A stretch of 64,000 nucleotides of DNA from the NCBI RefSeq assembly GCF_039634785.1, contig NZ_JBBIAB010000008.1, forward strand, positions 1 to 64,000. The letters are read 5' to 3'. The position numbers and the translations under genes were made by a program. The notes under the pieces are model-generated. The model worked only from the letters and a program-made list of their open reading frames with translations. It was not told the origin of the DNA and made no database searches. This document shows positions 1-64,000 of this stretch, piece by piece. Every line of letters starts with the position of its first letter. Position 1 is the stretch's first letter. The stretch comes from Tistrella mobilis. Lineage in GTDB: Bacteria; Pseudomonadota; Alphaproteobacteria; Tistrellales; Tistrellaceae.

Positions 1-290
1 CTACCCGCTATTACCTCTCCTCCGCCCGCTTGTCCGCCGCCGCCTTCGCCAAGGCCGTCCGCGGCCACTGGGCCATCGAGAACGGCCTGCACTGGGTTCT
101 CGACACCACCTTCCGCGAGGACGAGGCCCGCGCTCGCAAGGACCACGGTCCGGAAAACCTCGCCATCATCCGAAAACTCGCCCTCAACGTCCTCAAAACG
201 GCCAGGCCAACCATCTCCATCCGTCGCAAGCGAAAGCGATCCGGATGGTCCGACGCATTCGCCCGATCCGTCATCGGGCAAATGCGATAG
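1..290 (+). CDS. ISAs1-family transposase, C-terminal part (5' end outside window)
   Basis: The frame is open from the window edge to a TAG at 288-290 and gives about 95 residues. It reads RYYLSS near its start, followed by a [14 protein letters not shown] stretch and a D-rich [18 protein letters not shown] segment. This is the conserved C-terminal catalytic end of ISAs1 (H-repeat) DDE transposases. The last 25 residues are basic, as in the family. Only the 3' end is visible, so whether the element is intact cannot be told. The next gene, argG, starts 170 bp further on and is unrelated. The family call is strong; activity is unknown. Confidence 0.85.
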
Positions 291-295
291 CCCTG
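1..295 (+). mobile_element. Right end of an ISAs1-family insertion sequence
   Basis: The transposase frame ends with TAG at 288-290, and the next bases complete AGCCCTG. Read from outside, this end begins CAGGGCTATCGCATTTG, which resembles the CAGGG start typical of ISAs1-family terminal repeats. The exact boundary near 295 is inferred, because the left end and any target duplication lie outside the window. Confidence 0.4.
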
Positions 296-314
296 CGGAC
301 CGTCCCCGCACCGG

Positions 315-342
315 TTGCCGCCGCGCGCGTTTGCACTATACT
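315..342 (+). promoter_or_regulatory. Candidate sigma-70-type promoter of argG
   Basis: TTGCCG at 315-320 and TATACT at 337-342 are separated by 16 bp, about 120 bp ahead of the argG start. The site lies just outside the inferred end of the insertion sequence, so argG appears to keep its own promoter. Confidence 0.5.
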
Positions 343-462
343 GCGCCGATCCGCGGCCCCTCGGGGGCCTGGGCGGCGCGTTTGCGGCCGTCCGCATGGT
401 TCCTGCCGCCGCGATGCCCGCACCTTCCGCCCACATCCTGTCGTTCCCGGGGGCTTCAGATC

Positions 463-1677
463 ATGAGCCGCGACGTCAAGAAAGTCGTCCTCGCCTATTC
501 CGGCGGTCTCGACACCTCGATCATCCTGCGCTGGCTGCAGGAGAATTACGGCTGCGAGGTCGTCACCTTCACCGCCGATCTCGGCCAGGGCGAGGAGCTG
601 GAGCCGGCGCGCGCGAAGGCCGAGATGATGGGCGCATCCGAGATCTTCGTCGAGGATCTGCGCGAGGAGTTCGTGCGCGATTACGTCTTCCCGATGTTCC
701 GCGCCAATGCCCTTTACGAGGGCGTCTATCTGCTCGGCACCTCCATCGCCCGGCCGCTGATCGCCAAGCGCCAGATCGAAATCGCCCGTCAGGTCGGCGC
801 CGATGCGGTCGCCCATGGCGCCACCGGCAAGGGCAATGATCAGGTCCGTTTCGAGCTTGGCTATTACGCGCTCGAGCCCGGCATCAAGGTGGTCGCACCC
901 TGGCGCGAATGGGATCTCAACTCCCGCACCAGGCTGATCGACTATGCCGAGAAGCATCAGATCCCGATCGCCAAGGGCAAGCGCGGCGAGGCGCCGTATT
1001 CGACCGACGCCAACCTGCTGCACATCTCTTATGAAGGCCGCGCCCTGGAAGATCCCTGGGTCGAGCCGGACGAGGAGATGTTCACCCGCTCGGTCTCGCC
1101 CGCCGCGGCCCCCGACGAGCCGACCTATGTCGAGATCTCGTTCGAGCGGGGCGATGCGGTCGCGATCGACGGCGAGGCGCTGACGCCTGCGGCCCTGCTG
1201 ACCCGCCTGAACGATCTGGGCGGCGCCAACGGCATCGGCCGGCTCGATCTGGTCGAAAACCGGTTCGTGGGCATGAAGTCGCGCGGCGTCTACGAGACCC
1301 CGGGCGGCACCATCCTGCTGGTCGCGCATCGCGCGATGGAGAGCCTGACCCTCGACCGCGGGGCCTCGCACCTCAAGGACGAGCTGATGCCCCGCTATGC
1401 GGAGCTGATCTATAACGGCTTCTGGTTCTCGCCCGAGCGCGAGATGCTTCAGGCGCTGATCGACCGGAGCCAGGAGAACGTCACCGGCACCGTCCGGCTG
1501 AAGCTGTTCAAGGGCAATGTGATCGTCGTCGGCCGCAAGTCGCCGAAGAGCCTCTATGACGAGGCCTTTGCGACCTTCGAGGCCGACCAGGTCTACGACC
1601 AGCGCGATGCCCAGGGCTTCATCAAGCTGAACGCCCTGCGTCTGCGTCTCGGCGCGCGCCGCGGCGATCGCCGCTGA
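463..1677 (+). CDS. argG: Argininosuccinate synthase
   Basis: Joins citrulline and aspartate with ATP to make argininosuccinate, the penultimate step of arginine synthesis, in the cytoplasm. The 404-residue protein has the usual family length. It shows the PP-loop nucleotide motif SGGLDTS at residues 13-19 and the [14 protein letters not shown] signature at 118-131. The ATG at 463 was chosen because the homologous N-terminus ([15 protein letters not shown]) starts there and a GGGGG element lies about 8 bp upstream. The open frame extends back to 331 but those residues are not family-like. The gene stands alone between an insertion-sequence end and hss, and nothing in it looks broken. Confidence 0.97.
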
Positions 1678-1698
1678 GCGGACCCGGCGGGGGCGGCG

Positions 1699-1715
1699 CC
1701 GGTTTCGTGAACCGG
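1699..1715 (+). terminator. Weak hairpin after argG
   Basis: CCGGTT (1699-1704) pairs with AACCGG (1710-1715) across a five-base loop, flanked by further GC-rich complementary bases. There is no clear T tract, so termination here is doubtful. Confidence 0.35.
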
Positions 1716-1873
1716 TCCCGCCCGCATCGCTTGATGACAAAGCCTTGAAATCTGTGACGCGCGCGGTGGACAAGCCGCGCGCGTCGCCGTTCCATAGAGA
1801 GCTGACCGTCCGCATCCGCGGACGGACGGACGGCCGGCGCCGCCGGCGTCTCCCAAGGAGTGCATTTCGCATC

Positions 1874-3289
1874 ATGACCAAGCACGCCGCACTTCCCGGC
1901 CGCCTGCTGATGCTCGGCTTCGGCAGCATCGGACAGGGTGTCCTGCCGCTGATCCTGCGCCATATCGACATCACCCCGGACCGGATCACGATCATCTCGC
2001 CCGACGATGCCGGCAAGGCCGTCGCGGAGGAATACGGCGTCACCTTCCTGAAGATGGCGCTGACCCGCGAGAACTATGCGGCCGAGCTGGAGCAGCGGCT
2101 GGGCCAGGGCGATTTCCTCTGCAACGTCTCGGTCGAGGTGTCGAGCGTCGCCCTGATCCGCAAGTGCCGCGAGCTGGGTGCGCTTTACGTCGACACCTGC
2201 GTCGAGCCCTGGCCGGGCGGCTATACCGACCCCGACCTCTCGCCCTCGCAGCGCAGCAACTACGCCCTGCGTGAGAGCGCGCTCGACGTGAAGCGCGAGC
2301 TGGGTGCCGGGCCGACCGCGGTCATCGCCCATGGCGCCAATCCGGGCCTGGTGTCGCATTTCCTGAAGGCGGCGCTGCTGGACATCGCCGCGGCGAGCGG
2401 CATGGATGCGACGCGGCCCGAGAGCCGCGAAGGCTGGGCGGCGCTGGCCCGGGATCTGGGCGTGAAGGTCGTCCATATCGCCGAGCGCGACACCCAGAAG
2501 GGCCTGCCGCCCAAGGAGCGCGGCGAGTTCGTCAACACCTGGTCGGTGAACGGCTTCGTGGGCGAGGGCTGCCAGCCGTCGGAACTCGGCTGGGGCACGC
2601 ACGAGCCGGAGCTGCCTCCGGAGGGCCGCCGCCACGATTTCGGCTGCGATGCCGCGATCTACCTGATGCGTCCGGGTGCCGGCACCCGCGTGCGCACCTG
2701 GGTCCCGAGCGAAGGCCCGATCCACGGCTGGCTGATCACCCATAACGAGTCGATCTCCACCGCCGACTATTACACGCTGCGCGACGAGGCGGGCGAGGTG
2801 GTCTATCGGCCGACCTGCCATTACGCCTATCACCCCTGCGACGAGGCCGTGCTGTCGCTGCACGAATTCGCCGGCAAGAACTGGGAACTGCAGCCCCGCG
2901 TCCGCATCCTGATGGACGAGACCCAGCCCGGCGGCGTCGACGAGCTGGGCGTGCTGGTCAACGGCCCGGCCAAGGGCAGCTACTGGTACGGCTCGCAGCT
3001 GACCATCGACGAGGCCCGCGAGCTGGTCCCGCACAACAACGCCACCAGCCTGCAGGTGACGGTGTCGGTGCTGGCGGCGATGATCTGGGCGATCGAGAAC
3101 CCGAATGCCGGTGTGGTCGAGCCCGAGGATATCGACGAGCGCCGCATCCTCGAGATCTCGACCCCCTATCTCGGCACCATGGCCGGCTACTGGACCAACT
3201 GGACCCCGCTTCAGGACCGCGAGACCCTCTTCCCCGAGGATCTGGACCGGAACGAGCCCTGGGCGTTCAAGAACGTCATCGTGCGCTGA
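1874..3289 (+). CDS. hss: Homospermidine synthase
   Basis: Makes sym-homospermidine from putrescine (or putrescine plus spermidine) with NAD as a catalytic cofactor, in the cytoplasm. Homospermidine replaces spermidine as the main triamine in many alphaproteobacteria. The 471-residue product matches the family length. A Rossmann motif GFGSIGQG lies at residues 15-22 and the active-site VEPW segment at 110-113, with the tryptophan known to be important in the Blastochloris enzyme. The ATG at 1874 follows AAGGAG at 1855-1860; the longer frame from 1745 adds basic non-homologous residues. The gene ends in a strong terminator at 3320-3349. Confidence 0.95.
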   Translation: MTKHAALPGRLLMLGFGSIGQGVLPLILRHIDITPDRITIISPDDAGKAVAEEYGVTFLKMALTRENYAAELEQRLGQGDFLCNVSVEVSSVALIRKCRELGALYVDTCVEPWPGGYTDPDLSPSQRSNYALRESALDVKRELGAGPTAVIAHGANPGLVSHFLKAALLDIAAASGMDATRPESREGWAALARDLGVKVVHIAERDTQKGLPPKERGEFVNTWSVNGFVGEGCQPSELGWGTHEPELPPEGRRHDFGCDAAIYLMRPGAGTRVRTWVPSEGPIHGWLITHNESISTADYYTLRDEAGEVVYRPTCHYAYHPCDEAVLSLHEFAGKNWELQPRVRILMDETQPGGVDELGVLVNGPAKGSYWYGSQLTIDEARELVPHNNATSLQVTVSVLAAMIWAIENPNAGVVEPEDIDERRILEISTPYLGTMAGYWTNWTPLQDRETLFPEDLDRNEPWAFKNVIVR

Positions 3290-3319
3290 TCCGCAGCGCG
3301 GATCGGTTCTGACGACAAG

Positions 3320-3349
3320 GCCCGGCCCGCGATTGCGGGCCGGGCTTTT
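3320..3349 (+). terminator. Rho-independent terminator of hss
   Basis: GCCCGGCCCGC (3320-3330) and GCGGGCCGGGC (3335-3345) form an 11-bp perfect stem with loop GATT, followed by TTTT. It ends one base before the stop codon of the convergent gene at 3351, which marks the edge of the AT-rich island. Confidence 0.9.
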
Positions 3350-3350
3350 G

Positions 3351-3707
3351 TCATGATGAGGGTGATCCAGGACGATTCTGGATTGCCTCTGTGATGCGGC
3401 CAACCAATTTGTCGATCAGCATCTGGAACTCTTCAATCCCCATGCGACGAGCGAGAACGAGCAGCAGGATTGTTTGAAGGACTATCAGGGAGAGCGGCCC
3501 TGTCCAGCTATCCAGAACGGAGAAAAATACGACGTCAAGGAGTATGATGATGATCAGAATAAAAATGAAACGCTCTTCGCGTCGAGCGTCTCGTTCTGCC
3601 TCCAGGTTCTGTATTAAATTTGCCAGGCTTGCGTCTTCGGAACGCTCCAGCTGATGGGAAATCTTCCCTAAAACAGCCGATGTGTCATCCTGTTCATCAT
3701 GAACCAC
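3351..3707 (-). CDS. Small two-helix membrane protein, candidate PanT-type toxin
   Basis: I do not recognise a named family. The 118-residue protein has an acidic, probably helical N-terminal part (residues 1-45), a hydrophobic helix at about 47-66, a short turn, a second helix at about 70-88, and a hydrophilic amphipathic C-terminus. Its GTG start lies inside the end of the upstream DUF4065 gene, an 11-bp overlap that implies coupled translation. Genes paired with DUF4065 antitoxins are often toxins, and some experimentally studied partners are membrane-active. That is the reason for the toxin call, which is inference. Codon use is visibly AT-richer than in hss or folD, suggesting transfer. 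Confidence 0.6.
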   Translation of the reverse strand: MVHDEQDDTSAVLGKISHQLERSEDASLANLIQNLEAERDARREERFIFILIIIILLDVVFFSVLDSWTGPLSLIVLQTILLLVLARRMGIEEFQMLIDKLVGRITEAIQNRPGSPSS

Positions 3708-4143
3708 TTTTCAGCCGCCTTGCGTATTCTTCGAGGATGGCTTCATTGGGGATGACTGCGCCTCTAGTGTCAGGGCGGTAATGCTGCGCCCAGGCACCTT
3801 GATCCCAATGCGTGACACCCACCAACTGTCCTGGCGTCATATTGCGCAAGCTTTGGAAGGTGCGTTCCATAACGTCTTTTGCTACCGGATCCGTGACTGG
3901 TGCAACCGTGTGGAATACCGGACCAATCTCATTGCGACCGAAGGCTTTCACGTGATGGTAGAGCGACGGCTCAACCGGACCGTAATCCCATGCTTCAAAA
4001 TGGCCGTCTATCAATGGCGTTCCAGTCCGACCAAGATGCATCATATGCGAGATATAAAGGAGCTTCTGGAGTTTAAGATTACTCAGGCTCCATTCGGATG
4101 CTTCACACAGATACTTCGCGGCACTCAATGTCGGAACGGTCAT
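3697..4143 (-). CDS. DUF4065 / Panacea-domain protein (SocA-like), candidate antitoxin
   Basis: The 148-residue protein is essentially one Panacea domain. It opens with a LSNLKLQKLLYISHMMHLG segment, has the FEAWDYGPVEPSLYHHVK core and ends with WDQGAWAQHYRPDTRGAVIP. This family includes phage GepA, Caulobacter SocA and the PanA antitoxins, which neutralise diverse toxins encoded next to them. The ATG at 4143 follows a GAGGAG ribosome site. The gene is first in a two-gene unit, and its stop overlaps the start of the membrane-protein gene. A near-consensus promoter sits 70-100 bp upstream. Base composition is AT-rich compared with the flanks. The domain call is strong; the antitoxin role rests on context. 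Confidence 0.85.
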   Translation of the reverse strand: MTVPTLSAAKYLCEASEWSLSNLKLQKLLYISHMMHLGRTGTPLIDGHFEAWDYGPVEPSLYHHVKAFGRNEIGPVFHTVAPVTDPVAKDVMERTFQSLRNMTPGQLVGVTHWDQGAWAQHYRPDTRGAVIPNEAILEEYARRLKSGS

Positions 4144-4209
4144 CGCAATCTCCTCGCCCGAATGTTTTTGTTTTGTTCTGCGGACGTTACGAATCTTCCA
4201 GGCAGGTAT

Positions 4210-4241
4210 ATTATATAGTGCTGACTATGAGTTTTGTCAAA
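4210..4241 (-). promoter_or_regulatory. Near-consensus promoter of the DUF4065 gene pair
   Basis: On the minus strand a perfect TTGACA (4240-4235) precedes overlapping -10 candidates: TATATA (4217-4212, 17-bp spacer) and TATAAT (4215-4210, 19-bp spacer). Such a strong sigma-70 match is rare in this GC-rich window and lies about 70 bp upstream of the ATG at 4143. Confidence 0.7.
4215..4228. repeat. Inverted repeat inside the promoter spacer (possible operator)
   Basis: ATAGT (4215-4219) and ACTAT (4224-4228) are separated by GCTG and lie between the -35 and -10 elements of the DUF4065 promoter. Toxin-antitoxin pairs often autoregulate through such sites, but the arms are only 5 bp. Confidence 0.35.
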
Positions 4242-4279
4242 GCATCACCGTGGGCATGGTTGATTTTCATAAAAAATAA

Positions 4280-4828
4280 TCAATCAAAACTTCTGTTGGT
4301 TGTATGAAGCTCATACTTCGCAACCTCATTCATCTGAAAACCATCAATCCCGACAAGACGTATAGCCTCCATCCGCCCCCGCACCGGCAACGGCCAGGCG
4401 TCGGCGGCGAAAGCCGCGGCGGCTGCCGTGACCGGCTCCGCTTCCAGGGCACCGGTCAGGGTCAGATGCGGATCGAAGGGGGTGTCCGGGCGGCGGGTCG
4501 GAAGGCCCGGACCATCATGCAGGGCGGCGTGAAGGCGGGTGAGCGGCCCCCTGCCGTCGAGCGCGCGCAGATAGAAGGCGTATTCGCGCCGCCCGTCGTC
4601 CAGATGGGTGTGCGGATCGCCCAGGGTCAGATCGAAGGCCGGTTCCGTGGCCGCAAGGGCAGCCAGGGCGGTTTCAAGGGCCGGCCGACAGGCCATGGCG
4701 GCACCGAAGACCAGTGTCAGATGCGGGGGCACCAGGGTGGCCCGCGCCGGTTCGTGGCGGCGGCGGAAGGCATCGATCCGATCGGCATCGGCGGCAGCGA
4801 AACGCGGGAGGCAGAGGACATAGAGCAT
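4280..4828 (-). CDS. 2'-5' RNA ligase family protein (2H phosphoesterase)
   Basis: The 182-residue protein has the two HxT motifs that define 2H phosphoesterases, both HLT, at residues 36-38 and 121-123. The family (ThpR and relatives) acts on 2'-5' or cyclic phosphodiester bonds of RNA; the substrate here is unknown. The ATG at 4828 follows GGAG by 10 bp. The gene lies 31 bp downstream of folD and is probably the last member of the yggT-yggU-folD unit. Its final 20 or so codons run into the AT-rich DNA of the neighbouring island, so the island's insertion may have replaced the original 3' end. Confidence 0.88.
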   Translation of the reverse strand: MLYVLCLPRFAAADADRIDAFRRRHEPARATLVPPHLTLVFGAAMACRPALETALAALAATEPAFDLTLGDPHTHLDDGRREYAFYLRALDGRGPLTRLHAALHDGPGLPTRRPDTPFDPHLTLTGALEAEPVTAAAAAFAADAWPLPVRGRMEAIRLVGIDGFQMNEVAKYELHTTNRSFD

Positions 4829-4859
4829 CGACCGTCGCTCCCCTCCCCTGACGTTCCGC

Positions 4860-5756
4860 TCAGAGCTGGGTCATGTCGATGCCGCGGCGGGCACAGGCCG
4901 CCTGCAGCGTGTTCGAGAGCAGGCAGGCGATGGTCATGGGGCCGACGCCGCCCGGCACGGGCGTGATATGCGCCGCCACCGCCTTGACCTCGTCGAAGGC
5001 GACGTCGCCGACCAGGCGGTCCTTGCCGCCGTCGGTCGCCGGCGGCAGGCGGTTGATGCCGACATCGATCACGGTCGCACCCGGTTTGATCCAGAAGCCG
5101 CGCACCATCTCGGGCCGGCCGACGGCGGCGACCACGATATCGGCGGTGCGCACCATCTCGGGCAGATCCTTGGTGCGCGAATGCGCGATGGTGACGGTGC
5201 AGTCGCGGCCGAGCAGCAACTGGCCCATCGGCTTGCCGACGATGTTGGAGCGGCCGATCACCACGGCATGCCGGCCGGCCATGTTCTGGCCCAGGGTCCG
5301 GTCGAGCAGCATCAGGCAGCCGAGCGGGGTGCAGGGCACCAGGGCCGGCTGACCGGTGGCCAGACGGCCGGCATTGACCGGATGGAAGCCGTCGACATCC
5401 TTGGCCGGATCGATCGCCTCGATCACCTTCTGGGCATCGATCTGGCGGGGCAGCGGCAGCTGGACCAGGATGCCGTCGACCTCGGGATCGGCGTTCAGCT
5501 GCGCCACCAGGTCGAGCAGGGCCGCTTCGGAGGTGTCGGCAGGCAGCTTGTGTTCAAGGCTGCGCATGCCGGCCGCTTCGGTCTGGCGATGCTTGTTGCG
5601 GACATAGACCTGGCTTGCCGGATCCTCGCCGACCAGCACCACGGCGAGGCCGGGGCGGATGCCATGGCGGGCATAGAGGCCGCCGACGCGGGCCGCGGTG
5701 GCGGAACGCAGATCCGCAGCGACGGCCTTGCCGTCGATGAGTTCAGCTGAAGCCAT
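4860..5756 (-). CDS. folD: Bifunctional methylenetetrahydrofolate dehydrogenase / cyclohydrolase
   Basis: Interconverts 5,10-methylene-, 5,10-methenyl- and 10-formyl-tetrahydrofolate in cytoplasmic one-carbon metabolism, normally with NADP. The 298-residue length is typical. The catalytic lysine is in YVRNK (K55). The VQLPLP segment lies at 98-103, the GRSNIVGKP cofactor motif at 168-176 and the C-terminal [10 protein letters not shown] signature at 266-275. The ATG at 5756 follows AAGGAG by about 9 bp. A 19-bp tandem repeat array separates the gene from yggU upstream, while the phosphoesterase gene follows 31 bp downstream. Confidence 0.97.
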
Positions 5757-5776
5757 GGGGTGTGTCTCCTTCGGGA

Positions 5777-5844
5777 GTCGGGCTCAGTTACCGAGGTCGG
5801 GCTCAGTTACCGGGGTCAGGCTCAGTTACCGATGTCCGGCTCAG
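5777..5844. repeat. 19-bp tandem repeat, about 3.6 copies, between yggU and folD
   Basis: Units of the form GTCGGGCTCAGTTACCGAG start at 5777, 5796 and 5815, with one to three differences between copies. A partial fourth copy at 5834-5844 overlaps the last codons and the TGA of yggU. The array fills nearly the whole gap to folD. The 19-bp period is not a multiple of three. It looks like slippage duplication of the yggU 3' end. Confidence 0.9.
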
Positions 5845-6191
5845 GCGCCAAGGCCGCGGGCGCGGGCGGCGATGTCTTCGGCATCGGCGAAACCCTCGCC
5901 CTCGATGCCCAGCCGCTTGGCACGATCGGTCACGCCCTGGACGACGCGGACCCGGTTGCGGGCGATGCCCAATGCCTCGGCGACCAGCCGCTCGACCGCG
6001 GCATTGGCCTTGCCGTCCTCGGGGGCGGCGGTCACCTTCACCTGGAGCCGCATCCGGCCGTGGCCGTCATCGCGGGCAGGTTCTATGGCGGCCTTGCGCG
6101 CCTTGGGCTGCACCTTCACGAAGATCGAGACATTGGCCGGCCCCTCGCGTTCGACCGCGGGAGCCGCCATGCCGGTCATATCGTCGCTCAT
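5841..6191 (-). CDS. yggU: DUF167 / YggU family protein
   Basis: A 116-residue member of the small DUF167 family. The family core is visible as KVTAAPEDGKANAAVERLVAEALG at residues 52-75, close to the usual PPVDGKAN pattern. The biochemical function of the family is unknown. The start at 6191 lies 4 bp after the stop of yggT, so the two are co-translated or at least co-transcribed, the common arrangement in proteobacteria. The last bases are part of the 19-bp tandem repeat, so the extreme C-terminus may have been altered by repeat growth. Confidence 0.9.
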   Translation of the reverse strand: MSDDMTGMAAPAVEREGPANVSIFVKVQPKARKAAIEPARDDGHGRMRLQVKVTAAPEDGKANAAVERLVAEALGIARNRVRVVQGVTDRAKRLGIEGEGFADAEDIAARARGLGA

Positions 6192-6195
6192 CGGA

Positions 6196-6510
6196 TCAGT
6201 ACATCATCCCGTAGGCATAAGGTGCTAGCCAGCCATTGACCACGATCTTGAGGAAGTTCAGCAGCAGCAGCAGGATCAGCGGCGACAGGTCCAGCCCGCC
6301 GAGGCTGGGCAGGAAGTTGCGGATCGGGCGCAGCACCGGTTCGGTGATCCGGTGAATGAAGCTGCCGATCGCGTAGACGACCTGATTGTTGGTGTTGACG
6401 ACGTTGAACGCCACCAGCCAGCTCAGGATGACACTCGCGATCAGGATCCAGGTGTAGATCTCGATCGCGGCATTGAACAGGAAGAGCAGGCCTTGGAGAA
6501 GCGACGCCAT
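6196..6510 (-). CDS. yggT: YggT family integral membrane protein
   Basis: The 104-residue protein has two long hydrophobic segments, about residues 8-34 and 74-96, separated by a basic loop containing the conserved ITEPVLRPIRNFLPSLGGLDLSP pattern of the YggT family. YggT proteins sit in the inner membrane; suggested roles include osmotic tolerance and cell-division-related functions, none firm. The ATG at 6508-6510 follows a GAGGGAG element; longer upstream reading is not homologous. It is the first gene of the leftward unit yggT-yggU-folD-2H phosphoesterase. Confidence 0.93.
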   Translation of the reverse strand: MASLLQGLLFLFNAAIEIYTWILIASVILSWLVAFNVVNTNNQVVYAIGSFIHRITEPVLRPIRNFLPSLGGLDLSPLILLLLLNFLKIVVNGWLAPYAYGMMY

Positions 6511-6632
6511 GCGGGGCTCCCTCGTACTCGGGCTGCCGCATGTCCGATGCGGCGTTCTGACGGGTCGGGGCGGAGTATAGCGCAGCCGTCGCGGGCGGCC
6601 AGTCGATTGTGACGATTCTCTGAGAGAGGCGC

Positions 6633-6661
6633 TTGACAGCATCCCGCCCTCACGCCAATAT
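6633..6661 (+). promoter_or_regulatory. Promoter of the tRNA-Ala gene
   Basis: TTGACA at 6633-6638 and CAATAT at 6656-6661 with a 17-bp spacer lie 50 bp ahead of the tRNA, a good fit to a sigma-70 promoter for a stable RNA. Confidence 0.65.
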
Positions 6662-6710
6662 CCGCGCCGTTCACCACCGGTGCCCGACGGGCTTCCGGCG
6701 GGGCGGGTGC

Positions 6711-6786
<76 letters not shown>

Positions 6787-6818
6787 ATTCCCGCTTGAAC
6801 GCGACTGACTGACGAAAA

Positions 6819-6839
6819 GGCCGGCTTCTGCCGGCCTTT
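6819..6839 (+). terminator. Terminator after tRNA-Ala
   Basis: GGCCGGC (6819-6825) and GCCGGCC (6830-6836) with loop TTCT, followed by TTT; the stem extends by A-T pairs from the AAAA before it. Confidence 0.8.
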
Positions 6840-6894
6840 CGTGTTTCCGGACCCGTGTTTGTCCGGAAGGCGCTGCCCCGAGGAGGTGATGCCC

Positions 6895-7368
6895 GTGACC
6901 GGACCGTCCGAAACCATCTATGCCGGGCTGGAACAGCTGGGACGGAGCACCGACCTCCCGGCCTCGCCGGATCAGGCGGTGCTGGAGCGGGTGGCGAACC
7001 CGCATCCGGGCACGCGCTATGCGGTGCGCTTCGTCTGCCCGGAATTCACCTCGCTCTGCCCTATCACCGGCCAGCCGGATTTTGCGCATCTGGTGATCGA
7101 CTATGTGCCGGGCGACTGGCTGGTCGAGAGCAAGTCGCTGAAGCTCTATCTGCACGCCTTCCGCAACCATGGCGACTTCCACGAGGCCTGCACTGTGGGC
7201 ATCGGCAAGCGCCTGGCGGAGCTGCTTGCACCGGAATGGCTGCGGATCGGCGGCTACTGGTATCCACGCGGCGGCATTCCGATCGACGTGTTCTACGCCA
7301 CCGGGCCGGTGCCGGCCGATCTCTGGATCCCGGATCAGGGCGTGCCGCCCTATCGCGGCCGGGGCTGA
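6895..7368 (+). CDS. queF: NADPH-dependent 7-cyano-7-deazaguanine reductase (preQ0 reductase)
   Basis: Reduces the nitrile of preQ0 to preQ1, the last soluble step before base insertion in tRNA queuosine synthesis. The 157-residue product is a short (type I) QueF. The catalytic cysteine is in [10 protein letters not shown] (C55, with D62 the proton donor), followed by the ESKSLKLY substrate motif at 78-85 and HGDFHEA at 92-98. A perfect AGGAGG at 6881-6886 decides the start: the GTG at 6895 is 8 bp away, while the in-frame ATG at 6889 is only 2 bp from it. No other queuosine genes are nearby. Confidence 0.95.
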
Positions 7369-7397
7369 GGACGGAAAAACCGGGCTGAGGATGGAAA

Positions 7398-7429
7398 GCC
7401 CGACCGTCGGGGCCGACGGCCGGGCTTTT
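7398..7429. terminator. Terminator between queF and the convergent binding-protein gene
   Basis: GCCCG-A-CCGTCGG pairs with CCGACGG-C-CGGGC across a GG loop, with one A/C mismatch, followed by TTTT at 7426-7429. It serves queF and may slow leftward transcripts too. Confidence 0.75.
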
Positions 7430-7457
7430 GCGGGCGGATATAAGGGGCGTTGCCGGC

Positions 7458-8666
7458 TTACTTGAACGGCAGCGGCACGTATTTGCCGTTCTCGACCACC
7501 GTCATCTGGAAGGCGCTGGCCATGTTGTTCTCGGCGTCGACGCCGGTCAGCTCATAGGGGTTGCGGTCGGCGGGCAGGGTCTTGGAGGCTTCGGCCAGCG
7601 CACCCATGATCTTCTCCGGATCCTCGGTGGTGCCGGCGAGTTCCATCGCCCGCACGAAAACCATCAGCGCGGTATAGTTCAGGCCGATTTCCGCCACCGC
7701 TTCCTCGTTGGCGCCATACTTCTCCTGGTATTTCTTGATGAAGGCCGGCGCGTTCTTCGAGGGGTAGTATTCGAGCGGCAGATTGCCGACCAGGCCGTTC
7801 ATCATCTCGATGGGGACGATGTTGTCCATCTCCTCGGGCTTGGCCTGATCCATGATCACGAAGCCGCCCTTGAAGCCCTGCTCGCGTGCCGCCTGCACGA
7901 TCAGCGCGGTCGGCTGCGACGGGCCGCCGATGAACAGCACATCGGGCTTTTCCGACAGCGCCTTGGCGACCGCGCCCGAGAAGTCGGTGGTGGTGCGATA
8001 GTCGACGGCGTTGTCCGTCAGCACCTCGCCGCCCATCTCCTTCCAGGTGGCGCTGAAGCCCTTGGTCCATTCCTTGGCATAGGCGTGGGTGCCGGGGATC
8101 ATGCCCAGCCGCTTGCCGAACCGGCTCATCGCCGCCTCGGCATAGGGCTTGAACAGGGCATTGTAGCGCGGCGGGATCATCATCTGCAGCGGGTTGCCCT
8201 GCTTCAGGATCGCGGGCTCGCTGGTATAGGCGCCGATGATGAATTTCTGCGGCCCCTTGGTGTTGAAGCCCTGCGCCGCCAGGATGCCGCCCGAATGGGG
8301 GATGAACACGATCCGCGCGCCGTTCTGATAGACCAGACGCTGGGCGTTCACCGCCGTCTCGTTGGGCAGGTAGCGGTCGTCCAGAGACTGGATTTCCAGC
8401 TTCACCTTCTGGCCGCCGATATCCATGCCGCCGGCCGCGTTCACGTCGTCGGCCGCCATCTCCAGGCCGCGGAGCGCGTTGCGGCCATAGAGCGCCGCAC
8501 CGCCCGACAGCGGGCCCGAATAGCCGATCACGGCGCTGTCGGCGGCCTCGGCTGCGTTGCCGGCGAACAGCGTCGCGCCGGGCAGCGCCATCACCGCCGC
8601 CACGGCCGCCGCGATCAGAACCCGCCGGCGGGTCGTCTTCCGGATCTCGTCGATGACCATCTTCAT
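7458..8666 (-). CDS. Liv-type ABC transporter substrate-binding protein (type 1 periplasmic)
   Basis: A 402-residue exported binding protein of the LivJ/amide family. It has a basic N-terminus with RKTTRRR, a hydrophobic signal core (about 17-30) and a likely cleavage site after AEA near residue 41. The mature protein begins with VIGYSGPLSGGAALYG, characteristic of type 1 periplasmic binding folds, and includes DDRYLPNETAVNAQRL. It should deliver a branched-chain amino acid or another small carboxylate or amide to the LivHM permease; the ligand cannot be read from sequence. The ATG at 8666 follows GGGAGG by about 9 bp. It is the last gene of the livHMGF unit, 85 bp after livF. Confidence 0.92.
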   Translation of the reverse strand: MKMVIDEIRKTTRRRVLIAAAVAAVMALPGATLFAGNAAEAADSAVIGYSGPLSGGAALYGRNALRGLEMAADDVNAAGGMDIGGQKVKLEIQSLDDRYLPNETAVNAQRLVYQNGARIVFIPHSGGILAAQGFNTKGPQKFIIGAYTSEPAILKQGNPLQMMIPPRYNALFKPYAEAAMSRFGKRLGMIPGTHAYAKEWTKGFSATWKEMGGEVLTDNAVDYRTTTDFSGAVAKALSEKPDVLFIGGPSQPTALIVQAAREQGFKGGFVIMDQAKPEEMDNIVPIEMMNGLVGNLPLEYYPSKNAPAFIKKYQEKYGANEEAVAEIGLNYTALMVFVRAMELAGTTEDPEKIMGALAEASKTLPADRNPYELTGVDAENNMASAFQMTVVENGKYVPLPFK

Positions 8667-8751
8667 GACATCTTGCCTCCCTTGACTGTCCCGGTTCCGT
8701 GCCGGGTTTGCCGATCCCTGGTGCGATCCGAGCGTCGTCGTCCTGTCTGCG

Positions 8752-9445
8752 TCAGGCGCCGACATAGGCGCGGCGGACCTCGTCGTCGGACATCAGCGCC
8801 TCGCGCGTGCCCTCGGTGGTGATGTGGCCGGTCTCGATCACATAGCCGCGGTCGGCGATGGCGAGAGCGGCATGGGCGTTCTGCTCGGCAAGCAGCACCG
8901 TGGTGCCGCTGCGGCAGATCTCGGCCGCCGCATCCAGCACCTGGCGGACCACCAGCGGTGCCAGGCCCAGCGTCGGTTCGTCGAGCATCAGCAGGCGCGG
9001 CCGGCCCATCAGGGCGCGGCCGATCGCCACCATCTGCTGCTGCCCGCCCGACAGCGAGCCGGCCGGCTGGTCGGCCTTCTCCACCAGAATCGGGAACAGC
9101 TCGTGGACCCGGGCGAGGGTGCGGGCGACGGCGGCCTGGTCGCCGCGGCAGGTATAGGCGCCGAGCATCAGGTTCTTGGCGACCGACAGATCGGGGAACA
9201 GCCGCCGGCCTTCGGGGCAGTGGGCGATGCCCCGGGCCACGATCTTTGCCGGCGCCGCTTTGGAAATGTCGTCGCCATCGAAGACGATCCGGCCGCGGGT
9301 GACACGGTGCAGCCCGCTGATCGTGCGGAACAGCGTGCTTTTGCCGGCGCCGTTGGCGCCGAGCAGCACCACCAGCTCCCCCTGACCCACCGTGATCGAG
9401 ATGTCCTGCAGCACCCGGAAGGCGCCGTACTGGACCGAAACCCCG

Positions 9446-9459
<14 letters not shown>
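8752..9459 (-). CDS. livF: Liv-type ABC transporter ATP-binding protein (LivF)
   Basis: One of the two ATPases of a branched-chain amino-acid-type importer. The 235-residue protein carries Walker [10 protein letters not shown] at 34-42, signature LSGGQQQ at 136-142 and Walker B LLMLDEP at 156-162. The C-terminal half has the [23 protein letters not shown] pattern characteristic of LivF. Its start overlaps the end of livG by 14 bp, so the ATPases are translationally linked. The binding-protein gene follows. Confidence 0.95.
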
Positions 9460-10218
<759 letters not shown>

Positions 10219-10222
<4 letters not shown>

Positions 10223-11262
10223 GGACGGACGGTCTCCCCGGTCTGGCCGCGGACGGGGGCGGCGCTGCGCGGGCGCGGCCGGTCGGGCATCAGGCGGTGC
10301 AGGATCAGACCGGCGGCGCCGGCGATGCCATAGGGCATGAAGATCACCAGTGCGATCAGCGCCGGGCCGAAGGCCAGCATCTGGTACTGCTGGAAGGCCT
10401 GCAGAAACTGGGTAAGGGTGTAGACCAGCAGCGTGCCGATCAGCGGCCCCGAGATCGAGGCGATGCCGCCCAGCAGCACGTAGAGCAGCATGTTGAAGGT
10501 GATGTCGACCGAGGCGATGTCGGGGCCGAGGAAGCCGATGAAGCTGGAATAAAGCCCGCCCGCCACACCGGCATAGATGCAGGCCATGGTGAAGGCCAGC
10601 CGCTTGGCCGACATCACGTCGATACCGGATGCCGAGGCGAGCGGCTCGCTCATCCGCACCGCGAGTAGGGTGCGGCCGAAAAGCGACGACTTGATCCGCC
10701 AGGCGCAGAGCATGGCGAGCAGCAGGAAGCCCGCGGTCAGATAATAGCGCGAGGTGAAGTCGTCGAACGTGATCGGCCCGATGGGGCTGGGGCCTGGAAT
10801 GCCGACCACGCCGATCGGGCCGTTGGTCAGGCTCTCCCACTTGTCGAGCACCTGGTAGATGATCATGCCGACGGCGAGGGTGAAGATGGCGAGGTAGTGG
10901 CCCTTGGCACGCAGGCAGATGCTGCCGACCACGAAGCCGATCGCCCCGGTGACCAGAATGGCGACCACCAGCGCCGGCCAGAAGGGCCAGCCCAAATCGG
11001 TGGTGAGCAGGGCCACGGCATAGGCGCCGATGCCGAAGAAACCGGCATGGCCGAGCGAGAGCAACCCGGTATAGCCGAGCGCGATGTTGAGCCCGTAGGC
11101 GCCGATGGCGAAGATGAAGCCGGTCAGCACCACCTGCATGTGATAGGGGTTGGTGACGACCAGGGGCAGGGCCAGCACGGCCACCAGGAACAGGCCGAGC
11201 CAGACCCGGCTGACCAGCCGGCGCCGAGGGTTGACCGGCGGGCGGGGATCGGGATGTGTCAT
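10219..11262 (-). CDS. livM: Liv-type ABC transporter permease (LivM)
   Basis: A 347-residue inner-membrane permease with about nine hydrophobic helices. The family segment [20 protein letters not shown] is near residues 68-87, and a cytoplasmic EAA-like region contains [19 protein letters not shown]. It forms the translocation pore together with LivH. Its start lies 4 bp after livH, and its stop overlaps livG by 4 bp. The C-terminal tail past residue 325 is proline- and arginine-rich and probably cytoplasmic. Confidence 0.94.
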
Positions 11263-11266
11263 CGCC

Positions 11267-12127
11267 TCAGGCCCCCTTCGCGAACAGGCCGGAGGGACGA
11301 ACGGTCAGCACGAGCGCCAGGATCGCGAAGGCGATCAGATCCTGATAGTCGGTCGCGAGATAGGTACCGCCCAGGCTTTCGGCGAGGGCGAGGCCATAGC
11401 CGCAGACGATGGCGCCGGCCACACTGCCCATGCCGCCGATCACCACGATCACGAAGGCCTTGAGGCCCACGACCAGCCCCATGGAGGGCGAGATCAGGTT
11501 GATGGGTGCGATCAGTGCCGCAGCAGCCGCGGCGAGGCCGGCGGAGAGCGCGAAGGTGATCATCGAGATCCGCTCGGGATCGATGCCGACCAGCTGCGCG
11601 CCCACCCGGTCCTGCGACACCGCTTCGATCGCAGCACCGAGGGCGGTGCGCTTCAGGAACAGGAACAGCACCGCCATCAGCCCCATGCCGGCGACGATCA
11701 GGATCAGCTTCTGTTCGGTGACCGTGGTGCCCCAGAGATCGACGACCGCACCATAGGGCGAGGGCAGCCGGCGGAAATCCGCCCCCCAGACCAGCTGCGC
11801 GAAGGCCTCGAGGAACAGCATCAACCCCACGGCCGCAATCATCATGTTCACATGGGGGGCGTGACGCAGTGGCCGGAAGGCCAGCCTTTCGACCAGGACG
11901 CCGACCACGGCGAGGGCGGCCACCGCCAGCACCATGCCGATCCAGTAGTGCAGGTCCAGCCCGGTCACGGCGGCAAAGGTGACATAGGCGCCCAGCATAT
12001 AGAGATGCCCGTGGGCGAAGTTCGGGATCTCCATCGTTCCGTAGATCAGTGTCACGCCAAGGGCCACAAGGCTGTAGACACTGCCCAAGACCAGACCATT
12101 CATGACCTGTTGGGCAAACAGCTCCAT
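11267..12127 (-). CDS. livH: Liv-type ABC transporter permease (LivH)
   Basis: The first gene of the importer unit, a 286-residue inner-membrane permease. It begins MELFAQQVMNGLVLGSVYSL, the typical LivH N-terminus, and contains IPNFAHGHLYMLGAYVTF and the conserved GGMGSVAGAIVCGYGLALAESLG region. The ribosome site GGGAGG decides the start: the ATG at 12127 is about 10 bp away, whereas the ATG nine bases upstream is too close. The open frame extends to 12238 with no homology. A candidate promoter and a dyad lie upstream at 12249-12334. Confidence 0.93.
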   Translation of the reverse strand: MELFAQQVMNGLVLGSVYSLVALGVTLIYGTMEIPNFAHGHLYMLGAYVTFAAVTGLDLHYWIGMVLAVAALAVVGVLVERLAFRPLRHAPHVNMMIAAVGLMLFLEAFAQLVWGADFRRLPSPYGAVVDLWGTTVTEQKLILIVAGMGLMAVLFLFLKRTALGAAIEAVSQDRVGAQLVGIDPERISMITFALSAGLAAAAAALIAPINLISPSMGLVVGLKAFVIVVIGGMGSVAGAIVCGYGLALAESLGGTYLATDYQDLIAFAILALVLTVRPSGLFAKGA

Positions 12128-12248
12128 CGCGCGCATCCCTCCCAGGGTGTACCCGGCAGGCCTCGGGTGGTGGCGGCTGCGTGGCGCGCGCACGTCTTCC
12201 CGGCCCTCCGGTGGCCGGGCGCGAAACACGCCGGCCATTTGTCCCGGA

Positions 12249-12278
12249 AGCTTAGCGACGGATTTTCATCTCGGTCAA
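12249..12278 (-). promoter_or_regulatory. Candidate promoter of the liv operon
   Basis: On the minus strand, TTGACC (12278-12273) and TAAGCT (12254-12249) with an 18-bp spacer lie about 120 bp ahead of livH. The -35 is good and the -10 is poor. Confidence 0.35.
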
Positions 12279-12304
12279 ACGTCTAATTGAAATAGATGTC
12301 TGTG

Positions 12305-12334
12305 GCGAAATTCTGCATTGCACAAAAATTTCGC
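12305..12334. repeat. Inverted repeat upstream of livH (possible operator)
   Basis: GCGAAATT (12305-12312) and AATTTCGC (12327-12334) are perfect 8-bp arms around a 14-bp centre, in a short AT-rich patch of the 283-bp gap between livH and the HNH gene. No other gene is visible in that gap. Confidence 0.55.
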
Positions 12335-12410
12335 GTTCGGTGATCAGATCGGCGCAGGATTGCGCGGCTCGTGGGCGGACATGCAGCGCAATATGTCTCG
12401 GATACCGATG

Positions 12411-12716
12411 TCAGCGCCGGCGTCGGCTGCGGCCGTGTCGGCCCGGCAGTTCGGGCCAGTCGACCAGCTCTGGCGGCCGCTTCGCGATCCAGCGCAGGAA
12501 GCCCTGCATCTCGGGCGCGGCCCGCAGCGCCTCGGCGGTGTTCAGGTCGCGGGCCAGGCGCTTCTCGTCGAACAGGCGGTGGATCATGCGATGGCAGATC
12601 CGGTGCAGCACGGCCTGTTCGCGCCCGCCTTCCGAGACCGGCACCCAGTGGTGCCGGTCGGTGGCCGCCGCCAGATCGGGCAGCGGCCGGCGGCAGATGG
12701 GGCAGATCGGGGTCAG
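12411..12716 (-). CDS. Small HNH nuclease-like protein coupled to an ABC permease gene
   Basis: A frame of about 101 residues with a CPIC zinc-binding pair near the start, then TDRHHWVPVSEGG and HRICHRMIHRLF, the spaced cysteines and histidines of a compact HNH domain. No ATG, GTG or TTG is placed to start it. The CTG at 12716-12714 overlaps the stop of the upstream permease gene as CTGA and is the likely start, read by coupled translation. The protein ends with a basic tail. HNH proteins of this size are usually described only as putative endonucleases; whether it cuts DNA is unknown. It has no evident link to amino-acid transport. Confidence 0.75.
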   Translation of the reverse strand: MTPICPICRRPLPDLAAATDRHHWVPVSEGGREQAVLHRICHRMIHRLFDEKRLARDLNTAEALRAAPEMQGFLRWIAKRPPELVDWPELPGRHGRSRRRR

Positions 12717-13399
12717 CGGCGGGCCATGTGGCGGTTGAGCCGGGCCTCCACGCGGGCGAAGACCCGGGTCAGCAGCAGGGTGATGACGAGATAGATCACC
12801 CCAGCGGCCAGGAACAGTTCGGTCACGGCGAAGGTCCGCGAGATCAGGGTGCGGGTGACCCCCATCAGGTCGAGGATGGTGATGGTGCTGGCGAGCGCGC
12901 TCGCCTTGATCATCAGGATCACCTCGTTGCTGTAGGCCGGGAAGCCGTAGCGGATCGCGATCGGCAGGATGATCCGGCGGAAGGTGAGCGCCCGGCTCAT
13001 GCCCAGCGCCTGGGCCGCCTCGATCTGGCCGCGGGGCACGGCCTGTATGGCGCCGCGCAGGATTTCCGCGGTATAGCCGCTGGTGTTGAGCGCGAAGGCG
13101 ATGATCGCGCACCAATAGGGCTCCCGCAGGATCGGCCACAGAAAACTGCTGCGGATCGCCGGAAACTGCGACAGGCCGTAATAGATCAGGAACAGCTGCA
13201 CCAGCAGCGGCGTGCCGCGGAAGAAGAAGATATAGCCGCGACCGAACCAGGCGAGCAGCGGGTTCTGCGAGATGCGCGCCATGGCGACCACCAGGGCGAG
13301 GGCCGCCCCGATGATGAGCGCCAGGGCGACGAGCTGGAAGGTGGTGCCCAGACCGCCGGCCAGCCGCTCCCAATTGTCGAAGATGACTTCCCACCGCAT
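12713..13399 (-). CDS. Polar amino-acid ABC transporter permease (HisM/ArtM type)
   Basis: A 228-residue inner-membrane permease with about five helices. It carries the EAA motif EAAQALGMSRALTFRRIILP at about residues 126-145, which docks with the ATPase. The N-terminal DNWERLAGGLGTTFQLVALA segment is typical of the HisM/GlnP family. The gene begins 3 bp after the companion permease and is followed by the HNH gene with a 4-bp overlap. Together with the products of 13403-14125, 14266-15039 and 15896-16672 it should make a basic or polar amino-acid importer. Confidence 0.93.
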   Translation of the reverse strand: MRWEVIFDNWERLAGGLGTTFQLVALALIIGAALALVVAMARISQNPLLAWFGRGYIFFFRGTPLLVQLFLIYYGLSQFPAIRSSFLWPILREPYWCAIIAFALNTSGYTAEILRGAIQAVPRGQIEAAQALGMSRALTFRRIILPIAIRYGFPAYSNEVILMIKASALASTITILDLMGVTRTLISRTFAVTELFLAAGVIYLVITLLLTRVFARVEARLNRHMARR

Positions 13400-13402
13400 C
13401 GC

Positions 13403-14125
13403 TCAGGCCCTCGCGCCGGTGGCGGGCGCCGGTGCGGCGCGCCGGCCGGTGCCGCGGGCGGCCCAGCGTTCCATGCGGGCGATGCCGATCTCGGCGATCA
13501 GGGTGAAGAACAGATAGATGAGTGCCGCGGCGAAGAAGAAGGTGAAGGGCTCCCGCGTGGCGCCGGCGGCGACATGGGCCTTGCGCATCAGCTCGTCGAG
13601 CGCCACCACCGACACCAGGGAGGTATCCTTCATCATCACCAGCAGCAGATTGCCGAGGCCCGGCAGGGCCAGCCGCCAGACCTGCGGCAGGACGATGCGC
13701 CGGAAGGTCAGGCGCGGGCTCATGCCCAGCGCCCGGGCGGCTTCGATCTGGCCCTTGGGCAGGGCCGCAAGCGCGCCGCGGAACACCTCGGTCGCATAGG
13801 CGCCATAGGCGAGGCCCAGCGCCACCACACCGGCGACGAAGGGGCTGACCGAAACCTGGGTCTGGGCGCCGGCGGCGGTGAGGGCGTTGTTCACGATCAC
13901 CGGCAGGGCGAAGAACACGAACAACACCACCAGCAGCTCGGGAATGCCGCGGATGACGGTGGTATAGGTCTGGCCGATGCCGCGCAGAACCCGCGACCGG
14001 CTGGATTTGGCAAGAGCGCCCGCAAGGCCCAGCACCAGCCCCAGCGCCAGCGACGGCGGGATCAGGGCGAGCGTGATTGCCGCCCCCTCGATCAGCAGGC
14101 CGCCATAGCCTTTGAAGTCGAACAT
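13403..14125 (-). CDS. Polar amino-acid ABC transporter permease (HisQ/ArtQ type)
   Basis: A 240-residue permease beginning MFDFKGYGGLLIEGAAITLA, the usual N-terminus of HisQ-like proteins. It has an RGIPELLVVLFVFFALP segment and the EAA motif EAARALGMSPRLTFRRIVLP in its second half. The start at 14125 was chosen by homology; the frame is open further upstream through the intergenic space. It lies 140 bp downstream of the binding-protein gene and 3 bp upstream of the second permease. Confidence 0.93.
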   Translation of the reverse strand: MFDFKGYGGLLIEGAAITLALIPPSLALGLVLGLAGALAKSSRSRVLRGIGQTYTTVIRGIPELLVVLFVFFALPVIVNNALTAAGAQTQVSVSPFVAGVVALGLAYGAYATEVFRGALAALPKGQIEAARALGMSPRLTFRRIVLPQVWRLALPGLGNLLLVMMKDTSLVSVVALDELMRKAHVAAGATREPFTFFFAAALIYLFFTLIAEIGIARMERWAARGTGRRAAPAPATGARA

Positions 14126-14241
14126 CGAAGCGGGACCGTTCCCTGAAAGCGGTGCATCGTCCCGGCGTCGGGCCGATGCCATCGAACCGCGAAGGCCGGG
14201 ACATCGCTGCCCCGGCCATCCGACGGTTCCGGTCGACAGGC

Positions 14242-14258
14242 CCCGGCCATGGGCCGGG
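14242..14258 (-). promoter_or_regulatory. Intercistronic hairpin between binding-protein and permease genes
   Basis: CCCGGCC (14242-14248) and GGCCGGG (14252-14258) form a perfect 7-bp stem with a 3-base loop and no T tract. Stem-loops at this position often stabilise the abundant binding-protein message relative to the permease message. Confidence 0.4.
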
Positions 14259-14265
14259 CAGGCGG

Positions 14266-15039
14266 TCACTCGCCGTAGATGTCGAAGTTGAACCACTTGT
14301 CGTTGATCTGCTTGAAGGTCCCGTCGGCGCGGATCGCGGCGATCGCCTCGTTGAACTTCGTCACGAGCGCGGTATCGCCCTTGCGGACCGCAACGCCGAT
14401 GCCTTCGCCGTACCACTTCGGATCGGCAACCGGCTTGCCCACGAAGTGGAAACCCTGGCCGTCGCTGGTTTTCAGCCAGTCACCCAGGATCGGCTGGTCG
14501 GCAAGCGTGAGGTCAGCGCGGCCCGAGACCATGTCCAGATTGGCCTGATCCTGGGTGTCGTAGAGCCGGATATCACTGTCCTTGTAGTTGTCTTCCAGAT
14601 AGGTGACGTGGGTCGTCGACCGCTGGACGGCGATCACCTTGCCGGCCAGTGCCTTGGGCGAGGTGTCGTCATAGGTCTTGTCCTTCGGCGCCACGAACTG
14701 GCCGGCCGACAGGGCGTACTTGCTGGAGAAGTCCACCGACTGCTTGCGATCCTCGGTGATCGACATCGCCGCGATGATCGCATCGTATTTGTTGGCGAGC
14801 AGGCCCGGAATGATGCCATCCCAATCCTGGGCGACGATCTCGCACTCTGCCTTCATCTTTGCGCAGAGGGCATTGGCGATGTCGACGTCGAAGCCGTCGA
14901 GCTTGCCCTGCTCGTTCACGAAGTTGAACGGGGGATAGGCACCCTCGGTCGCGATGCGGATCTTGTCGGCCGCGGCAGCACTGCCGGTGGCCAACCCCAG
15001 TCCGATGACGGCGGCGCTCAGGATACGGAAAATGCCCAC
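14266..15039 (-). CDS. Basic/polar amino-acid ABC transporter substrate-binding protein
   Basis: A 257-residue periplasmic protein of the ArgT/HisJ family. It has a signal peptide of about 24 residues ending AAAA before DKIRIATEGAYPPFNFVNEQGKLDGFDVDIA, the canonical start of type 2 amino-acid binding proteins. The QDWDGIIPGLLANKYDAIIAAMSIT segment, with its ligand-contacting residues, suggests lysine, arginine, ornithine or histidine as ligand. The start is a GTG at 15039 with GGGAG 10 bp upstream. It leads the permease genes; the MarR-type regulator gene lies 197 bp upstream on the same strand. Confidence 0.93.
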   Translation of the reverse strand: MGIFRILSAAVIGLGLATGSAAAADKIRIATEGAYPPFNFVNEQGKLDGFDVDIANALCAKMKAECEIVAQDWDGIIPGLLANKYDAIIAAMSITEDRKQSVDFSSKYALSAGQFVAPKDKTYDDTSPKALAGKVIAVQRSTTHVTYLEDNYKDSDIRLYDTQDQANLDMVSGRADLTLADQPILGDWLKTSDGQGFHFVGKPVADPKWYGEGIGVAVRKGDTALVTKFNEAIAAIRADGTFKQINDKWFNFDIYGE

Positions 15040-15236
15040 GTGTCGATCTCCCTCGACGATACTCGATCCTTCCGCACCGTCCGGGGCCGGCCTTCAGGCA
15101 CGGCCCACCGGCTCCCCCGAACCGGCGGCCGGACCCTGGGGCCCCGCCGCTGACGGATGCGGTATTGCTAAGATCTAGTAAAGCCGGGCCGCAGGGGCCG
15201 GTTCAACGACAAAACGCGGGCAAGGCCTGTGAAACG

Positions 15237-15758
15237 TCAGGATGCGTGGGCAGTGGCCCCATGCTCGTGATGGGCGCGACCGGCAACCCGCATCGCGGGG
15301 CGATCGATCTGGCCAAGCCGGGTCGGGTCGGCCGCCAGAACCTCCATCACCTGCCGCCAGGCTTCCGCCGCACCGGGGCCGACGGCCGCGAAGGCCTTGT
15401 CGAGATAGCCGGTCTGCAGGGCCGACAGCCGGGCTTCGAGCTTCGCGCCTTCGTCGCTGAGCCGCACATTCAGCATCCGCCGGTTCGACGGCACCGGCGT
15501 CAGCAGAACCAGCCCCTGATCCAGCAGCTGGCGCATCGGCCGATGCAGCGCCTGACGCGACACCCTGAGCTTGTCCAGCAGGTCGGTCAGCGTCATGTCG
15601 GGGCCCCCATGCCCCACGAAATACAGAATCCGATGGTGCGACCGGTTCAGACCCCGTTCGGCCAGAATGCGATCAGGTTCCTCGACGAGGAAGCGAAACG
15701 CGAAGTGGAACAATTCCAGATCACGATCGTTGCTGCCGCCCTCAGTGCAGGATGCCAT
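15237..15758 (-). CDS. MarR-family transcriptional regulator
   Basis: A 173-residue winged-helix protein. The HTH lies in TLTDLLDKLRVSRQALHRPMRQLLDQGLV (about residues 56-84), followed by the wing with PSNRRMLNVRLSDEGAKLEARL. It probably binds a small ligand and represses a nearby unit. The gene sits between the ATPase gene (upstream) and the binding-protein gene (downstream), all leftward, so it is either embedded in the amino-acid transporter operon or in its own unit started at the palindrome near 15866. A GGAG element precedes the ATG at 15758. Confidence 0.9.
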   Translation of the reverse strand: MASCTEGGSNDRDLELFHFAFRFLVEEPDRILAERGLNRSHHRILYFVGHGGPDMTLTDLLDKLRVSRQALHRPMRQLLDQGLVLLTPVPSNRRMLNVRLSDEGAKLEARLSALQTGYLDKAFAAVGPGAAEAWRQVMEVLAADPTRLGQIDRPAMRVAGRAHHEHGATAHAS

Positions 15759-15840
15759 CAGCTTTGCTCCATGCGCTCGTTATGTTTCTTGCGCAACTGG
15801 TTTCTGGCAGATCATGAAGCGACATGCCTGATCAGTCACG

Positions 15841-15885
15841 ACCTGTACACAAGATATAACACGAGAGTTAACTATGTGTATCCGG
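15841..15885 (-). promoter_or_regulatory. AT-rich control region ahead of the marR gene with AGTTAACT palindrome
   Basis: An 8-bp perfect palindrome, AGTTAACT (15866-15873), sits in an AT-rich patch between a TACACA and a TATATC-like element on the minus strand. CAC and GTG flank it at nearly equal distance. This is a plausible autoregulatory MarR site; the promoter elements are weak. Confidence 0.35.
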
Positions 15886-15895
15886 CGCTCCAGAA

Positions 15896-16672
15896 TTATC
15901 GCAGCCGGCTTGCAAGAAACTGACGACAACGGTCGTTGACTGGGTTTTCGAAGACCTGTTCAGGGGGGCCGTCTTCGGCGATGACCCCCTGGTCGAAGAA
16001 CGCGACCCTCGAAGACACCTCCCGCGCAAAGCCCATCTCATGCGTGACGATCAACATCGTCCGGCCTTCTTCAGCAAGACTGCGAATGACACGCAATACT
16101 TCGCCGACCAGTTCGGGATCGAGTGCCGAGGTCGGCTCGTCGAACAGCATCACGCGGGGATCCATGGCCAGCGCCCGGGCGATGGCTGCGCGCTGCTGCT
16201 GGCCGCCTGAAAGTTCCGCAGGATAGTGCCCGGTCTTGTCGCCGATGCCGACCTTCTCGAGCAGGCGACGGGCGGTATCGGCGGCCTCGTCGCGGGGGCG
16301 GCCGAGCACATGGACCGGCGCCTCGGTCACGTTCTCGAGCACCGTCAGATGGGGCCAGAGATTGAAGCTCTGGAACACCATGCCCAGCCGGGCGCGGATA
16401 CGGTCCAGCTGGCGGGGATCGGCCGGCTCCATGCCGCCGCCACGTGCGGGCTTCAGGCGGATCTCCTCACCATCGACACGGACGACGCCCTGATCGGGCA
16501 TTTCCAGCATGTTGATGCAGCGCAGGAAGGTGCTTTTGCCCGATCCGCTGCTGCCGATGATCGAGATCACATCGCCTTCGGCCGCCTGGAGAGAGACCCC
16601 CTTCACCACCTCCAGATCACCGAAGCGCTTGTGCAGGCGCTCCACCTCCAGCGCCCAGCGTGTCGTCGTCAT
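15896..16672 (-). CDS. Polar amino-acid ABC transporter ATP-binding protein (HisP/GlnQ type)
   Basis: A 258-residue ATPase with Walker [10 protein letters not shown] at 40-48, signature LSGGQQQ at 154-160, Walker B VMLFDEPT at 174-181 and the [19 protein letters not shown] switch region. The [15 protein letters not shown]-like insert and [16 protein letters not shown] are typical of HisP/GlnQ proteins. It should power the permease pair at 12713-14125, from which it is separated by marR and the binding-protein gene. The ATG at 16672 follows AAGGGGG. Confidence 0.94.
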
Positions 16673-16801
16673 GTGCCCCCTTCATGGCCGCCGCCGGCCG
16701 TTCTGGTTTCGCCGATCCCCGCCGCCCCTTCGGACGAGGCCTGTCTCTGGGACGGGATTATGACGGGCGGGCGGCCCGGAGGAAACCGGCAGTGGCACCG
16801 A

Positions 16802-18226
16802 TCACTCGGCAGGTGGCGGCACGTCGCTGGTGGTATCGTCGAGCGCGGTGATCCGGGCCTCGACCTGACGCCGGTCGGGCGAGTCCGCGGGCAGCACGTC
16901 GAGCAGGCGATGCCACAGGCTGCGGGCCTGATCCAGCTCGCCGTCGCGGGCATGGACCTCGCCCCCCAGCCAGAGCGCCATGTCGTGTTCGGGCGCCAGC
17001 GCCAGCGCCCGGTCGCGGGCGGCGCGGGCGGCGGTGATGATCCGCGGGTCGAGGTCGCCGTCGTCCGGAACCTCGACCCGTGCCTGCATCAGGGCGAGCT
17101 GCAGGTCCATCACCCGCGGATTGGCTTCGGCGCCGCGGGCAAGGGCAGCGCGCGCCGCCGCCGGATCACCGAGAACGGTGTAGGAGCGGGCGAGACGCAG
17201 CCAGCCATCGGGGTCCTCGGGCGCGTTTTCCAGGCGCGAGGCCAGCCCCTGAACCATGCCGCGGATCATTTCGGCCTGGGCGGGCGGCACGGCCATGCCG
17301 CCGGGTGCCTCTGCGGCCTCGCCCGGGCTGCGCCAGCTTTCGGGGATGAGGCCTGCGACCGGCCGGCCAAGATCGCCGGCGGCGCGGCGGATCTGACGTT
17401 CCAGCTCGGCCCGCCACGGGGCGTCGGCGGGGGTGTCGGCGGCAAGCGCCACCCAGCGTTCCAGCGCCTCGGCAATCCGGCCGCCCTGGGCATCGGCAAG
17501 GCCCAGATAATAGCGGGCCGCGGCATTGCCGGGATCGCGGGCGACGGCACGGTCGAACAGCACCCGGGCATGCTCGTCGACCTGTCCGCCGCGGGCGATC
17601 ACCTCGGCGGCGGCGGCGCTGGTCAGCAGGTCGACGTCATCGGGGGCCAGGGCCAGCGCCCGGGCGAAGGCGCGGGCGGCCTCGTCATGGCGCCCCAGGC
17701 TGCTCAGCGCGCGGCCGAGCAGGGTCCAGCCACGGGGGTCCTCGCTGTCGGCGCCTTCAAGTTTGGTCGCAAGCTCTTCGGCCAGCTTCGCCAGATCGGC
17801 ATCGCTCGCCCGGGCAAGCGGCCGTTCCGCCGCCGGATGGTCGGGCAGGCCGGGCTGGCCCAGACGCAGATAGACGCCGACGGCGATCATCGGCACCAGC
17901 AGGATCAGGATCGCCGCCAGGCGGTTGGCCCGGCGTCGTTCCTTGCGGCCTGAAGGCGCATGATGCGGTTCCGCCCCGCGGGCGGCATCGGCGGCAAGCA
18001 GCCGGCGCTGGATCTCGAGCCGCGCGGCCGTCGCCTCCTCGGCCGTCAGCCGGCCCTGGGCGAGTTCGGTATCGACCTCGGCCAGCTGATGGCGGTAGAT
18101 CGCGATGTCTCCCAGCCGGGCGGCCCCGCGTTCGCGGGCGCGACCTTTCAGCACCGGCAGCAGCAGCACGGTCAGGGCAAGCAGAGTGACCAGGGCGATG
18201 ACCGCCCAGAACCAGAGACCGGTCAT
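16802..18226 (-). CDS. ccmI: Cytochrome c biogenesis protein CcmI
   Basis: A 474-residue apocytochrome c chaperone of System I. It has an N-terminal membrane helix (residues 2-26), a cytoplasmic loop rich in charged residues, a second helix near 103-122, and a long periplasmic part with TPR repeats that holds the C-terminus of the apoprotein. A DPRGWTLLGRALSSLGRHDEAARAFARALAL stretch shows the TPR pattern clearly. It overlaps ccmH as ATGA. It is the last gene of the leftward ccm cluster, with the amino-acid transporter ATPase gene 129 bp beyond. Confidence 0.93.
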   Translation of the reverse strand: MTGLWFWAVIALVTLLALTVLLLPVLKGRARERGAARLGDIAIYRHQLAEVDTELAQGRLTAEEATAARLEIQRRLLAADAARGAEPHHAPSGRKERRRANRLAAILILLVPMIAVGVYLRLGQPGLPDHPAAERPLARASDADLAKLAEELATKLEGADSEDPRGWTLLGRALSSLGRHDEAARAFARALALAPDDVDLLTSAAAAEVIARGGQVDEHARVLFDRAVARDPGNAAARYYLGLADAQGGRIAEALERWVALAADTPADAPWRAELERQIRRAAGDLGRPVAGLIPESWRSPGEAAEAPGGMAVPPAQAEMIRGMVQGLASRLENAPEDPDGWLRLARSYTVLGDPAAARAALARGAEANPRVMDLQLALMQARVEVPDDGDLDPRIITAARAARDRALALAPEHDMALWLGGEVHARDGELDQARSLWHRLLDVLPADSPDRRQVEARITALDDTTSDVPPPAE

Positions 18227-18927
18227 GTCTGGGGGCGTCCGTCCTTGGGCGGCGTGTCGTCTTCGTCGGATCCGGAGGCATCGGGGGCGCCGTCATCCGC
18301 GCCGGCCGCCCGGGTCTTGTCCGGCGCCGGATCGAAGACCTCGTCCGTGCCGGATGGGGCGGGACCGGTTTCGTCGAGCAGCCGGGCCAGGCGCCAGGCC
18401 TCGTCGTCGTCGAGCGGGCGGGCGAAGCCATCCTCGGCGGCGCGGGCGGCATAGGCGCGGCGCTGGCGGCGGATGAAGCCGATCGCGATCGCAGCCCCGA
18501 CCAGCAGGGCCAGCGCCGGGGCGCCCCAAAGCAGATAGGTGGTCGACTTGACCGGCGGCCGCATCAGAATCCAGTCGCCATAGCGGTCGACCATGAAGGT
18601 CAGAATGTCGTCGCGGCTGCGGCCGGCCGCCACCTGCTCGCGCACAACCTGACGCAGGTCGCGGGCCAGTTCGGCATTGCTGTCCTCGATCGACTGGTTC
18701 TGGCAGACCAGGCAGCGCAGTTCCTTCGAGATCTCGCGCGCCCGGCGCTCTTCCGCCGGGTCGGCCAGCGGAACCTCGGGCTGGGCGAGCGGGCCCGGGG
18801 CCACGCTGCCGGGGGCCGGCATTTCCTGGGGCGCACGCTGTGCCGGGGCGTCGGTCTGCTGGGCCAGCACCTGCGGGGCGGAGACGACCAGCAGGGCGGC
18901 GATCGCGAGGCAAGCGGCGCGGGTCAT
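18223..18927 (-). CDS. ccmH: Cytochrome c biogenesis protein CcmH (thiol oxidoreductase)
   Basis: A 234-residue membrane-anchored periplasmic protein that reduces or holds the CXXCH cysteines of apocytochrome c. It has a signal peptide of about 22 residues, then the diagnostic LRCLVCQ motif with C72 and C75, and a transmembrane helix in about 125-145. The C-terminal 70 residues are acidic and extend beyond the short CcmH form. The ATG at 18927 overlaps the ccmG stop by 4 bp, and the stop overlaps ccmI by 4 bp. Confidence 0.94.
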   Translation of the reverse strand: MTRAACLAIAALLVVSAPQVLAQQTDAPAQRAPQEMPAPGSVAPGPLAQPEVPLADPAEERRAREISKELRCLVCQNQSIEDSNAELARDLRQVVREQVAAGRSRDDILTFMVDRYGDWILMRPPVKSTTYLLWGAPALALLVGAAIAIGFIRRQRRAYAARAAEDGFARPLDDDEAWRLARLLDETGPAPSGTDEVFDPAPDKTRAAGADDGAPDASGSDEDDTPPKDGRPQT

Positions 18928-19472
18928 TCGGCCGCCTCCTTCAGCAGCGGACGGATGCGGTCTTCCAGCGCCTCTTCGGTCAGCACGCCGATATGCTGGG
19001 CCAGGATGCGGCCCCGGCCGTCGACCACGAAGGTTTCCGGCACGCCCGAAATGCCGAACTCGATGCCGGTCCGGCCGTCGATATCGGCACCGATGCGGGT
19101 ATAGGGGTCGCCATGGCGGTCCAGCCAGCGGCGGGCATCCTCGGGCCGGTCCTTGTAGTTGATCCCGACGATGCGCACACCCTCTTCGCGGGCCATCTTC
19201 ATCAGCAGGGGGTGTTCGGCCAGGCAGGGCACGCACCAGGACGCGAAGAAATTGACCAGAACCGGCCGGCCGTCAGCCAGATCCGCCGCGGCGAGCCCCT
19301 GCTCCCGGCCCTCGATCGGCCCGAGCGCGAAGGCCGGGACCGGCTTGTCGATCCGGCCCGACGGCACGGCCCGGGGGTCGAGGTCGAGCCCGGTGAGAAA
19401 CACCCCGGCCAGTGCCAGGAACACCAGCACCGGCAGGACGTAGATCAGACGCTTCAGCATCGGCGCGGCCAC
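18924..19472 (-). CDS. ccmG: Thiol:disulfide interchange protein CcmG/DsbE
   Basis: A 182-residue thioredoxin-fold protein anchored by an N-terminal helix (about 9-27) in the inner membrane and facing the periplasm. The active site is WCVPC at 79-83, preceded by PVLVNFFAS, and the conserved GVPETFVVDGRGRI loop lies near 145-158. It keeps apocytochrome haem-binding cysteines reduced. The start is a GTG at 19472 directly after the ccmF stop; an ATG at 19460 is an alternative because no clear ribosome site separates them. Confidence 0.94.
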   Translation of the reverse strand: MAAPMLKRLIYVLPVLVFLALAGVFLTGLDLDPRAVPSGRIDKPVPAFALGPIEGREQGLAAADLADGRPVLVNFFASWCVPCLAEHPLLMKMAREEGVRIVGINYKDRPEDARRWLDRHGDPYTRIGADIDGRTGIEFGISGVPETFVVDGRGRILAQHIGVLTEEALEDRIRPLLKEAAE

Positions 19473-21488
19473 TCACTCGGCGGGGGCGGGGGGCAGAGAG
19501 CCGGTGGTCTGCGGGGTCCGGGCGCGGCGCGGCGCCCCGACCCTGAGGCGCCGGTCGCTCAGCGATATCATGCCGCCGAGTGCCATGACCAGCGCGCCGC
19601 CCCAGATCCAGGGCGTCAGCGGGTTGTGATAGAGCCGGAAGCTCCATCTGCCGTTGACCGGCTCGGCACCCGCCAGGGCCACATAGACGTCGGCGATGCC
19701 GTTGGTCCGGATGGCGGCCTCGGTGGTGGTGGTGCCCTGGGCGGGATAGAAGCGGATCTCGGGGCTGAGCTTCGCCACCGCCCGCGCGCCCGGTCCGTCG
19801 CCCGACATCAGGCGCAGATCGCCCATGGTGCTGCGGTAATTGGGCCCCGGCTGCTGGGTGACGCCGCGGAATTCGACCACCCGGCCGCCGATCTCGGCGC
19901 GCTCGCCGGGGGCGAGCGTCACGGTCTTTTCGGCCTGCCAGATCGACGCGCCGGTGATGCCGAGCACCAGAATGCCGACGCCCAGATGGGCGACCGCCGT
20001 GCCCCAGGCGGCGCGCGGCAGATTGCGGGCACGGCGCCAGGCGGTGCCGGCACCCTTCGCGATCTGGATGCGCTCTGCGACATCGGCCAGGCTGGCGGCC
20101 ACCAGCCAGACGCCGAGCATCAGGCCAAGCGCGCCGAGCGCACCATCGACCGAGATGCCACCGACGAAGAACCCGGCCGCCGCGGCAAGCAGGGCCGCGA
20201 CCATGGCGAAGCGCAGTCGCTGGAGCACGGCCCCCAGATCGCCACGCTTCCAGGCCAGCGACGGGCCCATACCGGCCACGATCAGCAGCGGCACCGCCAG
20301 CGGCACGACCGTGGCATCGAAGAAGGGCGGGCCCACGGTGACCTTGGCGCCGGCGAAGGCATCCAGGAACAGCGGATAGAGCGTGCCGATCAGCACGGTG
20401 GCGGCCAGAGCCGACAGCAGCAGGTTGTTGACCACCAGCCCGCTTTCGCGGCTGACCGGGGCGAACAGCCCGCCGGGCTTCAGCGTCGGCGCCCGCCAGG
20501 CATAAAGGGTGAGACCGCCGCCCACCACCACGCACATGAAGCCGAGCACGAAGACGCCGCGGGTCGGGTCGCTCGCGAAGGCGTGGACCGAGGTGATGAC
20601 GCCCGAGCGGACCAGGAAGGTGCCGAGCAGGCTGAGCGAGAAGGTCAGGATCGCGAGCAGGATGGTCCAGGATTTCAGCGTGTCGCGCTTCTCGACCACG
20701 ATCGCGGAATGCAGAAGGGCGGTGCCGGCCAGCCAGGGCATCAGCGAGGCGTTTTCGACCGGGTCCCAGAACCACCATCCGCCCCAGCCGAGCTCGTAAT
20801 AGGCCCACCACGAGCCGAGCGCGATACCGATCGTCAGGAACACCCAGGCCGCCAGCGTCCAGGGCCTGACCCAGCGCGCCCAGGCGGCATCGACCTTGCC
20901 TTCGATCAGGGCTGCGATTGCGAAGGCGAACGCGATCGAGAAGCCGACATAGCCGAGATAGAGGAAGGGCGGATGGAAGGCGAGGCCGGGGTCCTGGAGC
21001 AGCGGGTTGAGGTCGCGCCCCTCTGCCGGCGGCGGCATCAGCCGGTCGAAGGGGTTGGAGGTCAGCAGCATGAACAGCAGGAAGCCGATCGCGATCATGC
21101 CCTGGACCGCAAGCACCCGCGCCCTGAGCGAGGGCGGCAGATTGCGGCCGAACAGCGCCACCGCGCCGCCATAGAGGGCCAGGATCGTGGCCCAGAGCAG
21201 CAGCGAGCCCTCGTGATTGCCCCAGACGCCGGTGATCTTGTAGAGCAGCGGCTTGGCGGTGTGGGAATTGGCCGCGACCAGCAGCACCGAAAAATCGCTC
21301 TGGACGAAGGCGACGGTCAGGGCCGCAAAGGCGCCCAGGATCGACAGCATCTGGGCCATGGCCGCCCCGCGGCCGGCGGCCATCAGCGCCGCATCGCCGC
21401 GCGCGGCCCCGATCAGCGGCACCACCGCCTGGACGATGGCCATGGCGAGCGCCAGGACCAGGAGGTAGTGGCCGAGTTCGGCGATCAT
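19473..21488 (-). CDS. ccmF: Cytochrome c haem lyase subunit CcmF
   Basis: A 671-residue polytopic membrane protein with about 14-15 helices. The tryptophan-rich haem-handling motif WGGWWFWDPVEN lies at 235-246, and GVWGNHEGSLLLW is at 88-99. With CcmH and CcmI it attaches haem from CcmE to apocytochrome c. The ATG at 21488 shares one base with the ccmE stop (TGATG), which implies coupled translation. Length and motif order are normal. Confidence 0.96.
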   Translation of the reverse strand: MIAELGHYLLVLALAMAIVQAVVPLIGAARGDAALMAAGRGAAMAQMLSILGAFAALTVAFVQSDFSVLLVAANSHTAKPLLYKITGVWGNHEGSLLLWATILALYGGAVALFGRNLPPSLRARVLAVQGMIAIGFLLFMLLTSNPFDRLMPPPAEGRDLNPLLQDPGLAFHPPFLYLGYVGFSIAFAFAIAALIEGKVDAAWARWVRPWTLAAWVFLTIGIALGSWWAYYELGWGGWWFWDPVENASLMPWLAGTALLHSAIVVEKRDTLKSWTILLAILTFSLSLLGTFLVRSGVITSVHAFASDPTRGVFVLGFMCVVVGGGLTLYAWRAPTLKPGGLFAPVSRESGLVVNNLLLSALAATVLIGTLYPLFLDAFAGAKVTVGPPFFDATVVPLAVPLLIVAGMGPSLAWKRGDLGAVLQRLRFAMVAALLAAAAGFFVGGISVDGALGALGLMLGVWLVAASLADVAERIQIAKGAGTAWRRARNLPRAAWGTAVAHLGVGILVLGITGASIWQAEKTVTLAPGERAEIGGRVVEFRGVTQQPGPNYRSTMGDLRLMSGDGPGARAVAKLSPEIRFYPAQGTTTTEAAIRTNGIADVYVALAGAEPVNGRWSFRLYHNPLTPWIWGGALVMALGGMISLSDRRLRVGAPRRARTPQTTGSLPPAPAE

Positions 21489-22048
21489 CAGCTGGGATCC
21501 CCGCTGCCGGTCTTCAGAAGCTTCTGGTGGCTGCCTTCGGGCGTGCCTTCGCCGTGCCAGGTGCCGGCACGCTTCATGGCGTCGACCACCTCGGGCGGCA
21601 TATAGGTCTCGTCATGCTTGGCCAGAACCTGTTCGGCGGTTACGGTGCCGTCGGGTTCCAAGCGGCCTTCGGCGACGATGCCCTGGCCTTCGCGGAACAG
21701 ATCGGGCAGCAGGCCGTCGTAATGGATGACCAGGGTCTTGGCACCGTCCGAGACGGTGAAGGCGACATTGGTGCCGGGGCCGCGGATCACGCTGCCGGCC
21801 TCGACCAGGCCGCCGACCCGAAGCCGGGTGCCGGGTTCTACCTGCTTCGCCTGAATGTCGCTCGGGCTGTAGAAGAACAGCAGATTGTCGCGGAAGGCGC
21901 CCAGAACCAGGGCGACCGCCACGGCGACCAGCAGCAGGATGCCGCCCAGCGCATACATCCGGCGACGCTTGCGGTTGAAGCGCCGGGGGGCAGGCGTGCG
22001 GGCGGCGGTGCCGCGTCCGGCGGCGGAAGCTTCAGGCGCGGGCGGCAT
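21488..22048 (-). CDS. ccmE: Periplasmic haem chaperone CcmE
   Basis: A 186-residue protein that binds haem covalently through a histidine and hands it to CcmF. The haem-binding site is KHDETYMPPEV, with H145 and Y149 in the HxxxY pattern. A membrane anchor lies at about 31-50, and the OB-fold core contains RLRVGGLVEAGSVIRG. The first 30 residues are an extra Pro/Ala/Arg-rich cytoplasmic extension. Its start overlaps the end of ccmD by 17 bp. Confidence 0.95.
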   Translation of the reverse strand: MPPAPEASAAGRGTAARTPAPRRFNRKRRRMYALGGILLLVAVAVALVLGAFRDNLLFFYSPSDIQAKQVEPGTRLRVGGLVEAGSVIRGPGTNVAFTVSDGAKTLVIHYDGLLPDLFREGQGIVAEGRLEPDGTVTAEQVLAKHDETYMPPEVVDAMKRAGTWHGEGTPEGSHQKLLKTGSGDPS

Positions 22049-22295
22049 CGTCGGTGGCTCCGTCGGTGCGGGCGGCGGTGCCCGGTGCGGAAGGGGCAGG
22101 GCGGCGGCGGCGTGCGCGCCGGTCCAGCCCCAGCGCCTCTAGCCGGGCCAGGCGGGCCTCGGCGCGGCGCAGCGCCACGCGGGCCTGCAGCCACACCCCC
22201 GCCAGCACCACAAGGGCGAAGCCGAAGGAGGGCCACACATAGGCGGCATAGCCGCCCATCGCCAGGAAGGTTTCGAGGTCGTTCACCGCCGTCAT
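22032..22295 (-). CDS. ccmD: Haem exporter protein CcmD
   Basis: A small membrane protein that helps release haem-loaded CcmE from CcmABC. The GGYAAYVWPSFGFALVVLAGVW stretch at about 14-35 is the CcmD signature helix. At 87 residues it is longer than usual; the added C-terminal part is Arg/Ala-rich and overlaps ccmE. The ATG at 22295 is very close to the GAGG element, so the GTG nine bases downstream could be the true start. Confidence 0.85.
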   Translation of the reverse strand: MTAVNDLETFLAMGGYAAYVWPSFGFALVVLAGVWLQARVALRRAEARLARLEALGLDRRARRRRPAPSAPGTAARTDGATDDAARA

Positions 22296-22482
22296 GTCCT
22301 CAACAATGATCGTCGTCCGGCGGGCCCGGCGCGATCTTGCGCAACAGATAGTGTCAGGCCGGGGCCCGCGTCCAGTGCTGCGGCAGGCTTGCGCCGCTAT
22401 GTCGCGGAAGTTGCGTGACAAAAATCCGCGGGGGTCGGGTCGGTTCCGGTCTTTGGCCTGTTCCGGTTATCTACTGTTCCCG

Positions 22483-23211
22483 TCACTCGGCGCGGCCGAG
22501 CGCCGCCTGCATCTCCAGGCTGCGCGCCCGGCGTTCCAGAAGTTCCGTCCGCGCGCGCAGGCAGACGATCGCCACGAAGATCAGCGTGAAGCCCAGCGCC
22601 ATCGCCAGCAGCGGCCAGAGCATGGACGGGTGGATCGAGGGCGCATCGAGCTTCGAGATCGTCGCCGGCTGGTGCAGCGTGTTCCACCAGTCGACCGAGA
22701 ACTTGATGATCGGCAGGTTGACCACACCCACCACCGCCAGGATGGCCGCCGCCTTGGCACCGCGTTCGGGCGCATCGAAGGCGTCGCGCAGCACCATATA
22801 GCCCAGATACAGGAAGAACAGCAGCAGCACCGAGGTCAGCCGCGCATCCCAGACCCACCAGGTACCCCACATCGGCTGGCCCCAGAGCGCGCCGGTGACC
22901 AGCGCGATGGCGGTGAAGGCGGCCCCCGCCGGCGCGATCGCCTTGGCGGTGACGTCGGCCACGCCGTGGCGCCAGATCAGGTAGACCGCGCTCGACACCG
23001 CGAGGCCGGCATAGGAGAACATCGCCATCCACGCCGCCGGCACATGGACATACATGATCCGGAAGCTTTCGCCCTGCTGATAATCGGGCGGCGCCACGAA
23101 CAGGCCGAGATAGAGCCCGACCAGGATCAGGGCCAGCCCCGCCAGCGCCGCCGGGCGGCGGACGCGGTCGACGATGCGGCCATAGAGGGTGGGATTGGCG
23201 TAGCGATGCAT
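22483..23211 (-). CDS. ccmC: Haem exporter / CcmE haem-loading protein CcmC
   Basis: A 242-residue membrane protein with six helices that loads haem onto CcmE. The WWD domain WGTWWVWDARLTSVL spans 115-129, and the haem-ligand histidines are in YVHVPAAW (H56) and NTLHQP (H180). The ATG at 23211 gives the typical MHRYANPTLY start; the open frame upstream is not homologous. ccmD follows after a 187-bp gap that shows no gene or clear signal, the only sizeable gap within the downstream ccm genes. Confidence 0.95.
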   Translation of the reverse strand: MHRYANPTLYGRIVDRVRRPAALAGLALILVGLYLGLFVAPPDYQQGESFRIMYVHVPAAWMAMFSYAGLAVSSAVYLIWRHGVADVTAKAIAPAGAAFTAIALVTGALWGQPMWGTWWVWDARLTSVLLLFFLYLGYMVLRDAFDAPERGAKAAAILAVVGVVNLPIIKFSVDWWNTLHQPATISKLDAPSIHPSMLWPLLAMALGFTLIFVAIVCLRARTELLERRARSLEMQAALGRAE

Positions 23212-23373
23212 CGCGGACGGGACCCCGCCGGCTGAAGGAAGAGATGGAACACGGGTTCCGGAACCCGCACCCGCGAGGAGGTGCACGCCTGGCGGCCGGG
23301 CGTCAAGCCTTGCCGGGCCTGCGCGACCATCGGACGCGGTCCGGAACGCCCAAGTGTCGCGCGCAGGCCCCGA

Positions 23374-24048
23374 TCAGTCCAGCCCCGCGCGCAACCCGGC
23401 AGCCGCGGCCAGCGGTGCCAGCGCGAGGGCGAGCACCGAGCCTGCGGCAAGCAGCATCAGATGCGGCCCCATGGGCAGGCCGTTCGCCGCCGCTTCGACG
23501 GCGCCGACCCCGAAGATCAGCACCGGAACATAGAGCGGCAGCAGCAGCAGCGGCATCAGCGCCGCCCCGCGCCGGGCGCCCAGGGTGAGGGCGGCGCCGA
23601 TCGCGCCGATCAGCGACAGCGCCGGCGTGCCGAGGGCGAGCGAGGCCATCAGGGCGGGGATGAGCCGCAGCTCCGCCTGCAGCATGATCGCGACCAGCGG
23701 TGCCATCAGGATCAGCGGCAGGCCCGTGGTCAGCCAGTGGGCCGCGGTCTTGGCCAGCACCACGACCGCGAGCGGCGCGGGGGAGAGGGCCAGACCTTCG
23801 AGCGCCCCGTCATTGCGGTCGGCATCGAACAGCCGGTCGAGCGAGAGCAGCACGGCGAGCAGCGCCGATGCCCAGACCACGCCCGAGGCGATCCGCGCCA
23901 GCACCTGCGGGCCGGGGCCCACACCCAGCGGGAAGAGGGTGGCCGCCACCACGAAGAAGGCGAGCACGGCCACGACATCGCCGGACCGGCCGGCGGTGCG
24001 AGCCAGATCGCGGATCAGGATGGCGCTGAAGGTGCCGGCCAGGCTCAT
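23374..24048 (-). CDS. ccmB: Haem exporter permease CcmB
   Basis: A 224-residue membrane protein with six hydrophobic segments, the permease partner of CcmA. It contains the family patterns FFVVAATLFPLGVGP and LSLDRLFDADRNDGALEGL (about 66-84), and PLYVPVLIFGVGAVEAA near 171-187. It overlaps ccmA by 4 bp (ATGA), and ccmC follows after 162 bp. With CcmA it powers release of holo-CcmE rather than free haem export. Confidence 0.95.
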   Translation of the reverse strand: MSLAGTFSAILIRDLARTAGRSGDVVAVLAFFVVAATLFPLGVGPGPQVLARIASGVVWASALLAVLLSLDRLFDADRNDGALEGLALSPAPLAVVVLAKTAAHWLTTGLPLILMAPLVAIMLQAELRLIPALMASLALGTPALSLIGAIGAALTLGARRGAALMPLLLLPLYVPVLIFGVGAVEAAANGLPMGPHLMLLAAGSVLALALAPLAAAAGLRAGLD

Positions 24049-24707
24049 GGCGCCGCCTCCTCGATGTCGAGCGGCACGGCCCGGTCGTCCAGGCCGAGGG
24101 CCAGATGGGTTGCGGTGACGACCATGCCGCCCTGGTCGAGATGATCGCCGATCAGCCGGGCGACCAGGGACTGACCGTCGCGGTCGAGTGCTGTGGTGGG
24201 TTCGTCCAGCACCCAGAGCGGACGCCGGGCGAGCAGCAGGCGGGCGAGGGCCAGGCGCCGGCGCTGGCCGGCCGAAAGTACCCGCACCGGCAGCTCGGCC
24301 AGATGCGGGATGTCGAGAGCCTCCAGCGCTTCGGCCACCCGTGCCGCCCGCAGCGGCCGCGGCACGCCCAGGATCGCTGCCCAGTGCCTGAGATCGGCGC
24401 CGGCTGCGAGTTCGGCGGCGATGCCATCGCGATGGCCCAGATAGTGGAGCCGTTCCCGCCAGGGGATGTCGTGATCCTCGCGATCGACGCCGTTCCAGAG
24501 CACCTGCCCCGCATCGGCGCGCACGAAGCCCGCCAGGATGCGCAACAGCGTCGATTTGCCGGCGCCGTTGCGGCCGGTGACGACCAGCGCATGGCCGGCC
24601 TCCAGCTCCGCATCCAGGCCGATGAAGATCGGCCGGTCGCCGCGGAAGCATGCCAGCTCTTGCAGCGTCAGCCGGTCTGGGGTCTCATCCAGCGGGTCCG
24701 TGGTCAC
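24045..24707 (-). CDS. ccmA: Haem exporter ATP-binding protein CcmA
   Basis: A 220-residue ABC ATPase with Walker A GRNGAGKST at 45-53, signature LSAGQRRR at 144-151 and Walker B LWVLDEP at 164-170. The LSAGQ form and GLRGHRDG-like YLGHRDGIAAELA segment are typical of CcmA. The GTG at 24707 was chosen because GAGGAT lies about 5 bp upstream and the preceding 63 residues of the open frame are not homologous. It is the first gene of the ccm cluster and is divergent from the LysE-type exporter gene across 154 bp. Confidence 0.95.
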   Translation of the reverse strand: MTTDPLDETPDRLTLQELACFRGDRPIFIGLDAELEAGHALVVTGRNGAGKSTLLRILAGFVRADAGQVLWNGVDREDHDIPWRERLHYLGHRDGIAAELAAGADLRHWAAILGVPRPLRAARVAEALEALDIPHLAELPVRVLSAGQRRRLALARLLLARRPLWVLDEPTTALDRDGQSLVARLIGDHLDQGGMVVTATHLALGLDDRAVPLDIEEAAP

Positions 24708-24861
24708 GCGATCCTCATGAAACGGCCTCGGTCGACGGCTTCCGGGCTTGCCTTCGGGGCGCCACAATGCATAGACCAAAGGGCGCTTTGCGAAAAGGCC
24801 GGGATCCGATCCAGATGGCAAAGACGACAGGAGGACAGATGGCGGAGCGGACGATCGGCGC

Positions 24862-25509
24862 ATGATCCTGTCCAGCTTCCTCGCGGGCATCGGCATCGGT
24901 CTGGTGGTCGCGGCCCCGGTGGGGCCGGCGGCGGTGATGGTGATCGGGCGCAGCCTGGACCGCGGCTGGCGGGTGGGCTTCGTGACCGGCCTGGGCGTCG
25001 TGCTGGCCGATCTGGTCTATGCCGGCATCGCCGTGGCGGGGCTCGGCTGGATCGAGCAGATCTATGCCTTCGAGCGGCCCTTGCAGCTGTTTGCGGGCCT
25101 GCTGCTGCTGATCATGGGGCTGGTGACCGCGACCGGCGCGCTCAGCCGCGACGGCGGCCAGATCACCGCCTTGCCCAACCCGACCTATCACGGTCGCAAC
25201 CGGGTGATGGCCGCCTGTTCCGGCTGCATCGCCACTTTCGCGCTCACCATCGTCAACCCGACGGCGGTTGCGGCCTTCCTTGCCCTGTTCGCGACCCTCG
25301 GCCGCTTCGCCGAAGACAAGATCCCGCTTCTGGGCGGCATTGCGGCGGGTGGTGCGCTGTGGTGGGCGGGTCTTGCCTGGGGCGCGGCCCATGCCGGCCG
25401 CAAACTCGCGCCGCGCTGGCCGATGCGCATCAAGCGCGGCGCCGGTGCCGTGCTGGCGGCGATCGGCGCCGGCGTGCTGGTCTATACCGGGATCGACTAC
25501 TGGTCCTGA
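24862..25509 (+). CDS. LysE-family translocator
   Basis: A 215-residue inner-membrane exporter with six hydrophobic helices. The family start is clear: FLAGIGIGLVVAAPVGPAAVMVIGRSL (residues 6-32), with the conserved PVGP turn, and later ATFALTIVNPTAVAAFLALF. LysE/RhtB proteins export amino acids or related small molecules; this one's substrate cannot be told. The ATG at 24862 lacks a close ribosome site. It is a single gene divergent from ccmA and is followed by a GntR gene on the other strand. Confidence 0.9.
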   Translation: MILSSFLAGIGIGLVVAAPVGPAAVMVIGRSLDRGWRVGFVTGLGVVLADLVYAGIAVAGLGWIEQIYAFERPLQLFAGLLLLIMGLVTATGALSRDGGQITALPNPTYHGRNRVMAACSGCIATFALTIVNPTAVAAFLALFATLGRFAEDKIPLLGGIAAGGALWWAGLAWGAAHAGRKLAPRWPMRIKRGAGAVLAAIGAGVLVYTGIDYWS

Positions 25510-25536
25510 CTGGTCCTGACGCTGGCGGACCTGCCC

Positions 25537-26256
25537 TCAGAAATAGTCGGGATGGCGCTCCATGATCCGGGCGACGGCGCTGAGCGTGCCCGAAAGATGG
25601 CCGCGTACCGCCTCTTCCACGCCGGCCGTATCGCCCGCATCGATCCGGTCCAGAATGCGGCCGTGATAGTCCAGAATGCCCTGGGCCTTGCCCGGATCGA
25701 CCAGGTTCAGTGCGCGAAGCCGGTCGATATGGCCGGACCGTTCGGCGATCATGTACCAGAGATCGGGATGGCCGACGGCGTCGTAGAGCGCCAGATGGAA
25801 ATGCCGGTCCAGGATGGAGAACCGCTCGATATCCCCATCGGCGAAGGCCTGGCCCTGCAGATGCAGCAGGCGACGGGCATAGGCCGTCAAGTCCGCCGGT
25901 GTCTGGTGGCGGGCGATGGTCTTGGCGACCTCGATCTCGATCGCGAGCCGCAGGAACTGGGTCTCGCGGGCATGGGCGATATCGATCTTGGCAACCACCG
26001 TGCGCGACTGGGGGAAGATCTCGACCAGCTTCTCCCGTTCCAGCCTCAGGAAGGCGTCCCGCACCGGCGTCTGGCTGACGGCATATTCCTCGGCAAGCTG
26101 GGTGCGCGACAGCAGGGCCCCCGGCTTCAGCTCCAGGTCGATGATCCGGCGCCTGAGTGCGGCATAGATGCCCTGCGATGCCAGCGGCCGCCGGTCCAGA
26201 TCGGCCAGCGTGGCGATGTCGGTGAAGTCGGGCAGGACGGATCGCCTGGGGGACAT
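25537..26256 (-). CDS. GntR-family regulator, FadR/FCD type
   Basis: A 239-residue repressor. The winged HTH is in residues 28-82 (RTQLAEEYAVSQTPVRDAFLRLEREKLVEI), and the helical FCD ligand domain follows, with the metal-binding DRHFHLALYDAVGH pattern. The ATG at 26256 has a GGGAG about 10 bp upstream; the in-frame ATG at 26295 has none. The gene is divergent from the TRAP operon, and a 14-bp perfect palindrome lies between them, so it most likely controls uptake and breakdown of the sugar acid handled by that operon. Confidence 0.93.
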   Translation of the reverse strand: MSPRRSVLPDFTDIATLADLDRRPLASQGIYAALRRRIIDLELKPGALLSRTQLAEEYAVSQTPVRDAFLRLEREKLVEIFPQSRTVVAKIDIAHARETQFLRLAIEIEVAKTIARHQTPADLTAYARRLLHLQGQAFADGDIERFSILDRHFHLALYDAVGHPDLWYMIAERSGHIDRLRALNLVDPGKAQGILDYHGRILDRIDAGDTAGVEEAVRGHLSGTLSAVARIMERHPDYF

Positions 26257-26316
26257 GGGCGGCGGGCTCCCTGAAGCACTCTCTTCCCGGACCATATCAG
26301 ATGTTGCGTCAGGGCA

Positions 26317-26330
26317 ACTAATATATTAGT
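26317..26330. promoter_or_regulatory. Perfect 14-bp palindrome, likely GntR operator
   Basis: ACTAATATATTAGT lies midway in the 124-bp gap between the divergent GntR gene and the TRAP operon. FadR-type regulators bind short palindromes of this kind, and both promoters would be covered. Confidence 0.7.
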
Positions 26331-26380
26331 GCTTTTGTCAACGAGGTGATCAAACCCTCGATGCCCAGGGAGGATATGGA

Positions 26381-27403
26381 ATGCGCCCGACGATCACGGC
26401 CCTCGCGGGCCTGGTGGCCTGCGCCTTCGCGGCACCGGCCACGGCCGCGACCTACACCATCCAGACGTCGTTCAATGCCGGCGACTTCTCGACCCAGTAC
26501 CTTACCGAGCACTGGCTGCCCAGGATCGCCGAGATGACCGGCGGCCGGGTGGAAATCGCCCTCACGCCCAACGGGTCGGTGGTGCCGGCCAAGGAGACGC
26601 CCCATGCCGTCGGGCTGGGCGTGATCGACGGCGACTGGACCTCGGTCAACTATTTTTCGGGGCTGGAGCCCGCCTTCGCCATCCTGGGCGATCTGATCTC
26701 GGGCTACGACACGCCGCAGCAGATGGCCGGTTTCTGCGAAAACGGCCCTGGCGAGGCGGTCTGGCAGAAGGCGCTGGACGAGGTGTCCGACGGCGAGGCG
26801 CATCTGGTCGGCTGCGCGCCTTACAGCCGCGAGGCCCTGCCGGCGCGGGTGCCGATCCAGACCTTCGACGATCTGAAGGGCAAGAAGATCCGGGCGCCCG
26901 AGGGGCTGGCCTCCGCCGTGTTCCAGGCGGCCGGCGCAAGCCCGGTCTCCATCCCGTTCTCGGAAGTCTATGGTGCGCTTGAAAAGGGCATCGTCGATGC
27001 CGCCGACGCCTCGGCCTATGTCAACAATGCCAGCACCGGGCTGAACGACGTCGCGCGCTATCCACTCTATCCCGGCATCCATTCGATGCCGTCGATGCAG
27101 CTCTCGTTCAATCGCGAGAAATGGGAAGACCTTTCCGAGGCCGACCGGAAGGCGCTGCGGGACTGGTTCTACATGGCGATGGCCGATCTGACCCGGGTGG
27201 TCGCCGAACAGGATGCGGCGCTGGCCGCGAAGGATGCCGCCGCCGGTAAGGTCGAGGTCATCGACTGGGCCCAGGCCGACCGCGACAGGCTGCGCGACGT
27301 CGCCCGCATCGAATGGGAGAAGTTCGCCGCCAAGGGTCCGCTCGCCAAGGAGGCCCTGGACGCCAACCTGGCCTATATGAAGCAGATCGGCCTGCTGAAG
27401 TGA
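26381..27403 (+). CDS. TRAP transporter substrate-binding protein (DctP type)
   Basis: A 340-residue periplasmic binding protein with a 22-residue signal peptide ending ATA before ATYTIQTSFNAGDF. The middle has the DctP family pattern DDLKGKKIRAPEGLASAVFQAAGASPVSIPFSEVYGALEKGIVDAAD, with the arginine and downstream residues that hold the ligand carboxylate. It should bind a sugar acid or another carboxylate, judged from its operon. The ATG at 26381 follows GGGAGG. It is the first gene of the TRAP unit. Confidence 0.94.
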   Translation: MRPTITALAGLVACAFAAPATAATYTIQTSFNAGDFSTQYLTEHWLPRIAEMTGGRVEIALTPNGSVVPAKETPHAVGLGVIDGDWTSVNYFSGLEPAFAILGDLISGYDTPQQMAGFCENGPGEAVWQKALDEVSDGEAHLVGCAPYSREALPARVPIQTFDDLKGKKIRAPEGLASAVFQAAGASPVSIPFSEVYGALEKGIVDAADASAYVNNASTGLNDVARYPLYPGIHSMPSMQLSFNREKWEDLSEADRKALRDWFYMAMADLTRVVAEQDAALAAKDAAAGKVEVIDWAQADRDRLRDVARIEWEKFAAKGPLAKEALDANLAYMKQIGLLK

Positions 27404-27477
27404 TCGCCGGCCGGTCGCGGTGTCGCCATGGCGGTGCCGCGACCGGCCTGGAGTGGATTCCGTCAGCGGGAGGCCCG

Positions 27478-27999
27478 ATGAGACGGTTCTTCGCCTGCTG
27501 CGCCGCGGCCATGGACCGGGTGAGCGTCTTCACCGGCCAGGCCTGTGCGTCGCTGTTCTTCGCCTGCATCGCCCTCTCGGCCCTGGAGGTGGTGATGCGC
27601 TACGGCTTCGATCACCCCACAAGCTGGTCAATCGAGGTGACCATGGCGCTCTGCGCCACGGCCTGGGTGCTGTCGGTCGGCTATGTCACCGAGCGCAACC
27701 GCCACATCTCGATCACCATGCTCGAAATCCTGGTCGGCCCGAAGCTCTGGCACCGTTTCCGCCTGATCCAGATCCTGGTGTCGATCGGCGCCGTAACCGG
27801 CCTGATCCTGGCGATCTGGAGCCCGGCCATGCGGGTGATCGCGCGGCCGGAATATTCCGGCACGGCGCTCAATTCCATCCAGCCCAGCTACCTCAAGGTC
27901 GTGCTGCTGGCGGGGTGCGTGCTCTATGTCGCGCAGCTCTTCGCCAACCTGATCCGCTGGTTCCAGGGGACCGAGAAGGAAGACGGCGGTGGGCATTGA
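27478..27999 (+). CDS. TRAP transporter small permease (DctQ type)
   Basis: A 173-residue inner-membrane protein with four hydrophobic helices. It carries the DctQ pattern LEVVMRYGFDHPTSWSIEVTMALCATAWVLSVGYV followed by RNRHISI. The start at 27478 has GGGAGG 5 bp upstream. It overlaps the large permease gene by 11 bp, so the two membrane subunits are made together. Confidence 0.93.
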   Translation: MRRFFACCAAAMDRVSVFTGQACASLFFACIALSALEVVMRYGFDHPTSWSIEVTMALCATAWVLSVGYVTERNRHISITMLEILVGPKLWHRFRLIQILVSIGAVTGLILAIWSPAMRVIARPEYSGTALNSIQPSYLKVVLLAGCVLYVAQLFANLIRWFQGTEKEDGGGH

Positions 28000-29305
28000 G
28001 ATCATCACCATCCTGATCGTCCTGGGCCTGCTGGCCCTGATGGCGATCGGCATTCCGCTCGGCGTCACCACGCTTACGGTGTCGCTGGTGACGGCGGTGC
28101 TCTATTTCGGTGAACGCGCCGGCTTCTTCATCGTTTCGGCCAATGTCACCGAGGTCCTGCACAAATACGAACTGATCGCGGTGCCGTTCTTCGTGTTCAT
28201 GGCCAATGTGCTGGAACGATCGGGGATCGCGCATACGCTGTTCGAAAGCATGGCGATCCTGGGCGGGCGTTTCCGCGGCTCGGTCGCCGTGCAGACCACG
28301 GTGGTGGCCGTTGTCCTGGCCGCGATGAGCGGCATCATGGGCGGCGAAATCGTGATGCTGGGGCTGATCGCCCTGCCGCAGATGCTGCGTCTCGGCTATG
28401 ACCGCAAGATGTCGATCGGCATCATCTGTGCGGCCGGTGCGCTGGCGACGCTGATCCCGCCCTCGGTGGTGCTGATCGTCTACGGCCTGGCCGCCCAGGT
28501 CTCGATCACGAAGCTGTTTGCGGCCTCGGCCGTGCCTGGGCTGCTGCTCGCCTCGCTGTTCATCGCCTATGTGCTGGTGCGGGTGCGGCTCAACCCGTCG
28601 CTGGCGCCGATCTACGACATCCCCGAAACCGGCCTGCCCTTCGTGCAGCGCCTGCGCTTTCTGAACGGTGCCATCCTGCCGGCCGTGCTGATCATGGCGG
28701 TTCTGGGGGTGATCTACAGCGGCGTCGCCACGGTGACCGAGGCGGCGGCGATCGGTGCGGTCGGATCGCTCGTGGTCGCCGCGGTGCGGGGTGAGCTGTC
28801 CTGGACCATGGCCCGCGACGCCATGCGGCGCACGGCACTGACGGTCGGTTCGATCATCTGGCTGGTGCTGGGGGCGGTGTCGCTGATCGGCATCTATAAC
28901 CGGATCGGCGGCGGCGACTTCCTGCGCGGCATGCTCACCTCGCTCGACATCGCGCCGATCTGGGTGATCGTGGTGATGATGGCGATCGTGATGGTGCTGG
29001 GCACCTTCCTTGAATGGATCGCCATCCTGTTCATCACCGTGCCGATCTTCGCCCCCGTGGTTCAGGATCTGGGCTACGACCCGGTCTGGTTCGGCGTGCT
29101 GTTCGCGATGAACATCCAGATCTACTACCTGTCGCCGCCCTTCGGTCCGGCCTGTTTCTTTCTGAAATCGGTGGCCCCCAAGGATGTCGAACTGCAGGAG
29201 ATCTTCGCCGCGGTGATGCCGTTCATCGCCCTGCAGGCGGTAGGCCTGCTGCTGGTGCTGGCCTTCCCCGACATCGCCCTCTGGCTGCCCTCGCTGGTGG
29301 AATGA
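27989..29305 (+). CDS. TRAP transporter large permease (DctM type)
   Basis: A 438-residue sodium-coupled permease with about 12 helices. Typical DctM features are FFVFMANVLERSGIAHTLFESM, the GGEIVMLGLIALPQMLRLGYDRKMSIG region and CAAGALATLIPPSVVLIVYGLAAQVSITKLFAAS. The C-terminal half has YYLSPPFGPACFFLKSVAP. The GTG at 27989 lies inside the end of the small-permease gene. A 54-codon gene begins 10 bp after its stop. Confidence 0.95.
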   Translation: MGIEIITILIVLGLLALMAIGIPLGVTTLTVSLVTAVLYFGERAGFFIVSANVTEVLHKYELIAVPFFVFMANVLERSGIAHTLFESMAILGGRFRGSVAVQTTVVAVVLAAMSGIMGGEIVMLGLIALPQMLRLGYDRKMSIGIICAAGALATLIPPSVVLIVYGLAAQVSITKLFAASAVPGLLLASLFIAYVLVRVRLNPSLAPIYDIPETGLPFVQRLRFLNGAILPAVLIMAVLGVIYSGVATVTEAAAIGAVGSLVVAAVRGELSWTMARDAMRRTALTVGSIIWLVLGAVSLIGIYNRIGGGDFLRGMLTSLDIAPIWVIVVMMAIVMVLGTFLEWIAILFITVPIFAPVVQDLGYDPVWFGVLFAMNIQIYYLSPPFGPACFFLKSVAPKDVELQEIFAAVMPFIALQAVGLLLVLAFPDIALWLPSLVE

Positions 29306-29315
29306 GGAGGCATCG

Positions 29316-29480
29316 ATGCGACCCGACGACCCGATCCAGGATCAGGACGAGGCGGTGACCGCCGCCGATTTCGCCGCGGCCGAGGCGGCCGACGGCTTCG
29401 ATTTCGGCAACTGGCCGGAAATTGCCGGCGGCCTTGCCGCCGCTGCCCTCACCTGGCTGATTTTCGCCTTTACCGGATGA
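29316..29480 (+). CDS. Small single-helix membrane protein of the TRAP operon (54 aa)
   Basis: I do not recognise a family. The frame has a strong GAGGAGG ribosome site at 29304-29310, five bases before the ATG. Its stop overlaps the ATG of the dehydratase gene as ATGA, so it is plainly part of the operon. The first 31 residues are acidic (many Asp, Glu and Ala). Residues 34-53 form one hydrophobic helix ending FAFTG. It could be an accessory subunit of the TRAP permease, or a small regulator. The translation signals make it a convincing gene; its function is unknown. Confidence 0.75.
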   Translation: MRPDDPIQDQDEAVTAADFAAAEAADGFDFGNWPEIAGGLAAAALTWLIFAFTG

Positions 29481-31216
29481 CCCCCATGACCAGGACCTAT
29501 GACGAGCTGCGCTCGGCGCGCTGGTTCGCGCCCGACAATTTCCGCGGCTTCGGGCACCGCTCCCGAACCCTGCAGATGGGCTATGACGAGCAGGACTGGG
29601 CAGGCAAGCCGGTGGTGGCGATCCTGAACACCTGGTCCGACATCAATCCCTGCCATCAGCATTTCAGGCAGCGCGTCGACGACGTGAAGCGCGGCGTGTT
29701 CCAGGCCGGCGGCTTTCCGATCGAGCTGCCGGCCCTGTCGGTCAGCGAGAATTACGTCAAGCCGACGACGATGCTCTATCGCAACATGCTGGCGATGGAG
29801 ACCGAGGAGCTGATCCGCTCCCACCCGGTCGACGGCGTGGTGCTGATGGGCGGCTGCGACAAGACCACCCCCGGCCTGGTGATGGGCGCGATCTCGGCCG
29901 GCTTGCCCGCGATCTATCTGCCGGCCGGGCCGATGCTGCGCGGCAATTGGGAAGGGCGCACCCTGGGCTCCGGCTCGGATGCGTTCAAGTACTGGGACGA
30001 ACGCCGCGCCGGCACCATCACCGAGGCGCAGTGGAAGGGCATGGAGCGGGGCATCGCGCGCTCTTACGGCCATTGCATGACCATGGGCACGGCGTCGACC
30101 ATGACGGCGATCGCCGAGGCGCTTGGGTTGACGCTGCCGGGGGCCTCGTCCATTCCGGCCGCCGATTCCAACCACATCCGCATGTCGGCCGACTGCGGGC
30201 GGCGGATCGTGGGCATGATCTGGGAGGATCTGACCCCGGCCAGGATCCTGACGGCGGCGGCCTTCGACAATGCGGTGACCGTCGCCATGGCCACCGGCTG
30301 CTCGACCAATGCGGTGGTGCATCTGATCGCCATGGCCCGGCGGGCCGGGGTCGATCTCACCCTCGACGACCTGGATGCCAAAAGCCGGGTGACCCCGGTG
30401 ATCGCCAATATCCGCCCGGCCGGATCCACCTATCTGATGGAGGATTTCTTCTATGCGGGCGGCCTGCGGGCGCTGATGGCGCGGCTGGGCGACAGGTTGC
30501 ATCGCGACTGTCTGACCGTGACCGGGCGCACGCTGGGCGAGGGGATCGAAGGTGCCGAGGTCTGGAACGACGACGTCATCCGCACGGTCGACAACCCGAT
30601 CTACAACGAGGGGTCGCTCGCGGTGCTGAAGGGCAACCTCGCCCCCGACGGTGCGGTGATCAAGCCGGTGGCCTGCGATCCCAAATTCCTGGTCCATGAA
30701 GGGCCGGCCATGGTCTTCGACAGCTATCCCGAGCTGAAGGAAAAGCTGGACGACGAGGATTGGGACATCACCCCCGATGCCGTTCTGGTGCTGCGCAATG
30801 CCGGCCCCAAGGGCGGACCGGGCATGCCCGAATGGGGCATGATCCCGATGCCCAGGGCGCTGCTGAAACAGGGCTGCCGCGACATGGTCCGGCTGTCGGA
30901 TGCCCGGATGTCGGGCACCTCGTTCGGTGCCTGCGTGCTGCATGTGGCGCCGGAATCCTATGTCGGCGGCCCGCTCGCCCTGTTGCGGACCGGCGACATC
31001 GTGCGCCTCGACGTGCCCGGCCGCCGGCTGGACATGCTGGTCGATTACGACGAGATCGCCCGGCGCCGGGCGGCCTGGACCCCGCCGCCGCCGCGCTTCC
31101 ACCGGGGCTGGGGCTGGATGTTCACCAACCACATCCAGCAGGCCGATAAGGGCTGCGATTTCGACTATCTGGAGACGTCCTTCGGGGCGCCCGTCGACGA
31201 ACCCGTGATCTATTGA
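29477..31216 (+). CDS. IlvD/Edd-family pentonate dehydratase, probably L-arabinonate dehydratase
   Basis: Removes water from a sugar acid to give a 2-keto-3-deoxy acid, in the cytoplasm. The 579-residue protein belongs to the [2Fe-2S] branch of the family. Cluster cysteines C59 (NPCHQH), C127 (GGCDKTTPG) and C200 (YGHC) fall at positions I recall for the Rhizobium L-arabinonate dehydratase. K129, carbamylated in that enzyme, is conserved, and the catalytic serine is in the MSGTSFG loop near residue 479. D-xylonate or other pentonates are alternative substrates. It is translationally coupled to the small gene upstream and followed by an RraA-like gene. Confidence 0.9.
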   Translation: MTPMTRTYDELRSARWFAPDNFRGFGHRSRTLQMGYDEQDWAGKPVVAILNTWSDINPCHQHFRQRVDDVKRGVFQAGGFPIELPALSVSENYVKPTTMLYRNMLAMETEELIRSHPVDGVVLMGGCDKTTPGLVMGAISAGLPAIYLPAGPMLRGNWEGRTLGSGSDAFKYWDERRAGTITEAQWKGMERGIARSYGHCMTMGTASTMTAIAEALGLTLPGASSIPAADSNHIRMSADCGRRIVGMIWEDLTPARILTAAAFDNAVTVAMATGCSTNAVVHLIAMARRAGVDLTLDDLDAKSRVTPVIANIRPAGSTYLMEDFFYAGGLRALMARLGDRLHRDCLTVTGRTLGEGIEGAEVWNDDVIRTVDNPIYNEGSLAVLKGNLAPDGAVIKPVACDPKFLVHEGPAMVFDSYPELKEKLDDEDWDITPDAVLVLRNAGPKGGPGMPEWGMIPMPRALLKQGCRDMVRLSDARMSGTSFGACVLHVAPESYVGGPLALLRTGDIVRLDVPGRRLDMLVDYDEIARRRAAWTPPPPRFHRGWGWMFTNHIQQADKGCDFDYLETSFGAPVDEPVIY

Positions 31217-31230
31217 AGGCAGGCCGCCAG

Positions 31231-31956
31231 ATGACCGGACATCCGCTGAAGGACGAGACGCGCGTAAAGCTTGCCCGCGTTTCGACCGCCTCGCTCGCGA
31301 CCGCGCTGTTCAAGCGTGGCCTGCGCAATCAGTTCATCCAGGGCGCCGTGCCAGTGGCCTGGAAGGGGCGGAGCATGGTCGGCCCGGCCTTCACGCTCCG
31401 CTACATCCCGGCGCGGGAGGATCGCAACCCGATCACGGTCTTCCGCGATCCGGAGCACAGGCAGCGCGTGGCGGTGGAAACCTGCCCGCCGGGCCATGTG
31501 CTGGTGATCGATGCCCGCAAGGATGCCCGTGCCGCCTCGGCCGGCTCGATCCTGGTCACCCGGCTGGAAATGCGCGGCTGCGCCGGCATCGTCACCGATG
31601 GCGGCTTCCGCGATGCCGAGGGGATCGGCCGGCTGGACATGCCGGCCTATCACGCCCGCCCCTCGGCCCCCACCAATCTTACTTTGCACGAGGCGATCGA
31701 GATCAACGGGCCGATTGCCTGCGGCGATGTCGCGGTCTTCCCCGACGACGTGCTGGTCGGCGATGCCGACGGCGTGATGGTGATCCCGGCCCATCTTGCC
31801 GACGAGCTGGCGGCGGAATGCACCGCCATGGAGAGCTATGAGGATTTCGTGCTGGAGCGGGTGAAAGCGGGAGACACGATCATCGGCCTCTACCCTGCGA
31901 CGAAGCAGGAGAACCTCGACGCTTATGAAGACTGGCGGCGCGACACCGGGGAATGA
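31231..31956 (+). CDS. RraA-like protein, probable HMG/CHA-type aldolase
   Basis: A 241-residue member of the RraA/4-hydroxy-4-methyl-2-oxoglutarate aldolase family. The metal- and substrate-binding residues of the aldolases are present: DGGFRD at 123-128 with the Arg-Asp pair, and later GDADGVMVIP. This favours a class II aldolase acting on the keto acid from the neighbouring dehydratase over an RNase E inhibitor, although automated annotation often says the latter. The ATG at 31231 was preferred to the TTG at 31213, which overlaps the dehydratase stop. It is the last gene of the sugar-acid operon. Confidence 0.85.
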   Translation: MTGHPLKDETRVKLARVSTASLATALFKRGLRNQFIQGAVPVAWKGRSMVGPAFTLRYIPAREDRNPITVFRDPEHRQRVAVETCPPGHVLVIDARKDARAASAGSILVTRLEMRGCAGIVTDGGFRDAEGIGRLDMPAYHARPSAPTNLTLHEAIEINGPIACGDVAVFPDDVLVGDADGVMVIPAHLADELAAECTAMESYEDFVLERVKAGDTIIGLYPATKQENLDAYEDWRRDTGE

Positions 31957-31965
31957 TCCTGGAGG

Positions 31966-32064
31966 GTGAGCCGCCCTTCATCCATCCGCTCAAAAAAAAG
32001 CGGGGCGCGGCCTTGGGCCGGCCCCGCGAGATGGGCTGCGGGAGGATGGATAAGGAAGGCTCAC
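31966..32064. repeat. Nested inverted repeat between convergent genes
   Basis: Outer arms GTGAGCC (31966-31972) and GGCTCAC (32058-32064), and ATCCATCC (31980-31987) and GGATGGAT (32044-32051), enclose an inner terminator hairpin. The structure spans the whole gap between the aldolase gene and the convergent ligase gene. Confidence 0.75.
31992..32027 (-). terminator. Rho-independent terminator of the leftward ligase/transporter operon
   Basis: GCGGGGC (32000-32006) and GCCCCGC (32021-32027), with further pairing inside, form a stem that on the minus strand is followed by eight T (31999-31992). The tail direction fits the operon ending at 32065; the same stem may also stop the sugar-acid operon. 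Confidence 0.9.
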
Positions 32065-33306
32065 TCAATCATAGACCCGGGCGTCCTCGATAACCTTGCC
32101 GTCGCCGGGCAGGGCGCCCGGGGTCACCAGTTCCACCTCGGCCCGGAGATTGGCTGCGGTGCGGAAGGCGTCGGCCAGCCGGCCGGCAAGACCATCGGCA
32201 CCGGCTTCCGGCACTTCACAGCGCAGGACCGCCGTGTCCCGGCCCTCGGGGTTGGTGACCACCAGCCGGGCGCGCGAGATGCCGCCCACGGCCTTCAGCG
32301 CCTGGGCGACCTGCCCCGGATGGACGAACATGCCGCGGATCTTGGTGGTCTGATCAGCCCGGCCCAGCCAGCCGCGCAGGCGCATGCCGGTGCGTCCGCA
32401 GGGGCTGGTGCCGGCCATGAAGGCCGACAGGTCGCCCGTTGCGAAGCGGATCAGCGGATAGGTGCTGCTGAAGGTGGTGACGACCACCTCGCCGATCTCG
32501 CCCTCGGGCACCGGATCCCCCGTGCCGGGGCGGACGATCTCCACAATCAGATCCTCGTCCAGGATCATGCCTTCAGAGGTCGGGCCCTCATAGGCAATCT
32601 GGCCCAGATCCGCCGTGCCGTAAACCTGGCCCACGGTGACGCCGCGCCGCCCCAGTTCCTGACGCAGGGTCTGGGTCAGGGCTTCACCGGTCACGAGCGC
32701 CTTGGTGATGGTCACGGCCTGCCCGGCCTCTTCCTGCCGCTCCAGCAGCAGCTTCAGGAAGGAGGGCATGCCGGTGAAGGCGGTGGGCTTCAACTGGGCG
32801 ATGGCCGCCAGCTGCTGTTCGGTATTGCCGCCACCGGCCGGGATCACCGCGCAGCCGACGGCACGGGCACCGGTGTCGAACATCCAGCCGCCGGGGGTGA
32901 AGTGGTAGGCGAGGGTGTTGTGCACCACGTCGCCGGGGCGGAAACCCGCCGCCCAGCAGGCGCGGGCGAAGCGGAACGGATCAGGCCCCGCGCCCTGCGG
33001 GTCGTAGATCGGCCCCGGAGACATGAACAGATGGGCAAGCTCGCCCGGTGCCTGGGCATTGAGCCCGCCGAACGGGGGCTCTGCCGCCTGACGGGTGGTC
33101 AGTTCGGATTTGCGCAGCACGGGCAGCGTGGCGAGGGCGGCGCGATCCCGAATCGCCGGGGCGTCCACCGCGGCCAGCAGCCGGGCCATGGCCGGAGCCT
33201 TGGCCTTGGCGAGGGCGATCTGCGCCGGCAGCCGTGCGAACAGTCCCGCCTCCCGCCGCTCGGGATCCATGGTCTCACGGTCGTCGTAATGGATGCTGTC
33301 GGTCAT
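32065..33306 (-). CDS. Phenylacetate-CoA ligase-like adenylate-forming enzyme
   Basis: A 413-residue protein of the PaaK branch of adenylate-forming ligases. It has PVLRKSELTTRQ at about residues 62-73, the YGTADLGQIAYEG motif, which is the adenylate-binding YGxTE-like region, and RFATGDLSAF plus a LRGWLGRADQTTKIRGMFVHPGQV segment typical of PaaK C-terminal domains. It should activate an aryl or alkyl carboxylate to its CoA thioester with ATP. It is the last gene of the second Liv-type transporter operon, 68 bp after the ATPase gene, so its substrate is probably what that transporter imports. Confidence 0.88.
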   Translation of the reverse strand: MTDSIHYDDRETMDPERREAGLFARLPAQIALAKAKAPAMARLLAAVDAPAIRDRAALATLPVLRKSELTTRQAAEPPFGGLNAQAPGELAHLFMSPGPIYDPQGAGPDPFRFARACWAAGFRPGDVVHNTLAYHFTPGGWMFDTGARAVGCAVIPAGGGNTEQQLAAIAQLKPTAFTGMPSFLKLLLERQEEAGQAVTITKALVTGEALTQTLRQELGRRGVTVGQVYGTADLGQIAYEGPTSEGMILDEDLIVEIVRPGTGDPVPEGEIGEVVVTTFSSTYPLIRFATGDLSAFMAGTSPCGRTGMRLRGWLGRADQTTKIRGMFVHPGQVAQALKAVGGISRARLVVTNPEGRDTAVLRCEVPEAGADGLAGRLADAFRTAANLRAEVELVTPGALPGDGKVIEDARVYD

Positions 33307-33374
33307 CGTCCTGTACCGGATGCGGGGGCGGCGGGCGCCCGTCGGTGTCTGGTTGCGGGAGAAGTGGCCGGAGA

Positions 33375-34232
33375 TCAGAGCCAGCGCTTGCGGCGCTTGA
33401 ACGACTTGATCGACTTGAACGACTTGCGCTCACCGCCACCGGTGCCGAGGTAAAATTCCTTCACGTCCTCGTTGCCCATCAGGTCATCACGGCTGCCGTC
33501 GAGCACGATCTTGCCGTTTTCCATGATGTAGCCGTAAGAAGCGTGCTTCAGGGCCTGACGGGCATTCTGCTCGACCAGCAGAATGGTCATGCCCTGTTCT
33601 TCGTTGATCTGCTTGATGATCGAGAAGACCTCTTTCACCAGCAGCGGTGACAGGCCCATCGACGGCTCGTCCATCAGGATCAGTTTGGGGCGCGCCATCA
33701 TGGCGCGACCGATCGCCAGCATCTGCTGCTCACCGCCCGAGAGATAGCCTGACAGCCCGGTGCGTTCCTTGAGGCGCGGGAAGTAGTGATAGACCATCTC
33801 GATATCGGCCTTCACCCCGCTGTCACGACGGGTATAGGCACCCAGGCGCAGGTTCTCGGCGACGGTCATATCCTCGACCACGCGCCGGCCTTCCATCACC
33901 TGGAACAGGCCGCGCTTCACGATTTCCTGGGGTTCGAGCCCGCTGATCTTCTCGCCCATGAACGTGACGTCGCCGCGGGTGATCTCGCCATCCTCGCTCT
34001 TGAGCAGGCCCGAGATGGCCTTGAGGGTGGTCGACTTGCCGGCGCCGTTGGCCCCCAGCAGGGTCACGATCTGACCCTGGGGCACGTTCAGGCTCACGCC
34101 ATGCAGCACCAGGATCACGTCGTTGTAGACGACCTCGATGTTGTTGACGGTCAGGATCGGCTCGGCTTCCGCTGCTGGGCGGGCGCCGGTGCCGGGCCGG
34201 GGGCCGGATGTGGCGGTCTGGGTCATCGACAT
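33375..34232 (-). CDS. Liv-type ABC transporter ATP-binding protein (LivF type) of the second system
   Basis: A 285-residue ATPase, longer than usual because of a Pro/Ala-rich 25-residue N-terminal extension and a basic C-terminal tail full of Lys and Arg. Walker [10 protein letters not shown] is at 60-68, signature LSGGEQQ at 164-170 and Walker B LILMDEP at 184-190. The LLVEQNARQALKHASYGYIMENG segment marks it as LivF. The tail of repeated FKS-type residues could bind membrane or nucleic acid; it has no known function. Confidence 0.93.
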   Translation of the reverse strand: MSMTQTATSGPRPGTGARPAAEAEPILTVNNIEVVYNDVILVLHGVSLNVPQGQIVTLLGANGAGKSTTLKAISGLLKSEDGEITRGDVTFMGEKISGLEPQEIVKRGLFQVMEGRRVVEDMTVAENLRLGAYTRRDSGVKADIEMVYHYFPRLKERTGLSGYLSGGEQQMLAIGRAMMARPKLILMDEPSMGLSPLLVKEVFSIIKQINEEQGMTILLVEQNARQALKHASYGYIMENGKIVLDGSRDDLMGNEDVKEFYLGTGGGERKSFKSIKSFKRRKRWL

Positions 34233-34320
34233 GCGAGGTCTCGTGCAGGAAAGAGTGGTCGGGTCGGGAAGAGGGGAGGCCCCGTCCGCCGCCGTGACGC
34301 GGCAGACGGGGCCCGTCGGA

Positions 34321-35553
34321 TCACCAGCCCAGCCACTCGGGGCGGCGGTCGATCCGGGTTTCGGCCAGGCGGTTCATGGCGAACTTCCCGTCCTTCACCT
34401 CACCCTGATAGACATACATGTCGATCGTCCCGCGATGGTCCTCGGGCGTCCAGGTGGAGGGGAAGCACACGCCTTCCAGGCCGGCCGGCACCCAGTCGGT
34501 CTTCTGGTACATGCCCTGCTTGATGTTCGGCCCGGTGACGCCGCCATTCTTGTCGGCCCACTCCATGGCTTCCTTCATGTAGAAGGCCGTGCAGACGCCG
34601 CGGACATAGTGGACCGGGCGATAGCCGTCGCCACCGGCGATCTCGTGCACCAGCTTCATGCCCGGGGCATCGTCCTGCCAGGTGGCGGAACCGACCACCC
34701 AGACCACGCCGTCGGCGGCGGAACCGGCGGCCTCGGCGGCGCTCTCGTCGAAGCCCCAGATGTTGGCCATGAACTGCGCTTCGACGCCGACGGTCTCGCA
34801 GCTCTTCAGCAGCGAAATGTTGGAACCGGCCGTGTTGCCCAGGTAGGCGTAGTTGGCACCGGATTCCTTCAGCGTCAGGCACTGCGCCTTGAAGTCGGCG
34901 GGGGCGAGCGAGTACTGGATCGCCGGCAGGACGTCGAAGCCCAGCTCCTTGGCGTATTCCTCACCGGCCTTGCGGGCGGCATTCGGGTAGGGGTGGTTGT
35001 CGCCCATATGGACGTATTTGGGCTTACCTTCCTTGCCCTGCTTCTTCCAGTCCTCGGCGGCCCACTGCAGCATGCCGCGCAGCGCATCCGAATAAGACAC
35101 GTTGTAGAAGAAGTTGTAGGGAGCCGGCGCCTTGACCACGCCCGACTTGCCGGTCGGATCGGTCAGATGGGCGGAATAGGAGCCCGAGTAGTAAGGCATC
35201 TCGTCCTTGGCCAGGAAGCCGACCAGGGCTTCGGTGTCGGCGGTGCCCCAGCCTGCGATCGCCACGGCGCCGAACTCCGACACCCAGCGCTTATAGGCGG
35301 CAATGGCGCGCGGTGCCTGATAGGAATAGTCGACGGTATCGGCGTTGATCTGCTTGCCGTTGATGCCGCCATGGGCATTGATCCAGTTGAAGGCGTCGAT
35401 CTTGCCTTCCGAGAACGGCTTGCTGACCGTCGAGGTCGCACCGGTGTAGTCGACCAGGTTGCCGATCTTGATGTCGTCGGCCGCGATCGCCGCTGAGGCG
35501 GTGCCGGCGACCAGGATGGCGGCGAACGCGCCGGTCAGAGTCTTCCTGGACAT
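34321..35553 (-). CDS. Liv-type substrate-binding protein of the second system
   Basis: A 410-residue periplasmic protein with a clear signal peptide (MSRKTLTGAFAAILVAGTAS, cleavage after AIAA near 25). The mature start DDIKIGNLVDYTGATSTVSKPFSEGKIDAFNWINAHGG is typical of type 1 Liv/aromatic-acid binding proteins. The ATG at 35553 follows AGGGAGAG. It lies 157 bp downstream of livM and 88 bp upstream of livF. The ligand is unknown; the two ligase genes in the operon point to a carboxylic acid rather than an amino acid. Confidence 0.93.
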   Translation of the reverse strand: MSRKTLTGAFAAILVAGTASAAIAADDIKIGNLVDYTGATSTVSKPFSEGKIDAFNWINAHGGINGKQINADTVDYSYQAPRAIAAYKRWVSEFGAVAIAGWGTADTEALVGFLAKDEMPYYSGSYSAHLTDPTGKSGVVKAPAPYNFFYNVSYSDALRGMLQWAAEDWKKQGKEGKPKYVHMGDNHPYPNAARKAGEEYAKELGFDVLPAIQYSLAPADFKAQCLTLKESGANYAYLGNTAGSNISLLKSCETVGVEAQFMANIWGFDESAAEAAGSAADGVVWVVGSATWQDDAPGMKLVHEIAGGDGYRPVHYVRGVCTAFYMKEAMEWADKNGGVTGPNIKQGMYQKTDWVPAGLEGVCFPSTWTPEDHRGTIDMYVYQGEVKDGKFAMNRLAETRIDRRPEWLGW

Positions 35554-35710
35554 GTGTCTCTCCCTGAAGAAGCGGAATGCTTCGTTCTTGTCTTCGATCG
35601 CAACCGTTGTCGGCTGCGGATGGGGCGGGCGGGGTGCATACGCGCGAAGCGCGAGATCCGGGCCCGCCGGGGCCGGGTTCCGTCGCGGCGGGGGCCGCGA
35701 CGGCAACGGA

Positions 35711-36781
35711 TCAGTACGAGAACGGATAGAGTTTCCAGTAGGCCTTGATCTGCCGCCACCGATGGGCGAGCCCGTCGGGTTCGAAGATCAGGAACAGGAC
35801 GATGACCAGGCCGATCGCAGCCTCTTTGAGGAAGGCGACATTGGTCATGAACGAGGCGCCGATCAGTCCGGCCCCGTTCATGGCCGAGACGACGCCTTCC
35901 AGAACCTCGGGCAGCAGCACCATGAAAGCCGTCCCCATCAGCGTGCCCATCACCGAGCCGAGGCCGCCGATGATGATCATGCCCAGGAACTGGATCGACA
36001 GCAGGATGGTGAAGCTTTCGACCGAGACGAAGCCCAGATAGTGGCCATAGAGCGCGCCTGCGATGCCGGCGTAGAACGAACTGACACCGAAGGACATCAG
36101 CCGGTATTTGGTGAGGTTGACGCCCATCACCTCGGCCGAGAGATAGTGATCGCGCACCGCCACGAAGGCCCGGCCGTCGCGGGAGCGCAGCATGTTGGTG
36201 GCCAGCAGGAAGCAGATCACCATGAAGACGAGCGCCACGTAGTAGAAGTTGTGCTCGCCATAGGCTTCCCAGCCGAACAGCGAGAACGACTGGGCGAGTG
36301 CGCCCGCCGAACCGCCGGTGAAGAAGTCCGCCCGCGAGAAGAAGTCCTGCAGGATGAACTGCGACGCCAGCGTCGCGATCGCGAGATAAAGACCTTTGAT
36401 CCGCGCTGCAGGGATGCCGACGATCAGGCCGACCGCCGTGGTCATGAGCCCGGCGAGCGGGATGGCGAGCACCACCGGCACGTCGTAGGTGTTGTTGAGG
36501 AAGGCGGACGAGAAGGCACCGAAGCCGAAGAAGGCGGCATGGCCCAGCGAGATCTGGCCGGTGAAGCCGACCAGGATGTTGAGGCCGAGGGCGGCGATGC
36601 CGTAGATCGCGATCGTGATCGCCAGATTCATGTGGTACTGGCTGGCGATCAGCGGGAAGAGGGCCGCAAGGATGAGGCCGAGGATGGCGAAATTCCGCGA
36701 CCATTTCGTCGGGAAGATCGTGGTGTCCTTGGCGTAAGAGGTCCGGTAGTCGCCGCAGGGGCGGAGGGACATGCTGCTCAT
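35711..36781 (-). CDS. Liv-type permease (LivM type) of the second system
   Basis: A 356-residue inner-membrane permease with about nine helices. It shows LNILVGFTGQISLGHAAFFGFGAFS, the LivM hallmark, and IKGLYLAIATLASQFILQDFF. The cytoplasmic loop VAVRDHYLSAEVMGVNLTKYRLMSFGVSSFYAG matches the family. The start at 36781 has GAGG about 8 bp upstream and lies 10 bp after the livH stop, so the permeases are co-translated. Confidence 0.93.
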   Translation of the reverse strand: MSSMSLRPCGDYRTSYAKDTTIFPTKWSRNFAILGLILAALFPLIASQYHMNLAITIAIYGIAALGLNILVGFTGQISLGHAAFFGFGAFSSAFLNNTYDVPVVLAIPLAGLMTTAVGLIVGIPAARIKGLYLAIATLASQFILQDFFSRADFFTGGSAGALAQSFSLFGWEAYGEHNFYYVALVFMVICFLLATNMLRSRDGRAFVAVRDHYLSAEVMGVNLTKYRLMSFGVSSFYAGIAGALYGHYLGFVSVESFTILLSIQFLGMIIIGGLGSVMGTLMGTAFMVLLPEVLEGVVSAMNGAGLIGASFMTNVAFLKEAAIGLVIVLFLIFEPDGLAHRWRQIKAYWKLYPFSY

Positions 36782-36791
36782 GGTTCCGGCC

Positions 36792-37685
36792 TCACACGCG
36801 CTCGATGTTCTTGGTGCCGAAGAGCCCGTAGGGCTTGATCATCAGGATGATGATCAGGACGTAGAAGGGGGCGACGGCATAGAGGTTGCCGATGTGCAGG
36901 AACTGCCCGTCGACATATTCCGCCATGTTCTCGAGCACGCCGATGATCAGGCCGCCGACCACCGCGCCGATGATGGAGTCCAGCCCGCCCAGGATCACCG
37001 CCGGGAACACCTTGAAGCCGAAGAGCGACAGGCCGGCCGAAACGCCGTTGACGATGCCCACCACCACGCCGGCCAGCGCCGAGACCACCGCCGAGATCGC
37101 CCAGGAGATGGCGAACATCTGCTTCACCGAGACGCCCAGCGACTGGGCGACCTGCTGGTTGAAGGCGGTCGCCCGCATGGCGAGACCGATCTTGGAGAAT
37201 TTGAAGAACCAGGCGAAGAGACCCATGGCGATCAGCGAGATCACAAGGCTCATCACATAGGCGGTCTGGACCTGGAGGCCCAGGATGGTGACCGAGCTGG
37301 TCTCGAAGATCGGCGGGAAGGGTTGCACGAACACGCCGAACATCCACTTCATCATCGCCTGGAAGAAGATCGAGAGCCCGATCGTCACCATGATCACCGA
37401 GATGATCGGTTCACCGATCAGCGGCCGCAGCACCACCACCTGAAGCAGGATGCCGAACACCACCATGAAGGCGAGGGTGAAGAGGAAGGACCAGAAGAAG
37501 GGCAGCTGCAGATCGGTCATGATCCACCAGCACACCCAGGCGCCGATCAGCAGGAATTCGCCCTGCGCGAAATTGACGATCTGGGAGGCCTTGTAGATCA
37601 GCACGAAACTCATCGCGACGACGCCGTAAAGCGTGCCGACGATCAGTCCATTGACCAGAAGTTGTACGAACAGTGAAGACGTCAT
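36792..37685 (-). CDS. Liv-type permease (LivH type) of the second system
   Basis: A 297-residue inner-membrane permease beginning MTSSLFVQLLVNGLIVGTLYG. It contains SQIVNFAQGEFLLIGAWVCW, the LivH pattern, and the conserved FPAVILGGLDSIIGAVVGGLIIGVLENM region near the C-terminus. The ATG at 37685 follows GAGGAG; the further upstream frame is not homologous. A 99-bp gap separates it from the acyl-CoA synthetase gene upstream. Confidence 0.93.
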   Translation of the reverse strand: MTSSLFVQLLVNGLIVGTLYGVVAMSFVLIYKASQIVNFAQGEFLLIGAWVCWWIMTDLQLPFFWSFLFTLAFMVVFGILLQVVVLRPLIGEPIISVIMVTIGLSIFFQAMMKWMFGVFVQPFPPIFETSSVTILGLQVQTAYVMSLVISLIAMGLFAWFFKFSKIGLAMRATAFNQQVAQSLGVSVKQMFAISWAISAVVSALAGVVVGIVNGVSAGLSLFGFKVFPAVILGGLDSIIGAVVGGLIIGVLENMAEYVDGQFLHIGNLYAVAPFYVLIIILMIKPYGLFGTKNIERV

Positions 37686-37784
37686 GGCGCGGAAAGCTCC
37701 TCGCTTGCGCAGGGCCGGCGATGCGGCCCCTCCGGGCGGAAACCTGGGGCCCAAGCGGGCCCGAAACCTGGCGGGGCGCGGCGG

Positions 37785-39713
37785 TCAGCTCGCCTTGCGC
37801 AGCGGTACCACCGGCGCCCCCAGGTCGACGATGCGCAGGACCGTCTGAATCCGCGCCTGCTTGCCGTCCTGGAAGGTGATGGTGGTATCGATGTCGATGT
37901 CGTCGCGGCCGTCGTAGATCGCGTCGATGATCCGGCCGTAGCGCTCGTTGATGACGTTGCGCCGCACCTTGCGGGTGCGGGTCAGCTCGCCGTCATCGGC
38001 GTCCAGCTCTTTGTAGAGCAGCAGGAAGCGCCGGATGCGCTGGGCCTCGGGCAGGGTCTCGTTCACCCGCTCCACTTCCTGACGCAGCAGATCATAGACA
38101 TCCGCCCGCGCCGAAAGGTCGGTATAGGTGGTGAACGCGATGCCCCGCTGCTCGGCCCATTTGGAGACCACCGAATAGCGGATGCACAGGATGGCCGAGA
38201 TGAACGGCTTCTGGTTGCCCAGCACCACGCATTCGCCGATGAAGCTCGAGAATTTGAGCTTGTTCTCGATGAACTGGGGCGAGAAGCGCACCCGGTTCGC
38301 GGTTTCGGCGATGTCCTTGATGCGGTCGATGACGACCAGATGGCCCTTTTTGTCGAAGTAGCCGGCGTCGCCGGAATACATCCAGCCGTCGCGCAGATCC
38401 TCGACCGTCGCCTTCTCGTTCTTGTAGTAGCCGGCCATCAGCCCGTCATGGCGGGCGACGATCTCGCCCACCCCGTTCTCGTCGGGCGCGACGATCCTGA
38501 TCTCGACGCCGGGGAAGGGCTTGCCGACCGTGTTCATGTCGACGTCGTCGGCCAGATGTACGGTATAGGCGCCGGCGGTTTCCGTCTGTCCGTAGATCTG
38601 GCGCAGCGGCACCCCCAGGGCCTGGAAGAACTTGAAGGTGTCGGGACCGAGCGCCGCACCGCCGGTCGCCGCCGATTTCAGATTGGAGAAGCCCAGCCGG
38701 TCGCGCAGCGCCCGCAGCAGCACGAAATCAGCGAGTTTCGATCGCCGTCCCTGCTCCAGCGCCTTCAGCGCCCGCTTCATGCCGAAATCATAGAGCGCAT
38801 TCTTGAGAGGCGTGCTCTCCATCATCCGGGCGCGGACATCGGCCGCGATCTGTTCCCAGACGCGCGGCGCCAGCAGCACGAAGCTTGGTCCGATCTCGCG
38901 CAGATCGGCCATCATCGTCTCGGGCTCTTCGACGAAGTTCACCCGGATGCGGCAGATCAGCGGCTGTGCCACGGCGTAGATCTGCTCCATGATCCAGGGC
39001 ATGGGCAGCACCGAGACGTAGTCGTCGGTCGGACCTTTGGGGTCGACCATCAGATAGCGCGCGCAATGCTCGAGAAAGCGCCCGCCCTGCAGCATGGCCA
39101 TCTTGGGGTTCGAGGTCGTGCCCGATGTGGTGCAGAGGATGGCGACGTCGTCGCCCTTGCCGGCAGCGAGTTCCCGTGCATAGCGGTCGGGCTCCCGGCC
39201 GTGGAGCGCCCGGCCGAGTTCATAGACCTCTGCCAGATCCTTGAGCCGCGGATCGTCGTATTTGCGCATGCCGCGCGGATCGGCATAGACGATGGTCCGC
39301 ACCGTCGGGATGTCGTCGCCGAGTTCCAGCAGCTTGTCGACCTGCTCTTCGTCTTCGCACAGCACCACATGGGCGCCGGCATAGTTGAGCAGATAGGCGA
39401 CTTCGCTCGACATGGCGTCCTGGTAGATGGCGAGGCTCATGCCGCCCAGGGCATGGATCGCAATCTCGCCATAGAGGGCTTCAGGCCGGTTCTTGGACAG
39501 GATCGCCACCACCTCGCCCCGGGCGACGCCGAGCGAAATCAGGCCGAGCGCCATCTCTCGCACCCGGTCGTTGTAGTCGGACCAGGTGAACTCGTTCCAG
39601 ATGCCGAATTCCTTCTCCCGCAGGGCCACCTCGGACCCGTGGGTGGCGGCGTTGTGCGCGAGCAGCTTCGGCAGGGTGTCGTGGACCGTGAAATCGGGGA
39701 ATTGCTGGGACAT
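37785..39713 (-). CDS. Long-chain-type AMP-dependent acyl-CoA synthetase
   Basis: A 642-residue adenylate-forming ligase. Visible motifs are the phosphate-binding ILCTTSGTTSNPKMAML near residue 195-211, the YGQTETAGAYTVH adenylate motif, and YSGDAGYFDKKGHLVVIDRIKD in the hinge region. The extended C-terminus resembles the long-chain/bile-acid-type ACSL family. Its start shares one base with the stop of the livG-type gene (TGATG), so the ATPase and ligase are made together. It probably converts the imported acid to a CoA ester. Confidence 0.92.
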   Translation of the reverse strand: MSQQFPDFTVHDTLPKLLAHNAATHGSEVALREKEFGIWNEFTWSDYNDRVREMALGLISLGVARGEVVAILSKNRPEALYGEIAIHALGGMSLAIYQDAMSSEVAYLLNYAGAHVVLCEDEEQVDKLLELGDDIPTVRTIVYADPRGMRKYDDPRLKDLAEVYELGRALHGREPDRYARELAAGKGDDVAILCTTSGTTSNPKMAMLQGGRFLEHCARYLMVDPKGPTDDYVSVLPMPWIMEQIYAVAQPLICRIRVNFVEEPETMMADLREIGPSFVLLAPRVWEQIAADVRARMMESTPLKNALYDFGMKRALKALEQGRRSKLADFVLLRALRDRLGFSNLKSAATGGAALGPDTFKFFQALGVPLRQIYGQTETAGAYTVHLADDVDMNTVGKPFPGVEIRIVAPDENGVGEIVARHDGLMAGYYKNEKATVEDLRDGWMYSGDAGYFDKKGHLVVIDRIKDIAETANRVRFSPQFIENKLKFSSFIGECVVLGNQKPFISAILCIRYSVVSKWAEQRGIAFTTYTDLSARADVYDLLRQEVERVNETLPEAQRIRRFLLLYKELDADDGELTRTRKVRRNVINERYGRIIDAIYDGRDDIDIDTTITFQDGKQARIQTVLRIVDLGAPVVPLRKAS

Positions 39714-40510
39714 CACGCCACCGCCTCTTCGTCGTCGTCCTCGCCGAGATAGGCCTTCTTGACGTGCTCGTCGTTGAGCACGTCTTCGGCCGTGCCTTCG
39801 GCAAGCTTGCGCCCGAAATCGAGCACCATGATCCGATGCGAAATGTCGGCGACCACCCCCATGTCGTGTTCGATCATGATGATGGTCATGCCCCATTCCT
39901 CGGAGAGGTCGATGATGAACCGGGCCATGTCCTCTTTTTCTTCGAGGTTCATGCCGGCCATCGGCTCGTCGAGCAGCAGCAGCTTGGGTCTGAGGGCGAT
40001 CGCCCGCGCCAGCTCCACCCGCTTGCGCAGGCCGTAGGAGAGCTGCCCCGCCGTCGCACGGCGGACATGGGCGATCTCGAGGAAATCGATGATGTCTTCC
40101 ACCGCACGGCGGTGTTCCAGCTCTTCGCGGCGGGCGCCGCCCAGCCAGTAGAGCGAGCCGGTGAAGACGTTGTTCTTCAGCAGGTGATGCCGGCCGACCA
40201 TGATGTTGTCGAGCACGGACATATGGCCGAAGAGCGCGAGATTCTGGAAGGTCCGGCCGATGCCGAGGGCGGCGCGGTGGTTGGGCGAGAGCCCGGTCAC
40301 GTCGCGGCCTTCGAACAGGATGCGGCCCTCGGTGGGCGTGTAGCGGCCCGACACGCAGTTCAGCATCGAGGTCTTGCCGGCACCGTTCGGCCCGATGATC
40401 GAGAACAGCTCGCCGGGCCGGACGTGGAAGCTGACCTCGGTCAGGGCGCGCACGCCGCCGAATCGCAACGATACGTCCTTGACCTCCAGGAGCGGGGTCT
40501 GTTCGCCCAT
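39713..40510 (-). CDS. Liv-type ABC transporter ATP-binding protein (LivG type) of the second system
   Basis: A 265-residue ATPase, first gene of the operon. Walker A GPNGAGKTS is at 40-48, followed by GIGRTFQNLALF, signature LSYGLRKR in the LivG form, Walker B LLLLDEPMAGMN and IEHDMGVVADISHRIMVLDFG. The C-terminus is acidic (GEDDDEEAVA). The ATG at 40510 was chosen by homology; an upstream extension to 40615 is open but unlike the family. The long gap to acnA lies upstream. Confidence 0.94.
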   Translation of the reverse strand: MGEQTPLLEVKDVSLRFGGVRALTEVSFHVRPGELFSIIGPNGAGKTSMLNCVSGRYTPTEGRILFEGRDVTGLSPNHRAALGIGRTFQNLALFGHMSVLDNIMVGRHHLLKNNVFTGSLYWLGGARREELEHRRAVEDIIDFLEIAHVRRATAGQLSYGLRKRVELARAIALRPKLLLLDEPMAGMNLEEKEDMARFIIDLSEEWGMTIIMIEHDMGVVADISHRIMVLDFGRKLAEGTAEDVLNDEHVKKAYLGEDDDEEAVA

Positions 40511-41400
40511 GGGCCTCGGGTCTCCCTGTATGGGGCGCGACGGGCAACGGCTCCCGGTGTCCATCCGTCGTTCCGCCCGGTCCTCCCCGGCATCCCCAGA
40601 TGCCAGACCGGTCACGGAAGCTGCGGCGGCTGCGCCTCGTTCTTTGTTTTGTCATGCCGTTTTGTCATGACATTACATCACCACGCTGCCCCGGGGGTCA
40701 AATCCCAAGTGGCGTGCCGAGTGTCTGTTTGCCAAAGTTACGAAGGCAAACCCAGCAATATTTCAATAACGCCGTTATCATACTGGAGGATGACGTCCCC
40801 AGGCCTTGGCGATACGGTGTGCAAGGGTGGATGATCACACACGCAAACTGTCGATGATCACGCCGATGATCACGCGCGCGGCCATCGGTTCGCATGGCCG
40901 GATCCGGTCTGATCGGCAGGGGCGCCGCTCGACGAGAGGTGCGGCCGAAGAGCCGGTGACGGCTCGCCCCATCGTTCCGGCACGCGCGATGCACGGTGAC
41001 GGCACTGCGCTGCGGTGCTGCCCGAACCAGCCCTGCGCCCGCCCCCGGGCCCACCCCAGACCATCGTGCAAGGCGGCGGTTTTCGTGGACTTTCCGGGCG
41101 ATCCCTGATATCACGGCGCGCGAACGCGGCATCGACGCCGCGACGTCCGTTTGCGGTGCACCAGCCCGAAAGCTTCGGCCTTCGGACGGGGCCGCAACAG
41201 GATGGCCGCGGCGGACGCCCGTCTGTCCGCCGTCCGACCCGACCCCTCACCGATGCCGGTACCGGTCTTATCGACCGCCGCCTGCCCCGGCCCGAGGTGA
41301 CGCGGCCGCCGGCGAGGCGGGCCCGTCACCCGTCGCCCGAACGCGATGCCCGTCAGTCGATAAGACAAGGCGACAAGGTCCATCGTGAGGAGAGGTCGTC
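40511..41400. other. 890-bp gap between divergent transporter operon and acnA
   Basis: No convincing gene is present. The many open frames here are low-complexity Arg/Pro-rich readings without ribosome sites or homology. The part near 40720-40780 is AT-richer and holds two dyads. GATGATCAC occurs three times at 40830-40838, 40853-40861 and 40865-40873. The rest, from about 40900 to 41370, is GC-rich and shows nothing I can name; it may be a long acnA leader. Confidence 0.6.
40727..40778. repeat. Two inverted repeats in the AT-rich part of the acnA / liv intergenic region
   Basis: GTTTGCC (40727-40733) and GGCAAAC (40745-40751) are 7-bp arms around an 11-bp centre. ATAAC (40766-40770) and GTTAT (40774-40778) surround GCC. 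Their position upstream of the livG-type gene fits operators or promoter elements of the leftward operon. Confidence 0.5.
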
Positions 41401-44103
<2,703 letters not shown>

Positions 44104-44130
44104 TCGGCCTGTCTCACGCCGACATTCGCA

Positions 44131-44157
44131 CGCCCCGGCGCCTCTGGCGCCGGGGCG
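44131..44157 (+). terminator. Terminator-like hairpin after acnA
   Basis: CGCCCCGGCGCC (44131-44142) and GGCGCCGGGGCG (44146-44157) make a perfect 12-bp stem with loop TCT. The following TGTGTCGTTT is only modestly T-rich. Confidence 0.75.
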
Positions 44158-44334
44158 TGTGTCGTTTCGGCGATAATTCCCGGCCCCGGCCGGCAGCGGG
44201 TGGCATGGCCGGGCGGCGCATGGTTTACTGATCCTCATGTCGTTTCACCGGATGCACGGGCCCTGCGGTCGCACCGGTGCCGCCCTTTTCCGCCAGACAG
44301 GACGGCCGGAGGTTCACGGCCGGATTTTCATCCG

Positions 44335-45879
44335 ATGAGTACGGTTCTCGCCTCAGTCGCCGCGGTGCTGCTCAGCATCGCCATCGCCCAGCTGGGCAAC
44401 GGCATGCTCTCCTCGCTGGTGGGTCTCAGGCTCGCCGTCGAAGGGGTCAGCACGATCGCCATCGGTCTGGTCGGTGCGGCCCATTTCGTGGGCTGGATCA
44501 TCGGTGCCGCCACGGCCCAGCGGGTGATCGTGCGGGTCGGGCACATCCGGGCCTTTTCGGCCTTTGCGGCGATCGGCTCGGTCGCGATCCTGTCGCTCGG
44601 CTTCTTTCTGGATCTGGTCGGCTGGGCATTGCTGCGTGTCGTCACCGGCTATTGCATGGCGGCGCTGTTCATGACCGCGGAAAGCTGGCTCAACTCGGCC
44701 AGCACCAACCAGACTCGCGGCAAGGTGCTCTCGGCCTATATCATCTCGCTCAACCTGGCGCTCGCCGGCGGTCAGTTCCTGCTGACGCTGGAAGACGTGC
44801 GGATGCCGCTGCTCTACGCGCTTGCCGCCATGGCCCTGTCGCTGGCCCTGGTGCCGCTGGCGCTGACCCGCAGCCTGACACCCGAGATCCATGCCGCACC
44901 CCGGCTCGGCCTTCTGTCCCTCTGGCGGGTTTCGCCGCTGGGTCTCGCCGCCGTGGTCTCCAGCGGGCTGATCATCGGCAGTATCCAGGGCGGTATGGGT
45001 GCGGTGTTCGCGCGCGGCATCGGCCTGGACACGGCCGGGGTGTCGGCTTTCGTCGCCACGGTTTTCCTGGGCGGTCTGTTCCTGCAATGGCCGGTGGGCT
45101 GGCTGTCGGACCGGATCGATCGCCGCCGCGTGCTGGCGGGGGCTGCGATCATGGTGACGATCGGCAGCCTGGTGGTGATGGCCGGGGCCGGCAGCATGGC
45201 CCAGGCAGAGACGCCGGCCGACGGCATACTCGCGGGCTCGGGGCTTCTTGCCGGCATCATCCCGGAAACGGCCGCCATCTGGCTGCTGTTCATCGGCGCC
45301 GTGATCGTGGGCGGTGCCGGTTATGCGCTCTACCCGGTCGCCACCGCCCATGTGAACGATCTGGTCGAACCGGGGCGGATGATCGCCGCCGCCGGCGGGC
45401 TGGTGCTGGGCGGCGGGCTCGGCTCGGCGATCGGCCCGATCATGGCCTCGGGCATCATGAGCCTGGTCGGTCCCTCGGGCCTGTTCGCCTGGGCGGTGCT
45501 GGCCGGGGCGGTTCTGGCGGCCTTTGCCATCTATCGTGCCCGGATCCGGCCGCAGGTGCCGGCCAGCGCCAAGACCCCGGCCGTGGTCTCGCCCCGTACC
45601 ACGCCGGTGGTGACGGTGATGGCGACCGATATCTCGGGCGCCGAGCCGCCGCTGGAAAGCGACGAGGCGATGATGGCCGCAGCCACGGAAGCACCTGCCG
45701 TCGACCCGGTGGTGGTTCCTGAAGCGGTGATCCTGCGGAACGGCGACGTTCCGGCGGAACCGGTCGAGCCTGCCCGCAAGCCGGCCGGGGGTCACGAAAA
45801 CGGGGCCGCCGACGGATCGGCGACCCCGGATCAGGGCGGCACGGATGCCCCCGCGCCGAAGGATGATCAGGCGCGATAG
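44335..45879 (+). CDS. MFS transporter (YcaD-like) with long hydrophilic C-terminal tail
   Basis: A 514-residue major-facilitator protein with about 12 helices. The loop GWLSDRIDRRRVLAGAA (between helices 8 and 9) and TAESWLNSASTNQTRGKVLSAYIISLNLALAGGQF match the YcaD/YfkF-type branch. The last 110 residues are Ala/Pro/Glu-rich and disordered, which is uncommon for this branch. The ATG at 44335 is set by homology and has no good ribosome site nearby; a GGAGG lies about 22 bp upstream. The 3' end overlaps the convergent htpG gene by 13 bp. The substrate is unknown. Confidence 0.88.
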   Translation: MSTVLASVAAVLLSIAIAQLGNGMLSSLVGLRLAVEGVSTIAIGLVGAAHFVGWIIGAATAQRVIVRVGHIRAFSAFAAIGSVAILSLGFFLDLVGWALLRVVTGYCMAALFMTAESWLNSASTNQTRGKVLSAYIISLNLALAGGQFLLTLEDVRMPLLYALAAMALSLALVPLALTRSLTPEIHAAPRLGLLSLWRVSPLGLAAVVSSGLIIGSIQGGMGAVFARGIGLDTAGVSAFVATVFLGGLFLQWPVGWLSDRIDRRRVLAGAAIMVTIGSLVVMAGAGSMAQAETPADGILAGSGLLAGIIPETAAIWLLFIGAVIVGGAGYALYPVATAHVNDLVEPGRMIAAAGGLVLGGGLGSAIGPIMASGIMSLVGPSGLFAWAVLAGAVLAAFAIYRARIRPQVPASAKTPAVVSPRTTPVVTVMATDISGAEPPLESDEAMMAAATEAPAVDPVVVPEAVILRNGDVPAEPVEPARKPAGGHENGAADGSATPDQGGTDAPAPKDDQAR

Positions 45880-47813
45880 GCGCGGGTCATCAGCTGGGCC
45901 AGCCGGCGGGCAAAGGCGGCGGGATCCGCCGGCGCCTCGCCTTCGGCCAGCCGTGCCTGATCGAGCAGCAGCTCGGCCGGCTCGGCCAGCGCGGCGGCGC
46001 GGGCCGCCGCATCCTCACCCGCCTCGGCAGCCAGGCCCTTCAGGGCCTTCAGCAGGGCATGGTCGGGGTTGATCTCAAGGATCGGTGCCCGCACCGGGCC
46101 GCCGCGGCCCGACCGCGCCAGCAGCCGCTCCAGCGCCGGGTCCGGCCCGTCGCTGCCGGCGGCGAGGCAGGCCGGGCTGTCGACCAGCCGGGCCGAGGGC
46201 CGCACCGCCCGCACCCGGTCACCCAGCGCCCGCCCGATCAGATCGGCCAGGGCGGCACCGTCGATGCCGGCCTCACCTTCGGCGGCCTCGTCCTTCGTTT
46301 CAGGCGCGGCCTTGCCGTCTGCATCCACTTTGGGGAAGGCCGCGAGTTCGTCGTCGGCGACGCGGCCCACGGCGCGGATCGGCTTGCCGTCGAAATCGGG
46401 CGCGATCATGGTCCAGAAGCCGTCGATCGGGTCGCCGAGCAGCAGCACCTCCAGCCCGCGGGCTTTGAAGCCTTCAAGCTGCGGGCTGACCCGCGCCGCC
46501 TCGACGCTGTCGCCGACCATCACATAGATCGCCTTCTGCTCGGGCTTCATGCGGGCGACATAGTCGGCGAGGCTGGTCCAGCCGTCGACGGCGGTCGACC
46601 GGAAGCGGGCGAGGCCCAGAAGACGGTCGCGGTTCTCGAAATCCTCGTACAGGCCTTCCTTGACCACCGCCCCGAAGGCATCCCAGAAGCGTGCATAGCC
46701 CTCGGCATCGGACTTTGCCCGCCCTTCGAGTTCGCCCAGCACGCGCTTCACCAGACCCTGGCGGATCCTGGTCAGCAGCGGCGTGTTCTGCAGCATCTCG
46801 CGGCTGACGTTCAGCGGCAGATCGGCGCTGTCGACCACGCCGCGCAGGAAGCGCAGCCAGCCCGGCAGCAGGGCTTCGCAGTCATCGGTGATGAACATCC
46901 GCCGGACATGCAGCCGCAGGCGCGGCTTGCGCTCGGGCTCGTAGAGATCGGCCGGCCGTTCGGTCGGGATGAACAGCAGGTTGGTGTATTCGATCGTGCC
47001 TTCATTGCGGTTGTGGATCACCGCCCAGGGCTCGTCGAAGGCATGGGAAATGTCGCGATAGAAGGCGGTATAGGTCTCGGGCTCGATCTCGGCCTTGGGC
47101 CGGGTCCAGAGCGCCTGAGCGGCGTTGATGGTTTCGACGCCCTCGTCCTCCTTGCCGCCCTCGGCCTTGCGCGGATCCAGCCGGATCGGCAGGGCGAGAT
47201 GGTCGGACCAGCGCTTGACCACGGCCTTCAGCCGCCAGGGGTCGAGGAATTCGGCGGCATCCTCCTTGAGGCGCAGGATCACGTCGGTGCCGACGGCGTC
47301 GCGGGCGATCGCCTCGATCCGGTAGCCGCCGCGGCCGTCCGAGGTCCAGCGCCAGCCCTGCGGCTCACCCAGCCTGCGGGTTTCCACCACCACCTCGTCG
47401 GCGACCATGAAGGCCGAATAGAAGCCGACGCCGAACTGGCCGATCAGGCTGCCGTCCTTTGCGGCATCGCCCGAGAGCTTCTTCGCGAATTCGGCCGTGC
47501 CTGAGCGGGCGATGGTGCCCAGATTGGCGATCAGCTCGTCGCGGTTCATGCCGACGCCGGTGTCGGAGACGGTGAGGGTGCGGGCGCCGGCATCCGGCGC
47601 CAGGGTCACCGCCGGGTCGCCGGCGCCCTCCGCCAGGGCCTCGTCGGTCTGCGCCAGGAACCGGCGCTTGTCGCAGGCATCGGCGGCATTGGCGATCAGC
47701 TCGCGCAGGAAGACTTCGCGCTCGCTGTAGAGGGCATGGGCGACGATGTCGAGGATGCGGCCGACATCGGCATCGAACACGCGGGTCTCTTCAGTATCGA
47801 GGGCTTCAGCCAT
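45867..47813 (-). CDS. htpG: Molecular chaperone HtpG (Hsp90)
   Basis: Cytoplasmic Hsp90 chaperone with an N-terminal GHKL ATPase. The 648-residue protein shows ELIANAADACDKRRF (ATP-binding motif with the catalytic Glu and Asn), DTGVGMNRDEL, and GQFGVGFYSAFMVAD, followed by the middle and C-terminal dimer domains. The ATG at 47813 gives the usual MAEALDTEETRVFDADVGRIL start. A CTTGAT / CATATAT pair upstream may be a heat-shock promoter. The 3' end overlaps the MFS gene by 13 bp. Confidence 0.97.
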   Translation of the reverse strand: MAEALDTEETRVFDADVGRILDIVAHALYSEREVFLRELIANAADACDKRRFLAQTDEALAEGAGDPAVTLAPDAGARTLTVSDTGVGMNRDELIANLGTIARSGTAEFAKKLSGDAAKDGSLIGQFGVGFYSAFMVADEVVVETRRLGEPQGWRWTSDGRGGYRIEAIARDAVGTDVILRLKEDAAEFLDPWRLKAVVKRWSDHLALPIRLDPRKAEGGKEDEGVETINAAQALWTRPKAEIEPETYTAFYRDISHAFDEPWAVIHNRNEGTIEYTNLLFIPTERPADLYEPERKPRLRLHVRRMFITDDCEALLPGWLRFLRGVVDSADLPLNVSREMLQNTPLLTRIRQGLVKRVLGELEGRAKSDAEGYARFWDAFGAVVKEGLYEDFENRDRLLGLARFRSTAVDGWTSLADYVARMKPEQKAIYVMVGDSVEAARVSPQLEGFKARGLEVLLLGDPIDGFWTMIAPDFDGKPIRAVGRVADDELAAFPKVDADGKAAPETKDEAAEGEAGIDGAALADLIGRALGDRVRAVRPSARLVDSPACLAAGSDGPDPALERLLARSGRGGPVRAPILEINPDHALLKALKGLAAEAGEDAAARAAALAEPAELLLDQARLAEGEAPADPAAFARRLAQLMTRAYRA

Positions 47814-47920
47814 GGGATCAGGTCCGTTCGGCAGGGCAATGATGGAAGGGCGAAGGTCGGCTGGCAGCGGCAGCCGGCCACACGCGGTCAGGCATGCGCG
47901 GGTGGCGCGAAAGCCTGCCC

Positions 47921-47949
47921 GATATATGTGCGGTTCGTCACGGATCAAG
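47921..47949 (-). promoter_or_regulatory. Candidate htpG promoter (sigma-32-like or sigma-70-like)
   Basis: On the minus strand, CTTGAT (47949-47944) and CATATAT (47928-47922) are 15 bp apart, close to a heat-shock pattern. The same bases read as TTGATC-N16-TATATC for sigma-70. It lies about 110 bp ahead of htpG in the gap to the divergent helicase gene. The window also encodes RpoH. Confidence 0.4.
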
Positions 47950-48058
47950 GGCGTGGCCGCACCCTCGGTGCCATGGGGCGGCCGTCGTCATCCGGCCGTC
48001 TTCATTCCGTCGCAGATCCGCACTTGAACCGGAGGCGCGGCCGTACGATTCTTCTCTC

Positions 48059-50701
48059 ATGACGATTGCGCCCGAAGGGTCGGCACGGCTGCGTGCGGTG
48101 CTGGGCCCCACCAATACGGGGAAGACCCATCTTGCCGTGGAGCGGATGCTGGCGCATCGCACGGGCATGATGGGTTTCCCCCTGCGTCTTCTGGCCCGCG
48201 AGGTCTATGACCGGGTGGCCCGGGCCAAAGGGGCCGACAAGGTCGCGCTGATCACCGGCGAGGAAAAGATCGTGCCCCCCGAGGCGCGCTATTTCCTGTG
48301 CACGGTCGAAAGCATGCCGCTGGATCTGGGCGTCGAGTTCCTCTGCGTCGACGAGATCCAGCTCGCGGCCGACCCGGACCGCGGTCATATCTTCACCGAC
48401 CGTCTGCTCCATGCCCGCGGCTTTGCCGAGACCATGTTCCTGGGCGCCGAGACCATCGCGCCGCTGATGCGCCGCCTGCTGCCGGGCATCGAGATCGACA
48501 GCCGGCCGCGCATGTCGAAGCTGGTCTATACCGGCGCCAAGAGCCTGACCCGCCTGCCGCCGCGCACCGCGATCGTCGCCTTCTCGGCCGCCGACGTCTA
48601 TGCCATCGCCGAGATCATGCGCCGCCAGCGCGGTGGTGCGGCGGTGGTGATGGGCGCGCTCAGCCCCCGCACCCGCAATGCCCAGGTCGAGATGTATCAG
48701 GAGGGCGAGGTCGACTTCCTGGTGGCGACCGACGCGATCGGCATGGGGCTCAATCTGGATGTCGACCATGTCTGTTTCGCTGCCACCCGCAAATTCGACG
48801 GCCGCGATCTCCGGCCGCTGACGGCGCAGGAACTGGCCCAGATCGCCGGGCGGGCCGGCCGCCATCTGCGCAATGGCAGCTTCGGCACCACGGCCGAGAT
48901 CGGCGGCCTGTCGCCCGATCTGGTCGAGGCGATCGAGGATCACGATTTCCAGCCGCTGCGCCGGCTGTTCTGGCGGTCGCGCGAGCTTGATTTCCGCAGC
49001 GTCGAGGCGCTGCTGCGCAGCCTGGACGTGCAGCCCCATCTGGATGCGCTCGCCCCCGCCCCGCCGGCGGAAGACCATCTGGCGCTCGCCCATATGGCGC
49101 GGCAGCCCGAGCTGATGGCCCGTGCCCGCGGCTACGAGGCGGTGAAGCTGCTCTGGGAAGTCTGCCGGGTGCCCGATTTCCATGCGGCGGTGGGCGCGGC
49201 CCATGTCGGCCTGCTGCGCCGGCTGTTCCTGCACCTGACCCAGCCTGAGCGCGAGGGGCGGCTGCCGGGGGCCTGGGTCGGCGAGAATCTGGCCCGGCTC
49301 GACCGGGTGGACGGTGATCTGGACCGGCTGACCGAGCGGCTGGCCCGGATCCGCACCTGGAGCTATGTCGCCAACCGCCCCGGCTGGCTGGCGGATCCGG
49401 GGGAGTTCCAGCTTCAGGCCCGGCGGATCGAGGACCGGTTGTCGGACGCCCTGCACGACCGGCTGACCCAGCGCTTCGTCGATCGCGACATGGCCCGTGC
49501 GAGCCGTCAGGCCGAGGCCTGGCGGGCCGTGGAGCCGGTGGTCGCCCATGACGGCGCCGTCGAGCTGGACGGCCGCGAGGTCGGCAGGCTGGACGGTTTC
49601 GACTTCCGGCCGAGCGGAGAGGCGGCGGGTCTGCTCGAGATCCGCCCGGTCCGCGACCGGGTGCGCAAATCGATCCGGCGCTTCCTGGAGGCGCGTTTCG
49701 CCCGGCTGGCGGCCCGCGACGATCTGGGCCCGGTGGTGGCGCTGGTCGAAGAGCCGGGGGATGCCCCGGCCGTCACCGTGGAAGGCGCCGTGCTCGGCCG
49801 GCTGGGCGCCGAGCCCGACGGCCGGCCGAAGCTGGTTCTGCCGCATCGCGACCATCTTCCGTCCGAGGCCACGACCGATCTTGTCCGTCGGGTCGAGGCC
49901 GTGCTGGCGGCCAGGGCCGCCGAGGCCGACGAGCCGCTGCTGCGGCTGGAGGCGGCGGCGCTCAAAGGCGCTGCCCGGGGGATCGCCTTCCGGCTGGTCG
50001 AAGGCGGCGGGGTCGCGCCGGCAGAGGCGGCAGCCGATCTGGTTGCCGGTCTCGATGCGGACCAGCGCCAGCGCCTCGCCCGGTTCGGTGTCCGGCTGGG
50101 GCGGCGCTGGCTGTATCTGAAGCCGCTGTTCGAACCGGCGCGGATCCGGATGCGGCGTCCGTTCCTGGCGGCACGCTACGGAGGCTCTCTGCCCGAGGCC
50201 GCCGACGGGGTGCGAACCTCGCTCACCCTGCCCGATGCCGCCGGGGCCATCCGTGCCCTGGCCGCTGCGGGATATCTTGCGGCCGGCCCGCGCGCGGTGC
50301 GCGTCGACATGATCGAGCGGCTGGATGCCGGGATCAGGGCGGGGCTGCGCGAGGCGCGCGACGGTTTCACGGTCGAACCCGGCCTGCTGGCGCCGCTCGG
50401 TTGCCCCCAGGCCGAGGCACCGGCCCTGCTCGCCGCGCTCGGCCATCCGGTCCGGACCGCCGAGGACGGGCGGATGACGGTGCTGCCGGCGCGGAGCGAT
50501 CGTACCCGCAAGCCGCATCGCGGCCGCAAGCCGGCCCGGCCCCCGGCCGCAGCGGCGCCGGCCGTCGACCCCGGCAACCCCTTCGCCAAGCTCGGCGCCC
50601 TGGTTCAGGACGCCGGATCCCCGGCCACCCCCGCGCGGGAGCGCGATGGGCGGCCATCGTCCCAAGGCTCCGCACGTATCCGCAGAGGTGCCAGCCGATG
50701 A
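48059..50701 (+). CDS. SUV3-like ATP-dependent RNA helicase
   Basis: An 880-residue superfamily 2 helicase of the alphaproteobacterial SUPV3L1 type. Walker A GPTNTGKTH is at 16-24, motif II DEIQ at 98-101, motif VI QIAGRAGR near 260-267, and a C-terminal half carrying SUV3-type helical domains. It ends in an Arg/Pro-rich tail. Mitochondrial SUV3 works in RNA decay, and the bacterial forms are presumed to act on RNA. The ATG at 48059 lacks a close ribosome site. Its stop overlaps the start of the S4 gene as ATGA, a pairing common in this class. Confidence 0.92.
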   Translation: MTIAPEGSARLRAVLGPTNTGKTHLAVERMLAHRTGMMGFPLRLLAREVYDRVARAKGADKVALITGEEKIVPPEARYFLCTVESMPLDLGVEFLCVDEIQLAADPDRGHIFTDRLLHARGFAETMFLGAETIAPLMRRLLPGIEIDSRPRMSKLVYTGAKSLTRLPPRTAIVAFSAADVYAIAEIMRRQRGGAAVVMGALSPRTRNAQVEMYQEGEVDFLVATDAIGMGLNLDVDHVCFAATRKFDGRDLRPLTAQELAQIAGRAGRHLRNGSFGTTAEIGGLSPDLVEAIEDHDFQPLRRLFWRSRELDFRSVEALLRSLDVQPHLDALAPAPPAEDHLALAHMARQPELMARARGYEAVKLLWEVCRVPDFHAAVGAAHVGLLRRLFLHLTQPEREGRLPGAWVGENLARLDRVDGDLDRLTERLARIRTWSYVANRPGWLADPGEFQLQARRIEDRLSDALHDRLTQRFVDRDMARASRQAEAWRAVEPVVAHDGAVELDGREVGRLDGFDFRPSGEAAGLLEIRPVRDRVRKSIRRFLEARFARLAARDDLGPVVALVEEPGDAPAVTVEGAVLGRLGAEPDGRPKLVLPHRDHLPSEATTDLVRRVEAVLAARAAEADEPLLRLEAAALKGAARGIAFRLVEGGGVAPAEAAADLVAGLDADQRQRLARFGVRLGRRWLYLKPLFEPARIRMRRPFLAARYGGSLPEAADGVRTSLTLPDAAGAIRALAAAGYLAAGPRAVRVDMIERLDAGIRAGLREARDGFTVEPGLLAPLGCPQAEAPALLAALGHPVRTAEDGRMTVLPARSDRTRKPHRGRKPARPPAAAAPAVDPGNPFAKLGALVQDAGSPATPARERDGRPSSQGSARIRRGASR

Positions 50702-51132
50702 CCCAGAGGCCCGCCACGGACCAGATCGACCACCCCTATCGCAACCGCTCTTCCGACAAGGATGCCGTCGGCTTTGCCGCGATCCTGCCAACCGACGACC
50801 TCGCCCTGACCGCGGGCGTCGACGCCGGCCGCCAGCGCCTGGACAAATGGCTCTGGTGTGCGCGCTTCTACAAGTCGCGCACCCAGGCGGCGCGGCTGTG
50901 TGCCGACGGGCTCATCCGGCTCAACCGGATGCCGGTCACCAAGGCGGCCCAGATGGTGAAACCGGGGGACGTCCTCACATTCTCGTGGGGCAATCGGATC
51001 CGGGTGGTACAGGTGGCACGTCTGGCTGAGCGGCGGGGCCCGGCGGAAGAGGCGCGGGGGCTCTATACCGATCTGCGTCCGGTGGCCACGGCGGCGCCGA
51101 TGCTTGCCGAAACGGCGGCGGCCCCGGCCTGA
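50698..51132 (+). CDS. S4-domain RNA-binding protein (Hsp15-like)
   Basis: A 144-residue protein with one S4 domain at about 46-107, starting RQRLDKWLWCARFYKSRTQAARLC and ending GNRIRVVQVARLAERRG, the Hsp15 (HslR) pattern. E. coli Hsp15 binds stalled 50S subunits carrying peptidyl-tRNA. The first 45 residues are an extra polar extension, and the Ala-rich end is short. It overlaps the helicase gene by 4 bp, so both act in the same operon, probably in RNA or ribosome quality control. Confidence 0.9.
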   Translation: MTQRPATDQIDHPYRNRSSDKDAVGFAAILPTDDLALTAGVDAGRQRLDKWLWCARFYKSRTQAARLCADGLIRLNRMPVTKAAQMVKPGDVLTFSWGNRIRVVQVARLAERRGPAEEARGLYTDLRPVATAAPMLAETAAAPA

Positions 51133-51380
51133 GACGGCCGGTCTGCGGCACGCAATCCGACGGTGATCAGACATGCGACCACATTCGCTGTTGTGGATCG
51201 GCCGGAAAAATGCTTCCACAAAGGACTTTTCCGGCGCTGCGGATTGAGTATGGTTGCGTCAGAAGGCAGGACCGCACTGCGATAACGCACGTGTTGGTTG
51301 TAAAATGATGCGCCGTCCGACGGTTGCCGCTCCGTGGGCCGTCCTACGCCGCCGAACGTGTTCCGAGGAGAGCAGCAATC

Positions 51381-51719
51381 ATGGCCTACGTGGTCGTCGA
51401 CAACTGCATCAAGTGCAAGTATCAGGACTGCGTCGAGGTGTGCCCCGTGGATTGTTTCTACGAGGGCGAGAACATGCTGGTGATCCATCCCGACGAGTGC
51501 ATCGATTGCGGTGTCTGCGAGCCGGAATGCCCCGCCGAGGCAATCAAGCCCGACAGTGACGACGGTCTGGAACAGTGGGCCGAACTGAACCGCAAATATG
51601 CCGAGCTGTGGCCGAATATCAGCCACAAGGGGGATGCGCCGGCGGATGCCGACGAATGGAACGGCGTCCCCGACAAGCTTGCCAACCACTTCAGCGAGAA
51701 GCCCGGCCAGCAGGGCTGA
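51381..51719 (+). CDS. fdxA: 7Fe ferredoxin FdxA
   Basis: A 112-residue ferredoxin carrying one [3Fe-4S] and one [4Fe-4S] cluster. Cysteines lie at 9, 12, 17 and 21 (the CxxC-x4-C-x3-CP set) and at 40, 43, 46 and 50 (CxxCxxCxxxCP), with a further C25. The ATG at 51381 has GAGGAG about 11 bp upstream. It is an essential-type electron carrier often found beside carD in this class. A 16-bp stem terminator follows at 51784. Confidence 0.97.
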
Positions 51720-51783
51720 CGCCCGAAGTTCTTCTCCTGAGCGCGAACACCTTCGCCCGGTCGGTTCCGGCCATGCGGATCAG

Positions 51784-51823
51784 GCCCCGCGCACATGCGC
51801 TCGACGCATGTGCGCGGGGCTTT
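51784..51823 (+). terminator. Strong terminator after fdxA
   Basis: The 16-bp arms 51784-51799 and 51805-51820 (outer bases GCCCCGCGC / GCGCGGGGC) are perfectly complementary around the loop CTCGA, followed by TTT. Confidence 0.9.
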
Positions 51824-52173
51824 ATCTCGTAAGCCCGTCATGTTATCTTCATTTTTGCACCAGGATGACGAGTCCGAGACCCCCGGTGGGTCTCCAGAGC
51901 CCGGTCGAGGATGGTTCCCTTCAGCGGAGCCGGCGGCCGGACCCCGATCGTCATCGGCAAAATGAGTCCCGCGGCCCGGAGCGCGAGCCCCCGGCCGTCT
52001 CGTCCTCCCGAAGCGGCATCGCCGCGTTGCAGCATGCCCGGGTGCTTACAAGGATGTGAGCGCCAGGGGTGGTTTTTCCGCCGACCCTGCCGGGCCGCCT
52101 TTGGATGGCTGCGGCGGGAGAGGCTTGCACGGCGGTCCCTGCGGGAGCGGTTCGTCAGAACGGAAGCGGAGCC
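51824..52173. other. 350-bp gap between fdxA terminator and carD
   Basis: No gene with homology or ribosome site is seen. A short AT-rich patch at 51838-51862 and a T-rich patch near 52068-52078 are possible promoter parts. carD probably has its own promoter here, but I cannot place it with confidence. Confidence 0.5.
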
Positions 52174-52671
52174 ATGGCGAAGAAGAGGTTCGGTACCGGC
52201 GACATGGTCGTCTATCCGGCGCACGGCGTCGGCAAGATCGAAGCGGTTGAGGCACAGGAGATCGCGGGCATGCCGCTCGAGCTCTATGTGATCCGCTTCG
52301 ACGACGATCGGATGACGCTGAAGGTGCCGGTGATCAAGGCCGAGAAGGCCGGCATGCGGGCGCTCTCGACGATGGTCGAGATGACCACCGCCCTCGACAC
52401 GCTGAAGGGCCGGGCACGCGTCCGCCGCGCGATGTGGAGCCGCCGCGCCCAGGAATACGAAGCCAAGATCAATTCGGGCGACCCGACCTCGATCGCGGAA
52501 GTGGTGCGCGACCTGCATCGCACCGGCGATCAGGCCGAGCAGTCCTACAGCGAGCGGCAGATGTATCAGCTGGCGCTCGACCGGCTGGCGCGGGAATACG
52601 CCGCCGTCGAGCAGCTGGACTTGAAGACCGCCGCGATCAAGCTCGAGACCCTGCTCGACGCCGCCGCCTGA
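52174..52671 (+). CDS. carD: CarD-family transcriptional regulator
   Basis: A 165-residue RNA-polymerase-binding protein. The N-terminal Tudor-like RID domain is clear (FGTGDMVVYPAHGVGKIEAVEAQEIAG, residues 6-32), followed by the DNA-contacting helical domain with RVRRAMWSRRAQEYEAKINSGDP. CarD proteins stabilise open complexes, notably at rRNA and stress promoters. The ATG at 52174 follows GGAAGCGGAG. A strong terminator ends the unit before rpoH. Confidence 0.94.
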   Translation: MAKKRFGTGDMVVYPAHGVGKIEAVEAQEIAGMPLELYVIRFDDDRMTLKVPVIKAEKAGMRALSTMVEMTTALDTLKGRARVRRAMWSRRAQEYEAKINSGDPTSIAEVVRDLHRTGDQAEQSYSERQMYQLALDRLAREYAAVEQLDLKTAAIKLETLLDAAA

Positions 52672-52698
52672 CCGGCAGATCACCGGCGATCCGGTTTT

Positions 52699-52737
52699 GA
52701 ACCGCCCGGGCCTTCGCGCCCGGGCGGTTCTTTTTTT
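52699..52737 (+). terminator. Strong terminator after carD
   Basis: GAACCGCCCGGGC (52699-52711) and GCCCGGGCGGTTC (52718-52730) form a 13-bp stem with a 6-base loop, followed by seven T. Confidence 0.95.
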
Positions 52738-52908
52738 GCGGCCCGTTGCGTGCCCGTTGCCCCGACGGTCAAAAAAATCCGTCCGGACTGCATCCGAATC
52801 GGCCCGCCCGGTGTTTTTCCTGCAGGCCGGGTGATCCATTGCCCGCCTGACCGCGTAGACCGGAGGCAACAAGGCAAAGACTCGGCGCAAGGACGACGGG
52901 AGACGGCC

Positions 52909-53808
52909 ATGGCGTACCTCGACACCCAGGACTCGCAGACCGCCGACCGGCGGTACATCCGACAGTCGATGCGGGCCCCCCTGCTCGAACGCGAGGAAGA
53001 ACTGGCCCTGGCCCGCGCCTGGCGCGAGACGGGTGATGAAGCCGCCCTGCACCGTCTGGTCAGCGCCTATGCCCGGCTTGTGGTCTCCCTGGCTGCCCGC
53101 TTCCGGAACTATGCACTGCCCATGGGCGATCTGGTTCAGGAAGGCAATGTCGGGCTGATGATGGCTGCAAGCCGGTTCGATCCCGATCGCAATGTCCGCT
53201 TTTCGACCTATGCCATGTGGTGGATCCGCGCCGCGATCCAGGACTTCATTCTCCGCAACCACTCGATCGTCCGCACCGGCACCACCGCGGGCGACAAGTC
53301 GCTGTTCTTCAATCTGCGCCGGTTGCGGGCCCGGCTGGGCGAAGGCACCAACGGCCCGATCAGCCATGAGGGGCGGATGAAGATCGCCCTGGAGCTGGGG
53401 GTCGATGTCGCCGCCGTCGAGGCCATGGAGGGCCGGCTTTCGGCCGCTGATCAGTCGCTCGATGCAGGCGTCGACAGCGAGGGCGGCGGCGACAGCTGGG
53501 TCGATTTTCTGGCCGATGATCGCCCTGGCCCCGAGGAAGTGGTGGTCGAACTGCGCGATGCGGGCACCCGCTCCCGCTGGCTGCGCCGGGCCTTGCGCGA
53601 ACTGAACGACCGCGAACGGGTCATCATCCATGAACGCCGCCTGCGCGAGGACGCCGTCACGCTGCAGGAACTGGGCGAGGAACTCGGCATCAGCAAGGAG
53701 CGCGTCCGCCAGATCGAGCAGCGCGCCATCGAGAAACTCCGCTCGTCGATCACCCGCCAGATGCGCGAGGCCGGCGAGCGTCACCGGATTGAGGCAGTGG
53801 CCGGCTGA
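52909..53808 (+). CDS. rpoH: RNA polymerase sigma-32 factor
   Basis: Directs RNA polymerase to heat-shock promoters. The 299-residue protein has sigma region 2 with GDLVQEGNVGLMMAASRFDPDRNVRFSTYAMWWIRAAIQDF (73-113), the RpoH box in SLFFNLRRLRARL (131-143), and region 4 with the HTH in VTLQELGEELGISKERVRQIEQRA. The RpoH box separates it from housekeeping sigma-70. The ATG at 52909 follows GGGAG. htpG, a classic target, lies about 5 kb upstream. Alphaproteobacteria often have more than one rpoH; this could be either copy. Confidence 0.95.
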   Translation: MAYLDTQDSQTADRRYIRQSMRAPLLEREEELALARAWRETGDEAALHRLVSAYARLVVSLAARFRNYALPMGDLVQEGNVGLMMAASRFDPDRNVRFSTYAMWWIRAAIQDFILRNHSIVRTGTTAGDKSLFFNLRRLRARLGEGTNGPISHEGRMKIALELGVDVAAVEAMEGRLSAADQSLDAGVDSEGGGDSWVDFLADDRPGPEEVVVELRDAGTRSRWLRRALRELNDRERVIIHERRLREDAVTLQELGEELGISKERVRQIEQRAIEKLRSSITRQMREAGERHRIEAVAG

Positions 53809-53901
53809 CCGGCCCGTCTCTCATCAGGTTCGCGAAGGCCTGCCCGTGCAGCCAGCCTGCCGGTCTTCGTGGACACTCTGTCGCATGGCGAACGTCACTA
53901 T

Positions 53902-53928
53902 GCCCCGGCTCCGGCCGGGGCTTTTTTT
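53902..53928 (+). terminator. Terminator after rpoH
   Basis: GCCCCGGC (53902-53909) and GCCGGGGC (53914-53921) with loop TCCG, followed by seven T. Confidence 0.92.
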
Positions 53929-53990
53929 GGCGAGCCCTTGGGAGGGGATCGGGTGTCGGGGAGCATCGCCTGACCGAAGACCCGGCTATG

Positions 53991-54015
53991 CCAATGATAT
54001 TTAAAACTTTATTGG
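53991..54015. repeat. AT-rich inverted repeat upstream of thioesterase genes
   Basis: CCAAT (53991-53995) and ATTGG (54011-54015) flank a 15-bp AT-only-rich core (GATATTTAAAACTTT), about 90 bp ahead of the thioesterase start. It is a possible promoter or operator in a very GC-rich setting; the arms are short. Confidence 0.35.
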
Positions 54016-54104
54016 GCGGATTGCCCCGGGCGCCCGCTGCCGGGCGGTGATAGTCTTCCAGGCGATCCGATGTTGTTTGCGCCCTGTACCGACGGAGAAG
54101 ATCC

Positions 54105-54539
54105 ATGACGGCTGAACCGGCCGGCGACCCGCCCATCCCCGAAGGCTTCGTATTGCACGATCGCCGCAGCCCGGTCACCGATCCCTGGCGGCCGATCTGG
54201 GCCAGGCGGAGCGATACGGCGTTTCAGCTGGGGCTGTATCTGGCCGAGGCGCATACCAATTCGCGCGGTCTTGCCCATGGCGGGCTGATTTCGGCGCTTG
54301 CCGACAATGCCATGGGGCTGACTTGCTGGCTCCACCGGCCCGAGTCCGGCGGGCTGGTGACCGTGAACCTCTCGGTCGACTTCATGGGGGCCGGGCGCAT
54401 CGGCCAGTGGCTGGAGATCCGGCCCGAGATGATCCGGACCGGGCAGACGCTGGCCTTCGCCCGGGCGCTGATCCTGGCCGATGATGCGGTCATCGCCCAG
54501 GCTGCCGCCACCTTCCACGTCGCGCCGCCGCGCAGCTGA
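54105..54539 (+). CDS. PaaI-type hotdog-fold thioesterase (first of two)
   Basis: A 144-residue protein of the 4HBT/PaaI superfamily. The key segment is NSRGLAHGGLISALADNAMGL (about 49-69), where HGG and the following Asp/Asn form the active site, followed by VTVNLSVDFMGAGRIGQWLEI. It should hydrolyse an aromatic or medium-chain acyl-CoA. The ATG at 54105 follows GGAGAAG. A second thioesterase gene begins 17 bp after its stop, so they share a transcript. Confidence 0.9.
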   Translation: MTAEPAGDPPIPEGFVLHDRRSPVTDPWRPIWARRSDTAFQLGLYLAEAHTNSRGLAHGGLISALADNAMGLTCWLHRPESGGLVTVNLSVDFMGAGRIGQWLEIRPEMIRTGQTLAFARALILADDAVIAQAAATFHVAPPRS

Positions 54540-54556
54540 TCCCGGAGACGTCGCCC

Positions 54557-55036
54557 ATGTCCGACACCGTCGCCCCTGGCACCATTGACCCTGGCACCAT
54601 CGACGCGGGCGCACGCCTGCGGGCCTTCGTGCTGTCCATGCCTGCGGCCCGGCTGCTCGGCTTCGATTTTCTGGACGTCGCCCCCGGCCATGTCGTGCTG
54701 GACCTGCCCTTCCGGCCGGAACTGGGCGAGCATCAGGGGTTGTTCCAGGGCGGCATCCTGGGGGCGCTGGTCGATTTCGCCGGCGCCTCGGCCAATGCCA
54801 CCCTGCTCGGGCCGTCGGAGGCGTTGATGACGCTAGACTACACGGTCAAGCTGCTGCGCCCCGCCAGGGCGGCCGGGCTCAGAGCCATCGGCCGGGTGAT
54901 CGATGGCGGCGGCCGGATCGGTGTCGCCTCAGCCGAGCTGTTCCTGCGGGATGCCGATGGCCGGGTGGATGATACCGGCCCGGTCGCGACCGGACTGGTC
55001 TCCACCCGGCGGGTGGATCTCCGGCCCCGATCCTGA
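54557..55036 (+). CDS. PaaI-type hotdog-fold thioesterase (second of two)
   Basis: A 159-residue hotdog protein. The active-site region reads HQGLFQGGILGALVDFAGASANATL (about 73-97), with Gln replacing the His seen in the first copy, and LDYTVKLLRPARAAGLRAIGRVI follows. The N-terminus has a short repeated GTIDPGTIDAG element. The ATG at 54557 has GGAG 10 bp upstream. It is convergent with the M48 protease gene, 13 bp away, and I see no terminator between them. Confidence 0.9.
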   Translation: MSDTVAPGTIDPGTIDAGARLRAFVLSMPAARLLGFDFLDVAPGHVVLDLPFRPELGEHQGLFQGGILGALVDFAGASANATLLGPSEALMTLDYTVKLLRPARAAGLRAIGRVIDGGGRIGVASAELFLRDADGRVDDTGPVATGLVSTRRVDLRPRS

Positions 55037-55049
55037 TCTCAGGCGTACA

Positions 55050-56567
55050 TTACTGGACGACCAGGCGCACCCTGGTTCCGGGCTCGGGCGTCTCCCCGGG
55101 CTTCAGGCCGTTGAGCAGGCGGAACAGACCTTCCGGATCCTCGTTCAGCGCCATGCGCTTCACCAGGCTGTCGACCGTGTCGCCGCGCTTGACCGTGACG
55201 ACGTCGAGGCGCAGTGGCTTCACCGCCCTGGCCTCGGCTTCGGTCAACCTGTGGAAGCTGTAGGTGAAGCGCCGCAGATCCTCCTGCACCTTCGGCAGCA
55301 CGTCGACCGGCGTGATCAACTGAACCCGATAGACCGTGTCGGCATCGGCGCGCAGGATGATGGGCCGGACCTCAAGCGTCGTGCCGCTGCGATCCCGCAC
55401 CCGGGCGACACCGGTGGCACCGTCCATGCCGTTCACCGTGATGCGTTCGACATTCTGCAGGCGCGGCTGGCCCTCGGCGGCGCTGCGGGCCAGCACGTCC
55501 GTCAATGCCATGTTGCGCGGCGCGCGGGCCATGTCGAAGACGAAGCGGGCACCCTCCGGACCGTAGCCGGTGATGTTCTCGTCGCTGTTGATGATCGCGT
55601 AAGAGGGCGGGGCCTCAAAGGCGAACCGCAGCTCGGGATGCTTGAAGCTGCGGCCGTTGATCACGCCCTGCGCACGCGACGAGCCATAGACCATGCCGTC
55701 GATGGCCTCCAGCTGGGGCTCCACCGGCCGCACGCCCGTGGCGCCACCCGCCAGCTGCACGGCGCGGGCCACCCGGTCGGGCGTCCGCGGATGCGAGGCC
55801 ATCAGGTTGAACTGCTCGGCCGGGTTGTCCTGGCCGCGCAGCTTCGCCTCGTAGCCGGAATAGTCGTTCAGCCGCTGCAGGAAACTCGCCATCGCACCGG
55901 GGTCGTAGCCGGCGGCCTGAAGATAGCGCGTGCCCCGTTCGTCGGCCTCGAATTCCTGGTCGCGGCTATAGGACTGCAGATAGACCTGCGCGCCCATATT
56001 GGCGATGTTGGCCACCGTGCTGCTGCCCAGAACCGCCCCCAGCAACCCGGCGCCGACCTGGGCGATCATGCCGGTGCTCATGCGCTGGGCCGAATGCCGG
56101 GCGGTCACGTGACCGATTTCATGCGCCATCACGCCAGCCAGCTCCGCCTCGTCATGGGCCAGGGCGATCAGGCCGCGGGTGACGTGGACATAGCCGCCGG
56201 GCAGGGCGAAGGCATTCACGATCGGGCTGTCGATGATGGTGAAGGTGAAGGGCTGATCCTTCATCTCGGTCACCGCCATCAGCCGGAAGCCGATATCCTC
56301 AACATAGCGCTGCAGCTTTTCGTCCTTGTATTCGCCGCCGAAGGCCTTCACCAGCTTCGGGTGTTCTTCAGCACCCATCTGAGAGGCCTGCTCGTCGCCG
56401 ATCAGGTTGAAGCCCTGGCTGCTGGCGGGGCCGCCGGCGCAGCCGGCCGCCATCACGCCGATGACCGCCGCGCCGATCAGCCGACGCAGGCCATGCATCC
56501 GACGGGACCGGCGGGCGGGATACGGATCGCGGTCGGAGGCGGGGGCGATCACGGGTGCTGCGGGCAT
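55050..56567 (-). CDS. M48-family metalloprotease, lipoprotein, with LysM-like C-terminus
   Basis: A 505-residue exported protease resembling BepA/YfgC-type outer-membrane quality-control proteases. A lipobox VMAAGC places the lipidated Cys at residue 43. The zinc site is MAHEIGH (H149, E150, H153), with the third ligand in EFEAD (E205). Residues 450-505 form a LysM-like domain beginning VVTVKRGDTVDSL. The ATG at 56567 has a GAGG ribosome site; the ATG at 56498 would give a shorter signal peptide (MHGLRRLIGAAV) and is a real alternative. Confidence 0.92.
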   Translation of the reverse strand: MPAAPVIAPASDRDPYPARRSRRMHGLRRLIGAAVIGVMAAGCAGGPASSQGFNLIGDEQASQMGAEEHPKLVKAFGGEYKDEKLQRYVEDIGFRLMAVTEMKDQPFTFTIIDSPIVNAFALPGGYVHVTRGLIALAHDEAELAGVMAHEIGHVTARHSAQRMSTGMIAQVGAGLLGAVLGSSTVANIANMGAQVYLQSYSRDQEFEADERGTRYLQAAGYDPGAMASFLQRLNDYSGYEAKLRGQDNPAEQFNLMASHPRTPDRVARAVQLAGGATGVRPVEPQLEAIDGMVYGSSRAQGVINGRSFKHPELRFAFEAPPSYAIINSDENITGYGPEGARFVFDMARAPRNMALTDVLARSAAEGQPRLQNVERITVNGMDGATGVARVRDRSGTTLEVRPIILRADADTVYRVQLITPVDVLPKVQEDLRRFTYSFHRLTEAEARAVKPLRLDVVTVKRGDTVDSLVKRMALNEDPEGLFRLLNGLKPGETPEPGTRVRLVVQ

Positions 56568-56824
56568 GGGGCTCGGCCTCGTGAAGGATCGGGAGCTGTT
56601 GAACGGCAGAAGCCGGAAGACGACGCGGCTGGCCGAGACAAAGATGGCGGCTGGGGCCGGATCAGGCAACCCGTGCAGGCGTGACAAGGCTGCGACATGA
56701 CGCGGCGCAGCGCCTTGGGTCTCACGGCTGCGCTTGCGTGCCCCATAAGGGATCGGCCACACTTCGGGTGGCGATACAGTCGCCGAACCTGCGGAAGGCC
56801 GCCGATGCCAGTGGAGACCCGCCG

Positions 56825-57844
56825 ATGATGGATGCCGCACCCCGCGATCTCCATCCGCCGATTGAACCCGATGCACGTGGCCGTCTGGATGTGGGCGATG
56901 GGCACGTTCTCGCCTGGGAAGCCTGTGGCCGGCCCGACGGCGTCCCGGTGGTCTTCCTCCACGGGGGGCCGGGCACCGGCACGGAACCCGCCCATCGCCG
57001 CTTCTTCGATCCGCGGATCTGGCGGGCGGTTCTGTTCGATCAGCGCGGCTGCGGCCGATCGACCCCCCATGGCGAGACCCGGGCCAACACCACCGATCAT
57101 CTGGTCGAGGATATCGAGCGTCTGCGCCGCCATCTGGGGATCGATCGCTGGGCGGTCTTCGGCGGCTCCTGGGGGTCGACCCTGGCTCTTGCCTATGCCA
57201 CCACCCATCCCGAGCGGGTGACCGGGCTGATCCTGCGCGGCATCTTCCTCGGCACCGACGACGAGGTCGCCTGGTTCCTCCACGAGATGGGGCGGTTCTT
57301 CCCCGAGGCCCGGGATGTCTTCCTGGGGCATCTGCCCGACAGTGCGCGGGGTGATCCGCTGGCCGGCTATCTGCCGCTGCTGATGGACCCGGATCCGCGC
57401 ATCCACCTGCCGGCGGCACGCGCCTGGTCGGGCTATGAGGGGGCCTGTGCGACCCTGAGGCCGGTATCGCAGCTGGCCCCCGGCGCCGCTGCCGCCGCCG
57501 GCCGCGCCGACGAAGACCGCGCCATGCTGGCGGTGTCGCGGCTTGAAGCCCATTACTTCGCCCATCGCTGTTTCCTGGCCGACCGGCCGCTGCTCGACCG
57601 GATCGATGCCGACCCGCGGCTCAGGCGGCTGCCGGTGCACATCGTCCAGGGCCGCTATGACGTCATCTGCCCCCCGGCCACCGCCGTCGCGCTCGCCCGT
57701 CATCTGGGGCCCTCGGCGATGCTGGAGATGATCGCCGATGCCGGCCATTCGGCCTTCGAACCCGGCACCCGCCGCGCCCTGGTCGCGGCCGCGGATCGCA
57801 TGGGCCGGATGTTGCAGGCCGGCCTCCACCCCCGCAGCTTCTGA
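56825..57844 (+). CDS. pip: Proline iminopeptidase
   Basis: A 339-residue alpha/beta-hydrolase that removes N-terminal proline from peptides. The oxyanion motif HGGPGTG lies at 46-52 and the nucleophile elbow GGSWGST at 113-119 with S115. The Asp of the triad is in GRYDVICP (about 279) and the His in DAGHSAFEPG (about 308). Length and order fit the S33 family. Two ATG codons stand together at 56825 and 56828 after a GGAG element. It is divergent from the M48 protease gene and precedes tRNA-Arg. Confidence 0.94.
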   Translation: MMDAAPRDLHPPIEPDARGRLDVGDGHVLAWEACGRPDGVPVVFLHGGPGTGTEPAHRRFFDPRIWRAVLFDQRGCGRSTPHGETRANTTDHLVEDIERLRRHLGIDRWAVFGGSWGSTLALAYATTHPERVTGLILRGIFLGTDDEVAWFLHEMGRFFPEARDVFLGHLPDSARGDPLAGYLPLLMDPDPRIHLPAARAWSGYEGACATLRPVSQLAPGAAAAAGRADEDRAMLAVSRLEAHYFAHRCFLADRPLLDRIDADPRLRRLPVHIVQGRYDVICPPATAVALARHLGPSAMLEMIADAGHSAFEPGTRRALVAAADRMGRMLQAGLHPRSF

Positions 57845-57976
57845 CCCGCCCGACCATCACGCGCCACCGCCTGGTCCGACGGGGCTTTCGTGCCACCGGG
57901 ATTTCGTGCTACCTAAGGGCAGCCGCCCGTCCCGGCCCGCCGGAGCCCCGCTCCCGCCCGCCCGGAGGCGCCCGGT

Positions 57977-58053
57977 GTCCCCGTAGCTCAGCAGGATAGA
58001 GCACAGGATTCCTAATCCTGGGGTCGCAGGTTCGAATCCTGCCGGGGACGCCA
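57977..58053 (+). tRNA. tRNA-Arg (CCU anticodon)
   Basis: A 77-nt cloverleaf with encoded CCA. Acceptor GTCCCCG pairs with CGGGGAC, the anticodon arm is CAGGA / TCCTG around TTCCTAA giving anticodon CCT for AGG codons, and the T arm is GCAGG-TTCGAAT-CCTGC. tRNA genes like this are common phage or island attachment sites, but no integrase or repeated 3' end is seen within the window. Confidence 0.96.
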
Positions 58054-58149
58054 TTCCTGCCCTGCATCTGAACCAAATCGCTCCTCGCCGGTTGTCGTTT
58101 CCGGTGCCGGATCACCGGTGCCCTGGTCACAGCTGACGGAGGGGTGCCG

Positions 58150-59340
58150 GTGCGCGGTGTGCAGGATGGAGAGGATGCGGATGGCGGGGCGTCGTCGGTC
58201 CCGCCCCGGCGACAGGATGCCGCCTATGTGATTGCCATCCCCGCGCGGGACGAGGCCGCACGGATCACCGGATGCCTGGAGGCCTGCGCGCAGGCGGCTT
58301 CCCGTGCCTGGCCCGTCCGGGGGCGGATCCTGGTGCTGGTCAACAATTCCGTCGACGACACGGCGGCGCGTGCGATGTCGTGGGCTGCCCGGCCCGATCT
58401 GCCCATGACCCCCGACCTGCCCATGATCTCCGACATACCGGTCGACGTGGTGTCGTGCCGCCTGCCGCGGGATCTGGCCCATGCCGGGGCTGCCCGGCGG
58501 CAGGCGCTCGATCTGGCGCGCGCCAGGGTCGGGGAAGATGGCGTGCTGCTCACCACCGATGCCGATACCCGACCGGATCCGGACTGGGTGCGGGCCAATC
58601 TTGCCGCTCTCGGCAAGGGGGCGGCGCTGGTCTGTGGGCGCCTCGCCTTTGATCCGACCGAATTCAACCGCCTGCCGCCGACAATCACCGCGCGCTACCG
58701 CTTGCAGGCGCGCTGGCGCCGTCATGCGGCTGAACTGGTGGCGCGGCTGGACCCGGACCCGCACGACCCCTGGCCCTCTCATGGCGAGGTCGGCGGGGCC
58801 AGCCTGGCCGTCACCGCCCGGGCCTGGGACCGCGTGGGCGGCCTGCCGGCCGTATCGCATGCCGAGGACCGTGCCTTTGCCCGCCGGATCCGCGCCCATG
58901 GCCTGCCGGTGCGTCACGATCCTGCCGTGCGGGTGGTGACCTCGTGCCGGCTGACCGGGCGTGCGGCCGGCGGACTGGCCGATACCCTGGCCGCCGGCCT
59001 GGTGGCGGGGGATCATCCGGCCGACGAGGATTTCGAGCCGCTGGGCATGCTGTGGTTGCGGGCCGCCCTGCGGGCGCGGGTGCGCCGGCTTCTGGCTGCG
59101 GATATCGATCCGGCGCCGCTGCTGCGGTGGAGCGGTTTCGAGGGTCGTCTGCCGGATCGCGCGGCCGGCTTCGGGGCTGTCTGGGCGGCGGTCGAGGCAC
59201 AGCACCCCCATCTTGCCCGCCGGCGCATGCGGCTGAGCGATGTGGCGGCCGGCCTGCCAAGGCTGGTGGCAGCCTGTCGGGCGCTGCGGCCGGAGGGCGA
59301 CGAAGAACATGCCGACCGCCTGTTTCAGGAGATGCCATGA
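58150..59340 (+). CDS. Family 2 glycosyltransferase
   Basis: A 396-residue GT-A type glycosyltransferase. The N-terminal nucleotide-sugar site reads YVIAIPARDEAARITGCLEAC, and the metal-binding region is LLTTDADTRPDPDWVRANL. A later GEVGGASLAVTARAWDRVGGLP and a SHAEDRAFARRI acceptor motif are also GT2-like. No membrane helices are evident. GGAGG favours the GTG at 58150; the GTG at 58144 is too close to it. Its stop overlaps the next gene as ATGA. It is the first gene of a four-gene coupled operon; donor and acceptor are unknown. Confidence 0.88.
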   Translation: MRGVQDGEDADGGASSVPPRRQDAAYVIAIPARDEAARITGCLEACAQAASRAWPVRGRILVLVNNSVDDTAARAMSWAARPDLPMTPDLPMISDIPVDVVSCRLPRDLAHAGAARRQALDLARARVGEDGVLLTTDADTRPDPDWVRANLAALGKGAALVCGRLAFDPTEFNRLPPTITARYRLQARWRRHAAELVARLDPDPHDPWPSHGEVGGASLAVTARAWDRVGGLPAVSHAEDRAFARRIRAHGLPVRHDPAVRVVTSCRLTGRAAGGLADTLAAGLVAGDHPADEDFEPLGMLWLRAALRARVRRLLAADIDPAPLLRWSGFEGRLPDRAAGFGAVWAAVEAQHPHLARRRMRLSDVAAGLPRLVAACRALRPEGDEEHADRLFQEMP

Positions 59341-60506
59341 CGGCAGAGGTGGCAACGGAGGCGCTCTCCCGCGCCCAGCTGTCCCAGGCTTTGGCCGCCA
59401 TCGAGGCGGGGGCGGCTGCCGCGGATCGTGAAGGCCGGGATCTGGGGCCCGAGATCGGCCGTCTGCGGGAGTTGGGGGTCTTCACGGCCTGTCTGCCGCC
59501 CGTGGAAGGCGGGTTCGGCCTGGGGCTCGGCCGCGACCCGCAGGCCACCCGGATGGCGTTCGACCTGCTGCTTCGCCTGGGGCGCGCCAGCCTGCCGGTC
59601 GCGCGGCTGGTCGAGGGGCATATCGATGCGGTGAAGCTGGTGACGCTGCATGGCGGCCCGGCGCAGATCGCGGAGATGGCGGCCGGGGTGCGGGCCGGCG
59701 GCCTGCTCGGCGTCTGGGGGGCCGATGATCAGCCGCCACTGACGGCCGCGCCGTCTGCCGCCGCGGATGCCCCGCACCGGCTGGGCTTCACCGGGGCCAA
59801 ACGCTTCGCGTCCGGGCTGGGCCTGGTCACGCAGGCAGTGGTGACCTTCCGCCTGGGGCAGGAGACGGCCACGCGTCTGGCGCTGCTGCCGGTCATGGAC
59901 CGTCGCCGGCACCGGCGCCAGGACTGGCGGGCGGCTGGCATGCGGGCGACGGCATCGGGGCGGCACGATTTCACCGGGCTTGAGGCCGGGCCGGGCGCGC
60001 TGCTCGGCGGGCCCGGCGACTATCAGCGCCCGCCCCATTTCGACGGCGGGATCTGGCGCTATTGCGCCGCCCATCTGGGCGGTGCCCAGGCGCTGATCGA
60101 GGCCTGGCGTCGCCGGCTGAACGCGCGGCGGCGACTTGACGATCCGTTTCAGCTTGCCCGCCTTGCGCGGGCGGTGGGGCTGGTTCAGGCAGCGGTCTCG
60201 CGGCTGGAGGTGGTGGCGCTGGCGGTTGAAGCGGCCGGGGCGGACACCTCCGCATCCGCGGCCCGTATCGACGCAGCGGTCACCGATGCGCTGCTGGCCC
60301 GCCAGCTGGTCGAAGAGGTCTGTGTCGAGGTGCTGCGACTGTCCGAGGCGGCCCTCGGCACCGATGCCCATATGACCGATCAGCCGGTGGAGCGCCTGCG
60401 CCGCGACCTGTCGCTGTTCATCCGGCAGGCGGCCCCCGATGCCCGTCTGGTCGCGGCCGGCCGGGCGCTGGCCGGCCGCGCCGCGCGCGAGGGCGGGCTG
60501 TGGTGA
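59337..60506 (+). CDS. Acyl-CoA dehydrogenase-like flavoprotein
   Basis: A 389-residue protein with the overall layout of acyl-CoA dehydrogenases: a helical N-terminal domain with LRELGVFTACLPPVEGGFGLGLG, a middle beta domain, and a helical C-terminal domain. It is quite divergent, and I cannot identify the usual catalytic Glu or the standard FAD signature, so the reaction may differ from simple acyl-CoA oxidation. The start overlaps the glycosyltransferase stop by 4 bp, and its stop overlaps the PIG-L gene start. The tight coupling implies a shared product with its neighbours. Confidence 0.78.
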   Translation: MTAEVATEALSRAQLSQALAAIEAGAAAADREGRDLGPEIGRLRELGVFTACLPPVEGGFGLGLGRDPQATRMAFDLLLRLGRASLPVARLVEGHIDAVKLVTLHGGPAQIAEMAAGVRAGGLLGVWGADDQPPLTAAPSAAADAPHRLGFTGAKRFASGLGLVTQAVVTFRLGQETATRLALLPVMDRRRHRRQDWRAAGMRATASGRHDFTGLEAGPGALLGGPGDYQRPPHFDGGIWRYCAAHLGGAQALIEAWRRRLNARRRLDDPFQLARLARAVGLVQAAVSRLEVVALAVEAAGADTSASAARIDAAVTDALLARQLVEEVCVEVLRLSEAALGTDAHMTDQPVERLRRDLSLFIRQAAPDARLVAAGRALAGRAAREGGLW

Positions 60507-61267
60507 CGCCGCTTGCCCGTGGCCGGGTGCTGCGCGCGGCCCCGGGGGCGCCCATGATCGATCTCCGCAGGCTCACCGGCGGCCGCCCGGTGATGGTTCT
60601 GGCCCCCCATCCCGACGACGAGACCTTCGGCTGCGGTGCGGCCCTCGCTGCCGCTGCCGCTGCCGGATTGCCGGTTGTCGTGGTGGCGGTGACCGACGGC
60701 ACCCGGTCCCACCCCGCCTCGCGCCGCTGGCCACCGGCCGTGCTGGCGCAATTGCGGCAGGCCGAACTCCGGGCAGCGCTCCGCTGCCTGGCCGGCCGCA
60801 GCCGTCACCGGATCATCCACCTCGGTTTCGCCGACCAGGGAGCGCCGGCCGATGGTGCGGATATGGCCAAGGCCTGCAGACGGGTGGTCGCCCTGGCCCG
60901 CCTGGCGCGCATCGGCGCGCTCTGGACCACCTGGGACGGGGATCCGCATGTCGATCATCGCCGCACTGCGGTGCTCGGGGCCCGGGTGGCGGCTGCGCTG
61001 CCCGGGGTGCGGTTCTGGCGGTTTCCGGTCTGGGGCCGCTTCACCGACACCGCAGTTGCGCCGCCGGACCGGCTTTACCGGTTCGATGACAGAGGCTTCC
61101 GCCAGGCCAAACAGGCGGCCATCCGCTGTCACAGATCGCAGGTCACCCGGCTGATCGCCGACGATCCGGACGGTTTCGTGATGGCGCCGGAGACCCGCCG
61201 GCATTTCCTGCAGACGCCGGAGCTGTTCATCGGATCCGTATACGGCGGCGCTCATGTCCGGGCGTGA
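60503..61267 (+). CDS. PIG-L family deacetylase
   Basis: A 254-residue zinc-dependent deacetylase of the GlcNAc-PI / MshB family. The metal and catalytic motif HPDDE lies at 36-40 in LAPHPDDETFGCG, and the third zinc ligand region is DPHVDHRRT. Such enzymes remove acetyl groups from GlcNAc-containing lipids or thiols. Two GTG codons stand at 60500 and 60503; the second overlaps the upstream stop as GTGA and was chosen. The 3' end overlaps the methyltransferase gene by 14 bp. In this cluster it probably frees an amino group on a sugar that is then modified. Confidence 0.92.
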   Translation: MTPLARGRVLRAAPGAPMIDLRRLTGGRPVMVLAPHPDDETFGCGAALAAAAAAGLPVVVVAVTDGTRSHPASRRWPPAVLAQLRQAELRAALRCLAGRSRHRIIHLGFADQGAPADGADMAKACRRVVALARLARIGALWTTWDGDPHVDHRRTAVLGARVAAALPGVRFWRFPVWGRFTDTAVAPPDRLYRFDDRGFRQAKQAAIRCHRSQVTRLIADDPDGFVMAPETRRHFLQTPELFIGSVYGGAHVRA

Positions 61268-61934
61268 GCGGCGCTTCGACCGGCTCTACGCCAGCGACCC
61301 CGATCCCTGGGGGTTCCGGGATCGCCCCTATGAACGCGGAAAATACCGCGCCAGCCTGGCCGCGCTGCCGACGCGGCGCTGGCGGGTCGCGATCGAGGCG
61401 GGCTGTTCGATCGGCGAGTTGACGCGGCTGCTTTCGACCACCGCGGATCGGGTGATCGGGATCGATGTGTCCGGCGTGGCGCTGGAGATCGCCGCCCGCC
61501 GCTGTGCCGACCGGCCGAATGTGGCCTTCCTGCGGGCGGAGCTGCCGGAAGGCTGGCCGGAGCTTGCCGCCGATCTGATCATTCTGTCCGAGGTGCTCTA
61601 TTTCCTGACCGCGGCCGAAATCGACCGGCTTGCGGCCCGGATCGCCGGGCTCTGGCCAGCGGATGGATATTGTCTGCTGGTGAACTGGCTGGGGCCGACG
61701 GGAGAGGCGCTGCAGGGGGAGGAAGCGGCACGGCTGTTTCTGGCCCGGCTGGCCGCCCATGCCGGCCCCCTGGATCACGCGACCGGGGGCGGTACCGGCT
61801 ATCGGATCGATCTGGCATCTCGGTCCGGGCGGCTCAGCCGCGAAAGATCTCCCTGCGGTGATAGCGCAGAAATTCCGGATGCGGCCGGAGATCCGGGATA
61901 TCCGGCACCACCAGACGCCGGTCGGGATGGATGA
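61254..61934 (+). CDS. NodS-like SAM-dependent methyltransferase
   Basis: A 226-residue class I methyltransferase of the NodS family. The N-terminus YASDPDPWGFRDRPYERGKYRASLAALP and SAM motif I VAIEAGCSIGELTRLL (45-60) are typical of NodS, which N-methylates the deacetylated sugar of Nod factors. From about residue 190 onward the sequence is unlike the family and reads through DNA that also encodes the convergent HNH gene, a 101-bp overlap, so the original C-terminus may have been lost. It is the last gene of the operon; the preceding deacetylase would expose the amine it methylates. Confidence 0.88.
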   Translation: MSGRERRFDRLYASDPDPWGFRDRPYERGKYRASLAALPTRRWRVAIEAGCSIGELTRLLSTTADRVIGIDVSGVALEIAARRCADRPNVAFLRAELPEGWPELAADLIILSEVLYFLTAAEIDRLAARIAGLWPADGYCLLVNWLGPTGEALQGEEAARLFLARLAAHAGPLDHATGGGTGYRIDLASRSGRLSRERSPCGDSAEIPDAAGDPGYPAPPDAGRDG

Positions 61935-62760
61935 TCCGCAGGATCGTGTCCGGCACCCGGCCCCGATCGAGCAGCAGGCTGTGATCCTCGTCCACCGAGA
62001 CCAGACCGTGATCGAACATCCAGTGCAGCGTGCCGGTCAGGGCCAGGCCATTGCGCACCGAATCCGGCCCGTCATCGGCGACCGGCCGGATATGGGCGGC
62101 CTCGGCCTCGCCCAGACCGTCGGCATCGACAAGGGCAAGGCCGGTCATTGCACAGCGCCGGCCATAGGCGCGGCGCACGACATCCGCGAAGGCGCGGTCG
62201 CGGAAGGGGCGGGTGACCAGGCGCTCGATCATCGGGCGGGGCGGGGTCGGCACATCCTCGAAAACGGCCGGCGCCTCGCCGAAGCCGTCGAAGGGTGCGG
62301 CCGCCGGCGAGATGGTCACCGGTGGGCCGATCAGCCGGCCGAAGCCGGCGGTAACGATGCGATCGAATTCCGCATCCGACAGATTGCGCACCGCACGGCC
62401 GAATGCGCCTTTGCTGGTGCCGCCATCCTGTCGCGTCAGGCTGCGTTCATAGGTGTCGCCCGGGCCCGCCCGAAAGGGGACGGGGTGTTCGAGATCGAGA
62501 TAGCCGTCGATCCGGGCGTAGAAGTGATCGGGCCGGACCGGGTCGGGTTCGATCCCGGCCACCCGGGCGATGGCGAAATAGGCCTGCCGGCCGCCGCGGC
62601 TGCCGGGATCGGCCGAACGCCGGCGGGGTTCGTAATAGACGATCCAGTCGCCGAGCGCCGCCTCGACCTGACGCAGATAGCTGCGTGGGAAATGGTAATA
62701 GCGCTCGGGCAGGTCGTCATAGCTCGGCGACACTCTGGTCGTGAACACCGCCTTGACCAT
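61834..62760 (-). CDS. HNH nuclease with N-terminal domain, possible modification-dependent restriction enzyme
   Basis: A 308-residue two-domain protein. The C-terminal half is an HNH_2-type domain: YGRRCAMTGL, EAAHIRPVADDGPDSVRNGLAL and LHWMFDHGLVSVD give the His, Asn and His of the fold. The N-terminal half has a beta-rich pattern (GDWIVYYEPRR, then YFAIARV, then HFYARIDGYL) resembling PUA/EVE-like reader domains, but I am unsure of that. The ATG at 62760 is preferred to upstream ATG codons for lack of signals there. It overlaps the methyltransferase gene by 101 bp, tail to tail. No methylase is adjacent. Confidence 0.8.
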   Translation of the reverse strand: MVKAVFTTRVSPSYDDLPERYYHFPRSYLRQVEAALGDWIVYYEPRRRSADPGSRGGRQAYFAIARVAGIEPDPVRPDHFYARIDGYLDLEHPVPFRAGPGDTYERSLTRQDGGTSKGAFGRAVRNLSDAEFDRIVTAGFGRLIGPPVTISPAAAPFDGFGEAPAVFEDVPTPPRPMIERLVTRPFRDRAFADVVRRAYGRRCAMTGLALVDADGLGEAEAAHIRPVADDGPDSVRNGLALTGTLHWMFDHGLVSVDEDHSLLLDRGRVPDTILRIIHPDRRLVVPDIPDLRPHPEFLRYHRREIFRG

Positions 62761-62850
62761 GACCCGCCGGGTTCTCCCTGTCGCATCAACCATTGAAAGT
62801 TGTGAATGCGGCAAGGATACAGCAGCAGGTGGCGGTTCGACCAGGCCCCC

Positions 62851-63654
62851 TCAGCCGCCGGCGAAGCGGGCGCGCTCGGTGCGGAAGGCCGCTCCCCGTG
62901 CCGACCCGGTGAACTGGTCGACATCGACCAGCGAGGCCGGGGTCAGAGGGGCGATGGCGCTGGCATTCAGCATGCGCTTGTTCATCCTGAGCGGCGTTGC
63001 CGGCTTGGCGGCAAGCTCGGCCGCCATGGCCCGGGCGAGATCGAGGGCCGGGGTCGCGCCGTCGGCGATGCGGTCGACCAGGCCGAGCGGTGCCGCCTGC
63101 TCCGCCGTCAGCCGTTCGCCCAGGATCGCCATCCGGCGGGCCGGCTGCAGGCCGATGGTGGCGACAAGCCGAGGCAGGCAGCCCCAGCCGGGCGTGATGC
63201 CGCGGTCGATTTCGGGCAGGCCGAAGAGGGCGCCGCTGCGCGCCACCCGGAAATCGCAGGACAGCGCCATCACCAGCCCGCCGCCCAGGGCATAGCCTTC
63301 GACCGCCGCGATCGTGACCGGCGGGGTCGATGTCCAGGCCTCGACCGCCTCGCCGCCTGCCCGGGCGACGAGTTCGGCCAGGGCTTCGTCCGAGGCCTCG
63401 GCAAGGGCTGCGACACCGTCATCCTTGAGGTCGAAGCCGCCACAGAAGGCGGTATCGGATCCGGTCAGGATGGCGACGGAGATATCCGGTCGCCGGGCCA
63501 GATGGCGGGCGGCATCCGCCAGATCGTGGAGCAGGGCGGGCGAAAGCGGGTTCACCCGCCGGTCCGGCCGCGCAAAGCGCACCGTAGCGATCGCGCCCTC
63601 GGTGGTGATGGTGACGGCGCCGGTCGAAGACCGGTAGCTGGAGACAATGGACAT
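62851..63654 (-). CDS. Enoyl-CoA hydratase/isomerase family protein
   Basis: A 267-residue crotonase-fold protein. The first oxyanion region is SDTAFCGGFDLKDDG (about 67-81), and the second is VEGYALGGGLVMALSCDFRVA, with FGLPEIDRGITPGWGCLPRL following. The catalytic Glu pattern of classic hydratases is only partly matched, so isomerase or another crotonase activity is possible. The ATG at 63654 follows the homologous MSIVSSYRSS start; the frame extends to 63687. It probably forms a unit with the oxidoreductase gene 29 bp upstream. Confidence 0.9.
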   Translation of the reverse strand: MSIVSSYRSSTGAVTITTEGAIATVRFARPDRRVNPLSPALLHDLADAARHLARRPDISVAILTGSDTAFCGGFDLKDDGVAALAEASDEALAELVARAGGEAVEAWTSTPPVTIAAVEGYALGGGLVMALSCDFRVARSGALFGLPEIDRGITPGWGCLPRLVATIGLQPARRMAILGERLTAEQAAPLGLVDRIADGATPALDLARAMAAELAAKPATPLRMNKRMLNASAIAPLTPASLVDVDQFTGSARGAAFRTERARFAGG

Positions 63655-63683
63655 GGGGCGTTCCGGTCGGGGGCGGTCGGGTA

Positions 63684-64000
63684 TCACTCGGCTGCGCGTG
63701 CTGCGGGCTCCATCAGGCCGAAAGTCGCTTCCGCGATGGCGAGTGAGGATGTCAGCCCGGGAGATTCGATCCCGTAGAGCACGACCAGGCCTTCATGGCC
63801 GTGGCGGTCGACGCCGTCGATTTCAAAATCGCCGTCGGGCTGGCCTGCCGGGACCAGCTTCGGACGGATGCCGGTGTAGTCAGGTACCAGGGCATCAAGC
63901 CGGATGGCGGGGTACCAGCGGCGGATCGACTGGAAGAAGGCGTCCCGGCGGCTTTCGTCGAACTGGTAGTCAATGCCGTCGATCCAGCACACGTCCGGAC
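63684..64000 (-). CDS. FAD-dependent oxidoreductase, C-terminal part (N-terminus outside window)
   Basis: Only the last 105 or so residues are visible. They read WYPAIRLDALVPDYTGIRPKL followed by HGHEGLVVLYGIESPGLTSSLAIAE, which is the C-terminal FAD/substrate end of the DAO family, closest to L-2-hydroxyglutarate dehydrogenase/oxidase. The TGA at 63684-63686 is followed after 29 bp by the enoyl-CoA hydratase gene. The rest of the gene, including its dinucleotide-binding motif, lies beyond the window. Confidence 0.85.
   Translation of the reverse strand, partial: PDVCWIDGIDYQFDESRRDAFFQSIRRWYPAIRLDALVPDYTGIRPKLVPAGQPDGDFEIDGVDRHGHEGLVVLYGIESPGLTSSLAIAEATFGLMEPAARAAE

Follow-up and report, generated by a model that had tools for sequence, protein, structure and literature searches.

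A conserved single-helix gene directly downstream of dctM in one clade of TRAP transporters, encoding a putative accessory subunit

The TRAP operon and its small gene

The window (the whole stretch analyzed, 64,000 nucleotides of Tistrella mobilis DNA) carries an operon in which the TRAP components DctP, DctQ and DctM are encoded together, each above the cut-off of its Pfam family. The solute-binding protein gene dctP (26381–27403, +; PF03480, E 5.2e-39) was followed by dctQ for the small permease subunit (27478–27999, +; PF04290, E 7.6e-17), which overlaps by 11 nt with dctM for the large permease subunit (27989–29305, +; 438 aa, GTG start; PF06808, E 4.8e-76). DctM also scored above the cut-off of NCBIfam TIGR00786, and the nearest named DctM was that of Tistrella mobilis KA081020-065 (100% identity). 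Behind dctM and the small gene described below, an IlvD/Edd-family dehydratase of the L-arabinonate dehydratase type (29477 or 29486 to 31216, +) matched the equivalog model NF009559 of NCBIfam with 1100.9 bits against a curated cut-off of 882, followed by an RraA-like aldolase-family protein (31231–31956, +; Pfam PF03737, with NF006093 above cut-off). A GntR/FCD regulator (25537–26295, −; Pfam PF00392 and PF07729) was encoded divergently upstream. On the minus strand, ORFs at 21488–24896 resemble what we take to be a cytochrome c maturation (heme export) cluster, and those at 32065–37754 presumably comprise a CoA-ligase and a branched-chain amino-acid ABC importer. The neighboring L-arabinonate-dehydratase-type gene suggests that the transporter carries an acid sugar. 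Halomonas TRAP systems have been assigned to arabinonate and galactonate on similar neighbor grounds, and the small gene is not linked to them in the accessible part of that report (PMC5507952).

The small gene (29316–29480, +) runs from an ATG to a TGA and encodes 54 aa. Its Shine-Dalgarno sequence GAGGAGG (29304–29310, +) overlaps the dctM stop codon (TGA, 29303–29305) and lies 5 nt upstream of the ATG, in agreement with the strong ribosome site given in the initial annotation. The product (10 D/E, 1 R) was divided, from sequence, conservation and AlphaFold, into an acidic tail (residues 1–29), an FGNWPE motif (30–35) and a predicted transmembrane helix (33–53). The small protein was folded alone with 80 relatives in AlphaFold, which gave a short helix at 16–26 and the long helix at 33–53, with mean pLDDT of 94 in block 31–40 and 97 in block 41–50; the product, acidic at its N-terminus as annotated, is predicted to be a short protein with one membrane helix. 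For the dehydratase, two candidate ATG starts (29477 and 29486) are in frame and 9 nt apart, and only 29477 gives the ATGA overlap with the small gene that had been described. The overlap is present at that start, but in relative UR115 there is no ATGA overlap and the dehydratase start matches position 29486, which appears at least as likely as 29477.

No match to Pfam or NCBIfam was obtained for the 54-residue product of the window at E ≤ 0.01. At the same threshold none of the 81 family members matched Pfam, and the one match to NCBIfam (1/81; a C-terminal anchor model, E 0.0098) was taken as chance. The family is absent from Pfam and has no credible place in NCBIfam, and a profile search of PDB chain sequences with it returned nothing up to E 1. 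The gene had been called unannotated, which was partly right for its relatives elsewhere, as these are entered as 'hypothetical protein' in two plasmid records.

Conservation and selection downstream of dctM

Genome contigs were scanned with DctM alone, and the best 80 of 135 relatives (66–100% DctM identity) were retained as named-genome loci. A homologous small frame was found directly after dctM in 80/80, the frames being chosen by a loose motif pattern that no locus failed. These loci span Alpha- and Gammaproteobacteria, with Tistrella, Jiella, Roseovarius, Salipiger, Mesorhizobium, Halomonas, Chromohalobacter, Grimontia and Enterovibrio among the carriers (Grimontia and Chromohalobacter being Gammaproteobacteria). 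The small frame started 1–113 nt past the dctM stop, at ≤30 nt in 77 of the 80 loci, and was in no case fused to DctM. In the Jiella loci L028, L029 and L037 the small gene begins 71–113 nt after dctM, not about 10 nt. Shine-Dalgarno scores of the 80 loci are not independent evidence, because the starts were partly picked by a match to AGGAGG. When 58 genomes were searched with the small protein it was found in three, each time after dctM: the Tistrella genome itself, a second genome from its genus (85%) and a genome from a different family (50%).

Across 81 sequences, G31, P34 and G38 were invariant, and F30, W33 and E35 were at least 90% conserved. Pooled pN/pS was 0.178 (synonymous 0.361 per site, non-synonymous 0.064) over 27 chosen close pairs, some with a member in common; in one pair (L042/L060) the ratio was 1.11, with both rates at 0.03. 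The small gene is under purifying selection. Both a spurious ORF and a leader ORF with no protein role were ruled out by the ratio of 0.18 together with the conserved motif. Frame conservation and the substitution ratio were the check that the initial annotation had proposed for its claim of a real small gene; with the frame in place behind dctM at all 80 loci, a ratio that is not non-coding-like and one predicted helix, that claim is supported.

The acidic tail differs in length and sequence among members, beside an FGxWPE turn that is nearly fixed. Such a pattern would fit a regulatory peptide that binds loosely or transiently and switches the transporter under some condition, as SgrT does, and small membrane proteins can act in this way according to the part of the literature consulted (PMC7267776). 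Against it, the small gene has its own ribosome site directly after dctM, so the amount of the small protein should track that of the transporter. Regulation of the transporter, which the initial annotation had also offered as a function, would be possible, but we consider a regulatory peptide improbable.

Distribution, genomic neighbors and history

In its own genome (6.2 Mb) 45 DctM matches were found, and none of the 42 other DctM loci read carried the small gene, as judged by an FGxWP(E/D)-type motif within 600 nt (433 nt once) or by a small hydrophobic ORF starting between 30 nt before and 60 nt after the dctM stop. A partial DctM match of the same genome (L148), whose continuation reads N, stood outside this count. 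Two adjoining partial DctM matches on contig C5 (354087–355592) of this genome form one 543-codon frame. Across 48 loci ordered by DctM identity, taken from 289 genomes of the class (DctM E ≤ 1e-90, no more than six candidates scored in any genome), the small gene was present in 5/5 loci at ≥86% identity (three of the five from one genus), in 1/5 at 57–61% and in 0/38 below 57%. One ORF each at L166 and L198, flagged by the hydrophobic-ORF filter, was unlike the family.

A first, three-row profile returned 5 strong and 19 weak places (E 0.013–0.099) in 385 genomes, and one weak match that was followed up (G379) was genuine. Profile A2, built from the 81 small proteins, matched at E ≤ 0.01 in 8 of 397 phylum-wide genomes and 8 of 387 class genomes (the draws overlap); 12 of its 14 distinct places followed a DctM gene (57–100% DctM identity), and matches L153 and L154 were discarded as spurious. 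Divergent members read YGIWPW, FGLWPT or YGVSPT where FGNWPE was expected. Plasmids also carry the gene, in 3/3 examined from the best four of 147 records with a DctM match, the fourth record (CP131057.1) being L051. On the Marinovum plasmid pMaD8 the small gene lacks the motif and is annotated 'hypothetical protein' (MALG_04920); it scored 14.7 bits against a family profile built with MALG_04920 excluded, a score reached by 0 of 500 segment-wise shuffles. The proposal of an extra small gene in the DctPQM system was supported for one DctM clade only.

To place this clade, a tree of 85 DctM sequences was built by a quick method with SH-aLRT support (several branches are long), with 42 non-carriers and 43 carriers: the window, 33 of the 80 loci and 9 others, of which 7 had entered through a search with the small protein itself and 2 from the plasmid records. 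L167 was left out as the same gene as L155, and L208 was scored as a carrier with no motif present. The small-gene trait needed 3 changes on this tree, against a shuffled mean of 28.6 and with 0/500 shuffles as low, and all 43 carriers fell inside one clade of 46 (support 100). With its presence in 80/80 loci and these 3 changes, the gene is co-inherited with dctM; one gain and two losses would fit as a simple reading of the trait's history. Clade members L165, L166 and L168 had no same-strand copy directly downstream of dctM, so the small gene is not indispensable to every clade member. A wider look around these three loci found only an opposite-strand ORF, at L165. In one of the three clade members that lack the small gene, an opposite-strand ORF just after dctM (L211:5815–6009, minus strand, genome G287) has an in-frame ATG for an acidic one-helix protein of 44 residues. 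This ORF scored 12.1 bits against the family profile (0/500 shuffles as high) and may be an inverted copy of the small gene; having been picked by eye, it may also be a chance find.

The enzymes encoded next to the gene differ among loci. Blast searches with the operon proteins of the window found an IlvD gene in 51/80 loci, and at L048 and L075 the first IlvD residues were visible where the stretch ended. Both counts would agree with a small protein that tethers the dehydratase to the transporter, one of the functions suggested in the initial annotation. No IlvD gene was found downstream of the small gene in 27/80 loci (L078 and L080–L105); in 25 of the 26 loci L080–L105 the downstream sequence covered 1.4 kb or more. 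Pfam was run on one downstream ORF from each of ten of these 27 loci, and two were enolase-superfamily proteins, three were isocitrate/isopropylmalate-type dehydrogenases, one each was an SBD_N/NBD_C kinase, an ATP-grasp protein and an epimerase-family protein, and two had no match. With no dehydratase gene found in these 27 loci and other enzymes following in several of them, the small gene stays with dctPQM while the neighbors change, independently of the dehydratase. A dehydratase tether as the general function was rejected on this gene content, and we regard a tether as very improbable.

Nor does the gene depend on how DctQ and DctM are joined. It follows four fused QM frames (Acuticoccus, 695 aa; G107, 704 codons; G379, 696; G653, 730), in each of which Pfam identified both DctQ and DctM, so that it occurs with fused and with separate QM. 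The fusion helix that joins Q to M in HiSiaQM spans the membrane and contributes a short horizontal helix as well, as far as the part of the report consulted describes it (PMC10942642). The small protein might be read as a detached equivalent of that helix, each being one helix added to QM. It is encoded by a separate gene after M, not between Q and M in one chain, and because the four fused QM genes precede it, the small gene is not simply a detached fusion helix; as a simple substitute that reading is contradicted, and it has hardly any probability left.

Candidate role and comparison with known systems

The fold of the complex was predicted with AlphaFold from a read-through Q-M-small chain of locus L099. 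Alignment A4 of these proteins was a chosen subset: 2 full rows, 42 with Q only, 15 with M and the small protein, 11 with M only and 21 with the small protein only. For the chain, mean pLDDT was 70.5 (small helix about 53–65) and pTM 0.57. The QM part matched SiaQM (7qha_B; Z 33.3, rmsd 4.2, 420 aligned) and other TRAP structures (8thi_B, Z 27.8; 9pym_A, Z 27.8). The PDB matches listed for the folded chain extend at most to model residue 613, short of the small protein, whose first residue is 619. Over 78 loci (Neff 22; L076 and L096 were left out, having no full DctQ), mutual information was calculated for the small protein with Q and M. The top pair (0.362) lay below the maximum of 12 within-clade shuffles (0.389), and mean raw mutual information was 0.347 against 0.311 in shuffles (sd 0.011), a difference for which residual kinship would be explanation enough. 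No significantly conserved face was seen on the membrane helix (p 0.12).

As a guide to orientation in the membrane, charges were compared along 81 rows. K/R before the helix were more numerous in 46, equal in 31 and fewer in 4. Up to the WPE turn there was a mean of 9.8 acidic and 2.3 basic residues per protein, and the last six residues held a basic one in 22/81 and an acidic one in 3/81.

The small gene probably encodes a fourth subunit of the TRAP membrane complex, an accessory protein with a single helix that is specific to this clade. It is encoded right after DctM behind its own ribosome site, with a predicted single membrane helix that would pack against the DctQ-DctM membrane complex; the conserved FG(N/W)WPE turn would sit at the surface of the membrane, and the acidic tail would lie outside the bilayer. 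The protein would most likely either stabilize the elevator transporter's scaffold or modulate its activity, much as CydX and KdpF act on their enzymes and AcrZ acts on AcrB. The analogy with these three proteins (CydX, PMC4325964; AcrZ and KdpF, PMC7267776) leads us to infer that it binds QM and that the stability or activity of the complex is affected. An assembly or insertion factor, a one-helix chaperone for the insertion and folding of DctM or of Q with M that is not kept in the finished transporter, would fit the position after dctM and the inheritance with it equally well, and the AlphaFold placement of the small helix in the complex is of low confidence. The restriction to one clade, with 42 other DctM loci in the same genome, fits a subunit at least as well, and we judge an assembly factor unlikely, if somewhat less so than a regulatory peptide. 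A bolder form of the accessory-subunit reading, offered tentatively and with less confidence than the subunit itself, is that the whole TRAP clade is four-part: the helix would have been gained once, passed on since then with DctM and kept as a standing part of the scaffold, and the acidic tail beside the FGxWPE turn would gate docking of the binding protein or lock the scaffold.

TRAP transporters are usually described as tripartite, and to our knowledge the response of their membrane part to the binding protein is not settled. No report of a fourth, small or accessory TRAP membrane component was found in the open-access literature, among the matches listed. Because a conserved fourth gene is present in this clade, reconstitutions and structures of its members from P, Q and M only may lack a component. 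A gene of about 40–65 codons also offers a simple genetic handle by deletion.

For PpSiaQM-type transporters with separate Q and M, only P, Q and M subunits are described in the accessible text (PMC9971032). The operon of the window is like them in its DctP, DctQ and DctM families, and the folded QM part of L099 matches 7qha_B; the conserved one-helix gene after dctM is the difference. In HiSiaQM, too, Q and M are accompanied by an additional transmembrane helix (PMC10942642), whereas the helix of the window has a gene of its own downstream of M. The cluster of the ectoine TRAP system likewise includes a fourth gene, teaD, but its product, as presented in the available portion of the report (PMC9006882), binds ATP and belongs to the universal stress family, and is no one-helix membrane protein. 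The CydX protein of cytochrome bd oxidase, insofar as the sections consulted cover it (PMC4325964), is comparable in being very short, with few conserved residues, encoded in the operon of its partner, coupled to one allele class of that partner and sometimes unannotated; no Pfam match connects the two, the putative partner here is a transporter, and CydX is an established member of its complex, a status that is putative for the protein of the window. AcrZ of the AcrB pump, from what could be consulted of its description (PMC7267776), is also a small one-helix partner of a transporter, with known binding and N-out orientation, whereas the partnership is putative for the protein of the window.
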